A stretch of DNA of 64,000 nt from Variovorax sp. Root318D1. GTDB taxonomy: Bacteria; Pseudomonadota; Gammaproteobacteria; Burkholderiales; Burkholderiaceae_C. The notes beneath the pieces are model-generated. The model was not told the DNA's origin and made no database searches. It saw only the letters and a program-made list of their open reading frames with translations. The DNA lies in assembly GCF_001424835.1 (NCBI RefSeq), contig NZ_LMCQ01000004.1, positions 65,707 through 129,706 on the forward strand, written 5' to 3'. Position numbers and translations under genes: made by a program. Positions 1 through 64,000 of the stretch are shown in pieces (position 1 is the stretch's first letter; each line of letters begins with the position of its first letter).

Positions 1-59
1 TTGCGCGCCGATCAAATACCGCGCTAGGAAACCGTTGTTTTACTTTGGTTGGAATTCTC

Positions 60-76
60 TGGGGTTTGTCCCCCTT
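60..76. other. Short G/C hairpin in the leading 280-bp gap
   Basis: GGGG and CCCC arms separated by TTTGT sit in a small AT-richer patch near the left edge. The first 27 bases could be the tail of a reading frame entering from the left (stop at 25-27), but nothing in it is recognisable. The hairpin could end that upstream transcript. There is no long T-run, so this is only a possibility. Confidence 0.2.
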
Positions 77-143
77 AAGTTTGGAATTTAGCGGCTAAAT
101 TGCGCCCTCGACGACCTCGCGCAGGCCCGCTCGAATGGCAATA

Positions 144-212
144 GTGAACGGCTGAATTCCGCGGCGGATTCAACCGGTCGATGCACGATGGATGGAGGAA
201 GCGGCCGTTCAC
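144..212. repeat. Spaced 9-bp inverted repeat upstream of GNAT gene
   Basis: GTGAACGGC at 144-152 is the exact reverse complement of GCCGTTCAC at 204-212, with 51 bp between them. It lies in the leader of the acetyltransferase gene that starts at 281. It could be a regulatory structure or a chance match; the long spacer makes an operator unlikely. Confidence 0.25.
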
Positions 213-280
213 CGGCGCTGACGCGACACACCGGATGACCCCGCGGGAGCACAATCGCGGAGATGAGTTGAGGCTTAGCG

Positions 281-739
281 ATGACAGAACCTTCAATCAC
301 AGTCCGCGCAGCGTACGAGGGTGATGCTCTCACGGCGGCGGCCTGCATCAACGCTGCTTTCGAGCCGTATGTGGAGCGAATCGGCAAGCCGCCCGCACCG
401 ATGCTCTACGACTATGCAGCACTGGCCGCTGATGGGAAGGTTTGGGTCGCGGAGCTGGGTGGGCAGGTGGTTGGTGTTTTGGTTCAGTACGAGACCGCAG
501 ACGGCTTCTACATCGATACGGTTGCAGCGTCTCCACACACGCACGGTACTGGGGTGGGCCGCGCATTGTTAGAGTTTGCCGAAGGCGAGGCTCGTGGACG
601 AGGCTTCGAGTCCATCTACCTCTGCACTAATTCCAAGATGACGGAGAACCAGGTGCTCTATCCCAAGATTGGTTACGTCGAGTACGACCGCCGAGCCCAG
701 AGCGGCTACGAGCGTGTGTTCTATAGAAAGCGACTTTGA
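281..739 (+). CDS. GNAT family N-acetyltransferase
   Basis: This 152-residue protein spans a single GNAT fold and should transfer an acetyl group from acetyl-CoA to an unknown amine or protein in the cytoplasm. Strand beta4 (IDTVAASPHTHGTG, about residues 80-93) runs into the acetyl-CoA pyrophosphate loop HGTGVGRALLEFAE. The C-terminal half has the usual LCTNSKMTENQVLYPKIGY segment seen in the YhbS/RimI-like branch. The ATG at 281 gives a full-length domain. It stands alone, 240 bp before the next gene. The family is clear and the substrate is not. Confidence 0.85.
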   Translation: MTEPSITVRAAYEGDALTAAACINAAFEPYVERIGKPPAPMLYDYAALAADGKVWVAELGGQVVGVLVQYETADGFYIDTVAASPHTHGTGVGRALLEFAEGEARGRGFESIYLCTNSKMTENQVLYPKIGYVEYDRRAQSGYERVFYRKRL

Positions 740-983
740 GCGGCCTGAAGCGTCGGGCGCAGGAAGCTGGCCTGTCGCCCCGTCGTCGGGTGAACGGGCC
801 TCTCATTCGGGCCAACAACGGACATTCGCGTCGTTGCCCGAAACGCGAAGCACGACAAGCACTTGCGCAGCTGGTCTGCCAGCTTATCGCGCAGCCGGCA
901 GTTTCTCCGGAACGCGCTGCCGCATAGCTTGCGTTGGGCGGCTGAAGATGCTACGGTGGTTTCGCTAGGCTGAGGAGACAAAT

Positions 984-1487
984 ATGGATTCCAAGCGCTC
1001 GACGGTGCTGTTCCTCGCTGCACTCATTGGCATCGGTCTCTTCAGCGCAGATGTCCGCGCCAGTGACCGCATTGTCGGCGTGTGGAAGCCGATCTCCTAC
1101 GTGTCGAGAGACGAGGAAACCGGCGTGGAGACCAAGCCGTGGGGAGAGAAGCCTCAGGGACTCATGATGTACACCGCAGACGGCTACATGGCAGCTGTGG
1201 GCACGGCGGACGGTCGGACGGCGCCAACTGGCGCCGGGGAAAAGCTGACGGAAGAGAGGGCGAAGCTGTTTGCAAGCATGACCGCCTATGCGGGACGATA
1301 TACCGTGGAGTCCGACCGGATCGTGCACCACGTGGAAGTAGCGTGGAATCCTGCATGGGTGGGCACGGATCAAGTGCGGTACGTCAGCTTCGAGGGAGAC
1401 ACGCTTCGCGTACGCACTCCCGTCATCGTCAGTCCGGCCGACGGACGCAGACGCACGGCCACATTTCACTTCCGCAGGGCGAAATGA
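984..1487 (+). CDS. Secreted lipocalin-like domain protein
   Basis: The 167-residue product starts with a Lys/Arg-containing n-region and a hydrophobic stretch (VLFLAALIGIGLFSADVRAS), a probable Sec signal peptide cleaved near residue 27. The rest matches the Lipocalin_5-type domain: IVGVWKPISY after the signal, a GLMMYTADGYMAAV strand pair, then a second half with GRYTVESDRIVHHVE. Such proteins are small beta-barrels that often accompany oxidoreductases, with unknown ligands. RBS-like GAGGAGAC precedes the ATG by about 6 nt. There is no operon partner. The function is unknown beyond the fold. Confidence 0.75.
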   Translation: MDSKRSTVLFLAALIGIGLFSADVRASDRIVGVWKPISYVSRDEETGVETKPWGEKPQGLMMYTADGYMAAVGTADGRTAPTGAGEKLTEERAKLFASMTAYAGRYTVESDRIVHHVEVAWNPAWVGTDQVRYVSFEGDTLRVRTPVIVSPADGRRRTATFHFRRAK

Positions 1488-1508
1488 AGGTGACCATAGC
1501 GACCCGAA

Positions 1509-1652
1509 CTAGGCATGCAGGCGGCCCATCGCCAGCTCCAGCGTCTTCGACTCGCGATACTCTAGCTGGTCGGGCAGCCACTTCGAATAGGTCGAGAACA
1601 CCAGCTTGGTGTCTTCGTGGCCCATGAACATTCGTACGTCGGCTTGGGGGCC
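1509..1652 (-). pseudogene. C-terminal remnant of a tyrosine recombinase/phage integrase
   Basis: Reading the minus strand from a stop at 1653-1655 to TAG at 1509-1511 gives 47 codons ending DQLEYRESKTLELAMGRLHA. The core MFMGHEDTKLVFSTYSKWLP has the GH...(S)TYSKW signature of the last helix of phage-type integrases, where GH precedes the catalytic Tyr by about 9-10 residues (Tyr in STYSKW). No R-K-H-R upstream half is present in any frame on either side, so only the tail survives. The remaining 1653-1874 holds nothing I recognise. It marks an old integration boundary next to the catabolic operon. Confidence 0.7.
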
Positions 1653-1874
1653 CTAAGCGGCTGTACAGCTTTCTCCAAAGCGGACAAATGCTGCGTGTAC
1701 GGAAACCTGCGCCGCCCTTGATTCCCGATCGCCAACCTTGTGAACTGACGAGCCTCAATCGCGAAGGGGTCAGTTCGCCTGCTGGACGCATACCCAATGC
1801 CCCGATGCAGCAAGGGCCACAGGATTCGGATCTACGCGATCCGCCAGGTCCTCGCCAGATAAGAATCTTCGTCG

Positions 1875-2476
1875 TTACTTCCATACCGGTCGCTCTGCCC
1901 CAGCCCCGACTTTTATCGCACGGGTCTCGATACACCACTGTTGAAATGCCGTCATCTGCGCGGTCACGAAATCGCGTGTCGTCGCATCGGTGCAGCGCCC
2001 CTGCGGATCGAATTTCGAGAACGCGCGACCGATAAAAATCTCAGGCTTCGTCAAGACTAGGGCATCGAGGAACAGCAGGATCTTGCGCAATTCGTATTGC
2101 ACACGTGCGCCCCCTAGAGGGCCGGTCGCGGCAGACAAAATTGCGACTGGCTTCCGCCGGAAGGGCTGGTCTTCCGCGCGCGACACCCAGTCGAGGGTGT
2201 TCTTCAGCATTCCCGGTACCGAGAAGTTGTATTTGGGCGTGGCGATCAGCACCGCATCGGCGCTGCGGATGCGCGTCACGAGCGACGCAACGTCATCGGG
2301 CATGCTGGGTGCTAGGAGATCCGCGTCGAAGGCCGGGAGCGCTCGCCAATCGAGCACTTCCATCGTCAGTCCGCCGGCATGCAATCGCCGGCAAGCCCAA
2401 GCGCCATGGCGTTGTACGAAGCGCTTCGCTGGCTCCCGCACAGCCCTACGACTCGGATGCGAGCGGTGGCGCTCAT
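1875..2476 (-). pseudogene. NADPH-dependent FMN reductase, frameshifted
   Basis: The body (about 163 residues) is a flavodoxin-like FMN reductase: VLIATPKYNFSVPGMLKNTL is the classical FMN-loop motif, followed by KPVAILSAATGPLGGARVQ. The true N-terminus lies in another frame. ATG at 2476 overlaps the upstream stop (ATGA) and encodes RIRVVGLCGSQRSASYN, the phosphate-binding first strand and loop, but that frame stops at 2366-2368. Joining the two needs one missing base near 2366-2400 and would give about 199 residues, normal for the family. It is the last gene of the long operon and would supply reduced FMN or reduce quinones. It is either decayed or a sequencing error. Confidence 0.75.
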
Positions 2477-3447
2477 TGCGGCTGAATTCCGGCCTTGGCG
2501 ACCACAGAGCGCCAGCGTTCGATCTCCTGCTTGACCATGCCGGTCATCTGAACCGACGACGACGGCGCAGACTCGCTCCCCAGGTTAAACAGCGTGGTCT
2601 TTACAGGTGAGGCTTCCGCCGCCGTCCTGACCGCCTTGTTGAGCAGATCGACGATCTCCTGTGGGGTGCCGGCTGCGGCCGCGAGACCCAGCCATGAACG
2701 GACCTCGAAGTCCTTCAGCACAGCCGATACAGGCGGGACCCCGGGCATCGACGGCCAAGCCTGCGCACTGGTGACGGCGAGCGCGCGCAACCGGCCCGAC
2801 TTGATGTGCGGCGAGGCGACGGTAAGCGTATCGGCCAGCACGTCCACGTCGCCAGCGATCACGGCCTGAACGGGCGCCCCGCCGCCACGATAGGGCACGT
2901 GCAGCAACTTGACGTTGGCAGTTACGCCGAGCAGTTCGCCCACCATGTGCTGCGTGGAGCCGACGCCGACGGAGGTGAAGGTCACCTCTTCGGGTTTCTT
3001 CCGCGCGAGCGCGAGCAGTTCTTGCAGGTTCTGCGCAGGATGCTCCGCGCGCACCGCGATCACGAAGGGAAAGCTCGTCACGGTGGAAATGAACGAGAAA
3101 TCCCGCACCGCGTCGAAGGGGAGCGACTTGCGAAGCGCGGCCGATACGGTGTGCGCACCGGTCAGCATGACGAGGTTGTAGCCGTCCGGCTTCGACTTGG
3201 CCACGTAGTCGCTTGCGATGGTACCGCCCGCGCCGCTCTTGATGTCGACCACCACGGGCTGCTTGAGCACGTCCTGCATCTTCTGCGCGAAGAGACGGGA
3301 CACCACGTCCGCATTGCCGCCCGCACCGAAGCCGTGCGTCAGCTGGAGGGCGCGCGAGGGGTACCTGTCATGTTGAGCGAGTGCCGTGGGCACCAGCAAG
3401 CTTCCAGCCGCGCCGGCCATGAAGCTGCGTCTGCTGATCTGAACCAT
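2473..3447 (-). CDS. Bug/TctC-family periplasmic solute receptor
   Basis: The 324-residue protein has a twin-arginine-like leader (SRRSFMAGAAGSLLVPTALA, residues 5-24) and a Bug fold: YPSRALQLTHGFGAGGNADV at the first strand, QPVVVDIKSGAGGTIASDYV in the ligand loop, and LLHVPYRGGGAPVQAVIAGD before the hinge. Bug proteins bind carboxylates in the periplasm and deliver them to TctAB permeases. No tctA or tctB is present here, so it must use distant membrane partners or act as a sensor. It sits 21 bp after the homogentisate dioxygenase gene and overlaps the FMN reductase start by 4 nt. Confidence 0.9.
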   Translation of the reverse strand: MVQISRRSFMAGAAGSLLVPTALAQHDRYPSRALQLTHGFGAGGNADVVSRLFAQKMQDVLKQPVVVDIKSGAGGTIASDYVAKSKPDGYNLVMLTGAHTVSAALRKSLPFDAVRDFSFISTVTSFPFVIAVRAEHPAQNLQELLALARKKPEEVTFTSVGVGSTQHMVGELLGVTANVKLLHVPYRGGGAPVQAVIAGDVDVLADTLTVASPHIKSGRLRALAVTSAQAWPSMPGVPPVSAVLKDFEVRSWLGLAAAAGTPQEIVDLLNKAVRTAAEASPVKTTLFNLGSESAPSSSVQMTGMVKQEIERWRSVVAKAGIQPQ

Positions 3448-3468
3448 GTCTGTCTCCTTTTTGCTGAC

Positions 3469-4788
3469 TTACCGATGGCCGGGCATGAAGCCCTGCCAGA
3501 CAGCGTCGTAGCCGGCCTGCAGGTTGTCGGCGGCTAGGGCCTGGGCAGTGGGCCTGAAGACATGCCGGCTTTCGAACATGAAGGCCAGCGTGTCCCGGAT
3601 CCGGTGGGGGGCGAGCTCCGCGGCGCTTGCTTTCTCGAACGTCGCGGCATCGGGACCGTGCGGCAGCATGCAGTTGTGCAGGCTCATGCCGCCAGGGACG
3701 AAACCCTCGGCCTTGGCGTCGTATACGCCGCGGACCAGCCCCATGAGCTCGCTCATGACGTTGCGATGGAACCAGGGCGGACGGAAGGTGTCCTCGGCCA
3801 CGAGCCAGCGCGGCGGGAAGATCACGAAGTCGCAGTTCGCCACGCCCGGGGTGTCGGTGCCGGAGGTGAGTACGGTGAAGATCGACGGGTCGGGATGATC
3901 GAAGCTGATGGTGCCGATCGCCATGAACCGCGCCAAGTCGTACTTGCAGGGCGTGAGGTTGCCATGCCATGCCACGACGTCGAGGGGCGAGTGCGGCTGG
4001 CCGCCTTCCCAAAGATGGCCCAGGAACTTGTTGACGATGCGCACCGGACCCGTGTCGGCTTCGAAGGCCGCAACCGGCGCAAGGAAGTCCCGGGCGTTGG
4101 CCAGGCCGTTCGAGCCGATCGGGCCGAGCTCTGGTAGCCGGAACGGCGCGCCATAGTTCTCGCAGACATAACCGCGCGCATCGCCCTCGGGCAATTCGAC
4201 CCTGAATCGCATGCCGCGGGGCACGAGCGCAATTTCGCCCGGCTGCACATGCAGCTTTCCGAGCTCCGTGTGCAGCAGCAGCGCACCCGCCTGCGGAACG
4301 ATCAGCAGTTCGCCGTCCGAGTCCATGAAGTAGCGCTTTTCCATCGAGCGATTGGCGAGGTAGACATGCACCGCGCAGCCGGTCTGCGCATGCGCATCGC
4401 CATTGCCTGCGATGGTGACCATGCCATCGACGAAATCGGCCGCTCCGCCGGACATCGGCTACGGATCCCAGCGCAGGCGGTTCGCCGGCGTCTCGGCCTC
4501 GTTGAACGGGCCGCTGCGCCAGCGTCCGTCGTCGATCCGCACGAAGGCGTCGTGCATTGCGCTGGGCTGCATGCGGTACATCCAGGTCCGCCGGTTGTGT
4601 TCGCGGGGGGCCGTGAACGCTGCCCCCGACAGCAGCTCCGCGTACAACCCCAGAGGCGCCTGCTGCGGCGAGTTGCGCCCCACCGGCAGCGCGCCCGGGC
4701 GGGCCTCGCTCGCGAACTGGTTCCCGAAGCCGCTCTGGTAGGCCATTGCGGCAGGTTCGTTGCGCGCCATCGGGGTGTCTTCCTGCAT
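3469..4788 (-). pseudogene. hmgA: Homogentisate 1,2-dioxygenase, interrupted by an in-frame amber codon
   Basis: The family is unmistakable: [20 protein letters not shown] at the N-terminus, then [19 protein letters not shown], and the iron site in the C-terminal half with His and Glu in [11 protein letters not shown] and His in [15 protein letters not shown]. It should open the homogentisate ring to maleylacetoacetate. TAG at 4459-4461 cuts the frame right after NRLRWDP; the same frame resumes with [20 protein letters not shown], so a single substitution (for example TTG to TAG) explains it. The ATG at 4453-4455 could restart a 328-residue C-terminal piece. The start at 4788 follows the NIPSNAP stop; ATG 4809 or 4770 are alternatives. 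Confidence 0.85.
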
Positions 4789-4796
4789 GGTGCGGG

Positions 4797-5120
4797 TCAC
4801 TGTTGCCATTGCGGCGCGAAGAAATCGGCTGGCACGAGGATGCGCGACTCCTGGTTCTGCAGCAGCGGCAGCATCTTCGCGGCATACGCCTTGAAGCCCG
4901 GGTCCGCCATCAGCGCATGGCGCCGGTGCGTGCGCTCGTTCAGGTCCTCGTAGGCCCACATGTGGACGATCTGGCTCAGCGTGCCAGTCTCGGACCGGTA
5001 GTAGCCCACCATGCGGCCGAGGATGCGCTTCTGGATCTCCAGTCCTTCGGCTTCATAGAGCGCGAGGTAGTCGCGCCATTTGCCGGGATGGGTCGTATAG
5101 GTTCTCTGTTCGACGATCAT
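4797..5120 (-). CDS. NIPSNAP family protein
   Basis: The 107-residue protein opens [20 protein letters not shown], the typical NIPSNAP start (E-x-R-x-Y), and continues with [20 protein letters not shown], giving one ferredoxin-like (dimeric alpha/beta barrel) domain. The biochemical role of the family is not settled. Members commonly sit inside aromatic and terpenoid degradation operons, and some related folds are isomerases or small monooxygenases. Its place between fumarylacetoacetase and homogentisate dioxygenase, where a maleylacetoacetate isomerase would be expected, is suggestive but proves nothing. Confidence 0.85.
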
Positions 5121-5138
5121 GCCTTGTTCTCCTGTGGA

Positions 5139-6464
5139 TCAATTCCTTGCGGCACGCACGATGCCGCTGCACTGCCCGAAGCCGATGCCCACGTGGCCCG
5201 GCGATTCGCAGCGGCCGCTGAGGATCACTTCGTCGCCATCCGCCAGGAAGGTGCGCCGCTCGCCGCCGGGCAGCGTGAGCGGCCGGCTGCCGCCCGATGT
5301 GATCTCGAGCAGGCTGCCGAGTGCCTCGGCGCTCTCGCCCGACACGGTGCCGGAGCCCAGCAGGTCGCCGGTGTCGAGCGCGCTGCTGTTGCTCGTGTGG
5401 TGCGCCAGCATCTGGGCGACCGTCCAGTAGAGAAGGCTGGCGTCGGAGCGCGACAGCCGCATCGGCGGCAGGCCGCCAGCGGCCATCCGCTCGCTGCGAA
5501 GGTGCGCGTCGAGCACGATGCGAAGCCCCCCGTGGCGCTGGTCGGCGTCGTCCCACAGGTAGGGAAGAGGCGCCGGATCGCCCGCGGGCCGGACCGCTGC
5601 CGGCACGCGAAAGGGCGCCAGCGCCTCGGCCGTGACCACCCAGGGCGACACCGTCGTCGCGAAGCTCTTCGCGAGAAACGGTCCCAGGGGCTGGTATTCC
5701 CAGCCCTGGATGTCGCGCGCCGACCAGTCGTTGAGCAGCGAGAAGCCGAACACGTGCTGCCATGCATCACCGACCGCGATGGGCCGTCCCTGCGTGGACG
5801 CAGCGCCGACATAGACGCCGAGCTCCACCTCGTGGTCGAGCCTTTGGGCCGGTGCGAAGCGCGGCGCCGCATCGTTCGGCCCCTTGAGCTGGCCGAAGGG
5901 GCGCTGCACCGGCGCGCCGCTGACTCGCACGCTGTTGGCCCGGCCGTTGTAGGCGATGGGCACATGCTTGTAGTTGGGCAGCAGCGGCATGTCGGGGCGG
6001 AACAGGCGGCCCGCATTTGTCGCATGGTGGATCGACGCGAAGAAATCGGTGAAGCCGCCGACCTTCACCGGCATCAGCAGTTGCACCTCGTCCAGGCCCA
6101 ACAGCGCGCGGCTGGCGGCGTCACGATTGGGCCCGGAGCCGGCGCGCTCGGCCAGCAGTTGCGACAGACCTGTGCGCAAGGCTGAAGCGGCCGATGCGCC
6201 CAGCGCCATCAGGTCGTTCAGCGCCGGGGCGCAGCACGCAAGCGCGGCCGCCCTGGCGAGTCCGTCGAGTTGCTGCGCACAAGCGCCGACGTCGAGGATG
6301 CGATCGCCAATGCCTACGCCGCAACGCGGCGGCCCGTTGTCGTCCAATGGCCGGAACACGGCGAAGGGAAGATTCTGGATCGGAAACTCGGCACCGGCCG
6401 CATTGGCCGAGGCGACCCAGCTGCGCAGGGCGGGGTCGTGGGTGGCATTCAGCATCGGATTCAC
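5139..6464 (-). CDS. fahA: Fumarylacetoacetase
   Basis: This 441-residue enzyme hydrolyses fumarylacetoacetate to fumarate and acetoacetate, the last step of homogentisate breakdown. The N-terminal SH3-like domain carries FPIQNLPFAVFR. The C-terminal hydrolase domain has the metal ligands in FFASIHHATNAG, the E-x-E pair in LDHEVELGVYVG and the Asp in LLNDWSARDIQGWEYQPLGP. The frame opens with GTG at 6462-6464, overlapping the upstream SDR stop as GTGA; ATG at 6455 is the alternative. No glutathione-type maleylacetoacetate isomerase (maiA) is found nearby, so isomerisation must be supplied elsewhere or by a non-homologous protein. Confidence 0.93.
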   Translation of the reverse strand: MNPMLNATHDPALRSWVASANAAGAEFPIQNLPFAVFRPLDDNGPPRCGVGIGDRILDVGACAQQLDGLARAAALACCAPALNDLMALGASAASALRTGLSQLLAERAGSGPNRDAASRALLGLDEVQLLMPVKVGGFTDFFASIHHATNAGRLFRPDMPLLPNYKHVPIAYNGRANSVRVSGAPVQRPFGQLKGPNDAAPRFAPAQRLDHEVELGVYVGAASTQGRPIAVGDAWQHVFGFSLLNDWSARDIQGWEYQPLGPFLAKSFATTVSPWVVTAEALAPFRVPAAVRPAGDPAPLPYLWDDADQRHGGLRIVLDAHLRSERMAAGGLPPMRLSRSDASLLYWTVAQMLAHHTSNSSALDTGDLLGSGTVSGESAEALGSLLEITSGGSRPLTLPGGERRTFLADGDEVILSGRCESPGHVGIGFGQCSGIVRAARN

Positions 6465-7228
6465 AGGCTGTGCCCTCCGTCAATCACGATGCGCGTGCCC
6501 GTGGCGGTGCGCAAGTGCGTCACGCAGGCCAGCACCGAGAGCGCGACGTCCTCCGGTGTGACGATGCGCCCCAGCGGCGTGGCCGCAGCCTTCATCTCCA
6601 GCTCCTCGCGGTTGCGCCCCTGGACGAAATCGGTGTCGACCGAGGCCGGCGACACGCTGAGAAAGCGCACGGCCGGGCCGAAGGCGCGCGCCAGCGACAC
6701 CGTCATCGTGTCCAGCGCCGACTTGGCCGCGCAGTAGGCGATGTTGCTGCCCAGGCCCGTGAAGGCCGAGACCGACGACACGTTCACCACGGTGGCGGCA
6801 CCCGAGGCGCGCAGCAGGGGCATCAGCGCGCGGATGATCGAGAACGGCCCGCCCGCATTGGCCAGCAGAATCTCGTTAAAGAGCTCGGGCGTCAGGGCTT
6901 CGAGCCTGGCGTGCGGAATGCGCTGGGTGAAGCCGGCCGAGTTCACGAGGATGTCGATGCGGCCGTATGCGGCCCGCAGCGAATCCGCCAGCGCCGCATG
7001 CGCGCCACTGTCGGCCAGCGGCATGTGCAAGGTCCGGTGCCCACCGCCGGGAAGCTCGTTGCGCAGCAGCTCGGCGCGTTGTTCGCCCTGGTTGAAGCCG
7101 ATGACCACCGCCGCACCCGATGCGGCCAGCAATCGGACAGTGGCGGCACCGATGCCGCTGCTGCCGCCGGTGACGACGGCGACCTTGCCGTTCAGCGCAT
7201 CGGATGCGCCGGGCTGTGAAAGAGTCAT
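6461..7228 (-). CDS. SDR family oxidoreductase
   Basis: A 255-residue classical short-chain dehydrogenase. The cofactor loop is VVTGGSSGIGAATVRLLA, the NAG motif appears as LANAGGPFS, and the catalytic Ser and Tyr-x3-Lys are in NVSSVSAFTGLG and AYCAAKSALD. The C-terminus ATGTRIVIDGGHSL is standard. NAD(P)-dependent oxidation of an alcohol or reduction of a ketone is expected, with the substrate unknown. ATG 7228 is chosen because it gives the usual short lead before the first strand. It lies 25 bp after the aldehyde dehydrogenase gene and overlaps the fahA start. Confidence 0.88.
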   Translation of the reverse strand: MTLSQPGASDALNGKVAVVTGGSSGIGAATVRLLAASGAAVVIGFNQGEQRAELLRNELPGGGHRTLHMPLADSGAHAALADSLRAAYGRIDILVNSAGFTQRIPHARLEALTPELFNEILLANAGGPFSIIRALMPLLRASGAATVVNVSSVSAFTGLGSNIAYCAAKSALDTMTVSLARAFGPAVRFLSVSPASVDTDFVQGRNREELEMKAAATPLGRIVTPEDVALSVLACVTHLRTATGTRIVIDGGHSL

Positions 7229-7253
7229 GATGGTTCGCAGTAGGAAATGAGGG

Positions 7254-8750
7254 TCAGGCGTAGCGGACCAACACGGACTTGGTCTCCAGGAACGACACGA
7301 ACGATTCCTCGCCCAGGTCGCGCCCATAGCCCGACGCGCCCCGGCCGCCTTCCGGCAGCCCCGGCCAGGGCATCGGTTCGGTGTTGACGGCCACCTTGCC
7401 CGAGCGGATGCGCGGCACCACCGAGTGCATCGTCGCGAGGTCGCGCGTCCACAGGCAGGCAGAGAGGCCATAGTCCGTGTCGTTGGCCATGTGCACGGCC
7501 TCGTCCACGCTGTCGAACGGCGTGACCGTGATGACCGGGCCGAACAGCTCTTCGCGCACGATGGCCGCGGCCTGGTCTGCCACCGCGACCACAGTGGGGC
7601 GCACATAGAAGCCCGCGGAATCGATGCGCGGGTTGGCGGTCAGCAGTTCGGCGCCGGCGCGTTGGGCGGCGTCCAGGTGCCCGAGCACATGCTGCTGCTG
7701 GCGGGCGTTCACCAGCGGCCCGAGTTCGGTATCGGGTGCCAGGCCGGGGCCGAGCCGCATCGCGTCGGCGTGCCGCGCCAGCCGGTCGATGGCTTCTTCG
7801 TAGATGCGCCGGTCCACGTACAGCCGCGACCCCGCCACGCACACCTGTCCGGAGTTGAGGTAGATGCTGCCGGCAATGCCCGGGATGGCCTGGTCCAGGT
7901 CGGCGTCCGCAAACAGGATCTGCGGCGACTTGCCGCCCAGTTCGAGCGTGGCCTTGGTGACGTTGCGCGCTGCGGCCTGCGCCACTTGGATGCCGGTGCG
8001 GGTCGAGCCGGTGAAGGTGATCTTGTCCAGCCCCGGATGCGCCGCGAGCGCTGCGCCGGCCTCGGGGCCAGTGCCGGTGACCACATTGACCACACCCGCT
8101 GGGAAGCCAGCCTCGCGTACGAGCCCTGCGAGGTACAGCACGCTCAGCGAGGCTTCCTCGGACGGTTTGAGCACCACGGTACAGCCCGCCGCGAGCGCGG
8201 GTGCGAGCTTCCACACCGACATCATTAGCGGCACGTTCCAAGGGATGATTGCGCCGACCACGCCCAGCGCTTCTTTCTGCGTGTAGCCGAAGAAGGCCGA
8301 GCCCGGGATCGGCACGCCGACCTGGACGGTGCGGCCGTTCGCGCGGCCCGCGAACCCGGCCATGTAGCGCAGCACGCCGATCGCGCCACCGACGTTCAAG
8401 TCGCGCGCCATCCAGATCGGCATGCCGACATCGAGCACCTCCAGTTCGGCCAGCGTCTGGCAGTCGCGTTCGATCAGGTCGGCGAGCCGGCGCAGCATGG
8501 CTTCCCGCTCGGCGCCCTGCATACGTGGCCACGGACCCGTCTCGAAGGCGGCGCGCGCGGCGCGCACGGCCGCATCGACCTGTGCCGCACCGGCGGCCGC
8601 GATGCGGGAGACTGGCATCGCACTGCTTGGATCCACCGCCGGCAGGCTGTTTGCGACCGACTGCCATTCGCCGCCGATGAAGACGCGCGGCGCGTGGTCG
8701 AGTGCGGCACGGGCGGCTGCGCCCAGCAGCCCCAGGTTGTTCTGAAGCAT
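7254..8750 (-). CDS. Aldehyde dehydrogenase (NAD(P)+)
   Basis: A full-length 498-residue ALDH. The oxyanion Asn lies in GAIIPWNVPLMMSVWKLAP, the cofactor Lys in GCTVVLKPSEEASLS, the general base Glu in LELGGKSPQILFAD and the catalytic Cys in NSGQVCVAGSRLYV. It should oxidise an aldehyde to the acid, most simply the aldehyde made by the GMC oxidoreductase whose gene ends 2 bp upstream. Aromatic or phenylacetaldehyde-type substrates fit the homogentisate-pathway neighbours, but this is inference. Confidence 0.93.
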   Translation of the reverse strand: MLQNNLGLLGAAARAALDHAPRVFIGGEWQSVANSLPAVDPSSAMPVSRIAAAGAAQVDAAVRAARAAFETGPWPRMQGAEREAMLRRLADLIERDCQTLAELEVLDVGMPIWMARDLNVGGAIGVLRYMAGFAGRANGRTVQVGVPIPGSAFFGYTQKEALGVVGAIIPWNVPLMMSVWKLAPALAAGCTVVLKPSEEASLSVLYLAGLVREAGFPAGVVNVVTGTGPEAGAALAAHPGLDKITFTGSTRTGIQVAQAAARNVTKATLELGGKSPQILFADADLDQAIPGIAGSIYLNSGQVCVAGSRLYVDRRIYEEAIDRLARHADAMRLGPGLAPDTELGPLVNARQQQHVLGHLDAAQRAGAELLTANPRIDSAGFYVRPTVVAVADQAAAIVREELFGPVITVTPFDSVDEAVHMANDTDYGLSACLWTRDLATMHSVVPRIRSGKVAVNTEPMPWPGLPEGGRGASGYGRDLGEESFVSFLETKSVLVRYA

Positions 8751-8752
8751 GC

Positions 8753-10363
8753 TCAGGCCCTTTCGGATTGGATGAAGTCGGCGGCCCGCTCGGCGATCAT
8801 GATCGTGCCGGCGTTGGTGTTGCCGCGCGGGATGGCCGGCATGATGGACACGTCGGCGACGCGCAGTCCCTGCAGGCCGTGCACGCGCAATTGCGGGTCG
8901 ACCACTGCCATGGCATCGGTCCCCATCTTGCAGGTGCCGCCGGGGTGGTAGACGGTCTTGGCGTAATGGCGCACCCGGGCATCGATGGCGGCGTCGTCGT
9001 CACCGGCGAACTCGGGCAGGGGCTCGATCTCCCGGCTCACCAGCGCCGCGAGCGACGGTGCAGCCAGGATCCGGCGCGCCAGCCGCACGCCTTCGCGCAG
9101 CACGCGCACGTCGTCCTCGTCGGCCAGCGCGCCGGCATCCAGCCACGGCAGGTCGAGCGGGTCGTTACTGCGCAGCCGCAATTCGCCGCGCGACTTGGGT
9201 GCGAGCTGGCAGGGGTTGAGCGTGATGCCGTGCACCATCGGCGGTGCGCGGTCCGCGTCGCCGACCAGCACCGGCAGCACGTGGAACTGGATGTCCGCGC
9301 GACCGTCGCCATCGGTGTCGAAGAAGCCACCCGACTCGACCACGTTCGAGGTCATCAGGCCGCTCTTGAAGAGTACCCACTGCGCGCCGTGCCGCAGGGC
9401 CGAGAGGCCGCGGTCATGTCCGAACAGGCTGATCGGCTCGCGCGTCTGGCCATACACCGGCACTTCGAGGTGGTCCTGATAGTTGCGGCCGACGCCGGCC
9501 AGCTCCTTCACCAGGGGAACCCCGACCGCCTGCAGCTGTGCGCCCGGTCCGACCCCCGACTGCAGCAGGATCTTGGCGCTGCCCAGGCCACCCGCGCAGA
9601 GGACCACTTCGCGCTTGGCGCGGAAGGCCACGCCGGCGTGATGCCCCTTGCTCTCCAGGCACTCGATGCCAGTGGCGCGCATGCCGTCGAACTGCACGCG
9701 GGCGGCGGTCAGGTCGGTGCGCACCTCGAGGTTCGGGCGTCCCATCGCGGGCCGCAGGAAGAAGCGCGCCGTGTTGCCGCGCTCGCCTTCGAAGGAGGTG
9801 ATCTGATAGAACCCTGCGCCCAGTTGGGAGGCGCCGTTGAAGTCGTGGTTGAACGGCAGGCCGATCTCCTGCGCGGAGCGCACGAACGCGGCATTGAGTG
9901 CATGGCGGTACGGCGTGTCGATGACCTTGAGGGGCCCGGCGGCACCGTGGTACGCGTCGGACAGTCGCTGGTTCCCCTCGGACTTGCGGAACCACGGCAG
10001 CACGTCCTCGTAGCCCCATCCGCTGCATCCGCCGTCGCGCCAGTCGTCGTAGTCCTGGCGATCGCCGCGGATGTAGATCATCCCGTTCATGGAGCCGCTG
10101 CCGCCCAGCGTGCGGCCCTGCGGCACGAAAGCGGTACGGCCGCCCAGGCCGGCCTGCGGCTCGGATTGGTAGTCCCACATCCGGTGCGTGCCGAACACGC
10201 GGCTGAAGCCGGCCGGCATGCGGATGAAGATGCTGTTGTCGCGCGCGCCCGCCTCGATCAGCAGCACGCGCTGCGACGGATCGGCGGACAGGCGGTTGGC
10301 CAGCAGGCAGCCGGCGGAGCCGCCCCCCACCACGATGTAGTCATAGTCTTGCGACGTGTTCAC
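8753..10363 (-). CDS. GMC family FAD-dependent alcohol oxidoreductase
   Basis: A 536-residue GMC enzyme resembling choline/alcohol dehydrogenases. The FAD-binding Gly motif is YIVVGGGSAGCLLANRL near the N-terminus; the second signature is GRTLGGSGSMNGMIYIRG. The catalytic His is in YHPGGTCKMG and the partner Asn/His region in RGNTNAGTIMIAER. It oxidises a primary alcohol to an aldehyde, passing electrons to O2 or a quinone. GTG at 10361-10363 is the start: it is preceded by AGAGG and overlaps the livF stop (GTGA), while the open frame itself runs further upstream into livG. It pairs with the next gene, an aldehyde dehydrogenase. Confidence 0.92.
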   Translation of the reverse strand: MNTSQDYDYIVVGGGSAGCLLANRLSADPSQRVLLIEAGARDNSIFIRMPAGFSRVFGTHRMWDYQSEPQAGLGGRTAFVPQGRTLGGSGSMNGMIYIRGDRQDYDDWRDGGCSGWGYEDVLPWFRKSEGNQRLSDAYHGAAGPLKVIDTPYRHALNAAFVRSAQEIGLPFNHDFNGASQLGAGFYQITSFEGERGNTARFFLRPAMGRPNLEVRTDLTAARVQFDGMRATGIECLESKGHHAGVAFRAKREVVLCAGGLGSAKILLQSGVGPGAQLQAVGVPLVKELAGVGRNYQDHLEVPVYGQTREPISLFGHDRGLSALRHGAQWVLFKSGLMTSNVVESGGFFDTDGDGRADIQFHVLPVLVGDADRAPPMVHGITLNPCQLAPKSRGELRLRSNDPLDLPWLDAGALADEDDVRVLREGVRLARRILAAPSLAALVSREIEPLPEFAGDDDAAIDARVRHYAKTVYHPGGTCKMGTDAMAVVDPQLRVHGLQGLRVADVSIMPAIPRGNTNAGTIMIAERAADFIQSERA

Positions 10364-11043
10364 GGAAGAGCCTCTGGGTTGTGATGGAGGGAGTCGTCCA
10401 GCCGCACGCGGCCGCGTTCGATGGTGAAGCGCCGGTCGCACAGGCCTTCGAGGTTCGCGCCCTCGGAGTCGGTGACCAGGATGGTCGGGCCCTGGCGCCG
10501 AAGGGCACGCAGCACTTCGACGAGGCGCTGCACGAGCGCCGGCGCAACGCCCTCGAACGGCTCGTCGAGCAACAGCAGGCGCTGCCCTTGGCAGATGGCG
10601 CGTGCGAGCGCGGCCAGCTTCTGCTGCCCGCCGGAAAGCTGGTTGCCGCGCCGCTGGATCAGCGGTGCAAGCTCCGGGATCATGTCGAGCGCGCCGCTCA
10701 CGCGGCGATTGCGCTCGGCGCCCGCAAGCCCGGCAACCTCCAGCGGCAACTCGATGTTGGCCCTCACCGTCAGCTCGGGAATCAGCCGCCGGTCTTCGGG
10801 CATGTAGCCGATGCCCAGCCGCGCACGCTGCCGACTGGGCCAGCCGGTGACATCGATGCCATCGAGCCGGACTTCGCCCGAGGCGGCGGGCAGCGCGCCG
10901 ATCAGCGTGCGCATCAGCGTCGTCTTGCCCGCGCCGTTGTGGCCGACCACGCCCAGCACCGCGCCAGGGGGCGCATCCAGGTCGACCTGCTCCAGGATCG
11001 ATACGGGCCCGAAAGCCACGCAAAGCTTGCGCGTCTCGATCAT
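10360..11043 (-). CDS. livF: Branched-chain-type ABC transporter ATPase (LivF-like)
   Basis: A 227-residue ABC ATPase: Walker A GHNGAGKTT, signature LSGGQQKLAALARAI, Walker B RLLLLDEPFEG, D-loop and switch region ILVTDSEGANLE, where the usual H-loop His is not obvious (VTDSE instead of VEQ/VEHN). It powers the importer made with LivG, LivM, LivH and LivK. It overlaps both neighbours by 4 nt. Liv-type importers in betaproteobacteria often carry aromatic acids rather than amino acids, which fits this operon. Confidence 0.9.
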   Translation of the reverse strand: MIETRKLCVAFGPVSILEQVDLDAPPGAVLGVVGHNGAGKTTLMRTLIGALPAASGEVRLDGIDVTGWPSRQRARLGIGYMPEDRRLIPELTVRANIELPLEVAGLAGAERNRRVSGALDMIPELAPLIQRRGNQLSGGQQKLAALARAICQGQRLLLLDEPFEGVAPALVQRLVEVLRALRRQGPTILVTDSEGANLEGLCDRRFTIERGRVRLDDSLHHNPEALP

Positions 11044-11825
11044 GCTGCACCTGCCTTTGCGAGGGCGGCAGGCGCCTTGCCGCGCAGCACCGCGGAAGCC
11101 ACCTGGGCGTCGCGCATGACGTCGCCGGGGGCGCCGTCGGCAATCATCGATCCGTCGCGGAAGGCGAGGATGCGCGTCACGTAGCGGCGCACCACGTCCA
11201 TATCGTGCTCCACGAAGAGCACGGTGACGCCGCTCGCGCGGATGACGTCGAACACGACCTCCATCAACGGCATCTTCTCGGCGGAGGACACGCCGCTGGT
11301 GGGTTCATCGAGCAAGAGCAGCTTCGGTTTCAGTGACAGGGCCATGGCGATATCGATCAGCTTGCGCTGCCCCTGGGGAACGAGGTTGACCGGCCGCTCG
11401 CCGATGGCCTGCAGGCCGAAGCGCCCGAGCACCTCGTCGGCGCGCGCCTGGCGCTGTGCGGAATGCAGCGGCTTCAGCAAGCCGCCTGCGGAACCGTCGG
11501 CCAGCGCCAGGGCGAAGAGAAGGTGCTCGCGGACCGTCATTTCCGGGAAGAGCTGCGGAACCTGGAACGAACGCGCCATGCCGTGCGCCACGAGTTCGCG
11601 CGGGCTGCGCCCCAGGGTGCTGCTGCCGTCGAGCAGGATCTCGCCGCCGGTCGGGCGCAGGTAGCCGGTCACCATGTTGAGGAAGGTGGTCTTGCCGGCG
11701 CCATTGGTTCCGATCAGGCCCACGACGTCGCCCCTGTCGATGCGCACGCTGACCTTGTTCACGGCCACGACGGCACCGAACCGGACGGTGAGGCCGCGCG
11801 TTTCGAGCAGCGATGCCGTGCTCAT
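11040..11825 (-). CDS. livG: Branched-chain-type ABC transporter ATPase (LivG-like)
   Basis: A 261-residue LivG-type ATPase. Walker A is GTNGAGKTT, the Q-loop region is MARSFQVPQLFPEMTVREHL, Walker B is KLLLLDEPTSGVSS, and the H-loop His lies in VLFVEHDMDVVRRY. The signature motif is degenerate: LVPQGQRKLIDIAMALS replaces the usual LS(Y/G)GxQ(R/K), with Pro-Gln before Gly. ATG 11825 overlaps the livM stop. It forms a heterodimer with LivF. Confidence 0.9.
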   Translation of the reverse strand: MSTASLLETRGLTVRFGAVVAVNKVSVRIDRGDVVGLIGTNGAGKTTFLNMVTGYLRPTGGEILLDGSSTLGRSPRELVAHGMARSFQVPQLFPEMTVREHLLFALALADGSAGGLLKPLHSAQRQARADEVLGRFGLQAIGERPVNLVPQGQRKLIDIAMALSLKPKLLLLDEPTSGVSSAEKMPLMEVVFDVIRASGVTVLFVEHDMDVVRRYVTRILAFRDGSMIADGAPGDVMRDAQVASAVLRGKAPAALAKAGAA

Positions 11826-12766
11826 GAGCGAGCCCCCGCGCGATTCGCCAGCATGCTGGACAGCCCGCTCGGAAAGCGCACGATCAGCAGCAGCAGGGTC
11901 GCACCGAGCACGAACTTCCAGTACTGCGGTGCGTACTCGAAGGCCAGCGCATGGATGCCTTCGAGCACGAAGGCCGCGGCCAGCGATCCCCAGATGCCGC
12001 CGGCACCGGCGAGGATCGCGATGAACACGAACTCGCCGGAGGTCATCCAGAAGCCCATGCCCGGATCGACCTGGCCGACCAGGATGGCGACGAGCGCGCC
12101 CGCGCCGCCGGCCAGCGCACCGGAGGCCGTGTACTCCATGTGGATCACCCGGCTTGGCGAACAGCCGAGATACTCCACGCGAACCTCGTTCTCGCGGATC
12201 GCGGGGCCGACGTGGCCCATGGCCGTCTTCAGGTAGCGCGAAACGCCCCAGGCCGCAAGCAGCGTGACCACCGCCGTGAGCAGGTAGACGGAGCGGATCG
12301 CGCCCACGCCCGCTGTCTGCACAGCGAAGAAGGACGCACGCCCCACCGTGAAGCCGTCCGACGAGCCCAGGCTCTGCGACTTGAGCAGCACGCCGTACAG
12401 GATCATCGACAGCGCCATCGACAGCATCGCGAAGAAGATGCCTCGGTAGCGCCGCATCAGGAAGCCCGCGGCGAAGGCCACGCCGCCAGAGAGCAGGCTG
12501 GCCAGCGCAAGCAGCAACAGCGTGTCGCGGATGCCGAGCCAGGGGGTGCCCAGACCGGCGACATAGCCGCCCAGGCAGTAGTAGAGCGCGTGGCCGAAGG
12601 GCACCAGCCCGGCGCGCAGCAGCAGCAGCAGCCCGAGTGCGACGAGCCCCTTGGCAAGCGCCACGGCCAGCAGGCTCATCAGCCAGCTCGGTGCGATGAA
12701 GGCGGCTGCGCACAGCATGGCCAGCAGCCCGAGCAGGGATGCGTCGGTTCGGCGAAGGGAGTTCAT
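11822..12766 (-). CDS. livM: Branched-chain-type ABC transporter permease (LivM-like)
   Basis: A 314-residue polytopic inner-membrane protein with about eight to nine hydrophobic segments, beginning LLGLLAMLCAAAFIAPSWLM. The LivM signature region includes GHALYYCLGGYVAG and, near the C-terminus, ILAGAGGIWGSLAAAFVLEG, the cytoplasmic coupling loop. It pairs with LivH to form the channel. Overlaps of 4 nt on both sides show tight coupling. Confidence 0.9.
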   Translation of the reverse strand: MNSLRRTDASLLGLLAMLCAAAFIAPSWLMSLLAVALAKGLVALGLLLLLRAGLVPFGHALYYCLGGYVAGLGTPWLGIRDTLLLLALASLLSGGVAFAAGFLMRRYRGIFFAMLSMALSMILYGVLLKSQSLGSSDGFTVGRASFFAVQTAGVGAIRSVYLLTAVVTLLAAWGVSRYLKTAMGHVGPAIRENEVRVEYLGCSPSRVIHMEYTASGALAGGAGALVAILVGQVDPGMGFWMTSGEFVFIAILAGAGGIWGSLAAAFVLEGIHALAFEYAPQYWKFVLGATLLLLIVRFPSGLSSMLANRAGARS

Positions 12767-13659
12767 ATCTTTCTCAGCGCGGCTTGGGGGAACAGGCCCT
12801 CGGGCCGGACGGCAAGCACGAGTGCCATCACCGCATAGACGATGAACACTTCGGCAAAGGGGAACAGATGGATGGTTGCGGCGCGCGCCAGCCCGACGAC
12901 CAGCGCACCGACGGCCGCGCCCGGGATGCTGCCCATGCCGCCGATCACGATCACCGCGAAGGTCACGACAATGACCTCGGCACCAAGGCCCGGCGCCACC
13001 TGGATCATCGGCGCGGTCAGGGCCCCGCCGAGCGCGGCAAGCACCGCCCCGAGCATGAAGGTCGCCAGGTACAGCCGCTCGACGTTGATGCCCATGGCGG
13101 CCGACATCTCGGGATCACGGATGATGGCCGCGAGGCAGCGCCCGGTGTGCGTGCGCTGCAGCAGCCACCACAGCAGTAGCCCCACCGCGGCCGCGGCGGC
13201 GAGCAGCACGAACTCGTAGTTGTTGAAGCGCAGGCCGTTGATCTCCGAACTGCCCAGCAGGCCGTAGGGTGCGCTGGCCGGATAGGCCGAGGTGCCCCAG
13301 ATGAACTGGATCACGTCGTCCAGCACCAGCAACAACGCATAGGTCGCGAGCGCCAGCGACACTTCGTCGCGCCCTCGCAGGCGGCGCAGCACACCGCGAT
13401 CCAGCGCCAGGCCCAGCGCGGTGCCGGCGACCACGGCCGTGCCGAGCTGGATCGCAAAGGCGGCGAAGGAGGGCGGTCGGTCGGCGAACCAGTAGCCCAT
13501 GGCCGTGGCGGCGACATACGCGCCAATGGCATAGAGGTTGCCGTGCGCGATGTTCAGGACCTTCATCACGCCGAAGATCAGGGTTAGCCCGGCGGCCACG
13601 AGAAAGAGCCAGGCGCCGTAGATCAGGCCGTCGATGAGGATGGTGAGCAGTGTCGACAT
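12763..13659 (-). CDS. livH: Branched-chain-type ABC transporter permease (LivH-like)
   Basis: A 298-residue integral membrane protein opening with LIDGLIYGAWLFLVAAGLTL and FGVMKVLNIAHGNLYAIGAY, the hallmark of LivH (N-x-A-H-G). The coupling loop is VIVIGGMGSIPGAAVGALVV. It makes the translocation path with LivM. It starts 23 bp after livK. Confidence 0.92.
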   Translation of the reverse strand: MSTLLTILIDGLIYGAWLFLVAAGLTLIFGVMKVLNIAHGNLYAIGAYVAATAMGYWFADRPPSFAAFAIQLGTAVVAGTALGLALDRGVLRRLRGRDEVSLALATYALLLVLDDVIQFIWGTSAYPASAPYGLLGSSEINGLRFNNYEFVLLAAAAAVGLLLWWLLQRTHTGRCLAAIIRDPEMSAAMGINVERLYLATFMLGAVLAALGGALTAPMIQVAPGLGAEVIVVTFAVIVIGGMGSIPGAAVGALVVGLARAATIHLFPFAEVFIVYAVMALVLAVRPEGLFPQAALRKI

Positions 13660-13682
13660 GGTCGGTCAGCCAAGGCCCCATA

Positions 13683-14996
13683 TCACTTGGCGGCGACCGT
13701 GCCTTCGCACTTGCGCCCCGCCATTCCGCCCGCCAGCCAGGCCTCGCTCTTGATCCCCTCGGGCGGGTTCACGCATTCGGCCGGAAAGCGCATGGCATTG
13801 CGCACCGATACCGTCTTCTTCTCAACGTCGTAGAACGCCTCGCCGACGGCCATGTCCTGGATGGCTTGGTGGCCGTTGCCCAACGCGAGGCGGATGGTGC
13901 CGCTCGGGGTCTCGATGCTTCGGCCCTTGAGCGCCTTGATCAGGGCCGGCGTGCCTGTGCCGCCAGCCTTGGCTGCGCTGTCGTAGGCGGCCTTGAGCGC
14001 GAGCAGCGTATTGGTGTACTGGTAGGCGGTGTAGACCGGCGCGTCCTTGTAGCGGCCCTGGTACGCGGCCGTGAACCAGTCGTTGAGCGCCGACTTAGGC
14101 GCGAACAGCCCGTTGGTGCCGCGCGCGGTGAACACCACGCCGTCCGGAACCTGTGCGCCCATCCGGTACATGGACAGTTCGAGCAGCGGCGCATAAATCT
14201 TCGAGCGCTCATGCAGGCCGCGCGGGCGCATCTGGGTGAAGAACGCCTCCAGGTCGGCACCGGCCATCGAAGTGTGGATGATGTCGGGCCGCTTGGTGGC
14301 GAGCGCCGAGATCTCCGCCGCGTACTGCCCCGAACCCGGCGTTGGCCATTGCTCGGCAACCACCTCGATGCCGGGCTTCACCGACTTGAGCGCGGCGCTG
14401 AAATCGCGCCATGCATCCTGCCCCAACGCGTAGTTCGGGTTGATATGGCCCACCGTCTTTGCGGCCGGCATGCGGGCCTGCGCGTACAGCGCGAGCGCGA
14501 CGCTGTCCATCGTGGTGGAGCCCGTCGTACGGAAGACGTACTCGTACTTGCCGTCCTCGAAGATTCGCGGCGTTGCGCAGGTGGACATCACCGTGAGGAC
14601 CTTGAGTTCCTCGGCCACCGGTGCGATCGCCACGCAGGTGGCGGCCGACCCGAAGCCCATCACCGCGTCTGCGCCTTGCCGCTCCACCAGCCCGCGGAAC
14701 TCCGCGACCTGCTTCGCGTTGCCGCCGTTCTCGTCGAGGAAGATCAGTTCGACTTCCTTGCCGCCCATCCCCTTGCCGGTGTTGTACGGTGCCGGCAGCT
14801 CGCCCTTGTTAATGGCGTCGGCCAGCATGCGCGCGGCGTTCTGGCCCGGGCCGTTCACCACCGACAGGGGGCCGGTCAATGGCGTGACGACCGCGATGCG
14901 CACCTTGCCGCCCTGCGCGATGGCGTCCGCGGCGCCGAACAGGGAGGCCGCGCCGAGCGCAGCGGCGATCCAGCGAAAGCTGCTTTGGAATTTCAT
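13683..14996 (-). CDS. livK: ABC transporter substrate-binding protein, type 1 fold (LivK-like)
   Basis: The 437-residue precursor has a signal peptide (FRWIAAALGAASLFGAADAI, cleaved near AIAQ) followed by the Peripla_BP_6 fold: VRIAVVTPLTGPLSVVNGPG is the ligand-binding first strand. The mature domain is longer than E. coli LivJ/K, as in aromatic-binding relatives. ATG 14996 is taken; AGGAG lies about 13 nt upstream, close enough to serve either this ATG or the one at 15001. First gene of the operon, reading away from the IclR gene. The ligand is unknown; the enzymes downstream point to an aromatic alcohol or acid. Confidence 0.9.
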   Translation of the reverse strand: MKFQSSFRWIAAALGAASLFGAADAIAQGGKVRIAVVTPLTGPLSVVNGPGQNAARMLADAINKGELPAPYNTGKGMGGKEVELIFLDENGGNAKQVAEFRGLVERQGADAVMGFGSAATCVAIAPVAEELKVLTVMSTCATPRIFEDGKYEYVFRTTGSTTMDSVALALYAQARMPAAKTVGHINPNYALGQDAWRDFSAALKSVKPGIEVVAEQWPTPGSGQYAAEISALATKRPDIIHTSMAGADLEAFFTQMRPRGLHERSKIYAPLLELSMYRMGAQVPDGVVFTARGTNGLFAPKSALNDWFTAAYQGRYKDAPVYTAYQYTNTLLALKAAYDSAAKAGGTGTPALIKALKGRSIETPSGTIRLALGNGHQAIQDMAVGEAFYDVEKKTVSVRNAMRFPAECVNPPEGIKSEAWLAGGMAGRKCEGTVAAK

Positions 14997-15102
14997 GTCA
15001 TTGTCTCCTGGTGGGTCGGTCGGACCGATGCTCGTCGAGGCTTGGCAGCGCTTCCGTCCTTGTGTCCGTTTATCGGAACGGCGGTATGCACTGCTGTGCG
15101 AA

Positions 15103-15126
15103 TTGTTTTCTAATAGCTGAAAACAA
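15103..15126. promoter_or_regulatory. Perfect 8-bp-arm inverted repeat in the livK/IclR divergent promoter
   Basis: TTGTTTTC at 15103-15110 and GAAAACAA at 15119-15126 flank TAATAGCT. This AT-rich dyad sits only 20 bp before the IclR ATG, in a 150-bp GC-poor intergenic. A smaller TCCG-TTTAT-CGGA dyad lies at 15065-15077, nearer livK. Either could be the IclR operator, serving both autoregulation and control of the 13-gene operon. Confidence 0.5.
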
Positions 15127-15146
15127 AACAGGCATCTGTCCGATAG

Positions 15147-15929
15147 ATGAACACGAAAACGACTTCCGATGCAGGCTCGCTCAAGCGGGGCGTCGCGTTG
15201 CTCAAGCTGTTGGCGACTGCCGGCCGCAAGGGCCTGGCGCTGACTGAGCTGGCGGCCAAGGCGCAGTTGCCGCATCCCTCGGCGCACCGCGTGCTGGCGC
15301 AACTGATCGCTGAGAACCTTGCGGTGCACGACGCACAGACCCGCCGATACCGGCTCGGTGCGCTCGCCTTTGAGCTCGGCGTGGCCGGCTCGACCATGCA
15401 CGACATCCGCGACCTGTGCGACGGCGCGATGGGTTCGCTCGCGCAGGAGACCGGCGACACGGTCTACTTGGTGGTGCGCAGCGGCTTCGACGCAGTGTGC
15501 ATGCACCGGCGCGAAGGCGAGTTCCCGATACGCGCACTGGTGCTGGAGGTCGGCAGCCGGCGACCGTTGGGCGTGGGTGCAGGTGGGCTCGCGATCCTGT
15601 CAGCGATCGGCGAAGAGGAGCGACTAGAGATCATCCAGCGCGTGACGCCGAATCTGTCCGCTTTCGGGAAGCTCACCGCGTCGGATCTGGACGCGGCATG
15701 CGCTCAAGCACGCGCGGACGGCGCGGCAGTCATCCAGAACCGCGTGAGCCTCGGAGTGCGTGCCGTGGGCGTCGCCTTCCGCGACTCGATGGGCCATGCG
15801 GTCGGCGCCCTGAGCGTGGCGGCTCTCACGCAGCGCCTGAACCAACGTCGGACTCAGGTGATCATCGAGTTGCTGCGCAACGCGACGCGTGACGTGGAAG
15901 TGCGGATGCGCAAGCGCCACACGTCCTGA
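15147..15929 (+). CDS. IclR family transcriptional regulator
   Basis: A 260-residue IclR protein. The winged helix (about residues 10-65) is LKRGVALLKLLATAGRKGLA then PHPSAHRVLAQLIAENLA as recognition helix. The C-terminal GAF-like effector domain includes GDTVYLVVRSGFDAVCMHRR and PLGVGAGGLAILSAI, typical of the family. It is divergent from livK with a shared 150-bp promoter region and most likely controls the 13-gene operon in response to its substrate or an intermediate. Confidence 0.92.
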   Translation: MNTKTTSDAGSLKRGVALLKLLATAGRKGLALTELAAKAQLPHPSAHRVLAQLIAENLAVHDAQTRRYRLGALAFELGVAGSTMHDIRDLCDGAMGSLAQETGDTVYLVVRSGFDAVCMHRREGEFPIRALVLEVGSRRPLGVGAGGLAILSAIGEEERLEIIQRVTPNLSAFGKLTASDLDAACAQARADGAAVIQNRVSLGVRAVGVAFRDSMGHAVGALSVAALTQRLNQRRTQVIIELLRNATRDVEVRMRKRHTS

Positions 15930-15987
15930 GGGGAATGCTTGGCATCGCCGCCTCAGGGCACGTGACTGGGCGCTACACCGGTATTGG

Positions 15988-16035
15988 CCACGGAATCAAA
16001 GCTGGAAAGTCACGGCGAAGTTCCGCTTTTGGGCC
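15988..16035. mobile_element. Possible IS21-type end remnant (scar)
   Basis: In the 182-bp gap between the convergent IclR and flavoprotein genes, the sequence around TATTGGCCACGGAATCAAAG and GTCACGGCGAAGTTCCGCTT has the style of the repeated terminal motifs of IS21-family elements. No istA or istB coding sequence remains. This is recognition from memory without alignment and should be treated as a lead. A counterpart may lie near 31273. Confidence 0.25.
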
Positions 16036-16111
16036 GATTGAAGTCGGTTGCACGCGATGGCATAGATGACTCGTACCGATTGCAGAAGTTTTCGCGAAGA
16101 GCGCCAGAGGC

Positions 16112-17050
16112 TTAGGCCGAACCGTTGAATTCATGGCGCAGGGTTTGCACCAGTTCGGCGACCGGCGGGACCGACGTGACGCCTGATACGGAATGGCCCG
16201 CGCTCCAAAGATCAGCCCACCGCTGGATCACTGCACCTTCAGAGCCCCCGCCGAACCTGTTTCGGGCTTCCTGCACGGACACTGTTTCATCAAGCGCGGC
16301 GGGATCCAATCCAACTTGAACGATGGACGGCTTTAGAAAGTTGGCCGGCAACCCCGTAAAGGCGCGCGTGGCCATGACATCGTCCAGCGAACTTCGCTCG
16401 AGCATCTGTTTGTAGGGAACCGAGCCCAGGCTTTCCTGGGTAGCGATGAATCGGGTCCCCATGGAGCCCAGGTCGCAACCCAACACCGAGGCAGCCTTGA
16501 GCGCAAACCCGTCCGACAGTCCACCCGCCAGAACGATGGGACCATCGAACAAGGCGCGCACCGCTCGAACGAACGCGAACGGGTTGGCCCAGCCCGTATG
16601 TCCGCCAGCGCCTGCCGTGAGCAGGACCAGTCCATCGGCCCCCGCTTCGAGGGCGCGTTCCGCGTGATGTACCGATGCCACGTCGGCGAGCACCAGGCAA
16701 CCACCATCGTGCAGGGTCGGGATCACCGAGGCAGGCGAACCCACGCTGGTGATGACCAACTCGGTTCGATGCCGAACGATCAATTCGACCTCCGCCTTCA
16801 GCCGTGCAGGGTCCCGCCGCATGATGAGGTTCGGGCAGCAAGGTGCGCTACGGCGGTCCCCAGCGGCTTCCCGGTTCAGCCGCTGGAGCCAAGCTTCGAA
16901 CTCTTCAAGCGAGGCGCAGTTTGCCGTGGGAAAAGCACCAATGACGCCCGCCGCACAAGCCGCCGACACGAGTTCGATGCCAGAGACGCGCAGCATCGGC
17001 GCCGCGATCACGGGCACCACGAGGCGGTCCATGAAAGGTAGTCGCTTCAT
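16112..17050 (-). CDS. Nitronate monooxygenase-fold FMN protein (first of a tandem pair)
   Basis: A 312-residue TIM-barrel flavoprotein of the 2-nitropropane dioxygenase family. It starts with VPVIAAPMLRVSGIELVSAA; the active-site His lies in LTAGAGGHTGWANPFAF and the FMN phosphate site in IVLAGGLSDGFALKAA and LGSMGTRFIATQES. True family members oxidise nitronates; others in CoA-ester degradation clusters act as dehydrogenases on CoA thioesters (IpdC type). ATG 17050 is chosen because it overlaps the upstream stop (ATGA). It is the last gene of the minus-strand operon. Confidence 0.85.
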   Translation of the reverse strand: MKRLPFMDRLVVPVIAAPMLRVSGIELVSAACAAGVIGAFPTANCASLEEFEAWLQRLNREAAGDRRSAPCCPNLIMRRDPARLKAEVELIVRHRTELVITSVGSPASVIPTLHDGGCLVLADVASVHHAERALEAGADGLVLLTAGAGGHTGWANPFAFVRAVRALFDGPIVLAGGLSDGFALKAASVLGCDLGSMGTRFIATQESLGSVPYKQMLERSSLDDVMATRAFTGLPANFLKPSIVQVGLDPAALDETVSVQEARNRFGGGSEGAVIQRWADLWSAGHSVSGVTSVPPVAELVQTLRHEFNGSA

Positions 17051-18039
17051 TCTTGTTCCAGTGAAGAAAGGCAGGCGATCGACGCCCGCGCCTCCTCGAG
17101 CAAATCGGCCACGATGGATTTCAGTGGTTCTATGCGTTTCGCAAACGCAATCGACGGACCGAGCGAGAGCATTCCGCGCTGCCAGTCCCCATTGGCATAG
17201 CAATGGTCGCGCGCCGTCTGGCCGCTGATCAGTTCGCCGAAGACCGCATGGTCGGCCGCACCCGCGCGTTCGATCTCATCGATCTGGCGGGCGGTGTCGT
17301 TGCGCAGCACGCGCCAGGTGTTGCCCAGTGATTGCAGCAGGCGCACGGTCGAGTGCTCGTCGCAATTCAGCAGGTGCTCTTTGTAGCGGCGGTGCGCGCC
17401 GATCTCTTCGCACACCAGGAAGCGGCTACCGATCAGCACGCCGTCGAGCCCCTGTGCGAGCACCGCCGCGAGTTGCCGTCCTCGGCCGATGCCGCCGCCC
17501 AGCACGACGGGGACGCGAAACCGATCGACGGCCAACGCTCCCATCAGCATGGTGGGCAACTCGTTGGTCCCTGGGTGGCCGCCTTCTTCCATCCCCACCA
17601 GGGCGACGGCATCGGCACCTGCGCGCTCGGCCGACAACGCATGGCGGATGCTCGAGGACTTGTGGACCACGATGGCACTGGCCTTGTGGAGTGTGTCGAT
17701 CAGTTCGACTGGGGCATGCCCGGCCGTCTCGAAGATGCGAACGCCATGGGCCAACGCCATGTCCAGCCAGCGTTGCACAGCTGCGTTCGCCTCAGGACGG
17801 CTCGACAGCGTCAGGTTCACGCCGAACGGCCTACCCCCGGTCAGGTCCGAGCAGAGTCGCAATTCATTGCCGAAGGCTTCGTCGCTGTGAAAGGAGCGCG
17901 GCGTGATGAAGCCCATGCACCCCGCATTGACGAGCGCGGCCACATAGCGTGCGTCCGACAGCCACATGAGCCCCCCGCCCAGGATCGGATGCTCAATCCC
18001 CAGCAGCCGGGTGATCCGCGTGCGCAGCGGCGGGGCCAC
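17047..18039 (-). CDS. Nitronate monooxygenase-fold FMN protein (second of the pair)
   Basis: About 330 residues, same family as its downstream neighbour but clearly diverged: TRLLGIEHPILGGGLMWLSD at the N-terminus, catalytic His in VGMEEGGHPGTNELPTML, FMN site VVLGGGIGRGRQLAAVLA and GVLIGSRFLVCEE. The GTG at 18037-18039 starts 4 nt past the CaiB stop and leaves a normal lead; an ATG at 18087 would overlap the CaiB gene by 44 nt. Two adjacent but non-identical NMO-fold enzymes suggest two related flavin steps or a hetero-oligomer. Confidence 0.8.
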   Translation of the reverse strand: MAPPLRTRITRLLGIEHPILGGGLMWLSDARYVAALVNAGCMGFITPRSFHSDEAFGNELRLCSDLTGGRPFGVNLTLSSRPEANAAVQRWLDMALAHGVRIFETAGHAPVELIDTLHKASAIVVHKSSSIRHALSAERAGADAVALVGMEEGGHPGTNELPTMLMGALAVDRFRVPVVLGGGIGRGRQLAAVLAQGLDGVLIGSRFLVCEEIGAHRRYKEHLLNCDEHSTVRLLQSLGNTWRVLRNDTARQIDEIERAGAADHAVFGELISGQTARDHCYANGDWQRGMLSLGPSIAFAKRIEPLKSIVADLLEEARASIACLSSLEQE

Positions 18040-18043
18040 AGAT

Positions 18044-19150
18044 TCAAACCAGGTTGCTGCCGAGTGCGGGCGCGGCGCCCAGACCACCCGCCACCACGCC
18101 GCTCATGGGAACGGGATAGCGCACCGTGGGCATCACCGCCCCCTGCTCGAACTTGCCGCGCAGCGCGAACTGGGGCAGCGCGGCGAGCTGAGTCGGTTCC
18201 ACCACCGGTGCGACGGGCACATCGTGCCGGCGCAGCAGCTCGAAGGCATCGTCCGCATCCATACCTTCGAGCACTTCGGCAATGCGGCGGTTGATGGCTT
18301 CAGCGGCCAGCTTGCGCGCCTTGTGCGAACCATGGGCCTCATCGCCGAATGGCGCCAGGTCGAGCGCGGCGCAAAGGCGCTTCCAAAAGTGGTCTTCCAG
18401 TGCGGCGACCGACAAATAGCGCCCGTCGCGACAGCGAAACGCGCCGTAGGCAGCCTTGACCAGCGTGGTCTCGCGCTGCGCCTCCAGCGAGCTCGCCCCG
18501 GCTTCGCGATAGGCACCGAGACGCGGGTTCATCCAGTGGAGTGCGCAGTCGGCGAGGGAGACATCCAGGTGCTGGCCCAGGCCCGTGCCTTCGCGTTGGA
18601 GAATGGCGGCCAGAGTGGACGACAGGGCATACATAGCGCCGCACAGATCCGCCACTGGCAGCCCGAAGCTTTGCGCCGGGCCGCCGCCGGGCGCACCGGA
18701 AACCGCCAGCACACCGGCCGCCGCCAGGTAGTTGATGTCGTGTCCCGGCAGGTCGGCCCACGGGCCGGTCTGCCCATAGCCGCTAAGCGACACGTACACA
18801 AGCCGGGGGCATGTTTCGCGCAGCGAGGCGGCATCCAGGCCCAGGCGCGCCATCACGCCGGGCCGGTAGGATTCGACCAGAACATCAGCCGTCGCAAGAA
18901 GATCGCGCACCTTCCTGCGCTGGGCCTCGTCCTTCAGATCGACCAGCAGGCTTTGCTTGCCGCGGTTCACGGCCTCGAACGCGCCCATCCCCAGCCTGCG
19001 CGCATTGTCCCCAAAAGGCGGTCGCTCGATCTTGATGACGCGCGCGCCCATTTCGGCCAGGCTTTGCGTGAAGAACGGACCGGGCAGCAGTTCGCTGAAG
19101 TCGACGACGGTGATGCCGTCCAGCGGCGGGCGAGCGGACGGCACCGTCAT
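18044..19150 (-). CDS. CaiB/BaiF family CoA-transferase
   Basis: A 368-residue type III CoA-transferase. The N-terminus LDGITVVDFSELLPGPFFTQ and ARVIKIERPPFGDNAR are typical; the catalytic Asp is in FGLPVADLCGAMYALSS and the following GLGQHLDVSLADCAL is conserved. A covalent aspartyl-CoA intermediate moves CoA between carboxylates; an alpha-methylacyl-CoA racemase role is also possible in this family. ATG 19150 overlaps the upstream stop by 4 nt. With the ADP-forming ligase next door it gives the pathway two ways to activate its acid. Confidence 0.9.
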   Translation of the reverse strand: MTVPSARPPLDGITVVDFSELLPGPFFTQSLAEMGARVIKIERPPFGDNARRLGMGAFEAVNRGKQSLLVDLKDEAQRRKVRDLLATADVLVESYRPGVMARLGLDAASLRETCPRLVYVSLSGYGQTGPWADLPGHDINYLAAAGVLAVSGAPGGGPAQSFGLPVADLCGAMYALSSTLAAILQREGTGLGQHLDVSLADCALHWMNPRLGAYREAGASSLEAQRETTLVKAAYGAFRCRDGRYLSVAALEDHFWKRLCAALDLAPFGDEAHGSHKARKLAAEAINRRIAEVLEGMDADDAFELLRRHDVPVAPVVEPTQLAALPQFALRGKFEQGAVMPTVRYPVPMSGVVAGGLGAAPALGSNLV

Positions 19151-21273
19151 GCGACCACCTCTTGCGCGGTGCGCTCGATGATGACGGCGTCCAGCGGCAG
19201 CGCGCCTTCGCCCACGGCACCCACCCATACCGGATTAAGGTCCATTTCCTCGATCCTGTCCGCGTTTTGCACAACGAACGCCGAGATGCGCAGCAGCAGC
19301 GCTTCGAGTGCCTCGACGTCGGCGGGCGGGCGGCCCCGAGCACCGGCGAGCAGCGGAAAACAGCGCATCTCGCGGATCATTGCTGCGGCGTCACCCGCGC
19401 CCAGCGGCAGCATGCGGCGAGTGACATCGCGCAGGATTTCCACATAGATGCCACCAAGGCCAAACGTCATCACATGACCGAACACCGGATCGCGCGTAAC
19501 GCCGACCATCAACTCCAGGCCGCCTTGCGGCGCCATTTTCTCGATCAGCAACCCCTCAATCGCAGCGTCGGGCCGATGCCGCGCAACGGACGCCATGATG
19601 CCCCGCCACGCCTCGCCGACCTGCTGCGCATCCTGCAAGCCCACCTGCACGCCGCCGATATCGGACTTGTGCACGATCTGCTCGCTCGCGATCTTGGCGA
19701 CTACTGGGTAGCCCATGCCATCAGCCATTGAAAGCGCTTCTTCCAATGTCCTGGCCAATGCATTCGGCAACAGGCGCACACCAGCAGCAAGAAGCTGCTG
19801 CTTGGCCTGCGCCTCGGACAGGGAGCGCGTGGCAAGCGCCGCAGGCAGCGCTGCGGTCGGGGTTGCGGCGTCCACCAATCGGTGCGCGCGCTTCCAGCGC
19901 CCGTATTCCACCCAGCGCCGGATGGCCTTGATCCCCTTGCCTACGGAACGGGGCGGCGCAAAGCCGTGCTCGACCAGCATGCGATAACCCTCGCCCATGC
20001 GGTCGCTCATCCAAATCGGCACGATGGGCGTCGCACGCCCTTTTTGTGCCGCGATGATGGTGCGAGCCAGCTGGATCGTCGTGTCGCCGTAGTCCAGCGC
20101 GATCGGCACGATCACACATCCGAGGTTGGGGTCGCTGGCGACCGCGCCGAGAGTCTTCTCAATCAGGCTCGCGTCGCTCAGCACCGCTGCGGTGGTGTCC
20201 ACCGGGTTGTCGATGGCGGCGAAGTCCGGCAGGTGATTGCGAAGCAGCTCGCGGGTGTGCGGGGCGAACTGCGCGAGCATCAGGCCAGAGGAGCCCACGG
20301 CGTCCGCCGTGAGGGCGGCCGTTCCGCCCGAGGAGGTGTAGATGGCGATGCCCTCGCTGGCGTCGGGTTCGGCACGCGCGAACAACCAGGCCGTGTCCAC
20401 GAGCTCGTCGATGTCGTCGACCTCGATCACACCGAACTGCCGGAACACGGCACTGTTGACCTCTGCCGAACCGGTCAACGATGCGGTGTGCGACTGCGCC
20501 GCTCGCTGTCCATACTCCGACTTGCCCACTTTCAGCGCGATGACGGGCTTCCCGTTGGCCGCCGCCCGCTGGACTGCCGCCACGAATTTGGCACCATCCT
20601 TGATGCCTTCCAGGAGTGTGACGATCACCTTGATGTCGGGGGCATCGGCCATGTAGTGGATGAAGTCGGCCACCTGCAGATCGACCTCGTTGCCGGTCGA
20701 AGCCCATAGGCCAATGCCGATGCCGCGGTCCATTGCCTGCATCACGTTGCGGCCCAAGCCGCCGCCTTGCGTGGCCAAGCCGATGGGGCCTTTGACCAGG
20801 TCGTGCGGAAACGAGGGAGAGAACGTCAGACCCAGACGCTGGTTGACGTTGGTCAGGCCCGGGCAGTTCGGGCCGTACACGCGCATCCCGCCGGCGTCGG
20901 CAATTTCCTTCAGGCGCAACTGGGCGCGCTCGCCTTCCTCCCCGGCCTCGCCGAAACCGGATGTCAGGACGATGGCGAAGAGCACACCGCGGGCTGCGCA
21001 TTCCTCGGCAACGGCCAGCACACCGGCCGCCGGCACGACGATCACCGCGAGATCTGGTGTGGCGGGCAAGGCGGCGACGCTCGGCCAGCAGCGTTGCCCG
21101 CGGATTTCGGCCTTGCTGGAATTGACGAGGTAGACGTCGCCACCGAATTCGGAGTGGTCCAGCAGATTGGTCAGCGTTCGCTCGCCAATGCTGTGCGGGC
21201 GGTCCGATGCGCCGACCAGCGCGATGGAACGCGGACGGATAAGCCTGGACAGGTCGGTCAACTTTGACTCCAT
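19147..21273 (-). CDS. ADP-forming acyl-CoA synthetase (acetate-CoA ligase family)
   Basis: A 708-residue fused alpha-beta NDP-forming enzyme. Residues about 1-230 form the CoA-binding domain (SIALVGASDRPHSIGERTL), the middle is the ligase-CoA domain with the phospho-His in AQSHTASLTGSAEV, and about 480-708 is the ATP-grasp domain (YPVVAKIASEQIVHKSDIGG, VFGHVMTFGLGGIYVEIL). It makes acyl-CoA from an acid with ATP to ADP, through a phospho-His. It is often linked to aromatic or phenylpropanoid acid degradation (pimeloyl/feruloyl-type). It starts 11 bp downstream of the acyl-CoA dehydrogenase gene. Confidence 0.9.
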   Translation of the reverse strand: MESKLTDLSRLIRPRSIALVGASDRPHSIGERTLTNLLDHSEFGGDVYLVNSSKAEIRGQRCWPSVAALPATPDLAVIVVPAAGVLAVAEECAARGVLFAIVLTSGFGEAGEEGERAQLRLKEIADAGGMRVYGPNCPGLTNVNQRLGLTFSPSFPHDLVKGPIGLATQGGGLGRNVMQAMDRGIGIGLWASTGNEVDLQVADFIHYMADAPDIKVIVTLLEGIKDGAKFVAAVQRAAANGKPVIALKVGKSEYGQRAAQSHTASLTGSAEVNSAVFRQFGVIEVDDIDELVDTAWLFARAEPDASEGIAIYTSSGGTAALTADAVGSSGLMLAQFAPHTRELLRNHLPDFAAIDNPVDTTAAVLSDASLIEKTLGAVASDPNLGCVIVPIALDYGDTTIQLARTIIAAQKGRATPIVPIWMSDRMGEGYRMLVEHGFAPPRSVGKGIKAIRRWVEYGRWKRAHRLVDAATPTAALPAALATRSLSEAQAKQQLLAAGVRLLPNALARTLEEALSMADGMGYPVVAKIASEQIVHKSDIGGVQVGLQDAQQVGEAWRGIMASVARHRPDAAIEGLLIEKMAPQGGLELMVGVTRDPVFGHVMTFGLGGIYVEILRDVTRRMLPLGAGDAAAMIREMRCFPLLAGARGRPPADVEALEALLLRISAFVVQNADRIEEMDLNPVWVGAVGEGALPLDAVIIERTAQEVVA

Positions 21274-21284
21274 GAGATTTTCTT

Positions 21285-22433
21285 TCAGGCGATGGCCGAG
21301 ATACCCAGGATCTCGCGGCCGGCAATCAAGGTCTGCACTTCCGTCGTGCCCTCGGGAATCGTGCCGCCGCGCGTGTCGCGGAAGATGCGCTCGATCGGGT
21401 AGTCCGTCGCGTAGCCCAAGCCGCCGTGCACCTGCAACGCCATGCTGGCCACTTCGTGCGCGGCCTCCGTGGCGTAGAGCTTGGCGATCGAGCAGGCGGT
21501 GCGCGCATCCCGGTTCGCGTCGAGCGCCGCTGCCGCGCGCAGGCCCAGGGCGCGCGCCGCCTCGACCCGTATCGTCATGTCGACGATGAGCTTTTGCACC
21601 AGTTGAAAGCTGCCGATGGGTTTGCCGAACTGCGTCCGTGTGCGGGCGTAGTCGATGGACAGATCGAGTGCCGATTGGGCCGCGCCCACCGCGCCCATGG
21701 CAATGTTCACGCGCGCACTGTCCAGGCCGATCAGCATTTTCTTCAGCGCATTGCCTTCCTCGCCGAGCAGGTTCTCGCGCGGAACCTTCACGTTGTCGAA
21801 GCCGAGTTCGGCAGTGCCGGTGCTGCGCAGGACCATGGTGTCGACGCTGCGCATCTCATAGGGAGACACCTCGCGCTCGACAAGGAACGTCGAAAGTTGC
21901 CCCTGGCAATCGGGGCTGAAGGTGCGCGCAACGACGATACCGAAGTCGGCGAATGCGCCGTTGGTGATCCACAGCTTGCGGCCATTGAGCACGTAGTGAT
22001 CGCCCTGCAGGTCGGCCCGTGTCTGCACCTGCGCGATGTTCGAGCCGCAACCCGGCTCGCTGATGGCATTGAAGACGCGCCGCTCGGAAGCCAGCAAGGG
22101 CTTCAGGAAGCGCTCCCGCTGTGCCTCGGTTGCTTCTGCGGCCAGTTTGTTGATGGCGGCGTTGGTGATGTTCACCATGGTCCGCAACGACAGCCATGCA
22201 TAGCCGGCCTCCTCCATGAGCAGGGCCCAGGTCATCTGGTCCATGTCCATGCCGCCCAGCGCCTCGGGCAACCGGCCGCCGATGTAGCCGAACTGGGACA
22301 GCTCCTTGAGGAGCTCGAAGGGAAAAGTCTTGTCCTTGTCGTGCTGGGCGACCCGTGGTGCGACTTCACTTTTCATGAAGCGGCGCACGCTGTCGCGCAG
22401 CAGTTCTTGTTCGGCATCCGGTACGAAATACAT
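21285..22433 (-). CDS. Acyl-CoA dehydrogenase
   Basis: A 382-residue flavoenzyme introducing an alpha-beta double bond into an acyl-CoA. The FAD/acyl signatures are NAISEPGCGSNIAQVQTRA, KLWITNGAFADFGIVVAR and VHGGLGYATDYPIERIFRD; the C-terminal IPEGTTEVQTLIAGREIL carries the Glu in the EGT position used as base in medium-chain enzymes. Electrons should pass to ETF, not encoded here. It is 41 bp downstream of the IclR gene and the first catabolic gene of the minus-strand operon. Confidence 0.92.
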   Translation of the reverse strand: MYFVPDAEQELLRDSVRRFMKSEVAPRVAQHDKDKTFPFELLKELSQFGYIGGRLPEALGGMDMDQMTWALLMEEAGYAWLSLRTMVNITNAAINKLAAEATEAQRERFLKPLLASERRVFNAISEPGCGSNIAQVQTRADLQGDHYVLNGRKLWITNGAFADFGIVVARTFSPDCQGQLSTFLVEREVSPYEMRSVDTMVLRSTGTAELGFDNVKVPRENLLGEEGNALKKMLIGLDSARVNIAMGAVGAAQSALDLSIDYARTRTQFGKPIGSFQLVQKLIVDMTIRVEAARALGLRAAAALDANRDARTACSIAKLYATEAAHEVASMALQVHGGLGYATDYPIERIFRDTRGGTIPEGTTEVQTLIAGREILGISAIA

Positions 22434-22474
22434 GGGTCTGTCTCCTGGAGGTTGGTGTAAAGAGCCCCCTATGC

Positions 22475-23284
22475 CTACGCGGGGCGAGATTCCTTGGACC
22501 CGGCGCCGCGCCGGGTGGGTGCGGTGCGCGGCGGAAGTGAGGGGCTGCGAGGATGGAAGACCAATGCCTGCACCTCCTTCAGCGCCTGCAGGCAGGCGTC
22601 GCGGTGCTGGCGCATGCGGTCGGTCGGTCCGGCAATGGAGAGGGCCAACGGCTCATCTCCGACGTAGCCGGCCACCGCGAGTGCCGCCAGGCCATCGAAG
22701 CCTTCGTTCTCGACCCACATCCAGCCTTGTTGGCGCGCCTGTTCGACCTGCGCTTCCAGAACCGCGAGATCGGTGATGGAGCCCGCGGCGATCTGCTTCA
22801 GGGGCTTGAGCCGCAATTGGCGCGCAGCCTCCTCGGGGGTGCCGAGAGACAACTCGGCCTTGCCGAGCGCGGACACGTGCAAAGCGATCTTGTTGCCAAC
22901 GTTCCCCACGTAGCGCAGCGGATGAGTGCCTTCGGCAAAGGCCAGCACCTTCACCACGCCGCCTTCCAGGCGACCGCACATGCCGGTCTCGCCGGTCTTG
23001 TCGCGCAGCAGTTCGCAGGCTTCCGAAGCGACCGCATAGAGCGGATCGCCCGCAGAGATGTCCTTCGCAATCGTCAGCAACCGCGCCGTTGGATAGAACC
23101 GGCGGCTGCGTGCCGTGCGCAGCAGGTAGCCCAGCTCGTGCAGCGTGTGCAGCAGATCGGAACAACTGCTCTCAGGCAAGTCCATGAGGCGCGCGAGATC
23201 CGAGTTGGACAGTTCGCGGCGCTCACGAGCGAAGACTTCGAGCAAAGACATGGTGCGGGCGGCAGCAGGAACAAGTGTGGGCAC
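22475..23284 (-). CDS. IclR family transcriptional regulator
   Basis: A 269-residue IclR protein. Winged helix: TMSLLEVFARERRELSNSDL and LPESSCSDLLHTLHELGYLL (recognition helix about residues 35-54). Effector domain: CGRLEGGVVKVLAFAEGTHP, ALHVSALGKAELSLGTPEEA. The C-terminal tail (PRSPSLPPRTAPTRRGAGSK) is unusually basic and Pro-rich. The gene lies at the head of the minus-strand operon and faces the plus-strand operon across a 182-bp spacer with a dyad, so it probably controls both and itself. Confidence 0.9.
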   Translation of the reverse strand: MPTLVPAAARTMSLLEVFARERRELSNSDLARLMDLPESSCSDLLHTLHELGYLLRTARSRRFYPTARLLTIAKDISAGDPLYAVASEACELLRDKTGETGMCGRLEGGVVKVLAFAEGTHPLRYVGNVGNKIALHVSALGKAELSLGTPEEAARQLRLKPLKQIAAGSITDLAVLEAQVEQARQQGWMWVENEGFDGLAALAVAGYVGDEPLALSIAGPTDRMRQHRDACLQALKEVQALVFHPRSPSLPPRTAPTRRGAGSKESRPA

Positions 23285-23299
23285 GGTTACCTCCGGTAT

Positions 23300-23317
23300 T
23301 TCGTAGACATGTACGAA
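23300..23317. promoter_or_regulatory. Perfect inverted repeat, probable IclR operator
   Basis: TTCGTA at 23300-23305 and TACGAA at 23312-23317 flank GACATG, 16 bp before the IclR start codon. The size and layout suit IclR-family operators. A second palindrome, GATCGCGATC at 23364-23373, lies nearer the plus-strand Bug gene. The position over the IclR leader suggests autoregulation. Confidence 0.5.
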
Positions 23318-23466
23318 TCATAGCGAAGGAAATCCATATAACTCAGTACGCAAAACCGACTCAGATCGCGATCGGTCAGTGACTCTTTCCTATTGCATTT
23401 CTACGAGAGGTTGAAGTATTCTACGATCAGTCGCGATTCAGCGGCAACAAATAAATGGAGACAAAC

Positions 23467-24447
23467 ATGCGCAGAGGTCTGCAGAAACTGGTTGTTCTTG
23501 TGGTCGGGTCACTGGCGCTGGGGACGCTCCACGCCGCTGGCGAAGCCTGGCCGACGCGGTCCATCACCTTTGTCGTGCCATTCACCCCGGGCGGCATCAC
23601 CGACAACACCTCGCGCTTGCTGGCCAAGCTGCTCGGAGCGCAGTTGGGCCAGACCGTGCTCGTGGACAACCGGCCTGGTGCTGGTGGATCGATCGGCGTG
23701 GCAACCGCCGCGCGCCAGGCACCGGACGGTTACACCCTGATCTACGGTACTCAGGGCACGCATGGCGCCAATCTCGCGCTCTACAAGAACGTGGGCTACG
23801 ACCCTGTGAAAGATTTCGTGCCCGTTCACGCACTGTCGGAAACGCCGTTGATGCTGGCGACCCATCCCGCGCGGCCCTACAAGACGGTTTCCGAACTGAT
23901 CGCCTTTGCCAAAGCCAATCCCGGCAAAGTGACCTTCGGTTCCGCCGGGCCAGGGACGGGGACGCACTTGACGGCCGAGCTGTTCCAGACCGCGGCCGGC
24001 ATCAAGATGACTCACATTCCTTACAAGGGAAGCAGTCCTGCTTTGACCGACCTGATGGCTGGGAACATCGATGTGATGTTCGACTACCCGGCGGTGATGC
24101 TGCCCTTCATCCAGGCACAAAAGCTCAAGGCATTGGCGGTCACCGCCAAGAAGCGGCTTGCCAGTGTCCCGGACGTTCCGGTGCTCAGTGAATTTGGCCT
24201 CCCCAACGCCGAATCAACCGCCTGGGGCGCAGTGTTCGTCCCGGCGAAGACACCCCCTGAGATCGTGAAGCGGCTGGGCGATGAAATCGCGAAAGCCATC
24301 GTCCATCCCGAAATGCTGCAGAGCACCGAGAAATTCGGCAGCGTCCCACTCACAGGCCTGCGCGACGAGAAGCTCGGTGCCTTCGTGAAGTCGGAGATGA
24401 CGCGCTGGCGTGAGGTCGTGCAGCAGTCCGGCGCCAAGCTCGACTGA
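23467..24447 (+). CDS. Bug/TctC-family periplasmic solute receptor
   Basis: A receptor of about 326 residues with a signal peptide (KLVVLVVGSLALGTLHAAGE) and Bug motifs: ITFVVPFTPGGITDNTSRLL, QTVLVDNRPGAGGSIGVATA, THIPYKGSSPALTDLMAGNI. ATG 23467 is preferred over 23455 because GGAG then sits 6 nt upstream. It should capture the pathway's carboxylate substrate; no TctA/TctB genes are near. First gene of the plus-strand operon, opposite IclR. Confidence 0.9.
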   Translation: MRRGLQKLVVLVVGSLALGTLHAAGEAWPTRSITFVVPFTPGGITDNTSRLLAKLLGAQLGQTVLVDNRPGAGGSIGVATAARQAPDGYTLIYGTQGTHGANLALYKNVGYDPVKDFVPVHALSETPLMLATHPARPYKTVSELIAFAKANPGKVTFGSAGPGTGTHLTAELFQTAAGIKMTHIPYKGSSPALTDLMAGNIDVMFDYPAVMLPFIQAQKLKALAVTAKKRLASVPDVPVLSEFGLPNAESTAWGAVFVPAKTPPEIVKRLGDEIAKAIVHPEMLQSTEKFGSVPLTGLRDEKLGAFVKSEMTRWREVVQQSGAKLD

Positions 24448-24495
24448 GTTCGCTCCTCGGCTCGTCCCACTTTCCCTGTCATCCCTTCGATTCAC

Positions 24496-24927
24496 ATGAC
24501 CGAACAACAGACTACCTTGAAGCCGCTGCATCCCACGCTCTACGAGCTGGCAGAGGACGGCCATTCACTCGATTTCTTCTTCGTGCAGTGCGGTGCCTGC
24601 GGCGCTGTGAGCTTTCCGGCCAACGTGCCGGGCTGCACGCACTGCGGTGACCCGCTGGTCGACGCGCAGAAGCTGAGCCGCCCAGGCGGTGGTGAGTTGC
24701 TGGAGTACGTCACGCTCCACGTTCCACTGGTACCGGGCATGGCCGCGCCCAGCATCGCAGGGGATATACGCATCGCCGACGGGATCGTCGAGGAAGGGGT
24801 GATATGGGCCAATGACGAGACCTCGCTGCGCCCAGGCATGACGCTTCGAGCGGTTGCCGAGGTGCGTGAAGCCCAGGGTGTCTATGCCTGCCGCTTCGTA
24901 CCAGCCGACGCCAAGGTGACGCCATGA
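24496..24927 (+). CDS. DUF35/OB-fold zinc-ribbon protein, partner of the thiolase-like gene
   Basis: The 143-residue protein has an N-terminal helix, a rubredoxin-like zinc ribbon with CGAC and CTHC pairs (about residues 33-54, VQCGACGAVSFPANVPGCTH), then an OB-fold. Such proteins bind thiolase-fold enzymes; in steroid side-chain degradation the DUF35 domain of ChsH2 holds the aldolase Ltp2. Here the stop overlaps the start of the thiolase-like gene (ATGA), as expected for a complex. It probably positions acyl-CoA rather than catalysing. Confidence 0.85.
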   Translation: MTEQQTTLKPLHPTLYELAEDGHSLDFFFVQCGACGAVSFPANVPGCTHCGDPLVDAQKLSRPGGGELLEYVTLHVPLVPGMAAPSIAGDIRIADGIVEEGVIWANDETSLRPGMTLRAVAEVREAQGVYACRFVPADAKVTP

Positions 24928-26096
24928 GTGGTAACACGCTTCCGGCCAGCAACTGGATTGACGCCAGCGGCGGCGTCTACATCGCCGGCATCGGCTTGCA
25001 CCCCTATCAGTTCCCCAGCGAGACGCCCTACACCCACTTGGGCCTGACGGCTGTACGCGCAGCGCTGGACGACGCGGGCCTGCGCTGGAACCAGGTGCAG
25101 AGTGCCTATGTTGGCACGACCTCGATCGGCATGGCCGCCGGGCGCGTCATGTTGCGCCACCTGGGCTCGACCGGCTTGGGCGTGACACAGGTCGAGAACG
25201 CTTCCGCCTCGGGCTCGTTCGCATTCCGACAGGCCTGCATGGAGATTGCGACCGGCATGAGCGACGCGGTCCTGGCCGTGGGCGTGGACAAGCACGGCGA
25301 CGGACGCCGCGCGGCGAACAAGGACGGTTTGGACCGGTTGAGCGACACGGCCACCATCCCTGCCGTCAAGTTCGCGATGATGGCGCGCACCTATCTGCGT
25401 GAGCGGGGTGCGAGCGTGGCAGAAATGGCGGGGGTTGCCGTCAAGAACCACGGCAATGCGGCACGCAATCCCTTCGCCCAGTTCCGCAAGCCGCGCACGC
25501 TCGAGCAGGTGCTGGCGTCGCCACGCGTGGCGGGAGACCTCACCGTGCAGCAGTGCTGCCCCCGCGGCGAGGGTGCGGCCGCGGTGCTGCTCGTGTCCGG
25601 ACAAGCCATCCAGCGGATGGGCCTTGATGCGCGTCGGTGTGTGCGCGTGCGCGCCTCGGTGGCCGGCAGCGAGCGCGACGAGCGCCACTATGGCGACGCC
25701 GCCATCGAACTCGTGCGCTCCAGTGCCCGGGCCGCCTTCGAACAGGCGGGCATCGCTCCAACGGAACTCGACTTGCTCGAACTGCACGACGCATTCTCGG
25801 TGGAGGAGCTGCTGTACAGCGAGGCCATCGGCGTCTGCGAAGCCGGCGAGGGGGCGCGGTTCTTGGCGCGCGGCGACTCGCAGATCGGCGGACGCTGCGC
25901 CATCAACGCCTCGGGCGGCTTGATCGGCATGGGTCATCCGCTGGGCCCCACGGGCATCGGCCAGTTGGCAGAACTGACGCGTCAACTGCGCGGCGAGGCA
26001 GAAGGGCGACAGCAGCCGCAAGCCCGTTGGGGCATGGCGCACATGATCGGCCTGGGCTCTGTGTCGATCGCGCACGTGCTCTCCGCTTCCACCTGA
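24924..26096 (+). CDS. SCP-x-type thiolase-fold protein lacking the nucleophilic Cys
   Basis: A 390-residue thiolase-superfamily protein of the SCP-x/lipid-transfer branch: ELHDAFSVEELLYSEAIG, INASGGLIGMGHPLGPTGIG (with the His of GHPLG) and QLAELTRQLRGEAEG. In the position of the acyl-accepting Cys (SCP-x NNNCATGS) it reads VENASASGSFAFRQACME, i.e. Ser instead of Cys. That argues against ordinary thiolysis and for a retro-aldolase or retro-Claisen variant acting with the DUF35 protein, as in Ltp2-ChsH2. The expected reaction is release of a short acyl-CoA or ketone from a beta-hydroxyacyl-CoA. The family is certain, the reaction inferred. Confidence 0.85.
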   Translation: MSGNTLPASNWIDASGGVYIAGIGLHPYQFPSETPYTHLGLTAVRAALDDAGLRWNQVQSAYVGTTSIGMAAGRVMLRHLGSTGLGVTQVENASASGSFAFRQACMEIATGMSDAVLAVGVDKHGDGRRAANKDGLDRLSDTATIPAVKFAMMARTYLRERGASVAEMAGVAVKNHGNAARNPFAQFRKPRTLEQVLASPRVAGDLTVQQCCPRGEGAAAVLLVSGQAIQRMGLDARRCVRVRASVAGSERDERHYGDAAIELVRSSARAAFEQAGIAPTELDLLELHDAFSVEELLYSEAIGVCEAGEGARFLARGDSQIGGRCAINASGGLIGMGHPLGPTGIGQLAELTRQLRGEAEGRQQPQARWGMAHMIGLGSVSIAHVLSAST

Positions 26097-26129
26097 GCGC
26101 CGACGCGTTTCAACACGAGGAACACCTTC

Positions 26130-26939
26130 ATGACTTCCACCGACATTCAAGACCTGGGCACGCTGCTCTACGAAGTGCAGGGCCAGGTTGCCGTGATCAC
26201 GCTGAACCGCCCCGACCGCATGAACACCCTGGGCGGCACGATGAAGCCCGACCTGGCGCGCGCATTCTTCGAGTTGGCGAGAGGAGACGAGCGTGTGCGC
26301 GCGGTGCTGATCACCGGCAGCGGTGACCGCGCCTTCTGCGCCGGCGCCGACATCAAGGAGCGCGCCACCGACGTGGTACGAGGCACCGAGTACTTCGTGC
26401 GCCAGAAGGCCACGCACGATCTGTTTCGCAACATCGAAGAATTCGAGAAGCCGGTCGTCGCGGCCATCAATGGCGTGGCGCTGGGCGGCGGCCTGGAGAT
26501 TGCGCTGTGCTGCGACATCCGGCTGGCCGCGTCGAGCGCGCGCTTCGGCCTGCCCGAGATCAAGCTCGGTGTGATCCCCGCTGCCGGCGGCACCCAGCGG
26601 TTGCCGCGGCTCATCGGTGAGGCGCGCGCCAAGGAATTGATCCTCACGGCCGACCTCATCGACGCCGAAACGGCACATCGCTACGGCCTCGTGAGCCGCG
26701 TGCTGCCGCCCGCCGAACTGATGCCGGCCTCACTAGAGCTGGCCCGGCGCATCGCGCAGCACCCACCGCTCGCTGTGCGTTTCGCCAAGCGCGCCATCAA
26801 CCGCGGGATGCAAACGGACCTGGATTCAGGGCTCGAGTACGAGCGCTACGCCGCCGCCATGATCGTCGACAGCGAGGACCGCGCCGAGGGCATGCGCGCC
26901 TTCGTCGAGAAGCGCGAACCCCGCTTCACGGGACGCTGA
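26130..26939 (+). CDS. Enoyl-CoA hydratase/isomerase family (crotonase)
   Basis: A 269-residue crotonase. The oxyanion-hole segments are RAFCAGADIKERATD and NGVALGGGLEIALCCDIRLA; both catalytic Glu positions are present (GGGLEIA and FGLPEIKLGVIPAAGGTQRL). It hydrates the enoyl-CoA made by the acyl-CoA dehydrogenase of the divergent operon to the 3-hydroxyacyl-CoA, which would be the natural substrate of the DUF35/thiolase-like pair or of the following SDR. 33 bp separate it from the thiolase gene. Confidence 0.92.
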   Translation: MTSTDIQDLGTLLYEVQGQVAVITLNRPDRMNTLGGTMKPDLARAFFELARGDERVRAVLITGSGDRAFCAGADIKERATDVVRGTEYFVRQKATHDLFRNIEEFEKPVVAAINGVALGGGLEIALCCDIRLAASSARFGLPEIKLGVIPAAGGTQRLPRLIGEARAKELILTADLIDAETAHRYGLVSRVLPPAELMPASLELARRIAQHPPLAVRFAKRAINRGMQTDLDSGLEYERYAAAMIVDSEDRAEGMRAFVEKREPRFTGR

Positions 26940-26970
26940 TCTCCTACCCGCACACCAACAAAGGACTCAC

Positions 26971-27786
26971 ATGCAACTCGGATTGAACGGACAAGTGGCA
27001 CTCGTCACCGGCGGAGGCCAAGGCGTTGGCCGGCAAATCTGCATCGAGCTCGCGGCCGAGGGGGCCCAGGTCGTCGTTAACGACCTGTTCGCCGATCGCG
27101 CCGAGGCCGTGGCGGGCGAGATCACGGCAGCGGGCGGCCGCGCTTGGGCCGCGCCCGCGGACATCACGAAGCAGGATGAGGTCGAGGGCATGGTTGCACG
27201 CGCTGCCAGCCATTTCGGGACGCCGGTCACCGTGCTGGTGAACAACGCCGGCATCATTCCCGAACGCCGCGAAAAAGGCGGCCGCACACCGCCGTTCCTT
27301 GATATGCCCGTCGCCGACTGGGCCAAGATCGTGAATCTCAATGTCTACGGCACCATGCATTGTTGTCGCGCCGTGCTGCCTGGCATGGTCGAACGCAGGA
27401 GCGGACGCATCGTCAACATCATCTCTGAAGCCGGGCGCATCGGCGAAGCGAACATGGCGGTCTATTCGGGTGCGAAGGCGGCCATCGCCGGCTTTGCCAA
27501 GGCGCTGGCGCGCGAGCACGGGCGCCATGCGATCACCGTCAACTCGGTGGCGCTAGGCGCGGTATCGCACGAAGGCATCAAGGACGGTCCGCTGAACGTC
27601 AACGCCACGCTGGAGAACAACGAACTGCTGGGCAAGATGCTCGGCGCCTACCCGATCTCCAAGGGCGTCGGCCGGCTCTCTCGTCCGACCGATGTGTCTG
27701 GATTGGTGACCTTCCTGGCCTCGGACCGAGCGCTGTTCATCACAGGACAGACGATTGGTGCCTCAGGCGGCTTCACCATGATTTGA
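26971..27786 (+). CDS. SDR family oxidoreductase
   Basis: A 271-residue classical SDR: cofactor loop LVTGGGQGVGRQICIELA, NNAG motif VLVNNAGIIPERREKGG, catalytic Ser in NIISEAGRIGE and Tyr/Lys in AVYSGAKAAIAG. The extended loop after NNAG and the C-terminus TGQTIGASGGFTMI are as in FabG-like 3-hydroxyacyl-CoA dehydrogenases. A 3-hydroxyacyl-CoA dehydrogenase role fits the order hydratase then SDR. It starts 31 bp after the hydratase. Confidence 0.88.
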   Translation: MQLGLNGQVALVTGGGQGVGRQICIELAAEGAQVVVNDLFADRAEAVAGEITAAGGRAWAAPADITKQDEVEGMVARAASHFGTPVTVLVNNAGIIPERREKGGRTPPFLDMPVADWAKIVNLNVYGTMHCCRAVLPGMVERRSGRIVNIISEAGRIGEANMAVYSGAKAAIAGFAKALAREHGRHAITVNSVALGAVSHEGIKDGPLNVNATLENNELLGKMLGAYPISKGVGRLSRPTDVSGLVTFLASDRALFITGQTIGASGGFTMI

Positions 27787-27810
27787 CTTGCCGAATAACC
27801 AGACACGCCC

Positions 27811-28782
27811 ATGATCAATCGCCGCATCTTCATGCTTTCCATTGGCGCGCTGCCGCTATCGCGGCCCTCGTTCGCACAGGGCGTCTATCCACTGCGACCC
27901 ATCACCTTGGTGGTGCCGTTTTCCGCAGGAAGCGTCGTCGATGCGCAAGCCCGTGTGATCGCGCGCGTGCTCAGCGAGCGCCTCGGCCAGCCGATCGTCA
28001 TCGACAACCGGGTGGGTGTAAGCGGCTCCATTGGGGCCGAATACGTGGCGCGGGCCGCGCCCGACGGGTACACGCTGTTGATCGGCACTCAGGGAACGCA
28101 GGGCACCAACAGCGCCCTGTACAAGACGATACGGTATGACCCGATCAAGGATTTCGTTGCCATCCATGGACTGACGGGCAACGCCAACGTGCTGGTCGCA
28201 AACCCGGGACGAAATTTCAACACCGTTGCCGAACTGGTCGAGTTCGGCAAGAAGCAACCGGGCAAGCTCAACTTTGGGTCGGGTGGCAACGGTACCTCGG
28301 GCCATCTGTGCCTGGAGTTGCTGCAAACCCGCACTGGAGCGCGCTTCACCCACGTTCCGTACAAGGCCAGTTCCGCGGCACTGGTCGACCTGATGGCCGG
28401 CAACTTGGACGTGATGTTCGATTTCGTCCAGACGTCGGCACCGCACATTCGCAGCGGCAAGATCAGTGCCCTTGCGGTCACCAGCGCCAGCCGCATCCCG
28501 GTCCTGCCGAACGTCCCGACCATGGCCGAAGCGGGTTTCGCCGGTGTGGAAGCGCTCAGCTGGGGTGGCCTGTTCGCACCGGCCAATACCCCGGCCGCCA
28601 TCGTGAAGCGGCTCTCGGACGAAGTGACTCAGGTCATGAGCTCGCCGGTTGTCAAGGCCGCGCTCGATTCGGCTGCGAGCTTCACGATCGGCATGCCGCA
28701 CGAGGCGTTCCAGGCCTATGTCGCCAGCGAGGCGGGGAAGTGGACCGAAGTGATCCGCAAGTCCGGAGCCAGTCTCGAATGA
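27811..28782 (+). CDS. Bug/TctC-family periplasmic solute receptor
   Basis: A 323-residue second Bug receptor of this operon. Signal: INRRIFMLSIGALPLSRPSF. Bug motifs: ITLVVPFSAGSVVDAQARVI, QPIVIDNRVGVSGSIGAEYV, THVPYKASSAALVDLMAGNL. It differs enough from the one at 23467 to suggest a different ligand rather than a recent duplication. Its stop overlaps the next SDR start (ATGA), so it is co-translated with catabolic enzymes. Confidence 0.9.
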   Translation: MINRRIFMLSIGALPLSRPSFAQGVYPLRPITLVVPFSAGSVVDAQARVIARVLSERLGQPIVIDNRVGVSGSIGAEYVARAAPDGYTLLIGTQGTQGTNSALYKTIRYDPIKDFVAIHGLTGNANVLVANPGRNFNTVAELVEFGKKQPGKLNFGSGGNGTSGHLCLELLQTRTGARFTHVPYKASSAALVDLMAGNLDVMFDFVQTSAPHIRSGKISALAVTSASRIPVLPNVPTMAEAGFAGVEALSWGGLFAPANTPAAIVKRLSDEVTQVMSSPVVKAALDSAASFTIGMPHEAFQAYVASEAGKWTEVIRKSGASLE

Positions 28783-29612
28783 CGGCGCCGCAGGTCGCCG
28801 TTGTCACAGGTGCGGGCAGCGGCATCGGAAGGGAGTTGGCACTCGCGTGTGCGCGCGAAGGGATGAAACTCGTGATTTCCGATATCGAAGCCGCCGCGCT
28901 CGCGCAGACGCAGGCCTTGGTCGAAGCAGTCGGGGCCCCCTGCCTCGCGCAGGCCTGCGACGTCTCGAAAGCGGCCGACGTCGAGCAACTCGCGCAGGCG
29001 TGCTGGCGCACATGGGGCGGCGTGGATTGGCTCTTCAACAACGCCGGCGTCGCCGTGCTCGGTCCGGCCTGGGAGGCCTCCGAGGCGGACTGGCAATGGG
29101 TGCTAGGCGTGAATGTGATGGGCGTGGCAAATGGCGTCCGCAGCTTCGTCCCTCGCATGCTGGAGCGCGGCACGCCGGCACACGTCGTCAATACGTCTTC
29201 GGCCGCAGGGCTTGCGACGCTGCCGGGCTCCGCCGTCTATTGCGCCACCAAACACGCCGTGGTGGCGTTCTCCGAGTGTTTGGCCAAGGACCTGGAACAG
29301 ACTGGCGTCCCGATCGGCGTCTCGGTGCTGTGCCCCTCGCTGCTGCCCACAGGCATCCTTCGGTCGCAGCGCAACCGGCCGGTTTCTCTGGGAGTCTCGG
29401 GTCCGACCGCCCCGGCCCACGAAGAGCGGGTACGCGCCGGCATGGCGGCATCCACTATCGACGCCAGCGACGTCGCACGAATGACATTGGAAGCAATTCA
29501 CGCGCGCCGCTTTTACGTCATTCCACATGCACATACCGGCGCTTCGGTCGAGCGCCGCATGCAACAGATCCTCGGCGACTTCCGCGCCATCCATCAAGAA
29601 AGTACGCGATGA
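28779..29612 (+). CDS. SDR family oxidoreductase
   Basis: A 277-residue SDR: VVTGAGSGIGRELALACARE, FNNAGVAVLGPAWEASEADW, Ser in NTSSAAGLATLPGSAVY, Tyr-x3-Lys in AVYCATKHAVVA. The C-terminus is longer than in FabG types (RRFYVIPHAHTGASVERRMQ), typical of a branch found with terpenoid and steroid degradation genes. NAD(P)H-dependent alcohol/ketone interconversion is expected. Start and stop both overlap neighbours by 4 nt. Confidence 0.88.
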   Translation: MTAPQVAVVTGAGSGIGRELALACAREGMKLVISDIEAAALAQTQALVEAVGAPCLAQACDVSKAADVEQLAQACWRTWGGVDWLFNNAGVAVLGPAWEASEADWQWVLGVNVMGVANGVRSFVPRMLERGTPAHVVNTSSAAGLATLPGSAVYCATKHAVVAFSECLAKDLEQTGVPIGVSVLCPSLLPTGILRSQRNRPVSLGVSGPTAPAHEERVRAGMAASTIDASDVARMTLEAIHARRFYVIPHAHTGASVERRMQQILGDFRAIHQESTR

Positions 29613-30106
29613 CAGCACCCGACACCGCCGCATTCGCGGCACTCCAGCGGCAGGTCCACGCCCTCCAGGCTCAGGTCGAACGGTTCGAGAGCATCGAAGC
29701 GATCCGCGCGCTGCGCGCGAGTTACCACGAGCTGGTCAACGAGGACGCCGGCCCACGGCTGTACGAACTCTTCGCACCGGATGCGGCGATCGTCTACGGA
29801 GGCCGCCCCGAGGTGCGGGGACGCGAGAACATCCGGGCTTTTTTTGCCACTTTCCCCGTTCAGTCGGCGCGGCAGTTCATCCACAGCCATGTTGTTGACG
29901 TCCAGGGGGAGCGAGGCACCGGATTCAGCTACCTCGATGGTCGTCCCGTGCGTGACGGCAAGAGCTACTACGTGGTAGGCCGGTTTGACGACGAGTACAT
30001 CCGCCTTGACGGGCAGTGGATGTTCCAGCGGGTGGTATTGAGCGTGCACTACATGATCGAAGCCGCCGAGCGCTGGGACGAGCTGATCCCACTCAAGAAG
30101 AGCTGA
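29609..30106 (+). CDS. SnoaL-like (NTF2-fold) protein
   Basis: A 165-residue protein: an N-terminal helix that may be coiled coil (FAALQRQVHALQAQVERFES), then a cone-shaped SnoaL_4-type barrel (IRALRASYHELVNEDAGPRL, YELFAPDAAIVYGGRPEVRG). The fold supports isomerases, dehydratases and hydrolases as well as non-catalytic binding. Its gene is translationally coupled to the SDR before it. No catalytic claim can be made. Confidence 0.85.
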   Translation: MTAPDTAAFAALQRQVHALQAQVERFESIEAIRALRASYHELVNEDAGPRLYELFAPDAAIVYGGRPEVRGRENIRAFFATFPVQSARQFIHSHVVDVQGERGTGFSYLDGRPVRDGKSYYVVGRFDDEYIRLDGQWMFQRVVLSVHYMIEAAERWDELIPLKKS

Positions 30107-30118
30107 ACAGGAGCACCA

Positions 30119-30910
30119 ATGAGCTTGCCTTCGCTATTCGATCTGAGCGGTCAACGGATCCTCGTCACCGGAGCCGCGAGCGGCATCGGATTGGCGATTT
30201 CCGAGGCCATGCTTGAAGCCGGTGCCGAGGTCATCATGTCCGACCTCGACGCCGAACTGCTCGGAGTCGAGCTGAACCGATTGCAGCCCCACTACTCGAA
30301 GGCCAAAGGTTCGCCGCTGGATGTCAGCGATACCGCTGCGGTGGACGGCCTGGTGGATGCGCTGGCGGCGCAGCCTGGCGGCATCGATTGCGTGTTTGCC
30401 AATGCGGGCATGAGCGCCGGCCGCGGTTTCTTGGTGGATGCAGGCCGCCTGGAGAACGTTGAAATGGCCGCGTGGGACAGGGTGCTTCGGGTGAATCTCG
30501 ACGGTGTACTCACAACCATGCGCGCCGCCAGCCGCCACATGAAGCCGCGCGGGCGGGGCCGGATCGTCGTGACCTCGTCGATTGCCGGCTTGCGCGCCGA
30601 AGCGCTTTCCGGCTACGCGTACGTCGCCTCGAAGGCGGCGGTCAACAATCTCGTGCGCCAGGCGGCTGTGGAGCTGGCGCCCTTCAACGTGCTGGTCAAT
30701 GCAATTGCGCCCGGTCCCTTCGCCACCGGCATCAACGGTGGGCGCCTGCGCCTGCCCGAAAGCGTGGAACGCATGCGCAGCTATATCCCCCTGGGTCGCA
30801 TCGCGCAGCCGCAGGAGATCCAGGGGCTCGCGCTGCTGCTGGCGTCCGCGGCGTCGAGCTACATGACGGGTGCCATCATCCCCATCGACGGCGGCGCCAG
30901 CGCCCGCTGA
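30119..30910 (+). CDS. SDR family oxidoreductase
   Basis: A 263-residue classical SDR: LVTGAASGIGLAISEAMLEA, cofactor Asp in MSDLDAELLG favouring NAD(H), FANAGMSAGRGFLVDAG, Ser in VTSSIAGLRAEALSGYAY and Tyr-x3-Lys in YAYVASKAAVNN. It is the third SDR in 4 kb, which indicates several alcohol/ketone steps on a multi-functional substrate. Confidence 0.9.
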   Translation: MSLPSLFDLSGQRILVTGAASGIGLAISEAMLEAGAEVIMSDLDAELLGVELNRLQPHYSKAKGSPLDVSDTAAVDGLVDALAAQPGGIDCVFANAGMSAGRGFLVDAGRLENVEMAAWDRVLRVNLDGVLTTMRAASRHMKPRGRGRIVVTSSIAGLRAEALSGYAYVASKAAVNNLVRQAAVELAPFNVLVNAIAPGPFATGINGGRLRLPESVERMRSYIPLGRIAQPQEIQGLALLLASAASSYMTGAIIPIDGGASAR

Positions 30911-30954
30911 CTGCCAATTGCTTTCTTCCCCCATCACCACACGGAGTACCTACG

Positions 30955-31254
30955 ATGATCATCGTGACAGGCCATGCGATTGCGCGCGAAGGCGCCGACG
31001 AGGCGATGCAGAAGCTTGCCGTCGAACACGTGCTTCGGTCTCGCGCCGAGCCGGGATGCGTTTCCCATGAAGTGTGCCGCGACGTGCAGCAGCCGCAACG
31101 ATTCGTCTTCGTTGAACGCTGGCGGGACATGGCCGCGCTGCAAGCCCATTTTCAAGTCGAGGCATCGCGACAGTTTGCGAAGTCCATGGCCCAGCTTTCC
31201 GATGGAAGGCCGGAGATGGCGATCTATCAAGCAGAGGCGGTCAAACTGGCCTGA
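30955..31254 (+). CDS. ABM-domain (antibiotic biosynthesis monooxygenase fold) protein
   Basis: A 99-residue single-domain protein starting MIIVTGHAIAREGADEAMQK, with EPGCVSHEVCRD and FVFVERWRDMAALQAHFQVE, the classic ABM layout of a dimeric ferredoxin-like barrel. Members include cofactor-free monooxygenases and small isomerases or lactonases. It is the last gene of the plus-strand operon, 44 bp after the SDR. The role is unknown. Confidence 0.85.
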   Translation: MIIVTGHAIAREGADEAMQKLAVEHVLRSRAEPGCVSHEVCRDVQQPQRFVFVERWRDMAALQAHFQVEASRQFAKSMAQLSDGRPEMAIYQAEAVKLA

Positions 31255-31272
31255 TGCGAAATGAGGCACATG

Positions 31273-31309
31273 CTGTTGATTGCCACCAAAAATTGACCCT
31301 CTGGGGTCA
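31273..31309. mobile_element. Possible IS21-type terminal sequence with small dyad
   Basis: The string TGTTGATTGCCACCAAAAAT followed by TGACCC resembles the terminal repeats of IS21-family elements as I remember them. Within it TGACCC (31294-31299) and GGGTCA (31304-31309) form a perfect dyad around TCTG, which could alternatively end transcription of the plus operon, though no T-run follows. No transposase gene remains in the 170-bp gap to pyrF. Confidence 0.3.
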
Positions 31310-31424
31310 GATCGGCGGAATCCAACAGCCGGTCGCATTCTGCCGCGACCGAGGCCAGCGCTGAGCGGCTTGGCGGCGCAGTTCCAAGCTCAGCGAAAGA
31401 AATTCCATTCCCGATGAAACGCGA

Positions 31425-32132
31425 TCACAAGGAGACGGCCCCATCCACCTGCGTCTGGATGACAGCAAACGCATCGGCCGGATTCGGCGAGCGAGAGATC
31501 GAGCGTCCGATCACGATGTGACTCGCGCCCCAACGTATCGCGTCGAACGGCGTAGCCACTCGTGCCTGGTCATTCTTCGCATCGGTCTGCAGCTGCGTGC
31601 CTGGGGTAACGATGAGCATTTCCGGCGGGAGAAGGTCGCGAAGCAGCCGGGCCTCTTCGGCTGAGGCGACCACGCCATGGCAGCCGGTCGCAGCGGCCAG
31701 CTTGGCCAGTCGTACGACTTGCTCCGGGACCGTCGTGTCCAAGCCCAATTCCCGGAGGTCTTCATCTCGCAAGCTCGTGATCACCGTCAGCGCCAGCACA
31801 TTCAACTTGGGGTAGGCGCGAGCAGCTTCCACTGCGGCTCGCAGCACGGCAGAGCCTCCGGATGCGTGAACGGTCACCATCGACGCTCCCAAGGCACCAG
31901 CCGCACGTACTGCAGCGGCGACCGACGTGGGTATTTCATGGAGCTTCAGGTCGAGAAAGACTTCCTTGCCGCCCGAAATCAGCTTGTGCACCACGGCCGG
32001 GCCTACCGCAGTCAACAGTTGAAGGCCGACCTTGTAGAACCGCGCCGATGGTCCGAGCTGCTCCACCAGTTCGAATGCCCCACTGGCCGAGTCGAAGTCG
32101 AGAGACACGATGATATTGTTCTTCTGTGTCAT
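31425..32132 (-). CDS. pyrF: Orotidine-5'-phosphate decarboxylase (PyrF-like)
   Basis: A 235-residue OMP decarboxylase TIM barrel: SLDFDSASGAFELVEQLG, Lys in ARFYKVGLQLLTAVG, the core FLDLKLHEIPTSVAAAV, and the phosphate loop HIVIGRSISRSPNPADAF. It should make UMP from OMP. In E. coli PyrF the core reads DLKFHDIPNT with the catalytic D-x-K-x-x-D; here the second Asp is Glu (DLKLHE), an unusual change in the charge tetrad. It stands alone beside a probable transposon scar. ATG 32132 is chosen from the conserved lead. Confidence 0.88.
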   Translation of the reverse strand: MTQKNNIIVSLDFDSASGAFELVEQLGPSARFYKVGLQLLTAVGPAVVHKLISGGKEVFLDLKLHEIPTSVAAAVRAAGALGASMVTVHASGGSAVLRAAVEAARAYPKLNVLALTVITSLRDEDLRELGLDTTVPEQVVRLAKLAAATGCHGVVASAEEARLLRDLLPPEMLIVTPGTQLQTDAKNDQARVATPFDAIRWGASHIVIGRSISRSPNPADAFAVIQTQVDGAVSL

Positions 32133-32211
32133 TGCGGTGCAAAGTGAAAGGGTCGTTCGGATGATAAGTGGGCTGCGTCCGGCCGTTCGACCGCGCCTCG
32201 CTCTTGCTTCT

Positions 32212-32532
32212 CTAACGAAGATGTTGACCGACCTTCTGCTGAAGCAGCGCGACGAGCTCAGGCTGCATGAACTCATAGCGATCGGGAACGTCAAGGCACA
32301 CGATCTTTTTCCCATGCAGCGATGCCTTGAATCGCTGCTTGAGCTTTGCCCGGTGCTGCTTTTCCATCACGAAGATCAGGTCGGCCCATTCAACCTGTTC
32401 GGCGCTCAGTACGCAGTCTGCGTCCGGCGCGAGGCCGGCGGAATCCGTCTCGATGCCGGGCGCTGCGAACACGCTTTCGGCGGTGGGGCTGCGGAGCCTG
32501 TTCCTGCTGCAGATAAAGAGCACGCGGCGCAT
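32212..32532 (-). CDS. Low-molecular-weight protein-tyrosine-phosphatase-like protein
   Basis: A 106-residue protein opening MRRVLFICSRNRLRSPTAES. The P-loop C-x5-R-S (CSRNRLRS) of low-molecular-weight phosphatases is intact, but the protein is about 40 residues shorter than classical LMW-PTPs and lacks the DPYY-type general-acid loop near the C-terminus (the corresponding end is CLDVPDRYEFMQPELV). This matches the short predicted-phosphatase family. The possible acid is Asp in VPDRYEF. ATG 32532 gives the exact family start. Confidence 0.8.
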   Translation of the reverse strand: MRRVLFICSRNRLRSPTAESVFAAPGIETDSAGLAPDADCVLSAEQVEWADLIFVMEKQHRAKLKQRFKASLHGKKIVCLDVPDRYEFMQPELVALLQQKVGQHLR

Positions 32533-32634
32533 CAGTGGTGGTCCGGATGGGAGGGTAGAGCTGATTCTGGCAGACGCTCGACAGGGTGGACCCGACCACC
32601 GGAGGTCCTCATCAGCGCCCACTCGCCGGCCAGC

Positions 32635-33039
32635 TCAGTCCACCCTCGCCTCGGGGAGCTTCGCAATCACCTTGATTTCGAAGTCGAAGCCATAGAGCCA
32701 CGTCACGCCGACGCCGGTCAGCGTCGGGTGCGGCGCGTTGCCCCAATACTCGGGCACCAGCTTCCAGATTCTCTCGAACTTCGATTCGGGATCGACGATG
32801 AAGACGGTCACGTCGATCACGTCGTCGAAGGTGCAGCCTGCAGCCGCAAGCACTGCGTTCAGATTGCCGAATGCGAGCCGGACCTGCGCTTCCAGATCGG
32901 GCTCGGGCGAGCCGTCCTCGCGGCTGCCGACCTGGCCCGAAACGAACAGGAAGCCGTTGGAGCGGATCGCCGGCGAATAGCGGTTCTTTTCATAGAGCGC
33001 CTGGCGCCCCGGCGGAAAAACGACGTCGCGTGTAGCCAT
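32635..33039 (-). CDS. RidA/YjgF/UK114 family protein
   Basis: A 134-residue Rid-fold protein: YSPAIRSNGFLFVSGQVGSR, LAFGNLNAVLAAAGCTFDDV, IDVTVFIVD. Archetypal RidA imine deaminases need an Arg in the P-A-R-S/T stretch before the last strand; here that region reads HPTLTGVGVTWLYG, with no Arg, so 2-aminoacrylate deaminase activity is doubtful and a Rid5-7-like member is more likely. The strong GAGGAAGG ribosome site lies before ATG 33039. It is divergent from a LysR gene that probably controls it. Confidence 0.88.
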   Translation of the reverse strand: MATRDVVFPPGRQALYEKNRYSPAIRSNGFLFVSGQVGSREDGSPEPDLEAQVRLAFGNLNAVLAAAGCTFDDVIDVTVFIVDPESKFERIWKLVPEYWGNAPHPTLTGVGVTWLYGFDFEIKVIAKLPEARVD

Positions 33040-33149
33040 GGATGTTCCTTCCTCTTTCTTGAATGGGCCGAGCCGGCCGGCCCCTGATTGCGATGAAGGG
33101 ACTCTACGCATCCCCGCCTTGCCGATAAACCAGCAAAGCCAATAATCAC

Positions 33150-33168
33150 TGTTTGCGAATGCCAAACA
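33150..33168. promoter_or_regulatory. LysR-type dyad in the RidA/LysR divergent promoter
   Basis: TGTTTG (33150-33155) and CAAACA (33163-33168) are separated by CGAATGC, containing the T-N11-A core typical of LysR-type regulator boxes. It lies 28 bp upstream of the lysR ATG and about 110 bp upstream of the RidA ATG. Confidence 0.5.
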
Positions 33169-33196
33169 ATCCAGGAAGCATCAGGAGCAGAGAGAG

Positions 33197-34129
33197 ATGG
33201 ACCGTTTCGATGCAATGCAGGCGTTTGCCCGCGTGGTGGAAGCAGGCAGCTTCACCAAGGCGGCGGAGACGCTTCACATGAGCAAGACCAGCGTGACGCA
33301 GCTGGTGCAGCAACTGGAAGCGCGGCTGCGCGTCAAGCTGCTCAATCGCACGACGCGCAAGGTCAACGTCACGGCCGACGGCGCGGCGTACTACGAGCGC
33401 GTGGTGCGGCTGCTGGGAGACATGGACGATGCCGAGACCAGCCTGTCCGATGCGTCGGCATTGCCGCGGGGGCGGCTTCGGGTGGACGTGCCCAGTCCGC
33501 TTGCGCGGCTGATTTTGGTGCCGGCCTTGCCGGCATTCCACGCACGCTATCCCGACATCCAGCTCGACATGGGCGTGAGCGACCGCATGGTGGACTTGAT
33601 CGGCGAGAACGTGGACTGCGTGGTGCGCGGCGGCGAACTCACCGACCAGTCGCTGATGGCGCGCCGCGTGGGCGACCTGCAGCTGGGGATCTACGCGGCG
33701 CCGAGCTACCTCGAACGCGCCGGCGCGCCCTCGCACCCGCGGGAGCTCGAAAACTCGCATCACCGCGTCGTCGCCTTCCACTGGCCGCGCACCGGCAAGG
33801 CCTTGCCGTACACCCTGCACCGCCTGGACGGCGGCGAAAGCCTCCAGGTGCAGGGCCGCTACGTGCTGGCGGTGGACGACGGCAATGCCTACCTCGCGGC
33901 CGGCCTGGCAGGCCTGGGCGTCCTCTGGCTGCCGCACTACATGTCCGAGGCGCACTTGTCACGCGGCGAGCTGGTGCCGCTGTTCGACAAAGATTGGCAA
34001 CTCGATCCGATGCCCATCTACATCGCGTTTCCGCCGAACCGGCATGTGAGCGCCAAGTTGCGCGTGTTCATCGACTGGGTTGCTGCGCTGATGGCGCAGC
34101 GTGCGCCGGTGCAGCACCCGCCGCCTTAG
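33197..34129 (+). CDS. LysR family transcriptional regulator
   Basis: A 310-residue LysR protein. Residues 1-60 form the winged helix (MQAFARVVEAGSFTKAAETL, MSKTSVTQLVQQLEARLRVK, LLNRTTRKVNVTADG), the rest the PBP-like effector domain (RGRLRVDVPSPLARLILVPA, DCVVRGGELTDQSLMARRVG) of the CrgA/DsdC-like branch common in betaproteobacteria. It likely acts on the divergent RidA gene. Its TAG stop overlaps the TAA of the convergent GGDEF-EAL gene. Confidence 0.93.
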   Translation: MDRFDAMQAFARVVEAGSFTKAAETLHMSKTSVTQLVQQLEARLRVKLLNRTTRKVNVTADGAAYYERVVRLLGDMDDAETSLSDASALPRGRLRVDVPSPLARLILVPALPAFHARYPDIQLDMGVSDRMVDLIGENVDCVVRGGELTDQSLMARRVGDLQLGIYAAPSYLERAGAPSHPRELENSHHRVVAFHWPRTGKALPYTLHRLDGGESLQVQGRYVLAVDDGNAYLAAGLAGLGVLWLPHYMSEAHLSRGELVPLFDKDWQLDPMPIYIAFPPNRHVSAKLRVFIDWVAALMAQRAPVQHPPP

Positions 34130-36390
34130 GCGCGATGCTTCTTGCGTGGGTCGATCCGCGGGCCCAGCTCGTGTACGGCGCCGGAGCGTGTGCCGACCAA
34201 GGTCGCAAGCTGGGAGGGTGAGACCGGGGGACTGAAAAGGTAGCCCTGCATCTCGTCGCAGCCGTTGGCGCGAAAAAATTCCAGCTGCTGCTCGGTCTCG
34301 ACCCCTTCGGCGATGACCTTGAGATTGAGCTCGTGCCCCAGCGAGATGATGGCCTTGGCAATTGCCTTGTCCTCATCGTCGTCGGGAATGTCACGCACGA
34401 AGGCGCGATCGATCTTCAGCCTGGCGATCGGAAAGCGCTTGAGCGCGCTCAGGCTCGAATAGCCGGTACCGAAATCGTCGACGGAGAGCTGCACGCCCAT
34501 CGCTTGCAGCGCGTTCATCGACAAAAGGGCGCTCTCGAGATCTTCCATGACCATGCTTTCGGTCAGTTCGAGTTCGAGCAAATGGGCTTCGAGTCCGCTG
34601 TCTGCGAGCGCCCGCGCAACCTGCTCGATCAAGGTCCGCTCCCTGAACTGCCGCGCCGACACATTGACCGAAACGCCGAAGGTGGGCAGGCCCGCACGCT
34701 GCCACGCCATGTGCTGGAAGCAGGCGGTGCGCAGCACCCATTCGCCGATGGGGACGATGAGCCCCGTCTCTTCTGCCAGTGGAATGAATTCCGCCGGCGA
34801 GATCACGCCGCGTTCCGGATGCTGCCAGCGGATCAATGCCTCCACGCCGATCACCTGGCCCGATCTCATTTCCAGCTGGGGCTGGTACACGAGGTAGAAC
34901 TCGCCCCGTGCGATGGCATTGCGCAACTCTTCGCGCATGGCGAGCCGGCCGCGGATGGTGTCGTTCATCTCGGCCGCATAGAACTGGAAGGCGTTTCGCC
35001 CCGCCTCCTTGGCACGGTACATCGCGGCGTCGGCGTTCATGACCAAGGCGTCGGCATCGGCGCCGTCCGCGGGATAGGTGGCCACGCCCATGCTGGCCGT
35101 GACCTCGACCGCCTGGCCCCTGATCTGAACGGGCCGCGCAATGGCCTCGAGCAGCCTTTGCAGGGCCGGGGTGATCTCCGTGCCCTGTCCTGGCCGGTCG
35201 TACAGAACGATCACGAACTCGTCGCCGCCTGTGCGCACCACCGTGTCCACGCTGCGCAGGCACTTGCTCATGCGTGCCGCCATGACCTTCAGCAATTCAT
35301 CCCCGGCCTTGCGGCCGAGACTGTCGTTGACCAACTTGAAGCCGTCGAGGTTGATGAACACCACCGTCATCAGGCGGCCGTATCGATCCGCATACGATAT
35401 GGCCTGCTTGAGCCGGTCCTCCAGCAGCGCGCGGTTCGGAAGCCCCGTCAACGCATCGTGGGTGGCCTGATGCTTCAAGGTGTCGGCGCTGCTCTGCAGC
35501 AGCACATTGGAATTCTCGATCGACTCGGCCATCTGGTTCATGGCTCTTGCCAGGACACCGAATTCATCGTCGCGGCCTTGCTGCGCCCTTGCGCTGAAAT
35601 CTCCCGAGGCCACGCGCCGCGAAAAGGCGATGAGCTGCGCGACGGAGCCCGCGATGCGCAGCGAGACGATCCTGGCGACCACGAGGCCCATGACGGCGGC
35701 CAGCACGATCATGGCAATGGCAGCCCAGCGCGAGAAACTGGCTGCGCGCGCGACATCGCTTCTTGTCTGCAGAGCTTGCTTGCTCGCCGCGGTGTGCAGG
35801 GCTTCCACCGACGACTCGACGGCCACCGCCGCGTCCACGTAGCCTTGGCGAGACGTGCGTGCCGAACTGAGATTGCCTTCCTTGCCGCGCTGCTTGAGGA
35901 AGGCGAGAAACCCGTCCTCGTATTGCTGCGTTTGCGCCTCGATCCGGTCGACCCGGTCGCGAAACTGTGCATCGGTCGAGATGATCCGCAGGCTGGAAAG
36001 GTACTCGCGCATGTCCAGCAGATGGTTCCGCATGGCCGGCAGGGAGCGCGCGCTGGCCTCCGCCACGCCGAGACGGTCCACCGACAGCAGCAGTTCGTTT
36101 TCGGCGTCGCGCGCCTTGTACATCGCGAGCGAACTGCGCAGGCTCAGTTCGGCCATCCGGCTGTCGCTGTTCAGCAGCTTGTCGATGGCGGCCGAGGACC
36201 GCTGCTCGCTGAGATAGAAGGCAACGCCCAGTGCGAGCATCAGCGCGATGACGACGCCGAAGCCGAGTGCGATTTCCGCCCGCAGGGTGAGCGGTTTTCT
36301 CCACCACGCAAAGCCACCCAGGAACCCGCTCGATCGCGGCCTGCTCCTGGACCCTCTTTGTCGGGGTGCGTCACCGCTTTCGCTCTGCAT
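34126..36390 (-). CDS. Membrane-bound GGDEF-EAL protein with HAMP domain
   Basis: A 754-residue c-di-GMP enzyme. Transmembrane helices at about 38-60 and 221-240 bracket a ~160-residue periplasmic helical sensor; HAMP follows (about 240-293). The GGDEF motif is intact at 388-392 (VVRTGGDEFVIVLY) and preceded by an RxxD I-site (RSVD, 379-382), so it can both make c-di-GMP and be product-inhibited. The EAL domain is also intact (GVEALIRWQHPERG, 517-519; VDDFGTGYSSLSALKRF; KIDRAFVRDI). ATG 36390 is chosen; longer starts up to 36597 are open but add only low-complexity sequence. Net activity cannot be read from sequence. Confidence 0.92.
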   Translation of the reverse strand: MQSESGDAPRQRGSRSRPRSSGFLGGFAWWRKPLTLRAEIALGFGVVIALMLALGVAFYLSEQRSSAAIDKLLNSDSRMAELSLRSSLAMYKARDAENELLLSVDRLGVAEASARSLPAMRNHLLDMREYLSSLRIISTDAQFRDRVDRIEAQTQQYEDGFLAFLKQRGKEGNLSSARTSRQGYVDAAVAVESSVEALHTAASKQALQTRSDVARAASFSRWAAIAMIVLAAVMGLVVARIVSLRIAGSVAQLIAFSRRVASGDFSARAQQGRDDEFGVLARAMNQMAESIENSNVLLQSSADTLKHQATHDALTGLPNRALLEDRLKQAISYADRYGRLMTVVFINLDGFKLVNDSLGRKAGDELLKVMAARMSKCLRSVDTVVRTGGDEFVIVLYDRPGQGTEITPALQRLLEAIARPVQIRGQAVEVTASMGVATYPADGADADALVMNADAAMYRAKEAGRNAFQFYAAEMNDTIRGRLAMREELRNAIARGEFYLVYQPQLEMRSGQVIGVEALIRWQHPERGVISPAEFIPLAEETGLIVPIGEWVLRTACFQHMAWQRAGLPTFGVSVNVSARQFRERTLIEQVARALADSGLEAHLLELELTESMVMEDLESALLSMNALQAMGVQLSVDDFGTGYSSLSALKRFPIARLKIDRAFVRDIPDDDEDKAIAKAIISLGHELNLKVIAEGVETEQQLEFFRANGCDEMQGYLFSPPVSPSQLATLVGTRSGAVHELGPRIDPRKKHRA

Positions 36391-36677
36391 CACACGACCT
36401 GCTCGGCATGCGCCGCCAGCGGGAGCGCTGCAAAGCGCCATGTTGCGACGAGCCTCAGGGGTGCCTTTTTTTTCATGCCGTGCGGTTTGTTCTGACTGGC
36501 GTCGGAGTTCATTAGACCCTCGATGCATCGTCGCAGCCGACTCATTCCATGCGGGATATCCCTGCCGAAAACCATCGAATCCGCGCGACCCGCGCAAGTG
36601 TTTACGCGGAAAGTTCTATAGCAAAGCCGGGTACGTAATCACATCGTTTGAAGCGAGTACGCAGCTCATTCCGCACG

Positions 36678-37328
36678 TCATTGACGGGTTGCCGCATCGG
36701 GCTCGCTGACCGACGCAGGGATACTGTCAGCCGAAGGCCCGACGGGACCGGCGAGCGGTTCGCTCTCGGATTCACTCTCGGAAGCCCTGCCGCTCATCTC
36801 CTCGTGTGCGGCCGCAAGACACTGGTTTGCCGTTGCCCACGCGCGCTTCACCAACTCCCGGTCGAGGGCATCGGGCGGCGGCCCGAGATCCCGGAAGAAC
36901 GCGATGCGTTTGGCGTGCAACTCGGTTTCCGCGCGGCGCGCGTGTTGTTCCAGCTCCTTCCACACCCGCAGGTAGGTCACGGGCGCGGGCACGGGCGGAT
37001 GCGCGACCGGAAGAACGAGGCCTTGCCCGCTTTTGGCAGCCGAATGGTTGTCGGCGTCCTCCTTGGCGCGCGGCGAAGCAATCGCGGCCACCGACTCTTC
37101 GCTGCTGCCGGCAGCAAACCATCGAAAGGTATTGGCCCGCCTGCCGAAGCGGCCGGTGGTCCGCACGAACAGATAGCCCGATGTCACGCTGCCGAGCGCA
37201 TCGACGGGAATGCCCGCTCGTCGAAGCGTCTCGACCAGCGCACGCCCCTTCACGCCCGAAGGCAGCTTCAAGGTGACGGTCGCCTCATGAGCCGTCCGGT
37301 TCTTCATGGTCTTGGGCTTGTTCGACAC
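36678..37328 (-). CDS. Hypothetical protein
   Basis: A 216-residue soluble protein I do not recognise. The N-terminal ~70 residues (TVTLKLPSGVKGRALVETLR, SVTSGYLFVRTTGRFGRRAN) look like a small folded domain; residues about 115-190 are helical with many Arg, Ala and Glu (KELEQHARRAETELHAKRIA); the tail is a low-complexity Ser/Glu repeat (SESESESEP) rich in acid and Pro. No signal peptide. ATG 37307 is an alternative start. It lies between the c-di-GMP gene and the cio operon, both on the same strand. Confidence 0.6.
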   Translation of the reverse strand: MSNKPKTMKNRTAHEATVTLKLPSGVKGRALVETLRRAGIPVDALGSVTSGYLFVRTTGRFGRRANTFRWFAAGSSEESVAAIASPRAKEDADNHSAAKSGQGLVLPVAHPPVPAPVTYLRVWKELEQHARRAETELHAKRIAFFRDLGPPPDALDRELVKRAWATANQCLAAAHEEMSGRASESESESEPLAGPVGPSADSIPASVSEPDAATRQ

Positions 37329-37428
37329 CGCTGCGTGCCGGATGTTTCTCAGCCTGCGCGCGCGAGGGGCGGCCCCTGTCGGACGGCGCCGACGCCTTGG
37401 GTAGGTTGTGGGTACCCCGGGCGGCAGT

Positions 37429-37581
37429 TCAATGGCTCAGGCCGACCGCGTTCATGAGAAAGCGCAGCACCAAGGCCAGCAGATAAAGCGAGACCACGCT
37501 CGCGAGCCAGATGGCCGCGAGCCAACCAAGGCGGCGCAACCATTTGCGCCGTCCTGAGCCCGGCGCGTCAGTGGTAGCCAT
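37429..37581 (-). CDS. DUF2474-type small subunit of bd oxidase
   Basis: A 50-residue single-pass membrane protein: a short basic N-terminus (GSGRRKWLRRLGWL), then one hydrophobic helix (AAIWLASVVSLYLLALVLRF) and a short tail ending VGLSH. Its ATG lies inside the end of cioB (14-nt overlap). Size, topology and position match the DUF2474 proteins that follow cyanide-insensitive oxidase genes, comparable to CydX/CydH small subunits that stabilise the haem site. The product being an oxidase subunit is inferred from position. Confidence 0.75.
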   Translation of the reverse strand: MATTDAPGSGRRKWLRRLGWLAAIWLASVVSLYLLALVLRFLMNAVGLSH

Positions 37582-38575
37582 CGCCATGCCGCACCTTGCC
37601 GCGAAAAACCCAGTAGCTCCAGGCCGTGTACATCAGGATGATGGGGATGATCAAGAGCGCGCCCACCAGCGCAAAGCCCAGGCTCTGCGCGGGGCCCGCC
37701 GCCTGCCAGATCGAGATGTCGGGCGGAATGACGTTCGGCCACAGGCTGATGCCCAGGCCTGTGTAGCCGAGGAAGAGCAGGGCCAGCGTGAGCACGAAGG
37801 GCGACGCGTGGCCGTCGCCACGCAGTGCCTGCAGCAGCTTGTAGACCACGAGCGCCACGAGCAGCGGCACCGGCGCGAAGTACAGCAGGTTGGGCAGGCT
37901 GAACCATCGCGTTGCAATGGCCTTGTGCGCGAGCGGCGTCCAGATGCTGATCACGATGATGACGGCGAGCATGAGCCACGCCAGAGGCCGTGCCAGGCTG
38001 CGCATGCGCATCTGCAAGCGGCCTTCGGTCTTCATCACGAGCCAGGTGGCGCCGAGCAGCGCGTAAGCCGCAACCAACGCGAGGCCCGTGAAAAGCGAGA
38101 ACGGCGAGACCCAGTCGAACGAGCCGCCGGCAAAGTTGCCGTCCACGACCTTCAGGCCGTTGAGGAACGCGCCCAGCGTCACGCCCTGGAAGAAGGTGGC
38201 GGTGAAGGAGCCACCGATGAAGGCCGCGTCCCACCAGCGCCGCTTGCCCGCCCGGGCCTTGAAGCGGAATTCGAACGCAACGCCGCGAAACACCAGCCCC
38301 ACCAACATGAGGATGAGCGGCAGGTAGAACGCACTGAGGATCACGGCATAGGCCAGCGGAAACGCCGCCAACAGGCCGGCCCCGCCGAGCACCAGCCAGG
38401 TCTCGTTGCCGTCCCACACCGGCGCCACGGTGTTCATCATGACGTCGCGGTCTTCCTTGGCCGGCAAGAACGGAAAGAGAATGCCGATGCCGAGATCGAA
38501 GCCGTCCATCACCACGTACATCATGATGCCGAACAGGATGATGACGGCCCAGATCAGGGGAAGGTCAATGCCCAT
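37568..38575 (-). CDS. cioB: Cytochrome bd-type quinol oxidase subunit II (CioB/CydB)
   Basis: A 335-residue polytopic inner-membrane protein: PLIWAVIILFGIMMYVVMDG, FDLGIGILFPFLPAKEDRDV, then VAPVWDGNETWLVLGGAGLL, the most conserved CydB segment. It pairs with CioA in a terminal oxidase that reduces O2 with quinol. ATG 38575 overlaps the cioA end by 11 nt, as usual in this operon type. Confidence 0.93.
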   Translation of the reverse strand: MGIDLPLIWAVIILFGIMMYVVMDGFDLGIGILFPFLPAKEDRDVMMNTVAPVWDGNETWLVLGGAGLLAAFPLAYAVILSAFYLPLILMLVGLVFRGVAFEFRFKARAGKRRWWDAAFIGGSFTATFFQGVTLGAFLNGLKVVDGNFAGGSFDWVSPFSLFTGLALVAAYALLGATWLVMKTEGRLQMRMRSLARPLAWLMLAVIIVISIWTPLAHKAIATRWFSLPNLLYFAPVPLLVALVVYKLLQALRGDGHASPFVLTLALLFLGYTGLGISLWPNVIPPDISIWQAAGPAQSLGFALVGALLIIPIILMYTAWSYWVFRGKVRHGDGYH

Positions 38576-39974
38576 CGTCGGACTCCGGTGCTGCTGAAAG
38601 CGGGCGCATGGGCTGCCGCGGTTCTCCGGGCCCTCCATGCATGGGCGGATCGCCATGGTCGCCCGTGGGACCCTTGGCGATCAGGCGCAGCCCGTAGGCC
38701 GTGCCGGCACCGAACACCACAAAGTACACGACGACGAACAGTGCGAGCGTGAACCCGACCTGCGAGGTCGAATGCTGCGGCGACACCGCATCGGCCGTTC
38801 GCATGAGGCCATAGACGACCCAGGGCTGGCGGCCGATCTCGGTGGTGAACCAGCCGGCCAGGATGGCCACGAGGCCCGCGGGGGAGAGGGCCACCGCCAG
38901 CCGCAGGAACCCGCGCTGCGAATACAGCCGCTGGCCGCGGCGCAGCCACAGCCCCCAGAAGGCCAGCGCGATCATCAGCACGCCCAGGCCCACCATCACG
39001 CGGAAGGTCCAGAACACGATGGTGGAGTTCGGCCGGTCTTCCGGAGCGAACTCCTTCAGCGCAGGAATCTGCCCGTCCCAGCTGTGCGCGAGCAGCAGGC
39101 TGCCGGCGCGCGGAATTTCGATCGCGAAGCGCGTGACCTCCGCTTTCATGTCCGGCCAGCCGAAAAGAATCAGCGGCACGCCTTCGCCCTCCGCCGTGCG
39201 CTCCCAGTGGCCTTCGATCGCGGCGAGCTTGGCGGGCTGGTGCTCGAGCGTGTTGAGGCCGTGCTGGTCGCCGATGAGCGCCTGCAGCGGCGCCGCCGCG
39301 AGCAGCATCCACAGCGCCATCGACAGCATGGTGCGCACGCGCGTGTTGTCGTTGCCGCGCAAAAGATGCCAGGCCGCAGCGCCCCCCACCATCAGCGCCG
39401 TTGCAAGGTAGGCCGCCGTGACGGTGTGCGCCAGCCGATAGGGAAAGGACGGGTTGAAGATCACCTTGAACCAGTCGACCGGCACCACGCGCCCGTCGAT
39501 GATCTCGTGGCCCTGCGGCGTTTGCATCCAGCTGTTCGACGCGAGGATCCAGGTGGCGGAGACCAGCGTGCCGACCGCCACGGCCAGTGTCGAGACGAAG
39601 TGCAGGCCCGGTCCCACCCGTTCGCGTCCGAACAGCATCACACCCAGAAAGCCGGCTTCGAGAAAGAACGCGGTCAGCACCTCGTAGGCCAGCAGCGGCC
39701 CGGTCACGCCACCGGCAAAGCGCGAGAAGTTGCTCCAGTTGGTGCCGAACTGGTAGGCCATCACCAGGCCCGACACCACGCCCATGCCGAAGGCCACCGC
39801 AAAGACCTTGATCCAGAACTGGTACAGGTCGATGTACACCTTGCGGCCGGTGCGCAGCCACAGGCCTTCGAGCACGGCCAGGTAGCTCGCGAGCCCGATG
39901 GTCAGCGCCGGAAAGATGATGTGGAACGAGATCGTGAAGCCGAACTGGACGCGGGCGAGGAGGAGGGATTCCAT
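38565..39974 (-). CDS. cioA: Cytochrome bd-type quinol oxidase subunit I, cyanide-insensitive type (CioA/CydA)
   Basis: A 469-residue subunit I. The haem b595 ligand His is at residue 18 ([16 protein letters not shown]), the second axial His lies in [14 protein letters not shown], and the haem b558 Met region is [20 protein letters not shown]. The Q-loop is short and [13 protein letters not shown] is the CIO form rather than the E. coli CydA form, so cyanide-insensitive oxidase is the better name. The C-terminal 40 residues are Gly/Pro-rich. First gene of the three-gene operon; the divergent gene begins 178 bp upstream. Confidence 0.93.
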
Positions 39975-40151
39975 ATTCGTGTTCCATGCGCTGACGCGGC
40001 CCGGCCGGTCGGAAGCAGGCGGTGGGCAGGTGCCGGTCAGGCGCTCCTATTACACGGCGATGCAGCGCATGAGGGAAGTGGGCGTTTTGACCTACAGGCG
40101 TTGCGTGCCATGCCCCCGCGGAGTCAAGGACTGCGCCAGAATCCAGCACAC

Positions 40152-41075
40152 ATGAAAGCCATCGCCTCCCTCATGACCCTTGTCTTGGCGCTTGTCCTGG
40201 CCAGCGGCATCGCCCTGGCGCCACTTGCCCATGGCCAGGCCGCACAGAGCAGCCCGCAGCCCTACGACGGCCCGTTGTTCGATACGCACCTGCACTACAA
40301 CCAGGAGGCCTGGGACGGCAACACGGGGCCCTATCCGCCCGCCGAGGCGCTCGCTCGCATGCAGCGCAACCACGTGACGGCGATCATTGCCAACTCGCGG
40401 CCCAACGCCGGCACGCAGACGCTGGCCGCGGCACGCGAGACCCGCGCCGCGGGCGTGACGGTGGTGCCCTTCGTGCGCCTGTACCGCAACCGCGACGACT
40501 ACAGCAACTGGTTCCGCGACGAGACCATCCACGAGATGGTGCTGGCTGAGCTGGCGCGCGGCACGGCGAGCGGGCCCTACCGCGGGATCGGCGAATTCCA
40601 CCTGTACGAGAGCGCCAATGCCAACGGCCCGGTGGCCAGGAAATTGATCGCGCTGGCGGAGCGGCAGAAGCTCGCGGTGCTGGCGCATGTGGACGACGTG
40701 GCGATCGATCTGCTAATGGCCCACGCGCCGTCGAAGGGCAAGAACCTGCGCCTCATCTGGGCGCACACCGGCATCGGCGGCGCACCCATCGAGCGTGTGC
40801 AGGCGCTGCTCGAGCGCTACCCGTTGCTGATGGGCGAACTCTCGTACCGGCCGGGGCTGACCTGCGAAGGCGGCAAGCTATGCCCCGAGTGGCGCGCGTT
40901 GATCCTCAAGTACCCGGAGCGCTTCATGATCGGTTCCGACACCTGGGTGAACCAGCGCTGGAGCGCTTACGACGAAATCATGCGCAGCTACCGCGCCTGG
41001 CTCGGCGACCTGCCTCCCGAGGTGGCGCGGCGCATTGCATGGGGCAACGCGGCCGCGCTGTTCGATCTGCGCTGA
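40152..41075 (+). CDS. Secreted amidohydrolase-superfamily metal-dependent hydrolase
   Basis: A 307-residue precursor with a signal peptide ([20 protein letters not shown], cleaved near HGQA) and a TIM-barrel amidohydrolase domain. Metal-binding residues: HLH in [15 protein letters not shown], His in [15 protein letters not shown] and [12 protein letters not shown], and the Asp in [13 protein letters not shown]. Most relatives (Amidohydro_2) are cytoplasmic decarboxylases or lactonases; a periplasmic form is less common. Substrate unknown. It is divergent from cioA. Confidence 0.88.
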
Positions 41076-41085
41076 GCGCGCGCCG

Positions 41086-41652
41086 CTAACCCTGGCGCGA
41101 CTCCGGCCACCGGTGCCGCGTGCCGCCAGATCGCCGGTCGGCCTTCTCGGCCACCGCCCCCTGCGCGCTCAAGGCGTTGCCGCGCTGTTCGAGGTGCTGC
41201 AGGCACTGCAAAAAGATGTCGAGGTGCGCGGGCGCGATGCCCTCGAGCAGGTCGACGTTCAGATCCGCGATGCGCGGAAACACGCGGCCGAAGAGCTGCT
41301 GGCCCGAGGGGCTCAGCTGCACGTGCACTTCGCGCCTGTCGTGGGCGTCCTGTCGGCGCACCACCAGCTTCTTGTCGACCAGGCCGCGCAGGCCGCGCGA
41401 GGTGCGCACGCGGTCCAGGTGCAGGTGTGCAGCCAGCGCCGAGGAGCGGATCTCGCCCTGCTGCGCGAGCGTGGCGATCATTCCCCATTCACGCCGCGTG
41501 ATGCCGAACCCGCCCTCGACCAGGCGCGTGGCCATGCCGTTGCTCGCGCGAACCGCGCGCGAGAAGCGATACAGGAGCAGGTCGTCGAGCGAACGGGGCG
41601 CGAGCACCGCGCTGGCATCTGGAAAGGCGGGCGTGTCTTGCGGACCGTGCAT
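41086..41652 (-). CDS. MarR family transcriptional regulator
   Basis: A 188-residue winged-helix protein: LLLYRFSRAVRASNGMATRL, FGITRREWGMIATLAQQGEI, LAAHLHLDRVRTSRGLRGLV (recognition helix), LVVRRQDAHDRREVHVQLSP wing. It ends with an unusual basic tail (EKADRRSGGTRHRWPESRQG). It is divergent from the Bug gene at 41844 across a 191-bp AT-richer spacer and probably regulates it. Confidence 0.9.
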   Translation of the reverse strand: MHGPQDTPAFPDASAVLAPRSLDDLLLYRFSRAVRASNGMATRLVEGGFGITRREWGMIATLAQQGEIRSSALAAHLHLDRVRTSRGLRGLVDKKLVVRRQDAHDRREVHVQLSPSGQQLFGRVFPRIADLNVDLLEGIAPAHLDIFLQCLQHLEQRGNALSAQGAVAEKADRRSGGTRHRWPESRQG

Positions 41653-41843
41653 GGAAATCAGGAAGCGTGAAAGGGTGTGGTCCGCGCGCCTCGGCGGGGA
41701 GTGATGGATTAGATCAACTGTTTGTGGCCTGCGTATAAACGGTAACAAATAACACGGGATGAAACAAACGCAGGGCGGCGATTGTCGCCGCGAAGTCCTG
41801 CGCGCGCCCGTGTCGCCGCCACCATCCGCAAGCAGGAAACCCG

Positions 41844-42833
41844 ATGACCGCATTCTTTTCCCGGCGCAAGCTCAACGCATGGGGCCTCGCACTCGCCGCG
41901 TGTGCGGCATGTGTCGCGCCGCTGGCCCACGCGCAGACGCCGATCTTCGACGGCCCGCTCACGCTGGTGGTCGGCTACACCGCTGGCGGCAGCACCGACC
42001 GCATCGCGCGCCTCGTGGCCGAGCGCCTCGGCCCGAAGCTCGGCGTGGCGGTGACAGTCGAGAACCGTCCGGGCGAAGGCGGCCGGCTGGCCGCCAAGGA
42101 GATCAAGCGCGCGCCCGCCGGACAGAACGTGCTGATGCTCGGCAACCCCGCCGTCATGGTGGTGGCGCCGCTCGTCTTCAAGGACCTGGGCTACGACCCG
42201 GACAAGGATTTCGTCCCCGTGTCGCAGGTCAGCAGCTACGACTTCGCGCTGGCCGTGGGCAACAAGCTGCAGCTCGACCGCGCGATGTTCCTCGTGGGCC
42301 GGCTCTGGGCACATCCGGAAGAGGCCGTCTTCGGCGTGCCGGCCACCGGCAGCCTGCCCCACTTCTTCGGCCTGATGGTGGGCGATGCGCTGAGCGTGCA
42401 GCCGCAGATCAAGGGCTACGGCGGATCTGCGCCCCTGTCGGCCGACCTGAGCGGCGGCAGCCTGCCGATCGCGATCGACACGCTCGATTCGCTCTACGGG
42501 CAGCACGTCGCTGGCAAGATCCGCATCCTGGCGGTGTCGGGCAAGAAGCGCGTGAGCTTCGCGCCAGCGATACCGACCTTTCGCGAGGCCGGCATGAAGA
42601 TCGAAGCCGATGGGTGGAACACCTTTTTCGCCTCTGCCGCGATGCCGCCGGCCAAGGTGCAGCTGCTGGCCACCGCCATCCGCGACGTGATGCAGGACCC
42701 GGCGCTGCAAAAGGCCGCCAATGCGGCCTACATCACGCCCATCGTCAGCACGCAGGCCGAGACCGTGCAGATGCTCAAGAACTTTCGCCAGCAGTGGGAG
42801 CCGGTGGTGCGGCGCTCGGGCTTCCAGCCCTGA
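41844..42833 (+). CDS. Bug/TctC-family periplasmic solute receptor
   Basis: A 329-residue precursor; signal peptide KLNAWGLALAACAACVAPLA cleaved after AHA. Bug motifs: LTLVVGYTAGGSTDRIARLV, VAVTVENRPGEGGRLAAKEI. The second ligand loop is shorter and different from the other Bug receptors here (QIKGYGGSAPLSADLSGGSL), so it probably binds a different acid. It converges on the flavin dehydrogenase operon and is likely its uptake receptor. Confidence 0.9.
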   Translation: MTAFFSRRKLNAWGLALAACAACVAPLAHAQTPIFDGPLTLVVGYTAGGSTDRIARLVAERLGPKLGVAVTVENRPGEGGRLAAKEIKRAPAGQNVLMLGNPAVMVVAPLVFKDLGYDPDKDFVPVSQVSSYDFALAVGNKLQLDRAMFLVGRLWAHPEEAVFGVPATGSLPHFFGLMVGDALSVQPQIKGYGGSAPLSADLSGGSLPIAIDTLDSLYGQHVAGKIRILAVSGKKRVSFAPAIPTFREAGMKIEADGWNTFFASAAMPPAKVQLLATAIRDVMQDPALQKAANAAYITPIVSTQAETVQMLKNFRQQWEPVVRRSGFQP

Positions 42834-42864
42834 ACGGGTCGATCTCGGTCAAGGCGGGCAAGCA

Positions 42865-43527
42865 TCAGGCCGAATCCCGCACCCGGGCAATCACCTCCTG
42901 CACCAACAGCTCCGGGCTCGCGAACACCGGCAGCCCCAGTTGCGCGGCGAGCGGTTCCGGCAGCTGCGCCAGCGAAGCTTGTGCCAGGACGATGCGATCG
43001 ACGCGTGGCGCCAACTCTGCCGCAGCCTCGCACACGAGGCGATCGTGCAGGTCACGCCGGCCACTGGCCAGGGCGTCGAATGCCGCCGCGCACAGGACGC
43101 TCTCCGCTGGAATGTCGCGACCGGCGCTCCGCGCATGCGCAGCCAGCAGTGCCTGGCTTGGTGCGACCGTCGACGAGGCCGTGCAGATCAGGCCGACGCG
43201 GCCCGGCGTGCTTGCCACGCGGGCGTAGAGGGGATCATCGATCTTGAGGATCGGCACACCCACCGTCTGTCGCGCGATATCGATGGCCGGCGAGGTTGAG
43301 GAGCACGTGAATACGATCAGCTCGGCACCCGCATCGGCCGCCATTTGTGCGAGCGTGACGATGCGGCGCGTGATGCCGCTTGAAGGACCTTGCCGGATCA
43401 GGTCCTGCAGGACACTTTCGTCCAGCATGTGAAAGCAGTCTGCGTCTGGCAGTTCCGACTGGAAGCGCGGGCGGAAACGCTCGACCAGCATGGCGACCGT
43501 ATGGATGAAGGCAATGCGCCGGATCAT
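42865..43527 (-). CDS. Aspartate/glutamate racemase family protein
   Basis: A 220-residue Asp/Glu racemase-fold protein: RIAFIHTVAMLVERFRPRFQ, first Cys in ELIVFTCSSTSPAIDIARQT, RVGLICTASSTVAPSQALLA. The second catalytic Cys position reads DRIVLAQASLAQL, with no Cys, so a two-base racemase mechanism is unlikely and a decarboxylase- or isomerase-like member of the superfamily is possible. ATG 43527 gives the normal start. It is the last gene of the minus-strand operon, 16 bp after the FAD/NAD subunit. Confidence 0.82.
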   Translation of the reverse strand: MIRRIAFIHTVAMLVERFRPRFQSELPDADCFHMLDESVLQDLIRQGPSSGITRRIVTLAQMAADAGAELIVFTCSSTSPAIDIARQTVGVPILKIDDPLYARVASTPGRVGLICTASSTVAPSQALLAAHARSAGRDIPAESVLCAAAFDALASGRRDLHDRLVCEAAAELAPRVDRIVLAQASLAQLPEPLAAQLGLPVFASPELLVQEVIARVRDSA

Positions 43528-43543
43528 GGAAGCTTTCGGGGGT

Positions 43544-44920
43544 TCAAAGTGCGGCCAGCTCTTCGAGCGTGATCGGCTTGATGGGAGGGCGGATGCGGTA
43601 GTGGCCGACCTCGGCCGGGGAGACACCGCGTTCATATGCGATGACCTCGGTGACCGTGAGGCCGCATAGGCGGCCCTGGCAGGGGCCCATGCCGCAGCGC
43701 GAGAAGGCTTTGGTCTGGCTCGGCCCCGTGCAGCCGAGCGCGACCATCCGGCGCAGCTCGCCGGCCGAGACCTCCTCGCAGCGGCACGCGATCACGTCGT
43801 CGGCCGGCACGCGATGCTGGATCTTGGGGCGGTAGAGCGTATCGAGGAAGGGCCGGATGTGCAGCTGCCGACGCAGCGCCGATCGCAGCGGCTCGGCCTC
43901 GCGGTCTCGCTCGAGTTCCGGCAAGCGCCCCGCGCTGTGCGCCGCGGCCAGTGCAGCGAGCTGTCCTTGCACGGCCGCCGCTGCACCGCCGGAAATGCCA
44001 CGCCCGTCGCCGGCGATGAGGAAGCCGTCCAGCGCGAGGCGGCCCCAGGCATCGGTCTGCGGCAGCCAGCACAGCTGCTGGTCGTCCCACCGGTGCGCGA
44101 GCCGCAGCGACGCCGTGATCTGGTTGTTGGGCACCACGCCCTGGTGCAGCAGCACGAGGTCGGTCTGCACGCGGTGCGACGTACTCCCGATGCGAAAGCG
44201 CAGGGCCGTGGCTCGTTCGCCGCCTTCCACCGATAGATCGCATGCGCCGCGATAGAAGGGGATGCCGGTGCCCTTGATGCTGCGGATCAGGGCCAGGCCT
44301 TTCTTCACATCGCGCCATCCCGCCAGGGCACCACCGATGTGTCGCAAGGCCCGCAGGTAGTCCTTGTGCCGCGTGGTGTCGACGATGGCGCCGATGCGAA
44401 CACCGGCCCGCAAGTACTGCCACGCCAGCAGGTACAGCAACGGCCCGCAGCCGGCGAGCACGACCGGCTGCGATGGCGCCACGCCGGCGCTCTTGAGAAG
44501 GATCTGCGCCGCGCCGGCGGTCATCACGCCGGGCAGTGTCCAGCCCGGAATCGGAAATGGCCGCTCCATTGCACCGGTGCACAGGATGACCTGGCCGGCG
44601 GTAATGGACTGGGATCGCCCATCCTTCAAGTAGTGAATGGCTCGATCGCGGGTGATGTTCCAGACCGATGCGCCGCCCACGTGCCGCGCCGTCGATTGCG
44701 TGAAGCGCTCCACCAGCGCCCGGCCTGCGGCGTAGTCGTCGCCGAGCACCTGCAGCCGATCGGCACCGGCGCGCGCGACGTCGCGGTAGATCTGTCCGCC
44801 GGGATGCACCTGCTCGTCGAGCAGCGCGACCGACAGGCCCCGTTCGGCCGCGGTGGCGGCGGCTGCGAGGCCCGCAGGACCCGCGCCCACCACGGCGACG
44901 TCCACCGTTTCAAGCGGCAC
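43544..44920 (-). CDS. FAD/NAD(P)-dependent oxidoreductase with BFD-like [2Fe-2S] domain (HcnB/OoxA type)
   Basis: A 458-residue flavoprotein: FAD motif VAVVGAGPAGLAAAATAAER, LDEQVHPGGQIYRDVARAG, NAD motif VVLAGCGPLLYLLAWQYLRA, then the C-terminal BFD-like cluster domain with Cys in VIACRCEEVSAGEL and CGMGPCQGRLCG. This is the large subunit of heteromeric opine oxidases, HCN synthases and some proline dehydrogenases; it takes electrons from the DadA-like subunit and passes them on. Its start overlaps the 2Fe-2S gene by 11 nt. Confidence 0.9.
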   Translation of the reverse strand: MPLETVDVAVVGAGPAGLAAAATAAERGLSVALLDEQVHPGGQIYRDVARAGADRLQVLGDDYAAGRALVERFTQSTARHVGGASVWNITRDRAIHYLKDGRSQSITAGQVILCTGAMERPFPIPGWTLPGVMTAGAAQILLKSAGVAPSQPVVLAGCGPLLYLLAWQYLRAGVRIGAIVDTTRHKDYLRALRHIGGALAGWRDVKKGLALIRSIKGTGIPFYRGACDLSVEGGERATALRFRIGSTSHRVQTDLVLLHQGVVPNNQITASLRLAHRWDDQQLCWLPQTDAWGRLALDGFLIAGDGRGISGGAAAAVQGQLAALAAAHSAGRLPELERDREAEPLRSALRRQLHIRPFLDTLYRPKIQHRVPADDVIACRCEEVSAGELRRMVALGCTGPSQTKAFSRCGMGPCQGRLCGLTVTEVIAYERGVSPAEVGHYRIRPPIKPITLEELAAL

Positions 44921-45218
44921 GGCGTGCGCCTTCCTGCGAGCGGATCTTCATGCCTGGCTGCACTGTCACGAGGCAGGCTTGACGATTGGAAATGCCGTCG
45001 ATCTCCAGCAGGCATTCGAAGCAAACGCCCATCATGCAGTAGGGCGCACGCGGCGCACCCGACACGGGCGTGGAGCGAAAGCGCGACACCTCGGTCGCCA
45101 ACAAGGCGGCAGCCACCGAGCGCTGGCCCAGCACCGGAAGGCGGCGGCCGTCGAACTCGACTTCGATGTGGGGCTCGGTGGTGGCCGAGATCGGGCGAAA
45201 GAGCGGTTCAGTGGGCAT
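44910..45218 (-). CDS. (2Fe-2S)-binding small subunit (HcnA/OoxX type)
   Basis: A 102-residue protein with a plant-type [2Fe-2S] domain: EVEFDGRRLPVLGQRSVAAA, then the C-x4-C-x2-C...C pattern in YCMMGVCFECLLEIDG and RQACLVTVQPGMKI. It is the third subunit expected for an HcnABC/opine-oxidase complex. The ATG at 45218 overlaps the end of the next flavoprotein gene by 11 nt. Confidence 0.9.
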   Translation of the reverse strand: MPTEPLFRPISATTEPHIEVEFDGRRLPVLGQRSVAAALLATEVSRFRSTPVSGAPRAPYCMMGVCFECLLEIDGISNRQACLVTVQPGMKIRSQEGARRAA

Positions 45219-46350
45219 GGTGGTGGTCCAGGGCTTGTGCCCCAGGGTCGGCGGCGGGAAAGCGGTCGCCCGTGAAGGCGTCAAGCTCCTCGGGCGCGGC
45301 TGAGCCGTCGATCCACGGCGCGATGCGAAAGGCGTGGGCTGCGGCCAGCGTCACGCCGCTGTGGCACGTGACGACGTAGGCCCCAGGGCACGACTTCGAT
45401 TCCTGGTAGATCGGATAGCCATCGGGCGTCATCACCCGCAACGCGCCCCACACCCGAACCACGTTGAGCTGGCCGATCACGGGAAAACTGGCGATGGCGC
45501 GGCGCGAGAGCTCGGCGAGCGTGCTGTTCGTTGTGCTGTCGTCAAAGCCCGCATCTTCCATCGACTCACCGATCTGGATGCCGCCCTCGCAGGTCTGGCG
45601 GATATGGCCCGTGGGATGGTCGAGGATCTTTTCGCATCGCTCGGTGATGAGCAATTGCCCGCGGTTCGGTCGCACCGGCGCATGCAGGCCCACTTGCCCG
45701 GCCAGGCGTGCATTGCCCAACCCCGCGGCCAGCACCAGCTTGGGCGCGCGAAACTGCTGGCCGCCGCTGTGCGCCGTGAACAGGCCGTCTGCATGCGTGA
45801 TGCGCTGCACCCCGTGCCCCGTCTTGAGCACCATGCCTTGCCGGGAGCACGCGGTGTGCAAGGCGCGCAGCAGCTTGAGTGGATTGACGTGGCCGTCCAT
45901 CGGCGAGTAGCTGGCGCCGAGCACCGTCGGTCCGATGTGGGGCAATCGCTGCAGCAGGGCCGCGCGGTCCAGCATCTCGTACGGATAGTCGCCGCCCACC
46001 TCATCGCGCACGGCGGCAAGCCGTTCGGCGCGCGCCTCGAGCTCTGCCTCGGAAAAGCACAGGTTGAATGCGCCCGCCTGCCTGACCTGGACGTCGATGC
46101 CGGTTTCGCGCTGAAGGCGCGCCGCCAGAGCGGGCCATTGGCGGGCGGATTCCCGGGTCCAGCGGGCATATTGCGGAAAGCCGCGGCCTTTGCCGTGGAC
46201 CCAGATCAGGCCGAAGTTCCCGCGCGAAGCGCGGAACGCGTCGTCGCCTTCATCCAGGACCGTGATCTTCTTGCCGGACTGGCCCAGCCCATAGGCCACT
46301 GCGGTGCCGACCAAGCCGCCGCCGACCACGATCACATCGCTCGCGAGCAT
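45208..46350 (-). CDS. D-amino-acid-oxidase-fold flavoprotein, HcnC/OoxB-like subunit
   Basis: A 380-residue FAD protein: DVIVVGGGLVGTAVAYGLGQ, SRGNFGLIWVHGKGRGFPQY (a hallmark of OoxB/HcnC), and the C-terminal GALRVMTPDGYPIYQESKSC, VVTCHSGVTLAAAHAFRIAP. It carries out the C-N bond oxidation of the amine/opine substrate. It ends with a His-rich tail (DHHHAH). Five bp separate it from the second DAAO-type gene. Confidence 0.9.
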   Translation of the reverse strand: MLASDVIVVGGGLVGTAVAYGLGQSGKKITVLDEGDDAFRASRGNFGLIWVHGKGRGFPQYARWTRESARQWPALAARLQRETGIDVQVRQAGAFNLCFSEAELEARAERLAAVRDEVGGDYPYEMLDRAALLQRLPHIGPTVLGASYSPMDGHVNPLKLLRALHTACSRQGMVLKTGHGVQRITHADGLFTAHSGGQQFRAPKLVLAAGLGNARLAGQVGLHAPVRPNRGQLLITERCEKILDHPTGHIRQTCEGGIQIGESMEDAGFDDSTTNSTLAELSRRAIASFPVIGQLNVVRVWGALRVMTPDGYPIYQESKSCPGAYVVTCHSGVTLAAAHAFRIAPWIDGSAAPEELDAFTGDRFPAADPGAQALDHHHAH

Positions 46351-46355
46351 CGATG

Positions 46356-47681
46356 CTAGAACTCAGCAACCTTGCCCCATGCCGAGCCACTGAACCGCGC
46401 CGGCCGGTACGGGACGGGGTCCACGATCGGTTCGGCGCCGCTGGCAAGGTCCGCGATCAGGTGGCCGGCGCCGGGTCCGATGCCAAAGCCGTGGCCGGAA
46501 AAGCCCGCGGCCAAAATGAATCCGGGCAGCCCCGGCACTTCGCCGATGCCTGGAACACCGTCTGGCGTGCTGTCGATATAGCCAGCCCAGGCATGTGTGA
46601 TCTTTGCGTCCCGAAGTTGGGGCAGCAGTTCGACCGCGCGGCGATGGGTCTCCTTGATGCTCACGGAATCGGGCTTCGGATCGAGGATGCGCACGCGTTC
46701 CATGGGCGTTGGCGCATCGAGCCGCCACCGCGCCAGCGTTTCATGGCCACTCCGAATGGCTTCCAGGCCGCCCGGACGAAGGTTGCGCCAGCGCTTGGCG
46801 AACATGGGCACGAACTGCGGAGCAAAGCGCACGAACTGACCTGTCGGATCCACCCGCGCGCGGCCGCTGATGGCCAGTGCATAGCGTCCGTCGTTGCGGC
46901 GCGTGGCGGACACGCCCGCGCTCACCACGGCATCCGGCAAGCGATGTGCCACCGGGGACACGCTCAGGATGGATTGACGGATCGACGCCTGCGGAAAGCG
47001 GATGCCCAGCTGCCGGCAGAACGACGACGCCCAGGCGCCACCGGCCATCACAACCGTCTTGGTCTTGATGACGCCGGCTTCCGTGATGACGCCGCTGACG
47101 CGTCCGGCTTCGGTCTCGATGCCGCGGGCGGCGCAATTCTGGTGGACGCTGCCCCCGAGCTTGATGAGCGCAGCGGCCACGGCCGGTGCGGCCTTGCCGG
47201 GATCGGCGGTGCCGTCGCTGGGCGAGAAGACGCCGCCCTTCCAGGCGCGGCCGGTTGCCTGTCCGCGCTCGGCGGCCTCGCGGCTGCTCAGCATGTGCGT
47301 CGTCACGCCGGCGGTCTTCGCAAAATCGCGCCAGCTGGCCCAGCGGGAAATCTCGGCCTCGTCATTGCTGAGATACAGCAGCCCGCAGCGATGAAAGCCT
47401 GTGTCCTCACCGCTCTCGGCGGCAAATTGTTCCCACAGGTCGAGGCTCTTGCTCGCCAATGGCAGTTCGCGGGCGTCGCGGTTCTGCTGCCGGCACCAGC
47501 CCCAGTTGCGGCTCGATTGCTCGGCGCCGATGGTGCCCTTTTCCACCAGGGCGACCGAAATGCCGCGCTTGGCCAGGTAGTAGGCGGTGAAGACGCCGAT
47601 GATGCCGCCGCCGATCACGACGACGTCCGCCGAGGCCGGCAGCGTGGGCGAAGTTTGGATGTGGCGAAGCGGAGGCGACAT
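46356..47681 (-). CDS. Second D-amino-acid-oxidase-fold flavoprotein
   Basis: A 441-residue DadA-like protein distinct from its neighbour: VVVIGGGIIGVFTAYYLAKR, SSRNWGWCRQQNRDARELPL, and C-terminal WAGYIDSTPDGVPGIGEVPG, FILAAGFSGHGFGIGPGAGH. The SRNWG(F/W)CR box is frequent in oxidoreductases of secondary amine and imino-acid catabolism. Two DAAO-fold subunits in one operon suggest either two substrates or successive oxidations. Confidence 0.88.
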   Translation of the reverse strand: MSPPLRHIQTSPTLPASADVVVIGGGIIGVFTAYYLAKRGISVALVEKGTIGAEQSSRNWGWCRQQNRDARELPLASKSLDLWEQFAAESGEDTGFHRCGLLYLSNDEAEISRWASWRDFAKTAGVTTHMLSSREAAERGQATGRAWKGGVFSPSDGTADPGKAAPAVAAALIKLGGSVHQNCAARGIETEAGRVSGVITEAGVIKTKTVVMAGGAWASSFCRQLGIRFPQASIRQSILSVSPVAHRLPDAVVSAGVSATRRNDGRYALAISGRARVDPTGQFVRFAPQFVPMFAKRWRNLRPGGLEAIRSGHETLARWRLDAPTPMERVRILDPKPDSVSIKETHRRAVELLPQLRDAKITHAWAGYIDSTPDGVPGIGEVPGLPGFILAAGFSGHGFGIGPGAGHLIADLASGAEPIVDPVPYRPARFSGSAWGKVAEF

Positions 47682-47701
47682 GATGAATCTCGCTCACCCG
47701 C

Positions 47702-48421
47702 TCAGGCCGGGACGGTTTGGCACACGTAGAACTTCGCCACGCGATCGCTGCTTTCCCATCCGATCGGCGCGCCCTGAGGCACGAAAAGCGAATCTCCCGT
47801 GCCCACAGACAGCACGCTGCCGTCAGGTGCTGCGAAGCGCACGCTGCCCGCCACGAGATGCATGAACTCGTTCATGCGATGCGCGCGAACGATCCGGTGG
47901 TAGGGGGTCGAGTCCCAGGCGCCCGCAAGGTACTGCGCGGCGTCATCGGTGAAGACCTTGTCGCTGCGGCACTCCGGCACGGGGCCCAGCAGCACTTCGG
48001 CGGGCAGCGTGCCGGTGGGCGTGAAGTTGGCGTCGGTGTGCAGGGGGAAGACGCCGCGCTTCGTCGGCTTGTCGCAGGCGGCCGCGCAAAACACGAAGCG
48101 CACGCGGGATCCGGCTTCGATACGAAGCGAGGTGCCGCATCCGATGACGGCACCCGCTTCGGGACCGACCACCAGCGGGGCTGAGCCTTCTGCCGTCAGG
48201 GTCAGCTCGCCCTCGACCACGACGATGGTTTCGATGTGGGGATAGCTTTCGACGTCGAGTTCGCCGATGAAGCTGGTGCGGCCGGCGCTCATCTCGCCCG
48301 GTCCTTCCCACGCGATCTCGCGATGCCGCGCAAAGGGGTCGTCCTTGCCGAACGGCGCCCTGCGGAAAGCGGTTGAAACAGGCGCGCCATCGGCGCGATG
48401 CAGTACTAGGGCCACGGTCAT
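47702..48421 (-). CDS. Bicupin domain protein
   Basis: A 239-residue protein with two cupin barrels. The N-terminal half reads SYPHIETIVVVEGELTLTAE; the C-terminal half carries HRMNEFMHLVAGSVRFAAPD and a GDSLFVPQGAPIGWESSDRV strand. Metal ligands are partial: HRMNEFMH keeps His/Glu/His, while the first barrel has HIETIV. It resembles bicupins of amine/ureide metabolism. The role is unknown, 20 bp upstream of the DAAO-type gene. Confidence 0.85.
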   Translation of the reverse strand: MTVALVLHRADGAPVSTAFRRAPFGKDDPFARHREIAWEGPGEMSAGRTSFIGELDVESYPHIETIVVVEGELTLTAEGSAPLVVGPEAGAVIGCGTSLRIEAGSRVRFVFCAAACDKPTKRGVFPLHTDANFTPTGTLPAEVLLGPVPECRSDKVFTDDAAQYLAGAWDSTPYHRIVRAHRMNEFMHLVAGSVRFAAPDGSVLSVGTGDSLFVPQGAPIGWESSDRVAKFYVCQTVPA

Positions 48422-48463
48422 GATTGCTCCTGCGCGATGCGCGATGTCTTCACTGAAAGTCTG

Positions 48464-49945
48464 TCAGTTGCTGCTGGGTGCCGAGGCATCCTGGAAGCCA
48501 AGAATGGCCTTCGTTTCCAGGTACTCCTCGAAACCTTCGATGCCGTACTCGCGGCCGTTGCCCGAGCGCTTGTAGCCACCGAACGGGGCGTCGGGGTTCC
48601 ACGCCGGGTAGTTGATGTGCACCTGCCCGGAGCGGATACGCGCCGCCACGGCACGCGCCGCGGCCAGGTCCTGGCCTTGCACATGGGCACCCAGGCCATA
48701 GACGGTGTCGTTGGCGATCTCCACCGCCTCGTCCACGCTGTCGTAGGGAATGATCGCGAGCACCGGGCCGAAGATCTCCTCCTGCGCGATCTGCATCTGG
48801 GAGTGCACTGCGGAGAAGATGGTCGGGCGGCAGTAGAAGCCGCGGTCCAGACCCTCGGGACGTCCCAGGCCGCCGCACAGCAGCTGCGCACCTTCGGCCA
48901 TGCCGATGCCGATCATTTCCTGCACCCGGTTGAACTGCGCGCGGTTGGCCACTGGCCCATGCGTGGTCTGCTGCGAGCGCGGATCGCCCACGACAAAGGC
49001 CGATGCCGCTTCGAGCGCGAGCCGTTCCACCTCCGGCAGGCGCGCGCGGGGCACGATCATGCGTGTCGGTGCGCTGCAGGACTGGCCGACGTTGCGGAAG
49101 GCGGCCGCCACGCCCTTGGGGACGGCCACAGAGAGGTCCGCGTCCGGCAGGATCACATTGGGCGATTTGCCGCCGAGTTCCTGGGCCACGCGCTTGACCG
49201 TCGGGGCCGCTGCTTGCGCCACCAGGACGCCGGCGCGGGTCGAGCCGGTGAACGAGATCATGTCCACGTCGGGATGCTCGGCCAAGGCGGCGCCGACCTC
49301 CGTCCCGCTGCCGTTCACCAGGTTGAACACACCCGGCGGAAGGCCCGCGTCGTGCACCACCTCGGCAAAGAGCAGGGCGCTCAGGGGCGACAGCTCGCTG
49401 GGCTTCAGGACGACCGTGCAGCCCGCGGCCAGGGCGGCGCCGACCTTGGCTGTGATCTGGTAGAGCGGCCAGTTCCACGGGGTGATCAGGCCGCACACGC
49501 CGATGGCCTCGCGCACGAGGGCCATGTCACCGCGATGGGTGACGAAGGGGTAAGTGCGCGCGTTGTCGCGGGCCACGCGGATGTGCTCCGCCGCGGACGG
49601 CACCTGCGTGAGGCGCGCGAAGCCGATGGCCGCGCCCATCTCCAGCGAGATGGCCTGCGCGAAAAGTTCGGCGCGCTCCAGGATCAGGGCGTGGATGCGA
49701 TCGAGCAGCAAGGCCCGGCTCGGGGCGGAGCTCACGGACCAGGTGGCGAAGGCGCGCCGTGCGGCCACCACGGCCTCCGCGACATCTCTGGCGCTGCCCA
49801 GTGCGATCTCGGCGACCGGCTCTTCCGTCGAAGGGTCGATGACGGCGCTGCGCGCTGGCGTTTCGGGCAGGACCCATTCGCCGTCGACGAAGATGCGGTC
49901 CAGATGGCCAGCGCGCCTGAGGCGCTCGACGATGGAGGAGTTCAT
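48464..49945 (-). CDS. Aldehyde dehydrogenase
   Basis: A 493-residue ALDH: Asn in LITPWNWPLYQITAKVGAAL, Lys in GCTVVLKPSELSPLSALLFA, Glu in AQELGGKSPNVILPDADL, Cys in VGQSCSAPTRMIVPRARL. It is the first gene of the operon and would oxidise the aldehyde or semialdehyde freed by the amine dehydrogenase. It starts 120 bp downstream of a perfect palindrome. Confidence 0.93.
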   Translation of the reverse strand: MNSSIVERLRRAGHLDRIFVDGEWVLPETPARSAVIDPSTEEPVAEIALGSARDVAEAVVAARRAFATWSVSSAPSRALLLDRIHALILERAELFAQAISLEMGAAIGFARLTQVPSAAEHIRVARDNARTYPFVTHRGDMALVREAIGVCGLITPWNWPLYQITAKVGAALAAGCTVVLKPSELSPLSALLFAEVVHDAGLPPGVFNLVNGSGTEVGAALAEHPDVDMISFTGSTRAGVLVAQAAAPTVKRVAQELGGKSPNVILPDADLSVAVPKGVAAAFRNVGQSCSAPTRMIVPRARLPEVERLALEAASAFVVGDPRSQQTTHGPVANRAQFNRVQEMIGIGMAEGAQLLCGGLGRPEGLDRGFYCRPTIFSAVHSQMQIAQEEIFGPVLAIIPYDSVDEAVEIANDTVYGLGAHVQGQDLAAARAVAARIRSGQVHINYPAWNPDAPFGGYKRSGNGREYGIEGFEEYLETKAILGFQDASAPSSN

Positions 49946-50064
49946 GGAGTGGGCCTTTTCGAAACGAGGTCAGGGCTGTTCATCGGCGTCCATGAAGCGT
50001 GGCTACGGATGTTGGGCAATGCGGCGGGGTACGACATGAAGGGGCTGAGGTCGGGCCTTTGGAT

Positions 50065-50080
50065 GCCTAAAAGTTTAGGC
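50065..50080. promoter_or_regulatory. Perfect 16-bp palindrome upstream of the dehydrogenase operon
   Basis: GCCTAAA (50065-50071) and TTTAGGC (50074-50080) are separated by AG. It lies 120 bp upstream of the ALDH ATG, inside a 364-bp non-coding stretch (49946-50309) that otherwise shows no gene. It is most likely an operator for the operon; the cognate regulator is not next to it, since the nearest regulator gene is MarR at 41.1 kb. Confidence 0.5.
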
Positions 50081-50309
50081 TGCGGTGCCCTCGCGCCGAT
50101 GCTGCAATGAGGGTCTTGCACAAAGCAGGCTGCGGTTGTGCGAGTCGCTATAAGCAGATCCTGCCGTCGCGCATTCGTCAGGGGCCTTCGCATCGGACGC
50201 ACTCGACCGGTTGCGGCGCACCGGCGGCGTTGACGCCATCATCGGCCGAGGCATAGCATCTGCCTGCGCGGCACTCTTCAATGCGCCCCGGCCGTGCGGA
50301 GGGATTGTC

Positions 50310-51122
50310 ATGAGCACCATGTCTTCGACCTTCGTCGCCAGCGACGGCGATGGCTATGAACGGCTGATGGGCCGCTGGAGCCGCCTCCTCGCACTGCCCT
50401 TTCTCGACTTCACCGGTACCGCGGACGGCGACCGCATCCTCGACGTCGGATGCGGCACCGGCCACCTGGCCTTTGCCGTGGCGCGACGCACCGGCGCCGG
50501 AGAAGTGCGGGGCGTGGACGTCGCGCAGCCCTACATCGAACATGCCAGGCGCCACAACGAGGATGCGCGCATCTCCTTCGAGGTGGCCGACGCCTGCGCG
50601 CTGCCGTACCCGGCGCAGAGCTTCGATCGCGTGCTCTCGCTGCTGGTGCTGCACTTCGTTCCGGAGCCGGGCAAGGCCATTGCCGAGATGCGCCGCGTCG
50701 CCAAGCCCGGCGCCGTGGTCGCTGCCGCGGTGTGGGACGTGAGGGGCGGCTGCGTCGCCAACCGCATGTTCTTCGACACCGCGGCCATGCTCGACCCCGA
50801 GGCCGGTGCGCGACGGGCCCGCAACTACACGCGGCCCATGACGCGGCCCGGCGAACTGGGCAAGGCGTGGCGCGAGGCCGGATTCAAGGGCGTGGAAGAA
50901 ACGACGGTCGCGATCCGGATGGAGTTCGCCTCGTTCGCGGACTACTGGGGTCCCTACGAGGGCAAGGAGGGTCCTGGCGCGGAATACGTCGCCACGCTGG
51001 ATGCGGACGCGCGCTCGCGGCTGCGTGAGGCTGTGCAGGCGGCTTACCTCGACGGCGAGGCCGATGGTGCGCGCTCATATGTGGCAATGGCCTGGGCCGT
51101 GAAGGGCAAGGCGCCGGCGTAG
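50310..51122 (+). CDS. SAM-dependent methyltransferase (Methyltransf_11/25 type)
   Basis: A 270-residue class I methyltransferase: motif I ILDVGCGTGHLAFAVARRTG, SAM acidic residue in GVDVAQPYIEHARRH, motif II VADACALPYPAQSFDRVLSL, motif III EMRRVAKPGAVVAAAVWDVR. It starts GYERLMGRWSRLLALPFLDF, a form typical of small-molecule methyltransferases. Substrate unknown. It stands alone between two catabolic loci. Confidence 0.9.
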   Translation: MSTMSSTFVASDGDGYERLMGRWSRLLALPFLDFTGTADGDRILDVGCGTGHLAFAVARRTGAGEVRGVDVAQPYIEHARRHNEDARISFEVADACALPYPAQSFDRVLSLLVLHFVPEPGKAIAEMRRVAKPGAVVAAAVWDVRGGCVANRMFFDTAAMLDPEAGARRARNYTRPMTRPGELGKAWREAGFKGVEETTVAIRMEFASFADYWGPYEGKEGPGAEYVATLDADARSRLREAVQAAYLDGEADGARSYVAMAWAVKGKAPA

Positions 51123-51155
51123 TCGACCGCGGCCCGCTTCAAGCTTCTATTTCAA

Positions 51156-51719
51156 ATGAACTCAGCGATGCAGCTCGTCTGGCCGTCGAGGGAGTATCTC
51201 CCCAGCTATGTCTCGGCGCTCGAACGTGGATGGTCGCCCGACAATCTTCGGCCTGAGGCCGCGCAGGAAGAGCTTGCGGCAATCCGGGCCGACGCTGCCG
51301 GCTTTCTCGATGGCTTGGTGGACCGGGAAGCGAAAGGCGCTCCGGTCGCGCTTCCCGATGGCACCACCGTCCCCCGACTTCCGGGATACCGTCGCTGGAT
51401 GTGGGACGGGGAATTCTGCGGCAGCATCGGCCTTCGCTGGCAGCCGGGTACAAATCGCTTGCCCGATTATTGCTTGGGCCACATCGGGTACGGCATCGTT
51501 CCATGGAAGAGCGGGCGAGGCTATGCGACACAGGCATTGGGCTCGCTGCTCTTGGATGCCGCTAACGAGGGCCTGACCTATGTGGAAATCACGACCAGTC
51601 CGGACAACTTCGCGTCGCAAAAGGTTATACGAGCGAACGGCGGAGTCCTGGTCGAGGAATTCAACAAGCGACCCGAATTGGGTGGTTCACCCGAGTTGAG
51701 ATTCCGAGTCGAGATTTGA
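51156..51719 (+). CDS. GNAT family N-acetyltransferase
   Basis: A 187-residue GNAT protein: GSIGLRWQPGTNRLPDYCLG strands, acetyl-CoA loop KSGRGYATQALGSLLLDAAN, then TYVEITTSPDNFASQKVIRA and NGGVLVEEF, the RimJ-like end. The N-terminal third adds a helical extension. Lone gene, substrate unknown. Confidence 0.87.
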   Translation: MNSAMQLVWPSREYLPSYVSALERGWSPDNLRPEAAQEELAAIRADAAGFLDGLVDREAKGAPVALPDGTTVPRLPGYRRWMWDGEFCGSIGLRWQPGTNRLPDYCLGHIGYGIVPWKSGRGYATQALGSLLLDAANEGLTYVEITTSPDNFASQKVIRANGGVLVEEFNKRPELGGSPELRFRVEI

Positions 51720-51788
51720 GCGAAGCGCCCTTCGCTTGCACGGCAGAATGAGGACCAACCCCCACTCATTGCCCTGGCCATCTCCCGA

Positions 51789-52217
51789 ATGGACAACATC
51801 GCCATCACCGCCGCCACGCCCGAAGAACTCCGCTCCGGTGAGCTCGGCCACAAGCTGCGCCACTATAACTACGGCTTCGTCGGCGAGTATCCCGAGCAGC
51901 AGTACATTCGGCTCAACGCGAGGGACGGAAACGGCCGGTTGCTCGGCGGGCTGCGAAGCTTCGTGTTTCTCTACTGGCTCAACATCGAAGTACTCTTTGT
52001 CGAAGCCGACGTGCGCGGCTCGGGCCTGGGCAGCCGCCTGCTGGCCGAGGCCGAGCGGCAGGCCATCGAGTTGGGTGCGACCAATGCGAAGCTTGACACC
52101 TTCGAATGGCAGGCGCCCGCGTTCCACCAGAAGCACGGCTACGAGGAGTACGCGCGCATCGACGACTATGCGCCCGGCTTCTACCTGGCGTCCATGAAGA
52201 AATCTTTGGCGCGCTGA
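51789..52217 (+). CDS. GNAT family N-acetyltransferase
   Basis: A 142-residue single-domain GNAT: acetyl-CoA loop VRGSGLGSRLLAEAERQAIE, then LDTFEWQAPAFHQKHGYEEY. This small form resembles the YjdJ/PhnO-like acetyltransferases. It lies 69 bp after the other GNAT gene. Following it, 52218-52490 contains only a short minus-strand open stretch (52369-52498) with no recognisable feature. Confidence 0.87.
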   Translation: MDNIAITAATPEELRSGELGHKLRHYNYGFVGEYPEQQYIRLNARDGNGRLLGGLRSFVFLYWLNIEVLFVEADVRGSGLGSRLLAEAERQAIELGATNAKLDTFEWQAPAFHQKHGYEEYARIDDYAPGFYLASMKKSLAR

Positions 52218-52490
52218 GGCAGCCTCATCAGGTTTGCTTCGACAACAGGCGTTTTAGGCGCATCTTCAGAAAGCCAAAATACTTCGGGCTTTCGCGTGAG
52301 AATATTTCTTTTCCGTCAAGCATGTACGCCCTCGCGGGATGCTCGGCCGCGTTGTGAGTCTGTCGGGCTCAAGCTCGGATTGACCGAGCCGCAACTGCAC
52401 GAACGGATTCATCGACCGCCAGGCAATGCAGCGCGTACTGCAGCGCATCAACGCCAGAACCGTAGAACCCGCCCATGAACGCCGCATCGC

Positions 52491-53651
52491 CTACCGGCAC
52501 TCGTCCCAGTACCAATCAGGATTCCCCTCCAGCGGTGTGGCGATCCGCTTGAGCGACGCGCGGCCTTGTGCGTCCTTCGCAACAACGAAGACGTGCCCGT
52601 CCTGAACCGGGAAACCGTTGCGTAGAAACCTGAAGCCACTGCGCACCGAAGAAAAGTCGGCCGCGTCGAGTGCGTTGCGCAAGGCATCGCGATCGGCGAC
52701 AGAGCCCTTGGTCTCCTTCAGCGCGCTATCGATCAAGAGCGCCGCATCGAAACCTTGCGCGGCGTATTGCGATGGGATGCGCCCGTGCTTCTTTTCGAAG
52801 GCGGCAACGAAAGCCTTGCTCGTCGGGCTCGGCAGGTCGGGGCCCCAGACCGCGCCTGCCAGCACATTGAGCGCAGCATCCTTGAGCAGCGGCAGTGTCG
52901 TGCCATCGACCGTACCGACCGTCAGCAGGGGCACCTTGTTCAGGAGGCCCGAGCGATTCATCTGCTGGATGAAGTTGACGCCCATGTCGCCCGGCAAGAA
53001 GGCAACCACCGCATCGGGAGCGACGCGCTTGATTTGCGCCAGCGCTGCCGCGTAGTCGGTCTGGTCGGGCTGGACGTAGATTGCGCTGACCACCTCGCCC
53101 GAGTAGTAGCGTTTGAAGCCCCGCAGTTGGTCCTTGCCCGACGGACTGTCCGGCGCCAGGAACAGCGTCTTCCAGTAGTGCCGATCGACTGCATACCGTC
53201 CCACGATCCCGGCCTGGTACTCGTCCTGGTACGAGGTGAAGAAGAATTTGCTGTTGCACCGCTTGCCGGCAATCGACGCCGGGCCGGCATTCGAGCCGAC
53301 GAACAGCATGCCCGATCTGGCCATCGGCTTGGCCATGGCCATCATCACGTCGGAGAAGGTCACGCCGGTGATGAAGCTGACCTTGTCTTTCTCGATCAGG
53401 TTCTGCGCCAGCTGCGCCCCGAGGTCGGGGTTGTGCTGGTCGTCTTCCTTGATGACCGTCACGGAGACGCCGCCGAGCATTCCTTGCCGTTGCTCGACCG
53501 CCAGCATGAAGCCGTCGTACTGTTCCTGTCCGAGCGTTGCCGCCGGGCCGGACAGCGTGCCGACAAAGCCGATTTTTACCTGCGCGGAAGCGGCCAGCAC
53601 CGCCGTGCCCAAAGCGCAGGTCACGAGGACAGAGCGAATGCGATGGATCAA
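52491..53651 (-). CDS. ABC transporter substrate-binding protein, type 1 fold (orphan)
   Basis: A 386-residue precursor; signal peptide VLVTCALGTAVLAASAQ. Peripla_BP_6 domain: VKIGFVGTLSGPAATLGQEQ, LFVGSNAGPASIAGKRCNSK, PDAVVAFLPGDMGVNFIQQM. It resembles Liv-type binding proteins for aromatic compounds or amides. No permease or ATPase gene is nearby, so it must depend on a transporter elsewhere. Confidence 0.9.
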   Translation of the reverse strand: MIHRIRSVLVTCALGTAVLAASAQVKIGFVGTLSGPAATLGQEQYDGFMLAVEQRQGMLGGVSVTVIKEDDQHNPDLGAQLAQNLIEKDKVSFITGVTFSDVMMAMAKPMARSGMLFVGSNAGPASIAGKRCNSKFFFTSYQDEYQAGIVGRYAVDRHYWKTLFLAPDSPSGKDQLRGFKRYYSGEVVSAIYVQPDQTDYAAALAQIKRVAPDAVVAFLPGDMGVNFIQQMNRSGLLNKVPLLTVGTVDGTTLPLLKDAALNVLAGAVWGPDLPSPTSKAFVAAFEKKHGRIPSQYAAQGFDAALLIDSALKETKGSVADRDALRNALDAADFSSVRSGFRFLRNGFPVQDGHVFVVAKDAQGRASLKRIATPLEGNPDWYWDECR

Positions 53652-53784
53652 GGTGTTCCTTGTGAATGAGTCGGGCGAGTTGTCAGAATGAGACCGAGGC
53701 TAACCCTGGCCGGTTTGCAGCTTCAGTATTCGACGGTGTTTCAAAAACGGAGCGCTGAATGACCGCCTCTGGCCGACAAGAGCC

Positions 53785-54288
53785 TCACGCATCCAACTCT
53801 TGCCAGGTGCAGTAGGGAAGGTCGAGCAACGGGCTGAAGTTGCTCTCGTCGGATGGCAGGCTGACAGACACTGAGCCTGGTGAAATGCCGGCCGCGATGA
53901 TTAGATTCTCCTCATCCTCGCCTGCCAGCAGCAAGCCGCACTCCGCGAGAAAGCCGTCTTCTTCGCAGAGGAGTTTCCGGCAGCCCGCGATGTGAATGGA
54001 AGGAATCTCCACGCGAAACTGCTCAAGGTTCAAGCTCCGCCCATTGGGCGCCTCACCAGGCGACGAGACGACCAAGACGCCCAATTCGTTCCAGCCAGCG
54101 GTGTTGTAAAACTCAGACCAGAACTCCAGGTTGCCACCGTCTTCAAAGTACAGCGTGAACAGCCACGCCGCCTTGAGAGAGTGCTTGGGAGGCATTGCAT
54201 AAGCGGTCACTGTCCGCCCGACCAAATTGCGAGCCAGCCCTTCCGGAGGAACGCCGTGACAGATGAGAGGGAGAACGGTTGTCGTCAT
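53785..54288 (-). CDS. Hypothetical protein (possible immunity-type protein)
   Basis: A 167-residue soluble protein that I cannot assign. It is rich in Glu and aromatic residues (LFTLYFEDGGNLEFWSEFYN), has no signal or membrane segment, and its G+C is visibly lower than the catabolic genes around it. Such small, acidic, context-free genes often are immunity proteins of polymorphic toxins, but no toxin is present here. It is the first of three unrecognised genes in 1.5 kb. Confidence 0.55.
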   Translation of the reverse strand: MTTTVLPLICHGVPPEGLARNLVGRTVTAYAMPPKHSLKAAWLFTLYFEDGGNLEFWSEFYNTAGWNELGVLVVSSPGEAPNGRSLNLEQFRVEIPSIHIAGCRKLLCEEDGFLAECGLLLAGEDEENLIIAAGISPGSVSVSLPSDESNFSPLLDLPYCTWQELDA

Positions 54289-54400
54289 GCTCTAGAAAGG
54301 GAAAAGCTGGGCCAGGGCGATGGCTCGCGACCTGCCTCTGCATTCAGATTCGAGACGTTGTCGGATTGGTCTCCGTCTGCCTGGTGTTGGCAGATTGTCG

Positions 54401-54610
54401 CTAGCGGCTTGGTCCTGCGCACGCGCCATCAATCGATATGAGCGCCGGCCCGTTGCTTTCCCAAGCCAGCCCAACCTGCCAACCCGTGGGATCTGTGGCA
54501 AATAAGTCGCCCTTCAGCTTGGGCCAAGGGATGCCGATATAGCCTAACGTCCAGCCATCTTGAGCCGAATGAGGAATCGTGTTTTTCGCGTTGAATGCAT
54601 TGTTTCGCAT
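54401..54610 (-). CDS. Small hypothetical protein, probably C-terminally truncated
   Basis: A 69-residue frame: DGWTLGYIGIPWPKLKGDLF followed by ATDPTGWQVGLAWESNGPAL. The GWxxGLAWES pattern suggests part of a longer beta-rich domain, whose second half is missing; the sequence after the stop in the same frame has no similar character. A truncated member of a larger family is the likeliest reading. Confidence that it is expressed is low. Confidence 0.4.
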   Translation of the reverse strand: MRNNAFNAKNTIPHSAQDGWTLGYIGIPWPKLKGDLFATDPTGWQVGLAWESNGPALISIDGACAGPSR

Positions 54611-54685
54611 GGCTCATCGAATGTCTTTTAATGGCGGCTGAACCCGCCACCGGTTGTGGTCAGCGATGAGTTTGATGGTGCGTGC

Positions 54686-55222
54686 TCATCGCGGCCGTTG
54701 TGCTACGGAGCCTTTCGTTTCCGCCTCGAATTGTTTGAGAGCGGCTGTGAACTTTGAACTCGGTCGATCCCAGGCGCCTTCATCAGTACGCCATATGCGT
54801 GCATTCGGAGCTTGCTCACGTATACCAAAAACAAACTGGAGAAATGCAGTAATCGTCCGCTCATTCCATTCCGAACCACTTCGGTAATCGAAGGAGATGC
54901 ACGTTGGCGTTTCAAGGCTAATGGTCAGCAGAGGCAGTACGCATCCATTGATTGTTAGACCACCGAGCCCATGCCGGAACGTCTTTATTTCACCATCCAA
55001 GAATGCTTTAGCGGGATCAGAGATGGCCTTGAGGGCGATGTCCTTCTCCTCGGCGACGTGCCAAGTGGAAGGATTTCCAAGTACAACGCACTGCGACATC
55101 ACCCAGCCGTAGATCTTCACCAACTGTTCAGAAGAGAGGTTGTCCACAAAAACGTCGGGCAAGGAGCCATCGTCCCTATCGAAGAGATGGGCAATCTGTA
55201 GCCATGGAGACATCGACGACAT
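54686..55222 (-). CDS. Hypothetical protein (possible immunity-type protein)
   Basis: A 178-residue soluble protein starting IAHLFDRDDGSLPDVFVDNL and SSEQLVKIYGWVMSQCVVLG, a style common to small immunity-like proteins of betaproteobacteria. The middle contains LPLLTISLETPTCISFDYRS and the C-terminus is helical (KFTAALKQFEAETKGSVAQR). Lower G+C than its neighbours. After it, 55223-55518 holds no gene that I can support. Confidence 0.55.
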   Translation of the reverse strand: MSSMSPWLQIAHLFDRDDGSLPDVFVDNLSSEQLVKIYGWVMSQCVVLGNPSTWHVAEEKDIALKAISDPAKAFLDGEIKTFRHGLGGLTINGCVLPLLTISLETPTCISFDYRSGSEWNERTITAFLQFVFGIREQAPNARIWRTDEGAWDRPSSKFTAALKQFEAETKGSVAQRPR

Positions 55223-55518
55223 CAGAAGAGATAGAGAGTTGGCGGTTTCTCAGAGAACGCTAGTCGCTTGTGGGCTGAAAACCGGCAAGTCAGGTCCGTA
55301 TCGTCCTGACTTCTTACGCGTGAGGCGACCAATAGCAATGTCAGGTGATGGCGGAATTCTGCCGCACATATGACCGCCCGGTTCTGGCCTTTTTGCCGCG
55401 GCGGACCACGATCGGCACCGGAGGATATCTGCCCCCGTTTGTGCGCCTGACCGCGTCCGAAAACTCAGTGCCGCGTGCTCAAAGCCAATGGCGTTTGCGG
55501 GCGCAGTGGGAGTTCGCG

Positions 55519-56295
55519 CTATTTCTCGACGAAGGCGCGCTCGATCACGTAGTCGCCCAGTTCGCCCTGGCGCGGGCTGATCTGGAAGCCGCGTGCATCG
55601 AGCAGCTTGCAGCTGTCGGCCAGCATGGCGGCGCTGCCGCAGATCATGGCGCGGTCCACCGCGGGGTCGAGCGGCGGCAGGCCGGTGTCGCTGAAGAGCC
55701 GGCCCGATTCGATGACCTCGGTGAGCCGGCCCTGGTTGCGGAACGGCTCGCGCGTGACGGTGGGGTAGTAGATCAGCCGCTCGCGCACCAGCTCGCCGAT
55801 GAATTCGTTGTTGGGCAGGTCGTGCTCGATGAACCGCGCATAGGCCAGTTCGCTGACCTGCCGCACGCCGTGGATCAGCACCACCTTCTCGAAGCGCTCG
55901 TAGGTCTCGGGGTCCTGGATGATGCTGATGAAGGGGGCGAGCCCGGTTCCGGTGGACAGCAGGTAAAGGTGCCGGCCGGGCCGCAGGTCGTCGAGCACCA
56001 GGCTGCCGACCGGCTTGCGCCCAACGATCACCTCGTCGCCCGGCTGCAGGTGCTGCAGGCGCGAAGTCAACGGGCCGTTCGTCACCTTGATACTGAAGAA
56101 CTCGAGGTGCTCGTCATGGTTGGCGCTCGCAACGCTGTAGGCCCGCATCAGCGGCTTGCCTTCGACCGGCAGGCCGAGCATCACGAAGTGGCCGTTGCGA
56201 AAGCGCAGGGCCGGATCGCGCGTGGTGCGGAATGAAAACAGCGTGTCGTTCCAGTGGTGCACATGCAGCACGCGTTCGGTGGCGAGTTGAGACAT
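55519..56295 (-). CDS. fpr: Ferredoxin-NADP reductase
   Basis: A 258-residue FNR of the bacterial Fpr type: FAD motif LMRAYSVASANHDEHLEFFS (RxYS), KVTNGPLTSRLQHLQPGDEV, NADP site LSTGTGLAPFISIIQDPETY, and the C-terminus ELGDYVIERAFVEK. It moves electrons between NADPH and a ferredoxin, most simply FdxA encoded at 59966 in the same operon. It is the last gene, 20 bp after the DUF971 gene, which ties it physically to this operon rather than to a housekeeping locus. Confidence 0.93.
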   Translation of the reverse strand: MSQLATERVLHVHHWNDTLFSFRTTRDPALRFRNGHFVMLGLPVEGKPLMRAYSVASANHDEHLEFFSIKVTNGPLTSRLQHLQPGDEVIVGRKPVGSLVLDDLRPGRHLYLLSTGTGLAPFISIIQDPETYERFEKVVLIHGVRQVSELAYARFIEHDLPNNEFIGELVRERLIYYPTVTREPFRNQGRLTEVIESGRLFSDTGLPPLDPAVDRAMICGSAAMLADSCKLLDARGFQISPRQGELGDYVIERAFVEK

Positions 56296-56315
56296 GGTGA
56301 TCGTGCGTGGATGGG

Positions 56316-56654
56316 TCAGGAGGTGATGGACAGGCCCAGCCCGCGCAGGTAGGCCCATGGAAAGATGCCGCGCCCGTGCCCGTCGGAGAACACCAGGTTC
56401 AACCCCTTGTCGGACACGGGGTTGATCGCCGCGAGCCGGACCGATGCCTGGGGCTCGGGATGGCTGCCACGCTCGCGAAAGGCCTGCTCGCACGCGGCGC
56501 AGCGGCAGCGCGCGCGCAGCAGCCCGTGCGCGAGCCGGCTGGTGCTGCCGTCCTGCCAGCACAGCTCGAGCACGCCGCTCGCCTGGTGGTCGACGATGTC
56601 GACGGGGAACTCATGCAGCTCTTGCAACGCAGGTGGAAGCGTCGCCGCGTTCAT
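56316..56654 (-). CDS. DUF971 (GBBH-like N-terminal domain) protein
   Basis: A 112-residue protein made of one DUF971 domain: ASGVLELCWQDGSTSRLAHG, then a Cys-rich CRCAACEQAFRERGS and DGHGRGIFPWAYLRGLGLSI. The same domain precedes gamma-butyrobetaine hydroxylases and appears next to Fe-S assembly proteins; it has a zinc-site-like Cys pair. Overlaps the ATPase stop by 4 nt. Its role in this operon is unknown. Confidence 0.88.
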   Translation of the reverse strand: MNAATLPPALQELHEFPVDIVDHQASGVLELCWQDGSTSRLAHGLLRARCRCAACEQAFRERGSHPEPQASVRLAAINPVSDKGLNLVFSDGHGRGIFPWAYLRGLGLSITS

Positions 56655-57523
56655 GTCAGCGCCTTCATGCCGTCGCGGGCAAATTGGTGGTCCATGCCCT
56701 GCAGCCCGCCGCTGTGGAGCTCACCGCCCATCGCGGCCAGGCTCTCCTCGCGGATCAGCGCCTTGAGCTGGCGCACCAGCGCCTGGAAAGTGGGCGAGGC
56801 CGTCATCTCGGGCGTGCGCGGGCGCGGCAGCGGAATCGGCACCTCGGCCTTGATGCGGCCCGGCCGCGCGGTCATCACGTAGACCTTTTCGGACAGAAAG
56901 ATCGCTTCCTCGATGTCATGCGTGATGAACAGCACCGACAGCTGCAGCTGCTGCCACATGTTGGTGAGGATCTCCTGCATCACCGCGCGGGTCTGCGAGT
57001 CGAGTGCGCCGAAGGGCTCGTCCATCAGCATCACCTGCGGGCTCGTGGCCAGCGCGCGCACGATGCCCACGCGCTGCTTCATGCCGCCGGAGAGCTGGTC
57101 GGGGTAGTGGTTCTCGAACGAGAGCAAGCCGGTCATGCCGAGCAGCGTGCGCGCCGCCGACTCGCGCTGGGTGCGCCCAAGGCCCTGCATCTTCAGGCCG
57201 AACTCGACATTGCGCCGCACCGTCATCCAAGGGAACAGCGAGTACTGCTGAAACACCACGCCGCGGTCCGCGCCGGGCCCGCCGATGGGCTTGCCGTCGA
57301 GCAGCGCCTCGCCCTCGCTCGGTTTGAGAAAGCCCGCCACGATGTTCAGCAGCGTCGATTTGCCGCAGCCCGACGGGCCGATGATGCTGACGAATTCGCC
57401 GGGCTTCACCTCGAGCGACACCCGGCTCGCGGCCTCGGTCGTCTGGCCCTTGGTGCCGAAGCGCACCGAGACGTCGCGGATCTGCACATGCCCCTTGCGC
57501 GGGGTGTTGGGAGCGGCGCTCAT
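56651..57523 (-). CDS. ABC transporter ATPase, taurine/nitrate/sulfonate type (SsuB/TauB-like)
   Basis: A 290-residue ATPase: Walker [19 protein letters not shown]-loop [20 protein letters not shown], signature [19 protein letters not shown], Walker [22 protein letters not shown]-loop [20 protein letters not shown]. It energises the importer with the adjacent permease and binding protein. Both ends overlap neighbours by 4 nt. Confidence 0.93.
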
Positions 57524-58485
57524 GGGTTGCTCCCGGCGCGTGCGCCATAGGTCAGCCAAGGCATCATCGCCTTGCCGATGAAACGGATCAGGCCGCTGCA
57601 CATGAGTCCCAGCACGCCGATGGTGATCATGCCCAGCACGATCTCGGGGTAAGAGATCAGCGAATAGGCCTCCCACGTGAAATAGCCGATGCCGAACTGC
57701 CCCGAGATCATCTCGGCCGCAATCAGCGACACCCAGGCCACGCCCATGCCCACGGCCAGGCCGGTGAAAATTTGCGGCGCCGCGCCCGGCAGCACCACGT
57801 ACCACATGATCTGCCGCTCCCGCGCGCCCAAGCATTGGCTCGCGCGCAGCAGCACGCCGTCCACCGCCTGCACGCCGCTGACGGTATTCAGCAGGATCGG
57901 GAAGAACGCGCCGATGAACGTGATGAAGACGATGCTCACCTCGTTGTCGGGCCACAGCATGATCGAGATCGGCACCCAGGCAATGGCCGGGATCGGTCGG
58001 AACACCTCCATCGCCGGAAACAGGAAACCGCGCGTGAGCCGGTAACGGCCGATCAGCATGCCCAGCGCCACGCCCAGCACCGTCGCAATCGCAAAGCCGA
58101 TGAAGATGCGCCGCAGGCTCATGCCGACGTTCTTGATGAACTTGGGCGAGCCGTTGACCTCGATCACCTTCGACAACACTTCCAGCGGCGTCGGTATGTT
58201 GGCGAAGCGGATGTAGAAGTCCAGCCGGTAGGTGGTGGCCAGGTGCCAGAAGAGCACGATGCCCAAAAGAGAACAGGTTCCCATCAGGTAGGCCGGCGCG
58301 TGCTGGCGCAGGGCCTGCCAGGCGCGTTCGGCCGTGCCTGCGGCCAACGGAGGGGGCGCAGGTGTGGGCAGCGGCGCGCGCAGCACTTCCTCGGGGCGGG
58401 CCAGCCCGCGCGTTGGCGCCGCGGACTCGTCGGGCTCGCCATGCTCGGGCACTTCGTGGAACAGGCGTTGCGTGGCGGTGGACAT
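57520..58485 (-). CDS. ABC transporter permease, taurine/nitrate/sulfonate type (SsuC/TauC-like)
   Basis: A 321-residue permease: about 60-residue Pro-rich cytoplasmic N-terminus, then six hydrophobic segments (YLMGTCSLLGIVLFWHLATT, FIGFAIATVLGVALGMLIG) and the EAA coupling loop in the middle (GVLLRASQCLGARERQIMWY). Forms the channel for the SBP at 58501. 15 bp after the SBP gene. Confidence 0.92.
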   Translation of the reverse strand: MSTATQRLFHEVPEHGEPDESAAPTRGLARPEEVLRAPLPTPAPPPLAAGTAERAWQALRQHAPAYLMGTCSLLGIVLFWHLATTYRLDFYIRFANIPTPLEVLSKVIEVNGSPKFIKNVGMSLRRIFIGFAIATVLGVALGMLIGRYRLTRGFLFPAMEVFRPIPAIAWVPISIMLWPDNEVSIVFITFIGAFFPILLNTVSGVQAVDGVLLRASQCLGARERQIMWYVVLPGAAPQIFTGLAVGMGVAWVSLIAAEMISGQFGIGYFTWEAYSLISYPEIVLGMITIGVLGLMCSGLIRFIGKAMMPWLTYGARAGSNP

Positions 58486-58500
58486 CGCGGCTCCTGGGTT

Positions 58501-59919
58501 TCAGAGGCCGGCCGCGGCCAGTGCCTCGGGGTAGGTGGCCAGCTTGCCGCCGATGGCTGTGGCCTCTGCCTGCGCGTCCTTCTTCAGCAGGAAGGGCACG
58601 ATCTGCGGCTTGCGCGGATCGCTCGCGTTCACCGCGTAGAAGGCCTTGTCGGCAAACAGCTTGATGCCCAGCGTCTTGTCGTTGAGGTAGGCGACCTTGA
58701 CCTTCTTGTTCTCGCCCTGTGCCTTGTGGATCGCGGCCAGCGTGCAGGCGGGCGACGAATAGGCGGCGATGGGCGCGCCGTCGAGCCAGACCTCGCCGGC
58801 CTCCTTGGGCCGCGTGATCGGCGTCTTGCACAGCGCGTCGGTGCCGCTCACGTCGTAGTTGGCGAGCGTCTGCTTCTGCGCGTCGTAGTCGAGCTTGAGC
58901 TCCTTGTAGGCCTGGCGCACATAGTTCTCGTTGACCCAGGCGTTGATGTCGAGCGGCTTCACGCGGTTCAATCGCGTGAGCACTTCATGCCCCGTCTTGA
59001 TGGTGTCGAGCCAGCGCGGCTTGATGGTCGGATCGAGCGTGTGGATGCCGCCAGGGCCGAGGTACAGGTAGGCCACTTCCTTCTCGATCTTGGTCCACTC
59101 CTCGATCTTGGCGCTGGCCGCCGCCGGGTTGGTGCGCACCCAGGTATTGGCCTCGACCAGTGCCTTGATGTACGCCACCACCACCTCGGGATATTCGGCC
59201 GCGAAGTCCTTGCGCACGACCACGCCGTGGAAGGTCGGCACCTTGGTCTCGGCGCCGTCGAAGATCTTGCGCGCAAAGCCGCGGTAGGGCAGCAGGTCGG
59301 CAAAGGGAACGAAGTCGGCGTGCGCTTCGATCTTCTTTTCCTGCAAGTTGGTGGTGCCCACCTCGGGGCTCTGGCTCACCAGATTCCAGTAGTCGTCCTT
59401 CCAGCCGCGCGACTGCATAGCCTGCAGCACCATGCCGTGCGCGGCCGAGCCGAAGGGCACCGAGATCAGCTTGCCCTTGAGATCGGCCAGCTCGTAGTAG
59501 GGTGAGTCCTTGTGCACCACCACGCCGTTGCCCGAGCCGAAGGCGTTGTACGCGATGATGGCCACCAGTTGCGTCTCGTTGCCCGGCTGCGCCTGGCCGG
59601 TGGCGCCGTTCACCAGCAGCGGGTAGTCTCCCATCATGCCGATCTGCAGCTTCTTGGCCATCATGCCGTTGGTGATCGGCGGGCCCGAGGTGAAGTTCTG
59701 CCAGTCGAGCTTGAAGTCGATGTCCTTGTACTTGCCGGTGGTGGGCAGGTACTTCTCGATGAGCTTCATTTCCTTGAGCACCACGCCGCCGGTGACGGTG
59801 TTCGTGGTCGTGTTCTGCGTGCCGATGCCGATGACCACTTCCTGCCGCGCCAGGGCTGGCGGAACAGAGGCCAACGCGAGCGCCAGGACTGCGCCGATTC
59901 GCAAGATGATGTGCTTCAT
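58501..59919 (-). CDS. ABC transporter substrate-binding protein (NMT1/TauA-like)
   Basis: A 472-residue precursor, longer than the ~330 of SsuA/TauA. Signal peptide ILRIGAVLALALASVPPALA, then VVIGIGTQNTTTNTVTGGVV, MMAKKLQIGMMGDYPLLVNG and SVPFGSAAHGMVLQAMQSRG, the ligand-binding pattern of anion/sulfonate-type binding proteins. The ~120 extra C-terminal residues (ARQ-rich, with KVKVAYLNDKTLGIKLFADK) are not in the classic family, so the ligand may be larger or different. Confidence 0.9.
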   Translation of the reverse strand: MKHIILRIGAVLALALASVPPALARQEVVIGIGTQNTTTNTVTGGVVLKEMKLIEKYLPTTGKYKDIDFKLDWQNFTSGPPITNGMMAKKLQIGMMGDYPLLVNGATGQAQPGNETQLVAIIAYNAFGSGNGVVVHKDSPYYELADLKGKLISVPFGSAAHGMVLQAMQSRGWKDDYWNLVSQSPEVGTTNLQEKKIEAHADFVPFADLLPYRGFARKIFDGAETKVPTFHGVVVRKDFAAEYPEVVVAYIKALVEANTWVRTNPAAASAKIEEWTKIEKEVAYLYLGPGGIHTLDPTIKPRWLDTIKTGHEVLTRLNRVKPLDINAWVNENYVRQAYKELKLDYDAQKQTLANYDVSGTDALCKTPITRPKEAGEVWLDGAPIAAYSSPACTLAAIHKAQGENKKVKVAYLNDKTLGIKLFADKAFYAVNASDPRKPQIVPFLLKKDAQAEATAIGGKLATYPEALAAAGL

Positions 59920-59965
59920 GGACTGGTTCTCCGTGGGATCTGGAAAGAGGGCGTGGGGTGGCGGC

Positions 59966-60301
59966 TCAGGCGGGTTCCGCGAGATCGAGGTGCTCGAGCT
60001 TCCCGGTCACCGAAGCCCATTCCTCGGCGTCGGACAACGGCGCTTGCGCCTGGCTGATCACGGGCCACTGCGTGGCATAGCGGGCGTTCAGTTCGACGAA
60101 GTGCTCCTGCCCCGCGGGCACCTCGGTGTCGGGCACGATCGCGCCGACCGGGCATTCGGGCGCGCACACCGCGCAGTCGATGCACGCGACGGGATCGATC
60201 ACGAGGAAGTTCGGCCCCTCGTGAAAGCAGTCGACCGGGCACACGCTCACGCAGTCGGTGTACTTGCAGCGGATGCAGGCTTCGGTGACGACGAAGGTCA
60301 T
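59966..60301 (-). CDS. fdxA: Seven-iron ferredoxin (FdxA type)
   Basis: A 111-residue [3Fe-4S][4Fe-4S] ferredoxin: [20 protein letters not shown] (the KYTDCV box of Azotobacter FdI) then [20 protein letters not shown]. It would carry electrons between the reductase at 55519 and the flavoprotein/ferredoxin pair. Starts inside the stop of the HEAT gene (4-nt overlap) and lies 46 bp upstream of the SBP gene. Confidence 0.92.
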
Positions 60302-61269
60302 GGCGCGGCCCCTTCGCGCTTCGCCTTCTGCGCCAGGCCGATGCCCGTGAGTGCCAGGCGCGCGAGCTTGCGCACGTCGGGGTCGGGGTCGGCCAGCGCG
60401 GTTTCGAGCGGTGCAATGGCGCGCGTGTCGCCGATCTCGCCGAGCGCAATCACCGCTTCCTTGCGCAGGTTGCTGATGGTGTGCGTGAGCGAGGCAACAA
60501 GCGACGGCAGGCCGGCCTCGGCCTTGAGCAGGCCCAGGCTGCGCGCGGCCTTCACGCGCACCTGCCAGTAGTCGTCCTGCATCGCATGCACGAGGTCGGG
60601 AATGGCGACCGACAGCCGAAGCTTGCCGACGGTCTGCGCCGCTTCCTCGCGCACCATCCAGCCGCTGTCGCCGAGCGCGCGCGTGAGCGCCGGCAGCACG
60701 CTGACGGAGGTCGCGTAGCCGAGCGCACCGATCGCGATGCGCCGCACCTCGGAGTCGGGGTCATTGGCCGCCACTTCGGCCAGGTCGCCGATGGCCGCCG
60801 GGTCCTTCAGGTAGCCGAGCACGCCGACGGCTTCGCGCCGCACCGCCGCATCGGGATCGCGCAGCGACAGCATCGCGGGCTCGAAGGCCTTGGGCGAGCG
60901 CAGCGCGCGAATGGCATGGAAGGCGAGGGCGCGCACTTCGGCGGCACCCTCGAGCAGCAGCGGCAAGAGCGGCGCGGCCGATGCTGCTTCCTTCAGTTCG
61001 GCCAGCACCTCACCGGCGGCCTTGCGCACCTCGGGCTCGGAATCGAGCAGCATCGGCGCGAGCGCCTGCACCACCTCTGGTTCCTCGAAGCCTTCGAGGG
61101 CGCGAATGGCTTCGGTGCGCACCTGCGCATCGCTGTCGGCCAGGCGCGGCAGCAGCAGCGGCACGATGTCGTCCTCGTCGCTGTAGGGCAGGTCGATCAC
61201 CGCAAGGCGGCGCACGGTGGCGTCGGCATCGGCCAGCCGCTCGGCAAAAGTCTGGAGTCCGGTGTCCAT
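60298..61269 (-). CDS. HEAT-repeat protein
   Basis: A 323-residue solenoid of about eight to nine PBS-lyase-type HEAT repeats, e.g. [100 protein letters not shown]. It has no catalytic domain. Such solenoids act as scaffolds or cofactor-insertion chaperones. Being between two ferredoxins, it probably assembles or docks the redox partners. 11 bp after the ferredoxin gene. Confidence 0.9.
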
Positions 61270-61280
61270 GGCGTTCCCTC

Positions 61281-61514
61281 TCAGCGCAGCAGATAAGGGA
61301 TGTCGACGGTGACGGCGCCCGTCGGGCAGTCCTGCTCGCAGGGCAGGCAATACCAGCACTCGTCGAACTTCATGTAGGCCTTCTTGGTCAGCATGTCGAT
61401 CGCGAGCACGTCGAGCGGGCACACGTCGACGCAGACGGTGCAGCCCTTCTCCGCGATGCACTTGGACTCGTCCACGCGCACGGGAACCTGGGTGATGGTG
61501 GCGGCAATGGTCAT
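61281..61514 (-). CDS. Small 4Fe-4S ferredoxin (AprB-like)
   Basis: A 77-residue two-cluster ferredoxin: VDESKCIAEKGCTVCVDVCP then FDECWYCLPCEQDCPTGAVT, with the long spacing (CIAEKGCTVC) and the FDECWYCLPC segment seen in the beta subunit of adenylylsulfate reductase. It should dock to the flavoprotein encoded 15 bp upstream. Confidence 0.9.
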   Translation of the reverse strand: MTIAATITQVPVRVDESKCIAEKGCTVCVDVCPLDVLAIDMLTKKAYMKFDECWYCLPCEQDCPTGAVTVDIPYLLR

Positions 61515-61529
61515 TCGGAACTCCTTGGT

Positions 61530-63260
61530 TCAGGCGGCCTCGGCGCTGCTCGCGACCCGCAGGCGTTGGTAGGCGGTTCGTTCTTCGTCGTCGACCGGCA
61601 CGATGTAGGGCTCGATCGCCTTCTTGCGCATGGCCATGCGGCCTTGCGCGTCGCGGCTGAGCAGCGAATGGCAGAACCAGTTCTCGTCGTCGCGCTCGGG
61701 GTGGTCGACGTAGTTGTGGTACAGGCCCCAGCGACTCTCGGTGCGGAACATCGAGGCATGCGCGGCCATCTCGGCGCAGTCCAGGATCGAATGCGCTTCC
61801 ATTGCGCGCATGAGCTCGTGCGCATTGCTGGCAGACATCGACTCGGTGTCCTCGCGGATCTCCGCGAAGCGGCGCAGGCCGATCTCGTACTTGCTCGTGA
61901 TCTTGGGCGGCTGCAGGTAGTCGTTGACCAGGCGGCGCGTCTTGTATTCGATCTGGTAGGGCGTGAGGCCGCCGCTGCGCGAGAGCGGCGCAAGGATGCG
62001 TTCGCGCTCGGCCGCCTCGGCCTCGGCGTCGGGCGTGGCCTGGCCGACTTCAGCGCAATACGCCGCGGCGTTCTCGCCGCAGAGCTTGCCGTAGACGAAG
62101 GCGCCGAGCATGTAGTTGTGCGGCACGCTCGCGCAATCTCCCGCGGCATACAGACCCTTGACGGATGTTTCGCCGCGTGCATTGATGTGGATTCCGGACG
62201 CGCTGTGACCGCTGCAGAAGCCGATTTCCGAGATGTGCATCTCGACCATCTGCTTGCGGTAGTCGTTGCCGCGCTTCTCGTGGAAGCGCCCGCGGCTGGG
62301 CCGTTCGTTGCTGTGCAGGATGGTCTCGATCTCCTGGATCGTTTCTTCCGCCAGGTGGTCGAGCTTGAGAAACACCGGACCGTTGCCACTCAGCAGTTCG
62401 TTGTAGAACTCCTGCATCATCGCGCCGCTCCAGTAGTCGCATTCGATGAAGCGCTCGCCTTTCGAGTTGGCCGTGTAGCCGCCCAGAGGACCCGTGACAT
62501 AGGCGCAGGCAGGGCCGTTGTAGTCCTTGATCAGCGGGTTGATCTGGAAGCACTCGAGGTTGGCCAGGTCGGCACCCGCGTGGTAGGCCATTGCATGGCC
62601 GTCGCCGCAGTTGGTCGGATTCTCGTAGGTGCCCATGAGATAGCCCGAGGCCGGCAGGCCCAGGCGCCCCGCCGCGCCGGTGCAGATGACCGCGGCCTTG
62701 GTGCGGATCATGTAGAGCTCGGCGGTGCGGCAGTCGAAGCCCATCACCGCGGCCACCTCGCCATCGGGCCCGGTCAGAACGCGCGTGACGACCACGCGGT
62801 TGGTGATCTCGACCCGAGCACGCTTGAGCTGCCGATAGAGAATGCGTTTCATGTGGTGCCCCTCGGGCATCGGCAGCACGTAGGCGCCGAGGTGATGGAC
62901 CTTGCGCACCGAGTAGTCGCCGGTCTCGTCCTTCTCGAACTTGACGCCCCAGCGGTCCAGCTCCTGGATCATGTCGAAGCTGCCCGCGGCGTAGGCCATC
63001 ACGGCCTCCTGGTCGACGATGCCGTCGTTGGCGACGGTGATCTCCTTCACGTACTGCTCGGGTGTGGCGTGGCCGGGTATGACGGCGTTGTTCAGCCCGT
63101 CCATCCCCATCGAGATGGCGCCGCTGCGCTTCACGTTGGCCTTGTCGATCAGCAGCACGCGCAGCTTGGGGTTTTGCTCCTTGGCTTTCACCGCGGCCAT
63201 CGGCCCGCCGGTACCGCCGCCGATGACGACGAGGTCGAATTCCATGTCGATAGTTTTCAT
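61530..63260 (-). CDS. AprA/SdhA-like flavoprotein (fumarate reductase family)
   Basis: A 576-residue FAD-dependent oxidoreductase: VVIGGGTGGPMAAVKAKEQN, then ANVKRSGAISMGMDGLNNAV, the R-S-G-A-x-x-x-G box of the APS-reductase alpha subunit, KAAVICTGAAGRLGLPASGY, and the flavin-end GLYAAGDCASVPHNYMLGAF. Family members reduce fumarate, APS or related substrates or oxidise succinate. With an AprB-like partner it looks AprAB-like, but no ATP sulfurylase or siroheme genes are near, so an assimilatory or organosulfonate role is only one idea. Substrate unknown. Confidence 0.9.
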   Translation of the reverse strand: MKTIDMEFDLVVIGGGTGGPMAAVKAKEQNPKLRVLLIDKANVKRSGAISMGMDGLNNAVIPGHATPEQYVKEITVANDGIVDQEAVMAYAAGSFDMIQELDRWGVKFEKDETGDYSVRKVHHLGAYVLPMPEGHHMKRILYRQLKRARVEITNRVVVTRVLTGPDGEVAAVMGFDCRTAELYMIRTKAAVICTGAAGRLGLPASGYLMGTYENPTNCGDGHAMAYHAGADLANLECFQINPLIKDYNGPACAYVTGPLGGYTANSKGERFIECDYWSGAMMQEFYNELLSGNGPVFLKLDHLAEETIQEIETILHSNERPSRGRFHEKRGNDYRKQMVEMHISEIGFCSGHSASGIHINARGETSVKGLYAAGDCASVPHNYMLGAFVYGKLCGENAAAYCAEVGQATPDAEAEAAERERILAPLSRSGGLTPYQIEYKTRRLVNDYLQPPKITSKYEIGLRRFAEIREDTESMSASNAHELMRAMEAHSILDCAEMAAHASMFRTESRWGLYHNYVDHPERDDENWFCHSLLSRDAQGRMAMRKKAIEPYIVPVDDEERTAYQRLRVASSAEAA

Positions 63261-63274
63261 GCTTCAGCTCCTGG

Positions 63275-63988
63275 CTAGGTTCGGTCGATGCGCAGGCGGT
63301 ACTGGAACGCGTCCCCGCGGTAGTAGAGAAACTCGAAATCGATGGGGTGCTCGTCGGCATAGGTGAGCCGCTCGATGCGCAGCAGCGGCGACGCTTCCTC
63401 GATGCGAAGCTGGCGCGCCAGGAACGCATCGGCCGAGATCGCTTCGATCTGCACGTCGGCATGCGTGAGGTGCTGCCCGAGGTCGTTCTCCAGAATCACG
63501 AAGATGTCGCGCGTGGCGAGGTCTTCCTGCACCAGTCGCTCGCCGAGCGCGAGCGGAAAGTAGCTCTGATCGACCGAGATCGGCTCGCGGTTGAGGTAGC
63601 GCAGCCGCTGGATCTCGTACACCGGTTCGCCAATGGCAACGTGCAGGCGGCGCGCCACGATCTCGCTCGCGGCCACCTGGCGCGTGCTGAGCACCTGCGA
63701 GAAGGTTTCGTAGCCCCAGGGCCCCATTGCCTCGCCGAAGCCCTGCAGGCGCGAGAGGTTCTGGAACGCCTTTGGCTTGGCAACGAAGCTGCCCTTGCCG
63801 GCCACCTTGAAGACCAGGCCTTCCTTCTGAAGGTCTCCCATGGCCTGACGAATGGTGATGCGGCTGACCGAGAAGGCCTGCATCATCTGGCTCTCGGAAG
63901 GCATCTGGGAGTGCGGCGGATAGGTTCCGTCGAGCACGCGCCGCCGGATGATCTCGCGAATTTGCGTGTGCATCGGCACCGACGACAT
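63275..63988 (-). CDS. GntR family regulator with UTRA effector domain
   Basis: A 237-residue protein: GntR winged helix (REIIRRRVLDGTYPPHSQMP, SESQMMQAFSVSRITIRQAM) and a UTRA ligand domain (SVDQSYFPLALGERLVQEDL, SPLLRIERLTYADEHPIDFE). ATG 63988 is taken; GTG 63997 is in frame and the gene could begin outside the window. It is the first gene of the operon, 14 bp upstream of the flavoprotein, and likely senses its substrate. Confidence 0.9.
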   Translation of the reverse strand: MSSVPMHTQIREIIRRRVLDGTYPPHSQMPSESQMMQAFSVSRITIRQAMGDLQKEGLVFKVAGKGSFVAKPKAFQNLSRLQGFGEAMGPWGYETFSQVLSTRQVAASEIVARRLHVAIGEPVYEIQRLRYLNREPISVDQSYFPLALGERLVQEDLATRDIFVILENDLGQHLTHADVQIEAISADAFLARQLRIEEASPLLRIERLTYADEHPIDFEFLYYRGDAFQYRLRIDRT

Positions 63989-64000
63989 CGGTACCACGCG

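Follow-up and report, generated by a model that had tools for sequence, protein, structure and literature searches.

The thiolase-fold protein encoded in the window, the whole stretch of 64,000 nucleotides from Variovorax sp. Root318D1 that was analysed, carries a serine in place of the nucleophilic cysteine, the hallmark of thiolases, and this Ser-for-Cys swap is a widely conserved family trait of DUF35-linked thiolase-fold proteins. Judged from sequence, the DUF35-thiolase pair looks like an unusual thiolase more than an aldolase, and the favoured explanation, which we hold with about even confidence, is that it would catalyse a retro-Claisen cleavage via an acyl-Ser94 that is released to CoA or water.

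Both genes of the pair are located on the forward strand. The first (24496..24927, +) encodes the DUF35 protein, a partner subunit of 143 amino acids with a zinc ribbon (CxxC-x11-CxxC) and an OB fold; in Pfam it matched zf-ChsH2 with 27.3 bits (cut-off 23.2) and OB_ChsH2_C with 21.2 bits, under the cut-off of 27.1, and it matched the ChsH2(DUF35) chain 6ok1_B with an E-value of 8e-4. The second (24924..26096, +) encodes the thiolase-fold protein of 390 amino acids, with the Pfam domains Thiolase_N, Thiolase_C and Thiolase_C_1. The stop and start codons of the two genes share the sequence ATGA (24924..24927, +), as had been described in the initial annotation.

In the thiolase-fold protein, VENASASGS spans residues 90-98 (ENASASGS, residues 91-98, at 25194..25217, +, with the Ser94 codon TCC at 25203-25205) and GHPLG spans residues 337-341. 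In the phmmer alignments, Ser94 was opposite the Cys in VQSACSAG of BbsB and in VNNNCSTG of SCP2-thiolase. The serine and the retained GHPLG that had been noticed at first both stood. Residue 94 is Ser in the window protein and in 80/80 fetched homologs, which share 53-96% identity and come from several phyla, the closest named relative among them being Caenimonas soli (96%). These homologs were the best 80 of 384 relatives found in a genome-contig scan with a four-row alignment, a choice that favours close kin. Since HDAF[SAT][VI]EE was one of the two scan patterns, together with [VA]AVKNH[GN]N, the constancy of HDAF..EE, including that of His288 in 81/81 rows (window plus 80 homologs), is partly by construction, whereas the constancy of Ser94 is not. 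The ENASASGS region, His338 and Gly376/378 were conserved across phyla in the 81 rows.

A sequencing error or a decayed gene was ruled out, because Ser occurs in independent genomes, 80/80 matches are free of stop codons and only TCN codons are used (TCG 48, TCC 25, TCT 5 and TCA 2 in the 80 homologs). A shifted alignment masking a Cys was ruled out as well, given that Cys was found at residue 98 in 2/81 rows (VESASASGC) and at residue 94 in 0/81, which agrees with the loss of the catalytic Cys first described; the window motif VENASASGS itself is devoid of any Cys. Cys211 is the sole invariant Cys in a 49-row alignment of the main branch; many Cys thiolases have a Cys there too, and the three rows of a distant branch do not. 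A survey of 398 genomes of the phylum, in which five candidates were scored per genome, revealed members at E ≤1e-70 in four, the window's own genome among them (five places, 583-646 bits, all Ser), while the next-best place reached 332 bits. This 332-bit place and two relatives represent the second, distant Ser branch, with ENASATGS, 35-39% identity to the window protein and Ser in 3/3. The presence of Ser in 80/80 relatives and in 3/3 members of the distant branch indicates that Ser94 is no artefact. Ser was also found in 4/4 plasmid copies examined, out of at least seven plasmid matches above 50% identity; the plasmid records annotate the protein merely as "thiolase family protein". As for a viral origin, one viral-contig scan yielded no relatives.

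The residues around the active site were compared with those of 40 hand-picked control loci, of which 20 thiolase-type loci had been matched by the window protein or by its profile and 20 aldolase-type loci by a Sal-like protein. At residues 94/288/290/338 the window family has Ser/His/Ala/His, the thiolase-type controls, mostly SCP2-type (HDCF in 18/20), have Cys/His/(Cys or Ala)/His in 20/20, and the aldolase-type controls have Gly/Tyr in 20/20. His288, in the HDAF motif (residues 288-291; 25785..25796, +), stands where Ltp2 and Sal carry a Tyr base, and His338 is retained in GHPLGPTG (residues 337-344; 25932..25955, +), a motif that also holds Pro342, specific to the Ser family. Alignment of the solved chains showed Gly, YDCY and GQS in CtSal, and Gly, YDHF and AYI in TcLtp2, at the places of the thiolase Cys, HDxF and GHP, respectively. 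The His of the GHP place is retained in 18/20 aldolase-type control rows, so that GHP loss, seen in Ltp2 and Sal, does not extend to all aldolase-type proteins.

Compared with SCP2/BbsB-type thiolases, the window protein lacks the nucleophilic Cys, has the HDxF and GHP histidines, and fits in its fold and closest sequence neighbours; the BbsAB equivalog models NF053628 and NF053627 scored below their curated cut-offs, with 239 bits against 750 and 24.7 bits against 250, respectively. Compared with the Ltp2/Sal aldolases, it lacks the Tyr base (HDAF instead), the Gly (Ser94 instead) and the second acid (Tyr344 in Ltp2; Cys304 plus the Gln at the GHP place in Sal), where the window has Ala290 and His338. 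It does have the DUF35 partner of these aldolases, a feature not specific to them: DUF35 pairing is common to true thiolases such as BbsAB and the archaeal thiolase/HMGCS, and is therefore no sign of an aldolase. The initial annotation had predicted a retro-aldolase by analogy with ChsH2-Ltp2; with Ser/His/His in the window against the Gly, the Tyr base and the lost GHP His of Ltp2 and Sal, that prediction is not favoured. Further comparison of 92 Ser rows (89 from the main branch and three from the distant one) with 39 Cys rows revealed residues that nearly always co-vary with Ser in both branches, namely His26, Asp122, Pro146, Gly215, Glu250, Glu294, Pro342 and Met374, with Pro342 present in 92/92 Ser rows and 0/39 Cys rows.

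Sequence and fold comparisons pointed in the same direction. Alignment with Ltp2 and SCP-x-type thiolases, as initially suggested, placed the thiolase-fold protein nearer to BbsB (7pxp_C, E 3e-64) and SCP2-thiolase (3e-62) than to Ltp2 (4e-23), and the Sal chain 9myr_A gave 3e-20 (phmmer). The AlphaFold2 single-chain model had a pLDDT of 92.7, and the predicted fold had, among the matches listed, Z scores of 57.0 with SCP2-thiolase, 56.2 with BbsB, 45.8 with Ltp2 and 45.1 with Sal. In a 67-row tree rooted on five aldolase-type rows, both Ser branches grouped together in a clade (100/99) within the Cys thiolases and the five aldolase-type rows were separate (100/100), with a warning of long branches from the program. 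The alternative tree with the Ser rows and the aldolases on one side had a log-likelihood lower by 16.0 and was not rejected by the AU test (p 0.142); kinship alone thus cannot settle thiolase against aldolase, and the strict claim that the tree rules out aldolase kinship was given up.

Genomic context analysis of the window revealed a gene set of catabolic appearance. The pair is followed by an enoyl-CoA hydratase (ECH) with both catalytic Glu (26130..26939, +; Pfam ECH_1, 240.8 bits) and, 3' of it, by a short-chain dehydrogenase (SDR; 26971..27786, +; Pfam adh_short), presumably a 3-hydroxyacyl-CoA dehydrogenase, whose top NCBIfam match was BadH (TIGR03206; 212 bits, under the cut-off of 431). 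It is preceded by a tripartite tricarboxylate transporter (TTT) receptor of the TctC/Bug type, for acid uptake (23455..24447, +; Pfam TctC, 247 bits), and by an IclR-type regulator (22475..23284, -; Pfam IclR_C and HTH_IclR). An acyl-CoA dehydrogenase (ACAD; 21285..22433, -; assigned by Pfam, 70% identity in the syntenic locus L036), an ADP-forming acyl-CoA synthetase (19147..21273, -; Pfam Succ_CoA_lig and ATP-grasp_5) and a CaiB/BaiF-type CoA-transferase (18044..19228, -; Pfam CoA_transf_3), whose real start is probably near 19150, make up a divergent unit on the strand opposite to the pair. Two nitronate-monooxygenase/FabK-like flavoproteins are also encoded, the first at 17047..18087 (-; Pfam NMO, 153 bits; TIGR03151, 179 bits, under the cut-off of 453) and the second at 16112..17203 (-; Pfam NMO, 99 bits; TIGR03151, 84.5 bits, under the cut-off). 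Two paralogs in the same genome, one Sal-like and one 4u4e-like, have Gly/Tyr, and an ordinary SCP2-thiolase is encoded there as well. The intact HDAF, the SDR after the hydratase and the opposite strand of the ACAD were absent from the initial annotation, in which the ACAD and the hydratase were expected to provide a 3-hydroxyacyl-CoA. Both genes are indeed present, but the ACAD is on the opposite strand, and the SDR conserved close to the hydratase points to a 3-keto rather than a 3-hydroxy substrate.

The organization of the locus is largely conserved in relatives. The DUF35 gene was immediately upstream in all 79 loci, out of 80, for which 600 bases or more were available on that side, which extends the pairing seen at the outset to the relatives and leads us to expect a complex of the two proteins; the four-zinc-Cys pattern was found in 66/79 DUF35 matches. 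Within 5 kb of the Ser-thiolase, an SDR was found in 65/69 loci, an enoyl-CoA hydratase in 58/69 and both in 57/69. These figures, which near relatives inflate, are based on the 69 loci, out of 80, whose flanks each reached 5 kb or more. Considering only the more distant loci (L071-L123, 53-71% identical except L076 at 80%), the counts were 42/45, 34/45 and 34/45, respectively. The corresponding counts were 10/20, 1/20 and 1/20 for the Cys-thiolase controls, and 9/19, 8/19 and 4/19 for the aldolase-type (Gly/Tyr) controls, of which 20 were fetched and one had too short a flank to be counted. In 4/4 annotated Cys relatives from plasmids (L128-L131), an SDR and a hydratase were located beside the DUF35-thiolase, so that this gene set is characteristic of one type of genuine thiolase locus and not of the Ser family alone.

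The two Glu of the hydratase (64/64 ungapped rows, of 65) and the Ser-Tyr-Lys of the SDR (73/73 rows), which we take to be the catalytic residues, were conserved, and in 4/4 main-branch genomes tested (five clusters) the SDRs that matched that of the window best, ahead of the others found, adjoined the Ser-thiolase. No other thiolase-like ORF was found within 5 kb in 69/69 loci; in all 80 loci the only others were a 4u4e-like ORF in L055 and a FadA-like ORF in L080, both beyond 5 kb. ACADs, CoA ligases, a CoA-transferase, TTT binding proteins and a nitronate-monooxygenase-like flavoprotein also occur in many loci. On a 19.9-kb Comamonas plasmid, the thiolase, the hydratase and the SDR are accompanied by an IclR regulator, a hypothetical protein in the place of DUF35, a flavin reductase, an AMP-binding protein and a TTT binding protein. 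Among the 63 main-branch loci with long flanks, the SDR was not found in L052, L106, L122 and L123, and ECH was not found in L082, L086, L094, L095, L106, L122 and L123. In the distant Ser branch, the window-type SDR was absent (0/3 genomes at 1e-30). There, L178 has the order two ACADs, OB-fold DUF35, small ORF, Ser-thiolase and two MaoC-type proteins, which resembles the igr operon of Ltp2, while DUF35 is accompanied by two ACADs in L224 and by two AMP ligases in L225.

In the favoured retro-Claisen explanation, the pair would cleave the C-C bond in a bbs-like beta-oxidation set that degrades a carboxylic acid. The acid would be taken up and then activated by the CoA ligase or the CoA-transferase; the ACAD would desaturate, the ECH hydrate and the SDR oxidise it to a 3-ketoacyl-CoA, which the DUF35-thiolase would split. 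Such a substrate is expected because hydratase and SDR occur together in 57/69 loci and a second thiolase in 0/69, and on this genomic evidence the Ser-thiolase is the sole nearby candidate for splitting it. Ser94, in the nucleophile position near His338, would attack the 3-keto carbon, assisted by an oxyanion hole that may include His288; acetyl-CoA or another acyl-CoA would depart, and the O-acyl-Ser ester would go to CoA or water. A retro-Claisen cleavage through O-acyl-Ser94 would be the simplest mechanism for a site that has Ser where the nucleophile is expected and retains both His, and the residue classes and the closeness to BbsB and SCP2-thiolases in sequence, fold and tree speak for it as well. 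A precedent for a Ser nucleophile is DpsC, described as a thiolase-fold acyltransferase with Ser-His-Asp (PMC12664062, partial text). According to partial texts, the C84S variant of Hc-DAF-22, an SCP2-type thiolase, had a 62% activity loss, a weak result from refolded protein, and gave no rescue in worms (PMC5682392), and C88S inactivated the DUF35-linked acylases PhlC (PMC6392133) and CsATase (PMC12955522), so that Ser is no free substitute for Cys. Also against the retro-Claisen explanation are the main-branch loci in which the SDR or ECH was not found and the lack of a window-type SDR in the distant Ser branch, which has one igr-like locus and whose gene content hints at a different substrate; moreover, an SDR alone is near half of the controls too, and the AU value and the long branches weigh on the tree.

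A broader version of this explanation, possible but doubtful, is that of a large DUF35-coupled family of Ser-nucleophile retro-Claisenases, in which the O-acyl-serine would be freed to water (or CoA) and the enzyme would act as a beta-ketoacyl-CoA hydrolase. The swaps at His26, Asp122, Pro146, Gly215, Glu250, Glu294, Pro342 and Met374 would then make the Ser work. BadI is the enzyme that opens the alicyclic 2-ketoacyl-CoA ring, and the Ser enzyme would perhaps do so in its place.

A retro-aldolase with a catalytic set of its own, in which His288 would act as the base on the 3-hydroxyl and Ser94 would only position the substrate, is unlikely. The loss of the Cys, which speaks against ordinary Cys thiolysis, and the DUF35 partner would suit it, as would the AU test and the igr-like ACAD/DUF35/MaoC order without SDR of L178, by virtue of which a retro-aldol reaction of a Ser/His/His site keeps some plausibility, at least in the distant branch. 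Against it, the Tyr base is absent, residue 94 is not Gly, GHP is intact and the SDR is conserved in the main branch; an aldehyde dehydrogenase, which a ketone product would not need, was found within 5 kb in only 2/69 loci and within 8 kb in 8/63.

Acyl transfer or condensation, with Ser94 taking an acyl group from CoA and passing it to a non-CoA acceptor, is quite unlikely. It would parallel DpsC (PMC12664062) and PhlC, a DUF35-linked thiolase-fold acylase, but the latter requires its Cys (PMC6392133; both in partial text), and the gene set, with its uptake protein, ligase, ACAD, hydratase and dehydrogenase, looks catabolic. Very unlikely is an enzyme that decarboxylates a beta-keto acid or handles its enolate, in which Ser would block condensation: in the partial text of PMC12329534, TbSLP, devoid of the thiolase Cys residues, weakly decarboxylates malonyl-CoA but CtSal is described as having no such activity, and the gene set requires a C-C cleavage step with no other thiolase nearby. 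A catalytically dead scaffold or CoA-binding pseudo-enzyme is highly improbable, since, despite the inactive C88S acylases and the existence of non-thiolase relatives such as MsTLP1, which lacks the motifs and is described as binding CoA without thiolase activity (PMC3406046, partial text), the ENASASGS region, His338 and Gly376/378 are conserved across phyla and a spare thiolase occurs within 5 kb in 0/69 loci.

For crystallography, the Cys of SCP2-thiolase, FadA5 and other proteins has been changed to Ser, as the titles of structures among the fold matches show. In the present family, the Cys-to-Ser change is fixed in nature across phyla, with matching substitutions and in gene sets without a close second thiolase. 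If Ser94 is the nucleophile, a Ser-based C-C-cleaving branch would be added to the degradative thiolases, and natural Ser and Cys chemistry could be compared within a single fold; should the enzyme instead be a retro-aldolase, its catalytic set would be unlike that of Ltp2 and Sal. No report of a Ser-for-Cys DUF35-thiolase family was found in the literature searched, in which few subscription papers were included.

Among known systems, the SCP2-thiolases (6HSJ/6HRV) share with the window protein the fold, as its best structural match (Z 57), and the His pair, and differ in their Cys nucleophile and in HDCF with a second Cys. To our knowledge, they have no DUF35 partner. The Cys of HDCF is described as a second catalytic Cys (PMC12329534, partial text). 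The steroid aldolases ChsH2-Ltp2 and Shy-Sal (6OK1, 9MYR) are similar in the DUF35 pairing, the thiolase fold and the lack of a nucleophilic Cys, but they have lost GHP, Gly takes the place of the nucleophile, and the Tyr of YDHF/YDCY is the catalytic base (same source). The Friedel-Crafts acylase PhlABC likewise combines a DUF35 protein (PhlB) with a thiolase-fold protein (PhlC), in which the thiolase Cys and His are conserved as Cys88 and His347 (PMC6392133, partial text); unlike the window pair, it depends on Cys88, has a third subunit (PhlA) and is synthetic, not degradative. The priming acyltransferase DpsC has the thiolase fold and a natural Ser, but belongs to the ketosynthase-III branch, has a Ser-His-Asp triad and acts on ACP. 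We know of no DUF35 protein associated with it. In ibuprofen degradation, IpfE is a DUF35 protein, and IpfD/IpfE, compared by description, form a thiolase-like pair in a catabolic cluster as in the window. This pair is called a thiolase releasing propionyl-CoA (PMC9195938, partial text). Finally, the benzoylsuccinyl-CoA thiolase BbsAB (7PXP) shares the DUF35 and thiolase-fold subunits, HDAF and GHP with the window pair, and differs in its Cys nucleophile, in an identity of about 34% and in a DUF35 match of only 15 bits (phmmer). The bbs operon contains an ACAD, a hydratase, an SDR and a CoA-transferase, and the gene set of the window resembles it in all four.

Gene neighborhood analysis revealed that a nitronate-monooxygenase/FabK-like gene is located within 8 kb (≤8 kb) of the Ser-thiolase gene in 43 of the 63 loci, and thus enoyl reduction may be part of the pathway. 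The window itself contains two adjoining flavoproteins of this type, encoded on the reverse strand (16112-18087). A 598-aa ORF antisense to the thiolase gene and spanning it (24882-26678, reverse strand) was taken as spurious, such ORFs being typical of GC-rich DNA. Outside the window, the same genome also encodes a 4u4e-like protein, an SCP2-thiolase and a Sal-like aldolase paralog, placed at C4:132290-133342, C4:139328-140482 and C8:140046-141110.

The module was present in compact form on a small plasmid of Comamonas sp. C11 (L124; NZ_CP101748.1; 19.9 kb, typed mobilizable), where it comprises the Ser-thiolase, hydratase, SDR, flavin reductase and an AMP-binding protein, together with a protein in the DUF35 place, a TTT binding protein and IclR. 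Another locus, L053 (WRJY01000273.1), is titled as a Desulfovibrionaceae MAG; since it is syntenic with Burkholderiales loci and shares 82% identity with them, this contig may be mis-binned rather than a genuine Desulfovibrionaceae member.

Three relatives with the motif ENASATGS (L178, L224 and L225) form a distant Ser branch. In L178 (genome G508, 8642-14602), the SDR carried by main-branch loci was absent, and the gene order, ACAD-ACAD-DUF35-thiolase-MaoC-MaoC with one extra small ORF in between, is igr-like. Among the Burkholderiales control loci, 18 of the 20 aldolase-type relatives (L184 and L186-L202) share Gly/Tyr with the steroid aldolases Ltp2 and Sal but retain His at the GHP place, a combination that matches neither characterised aldolase.
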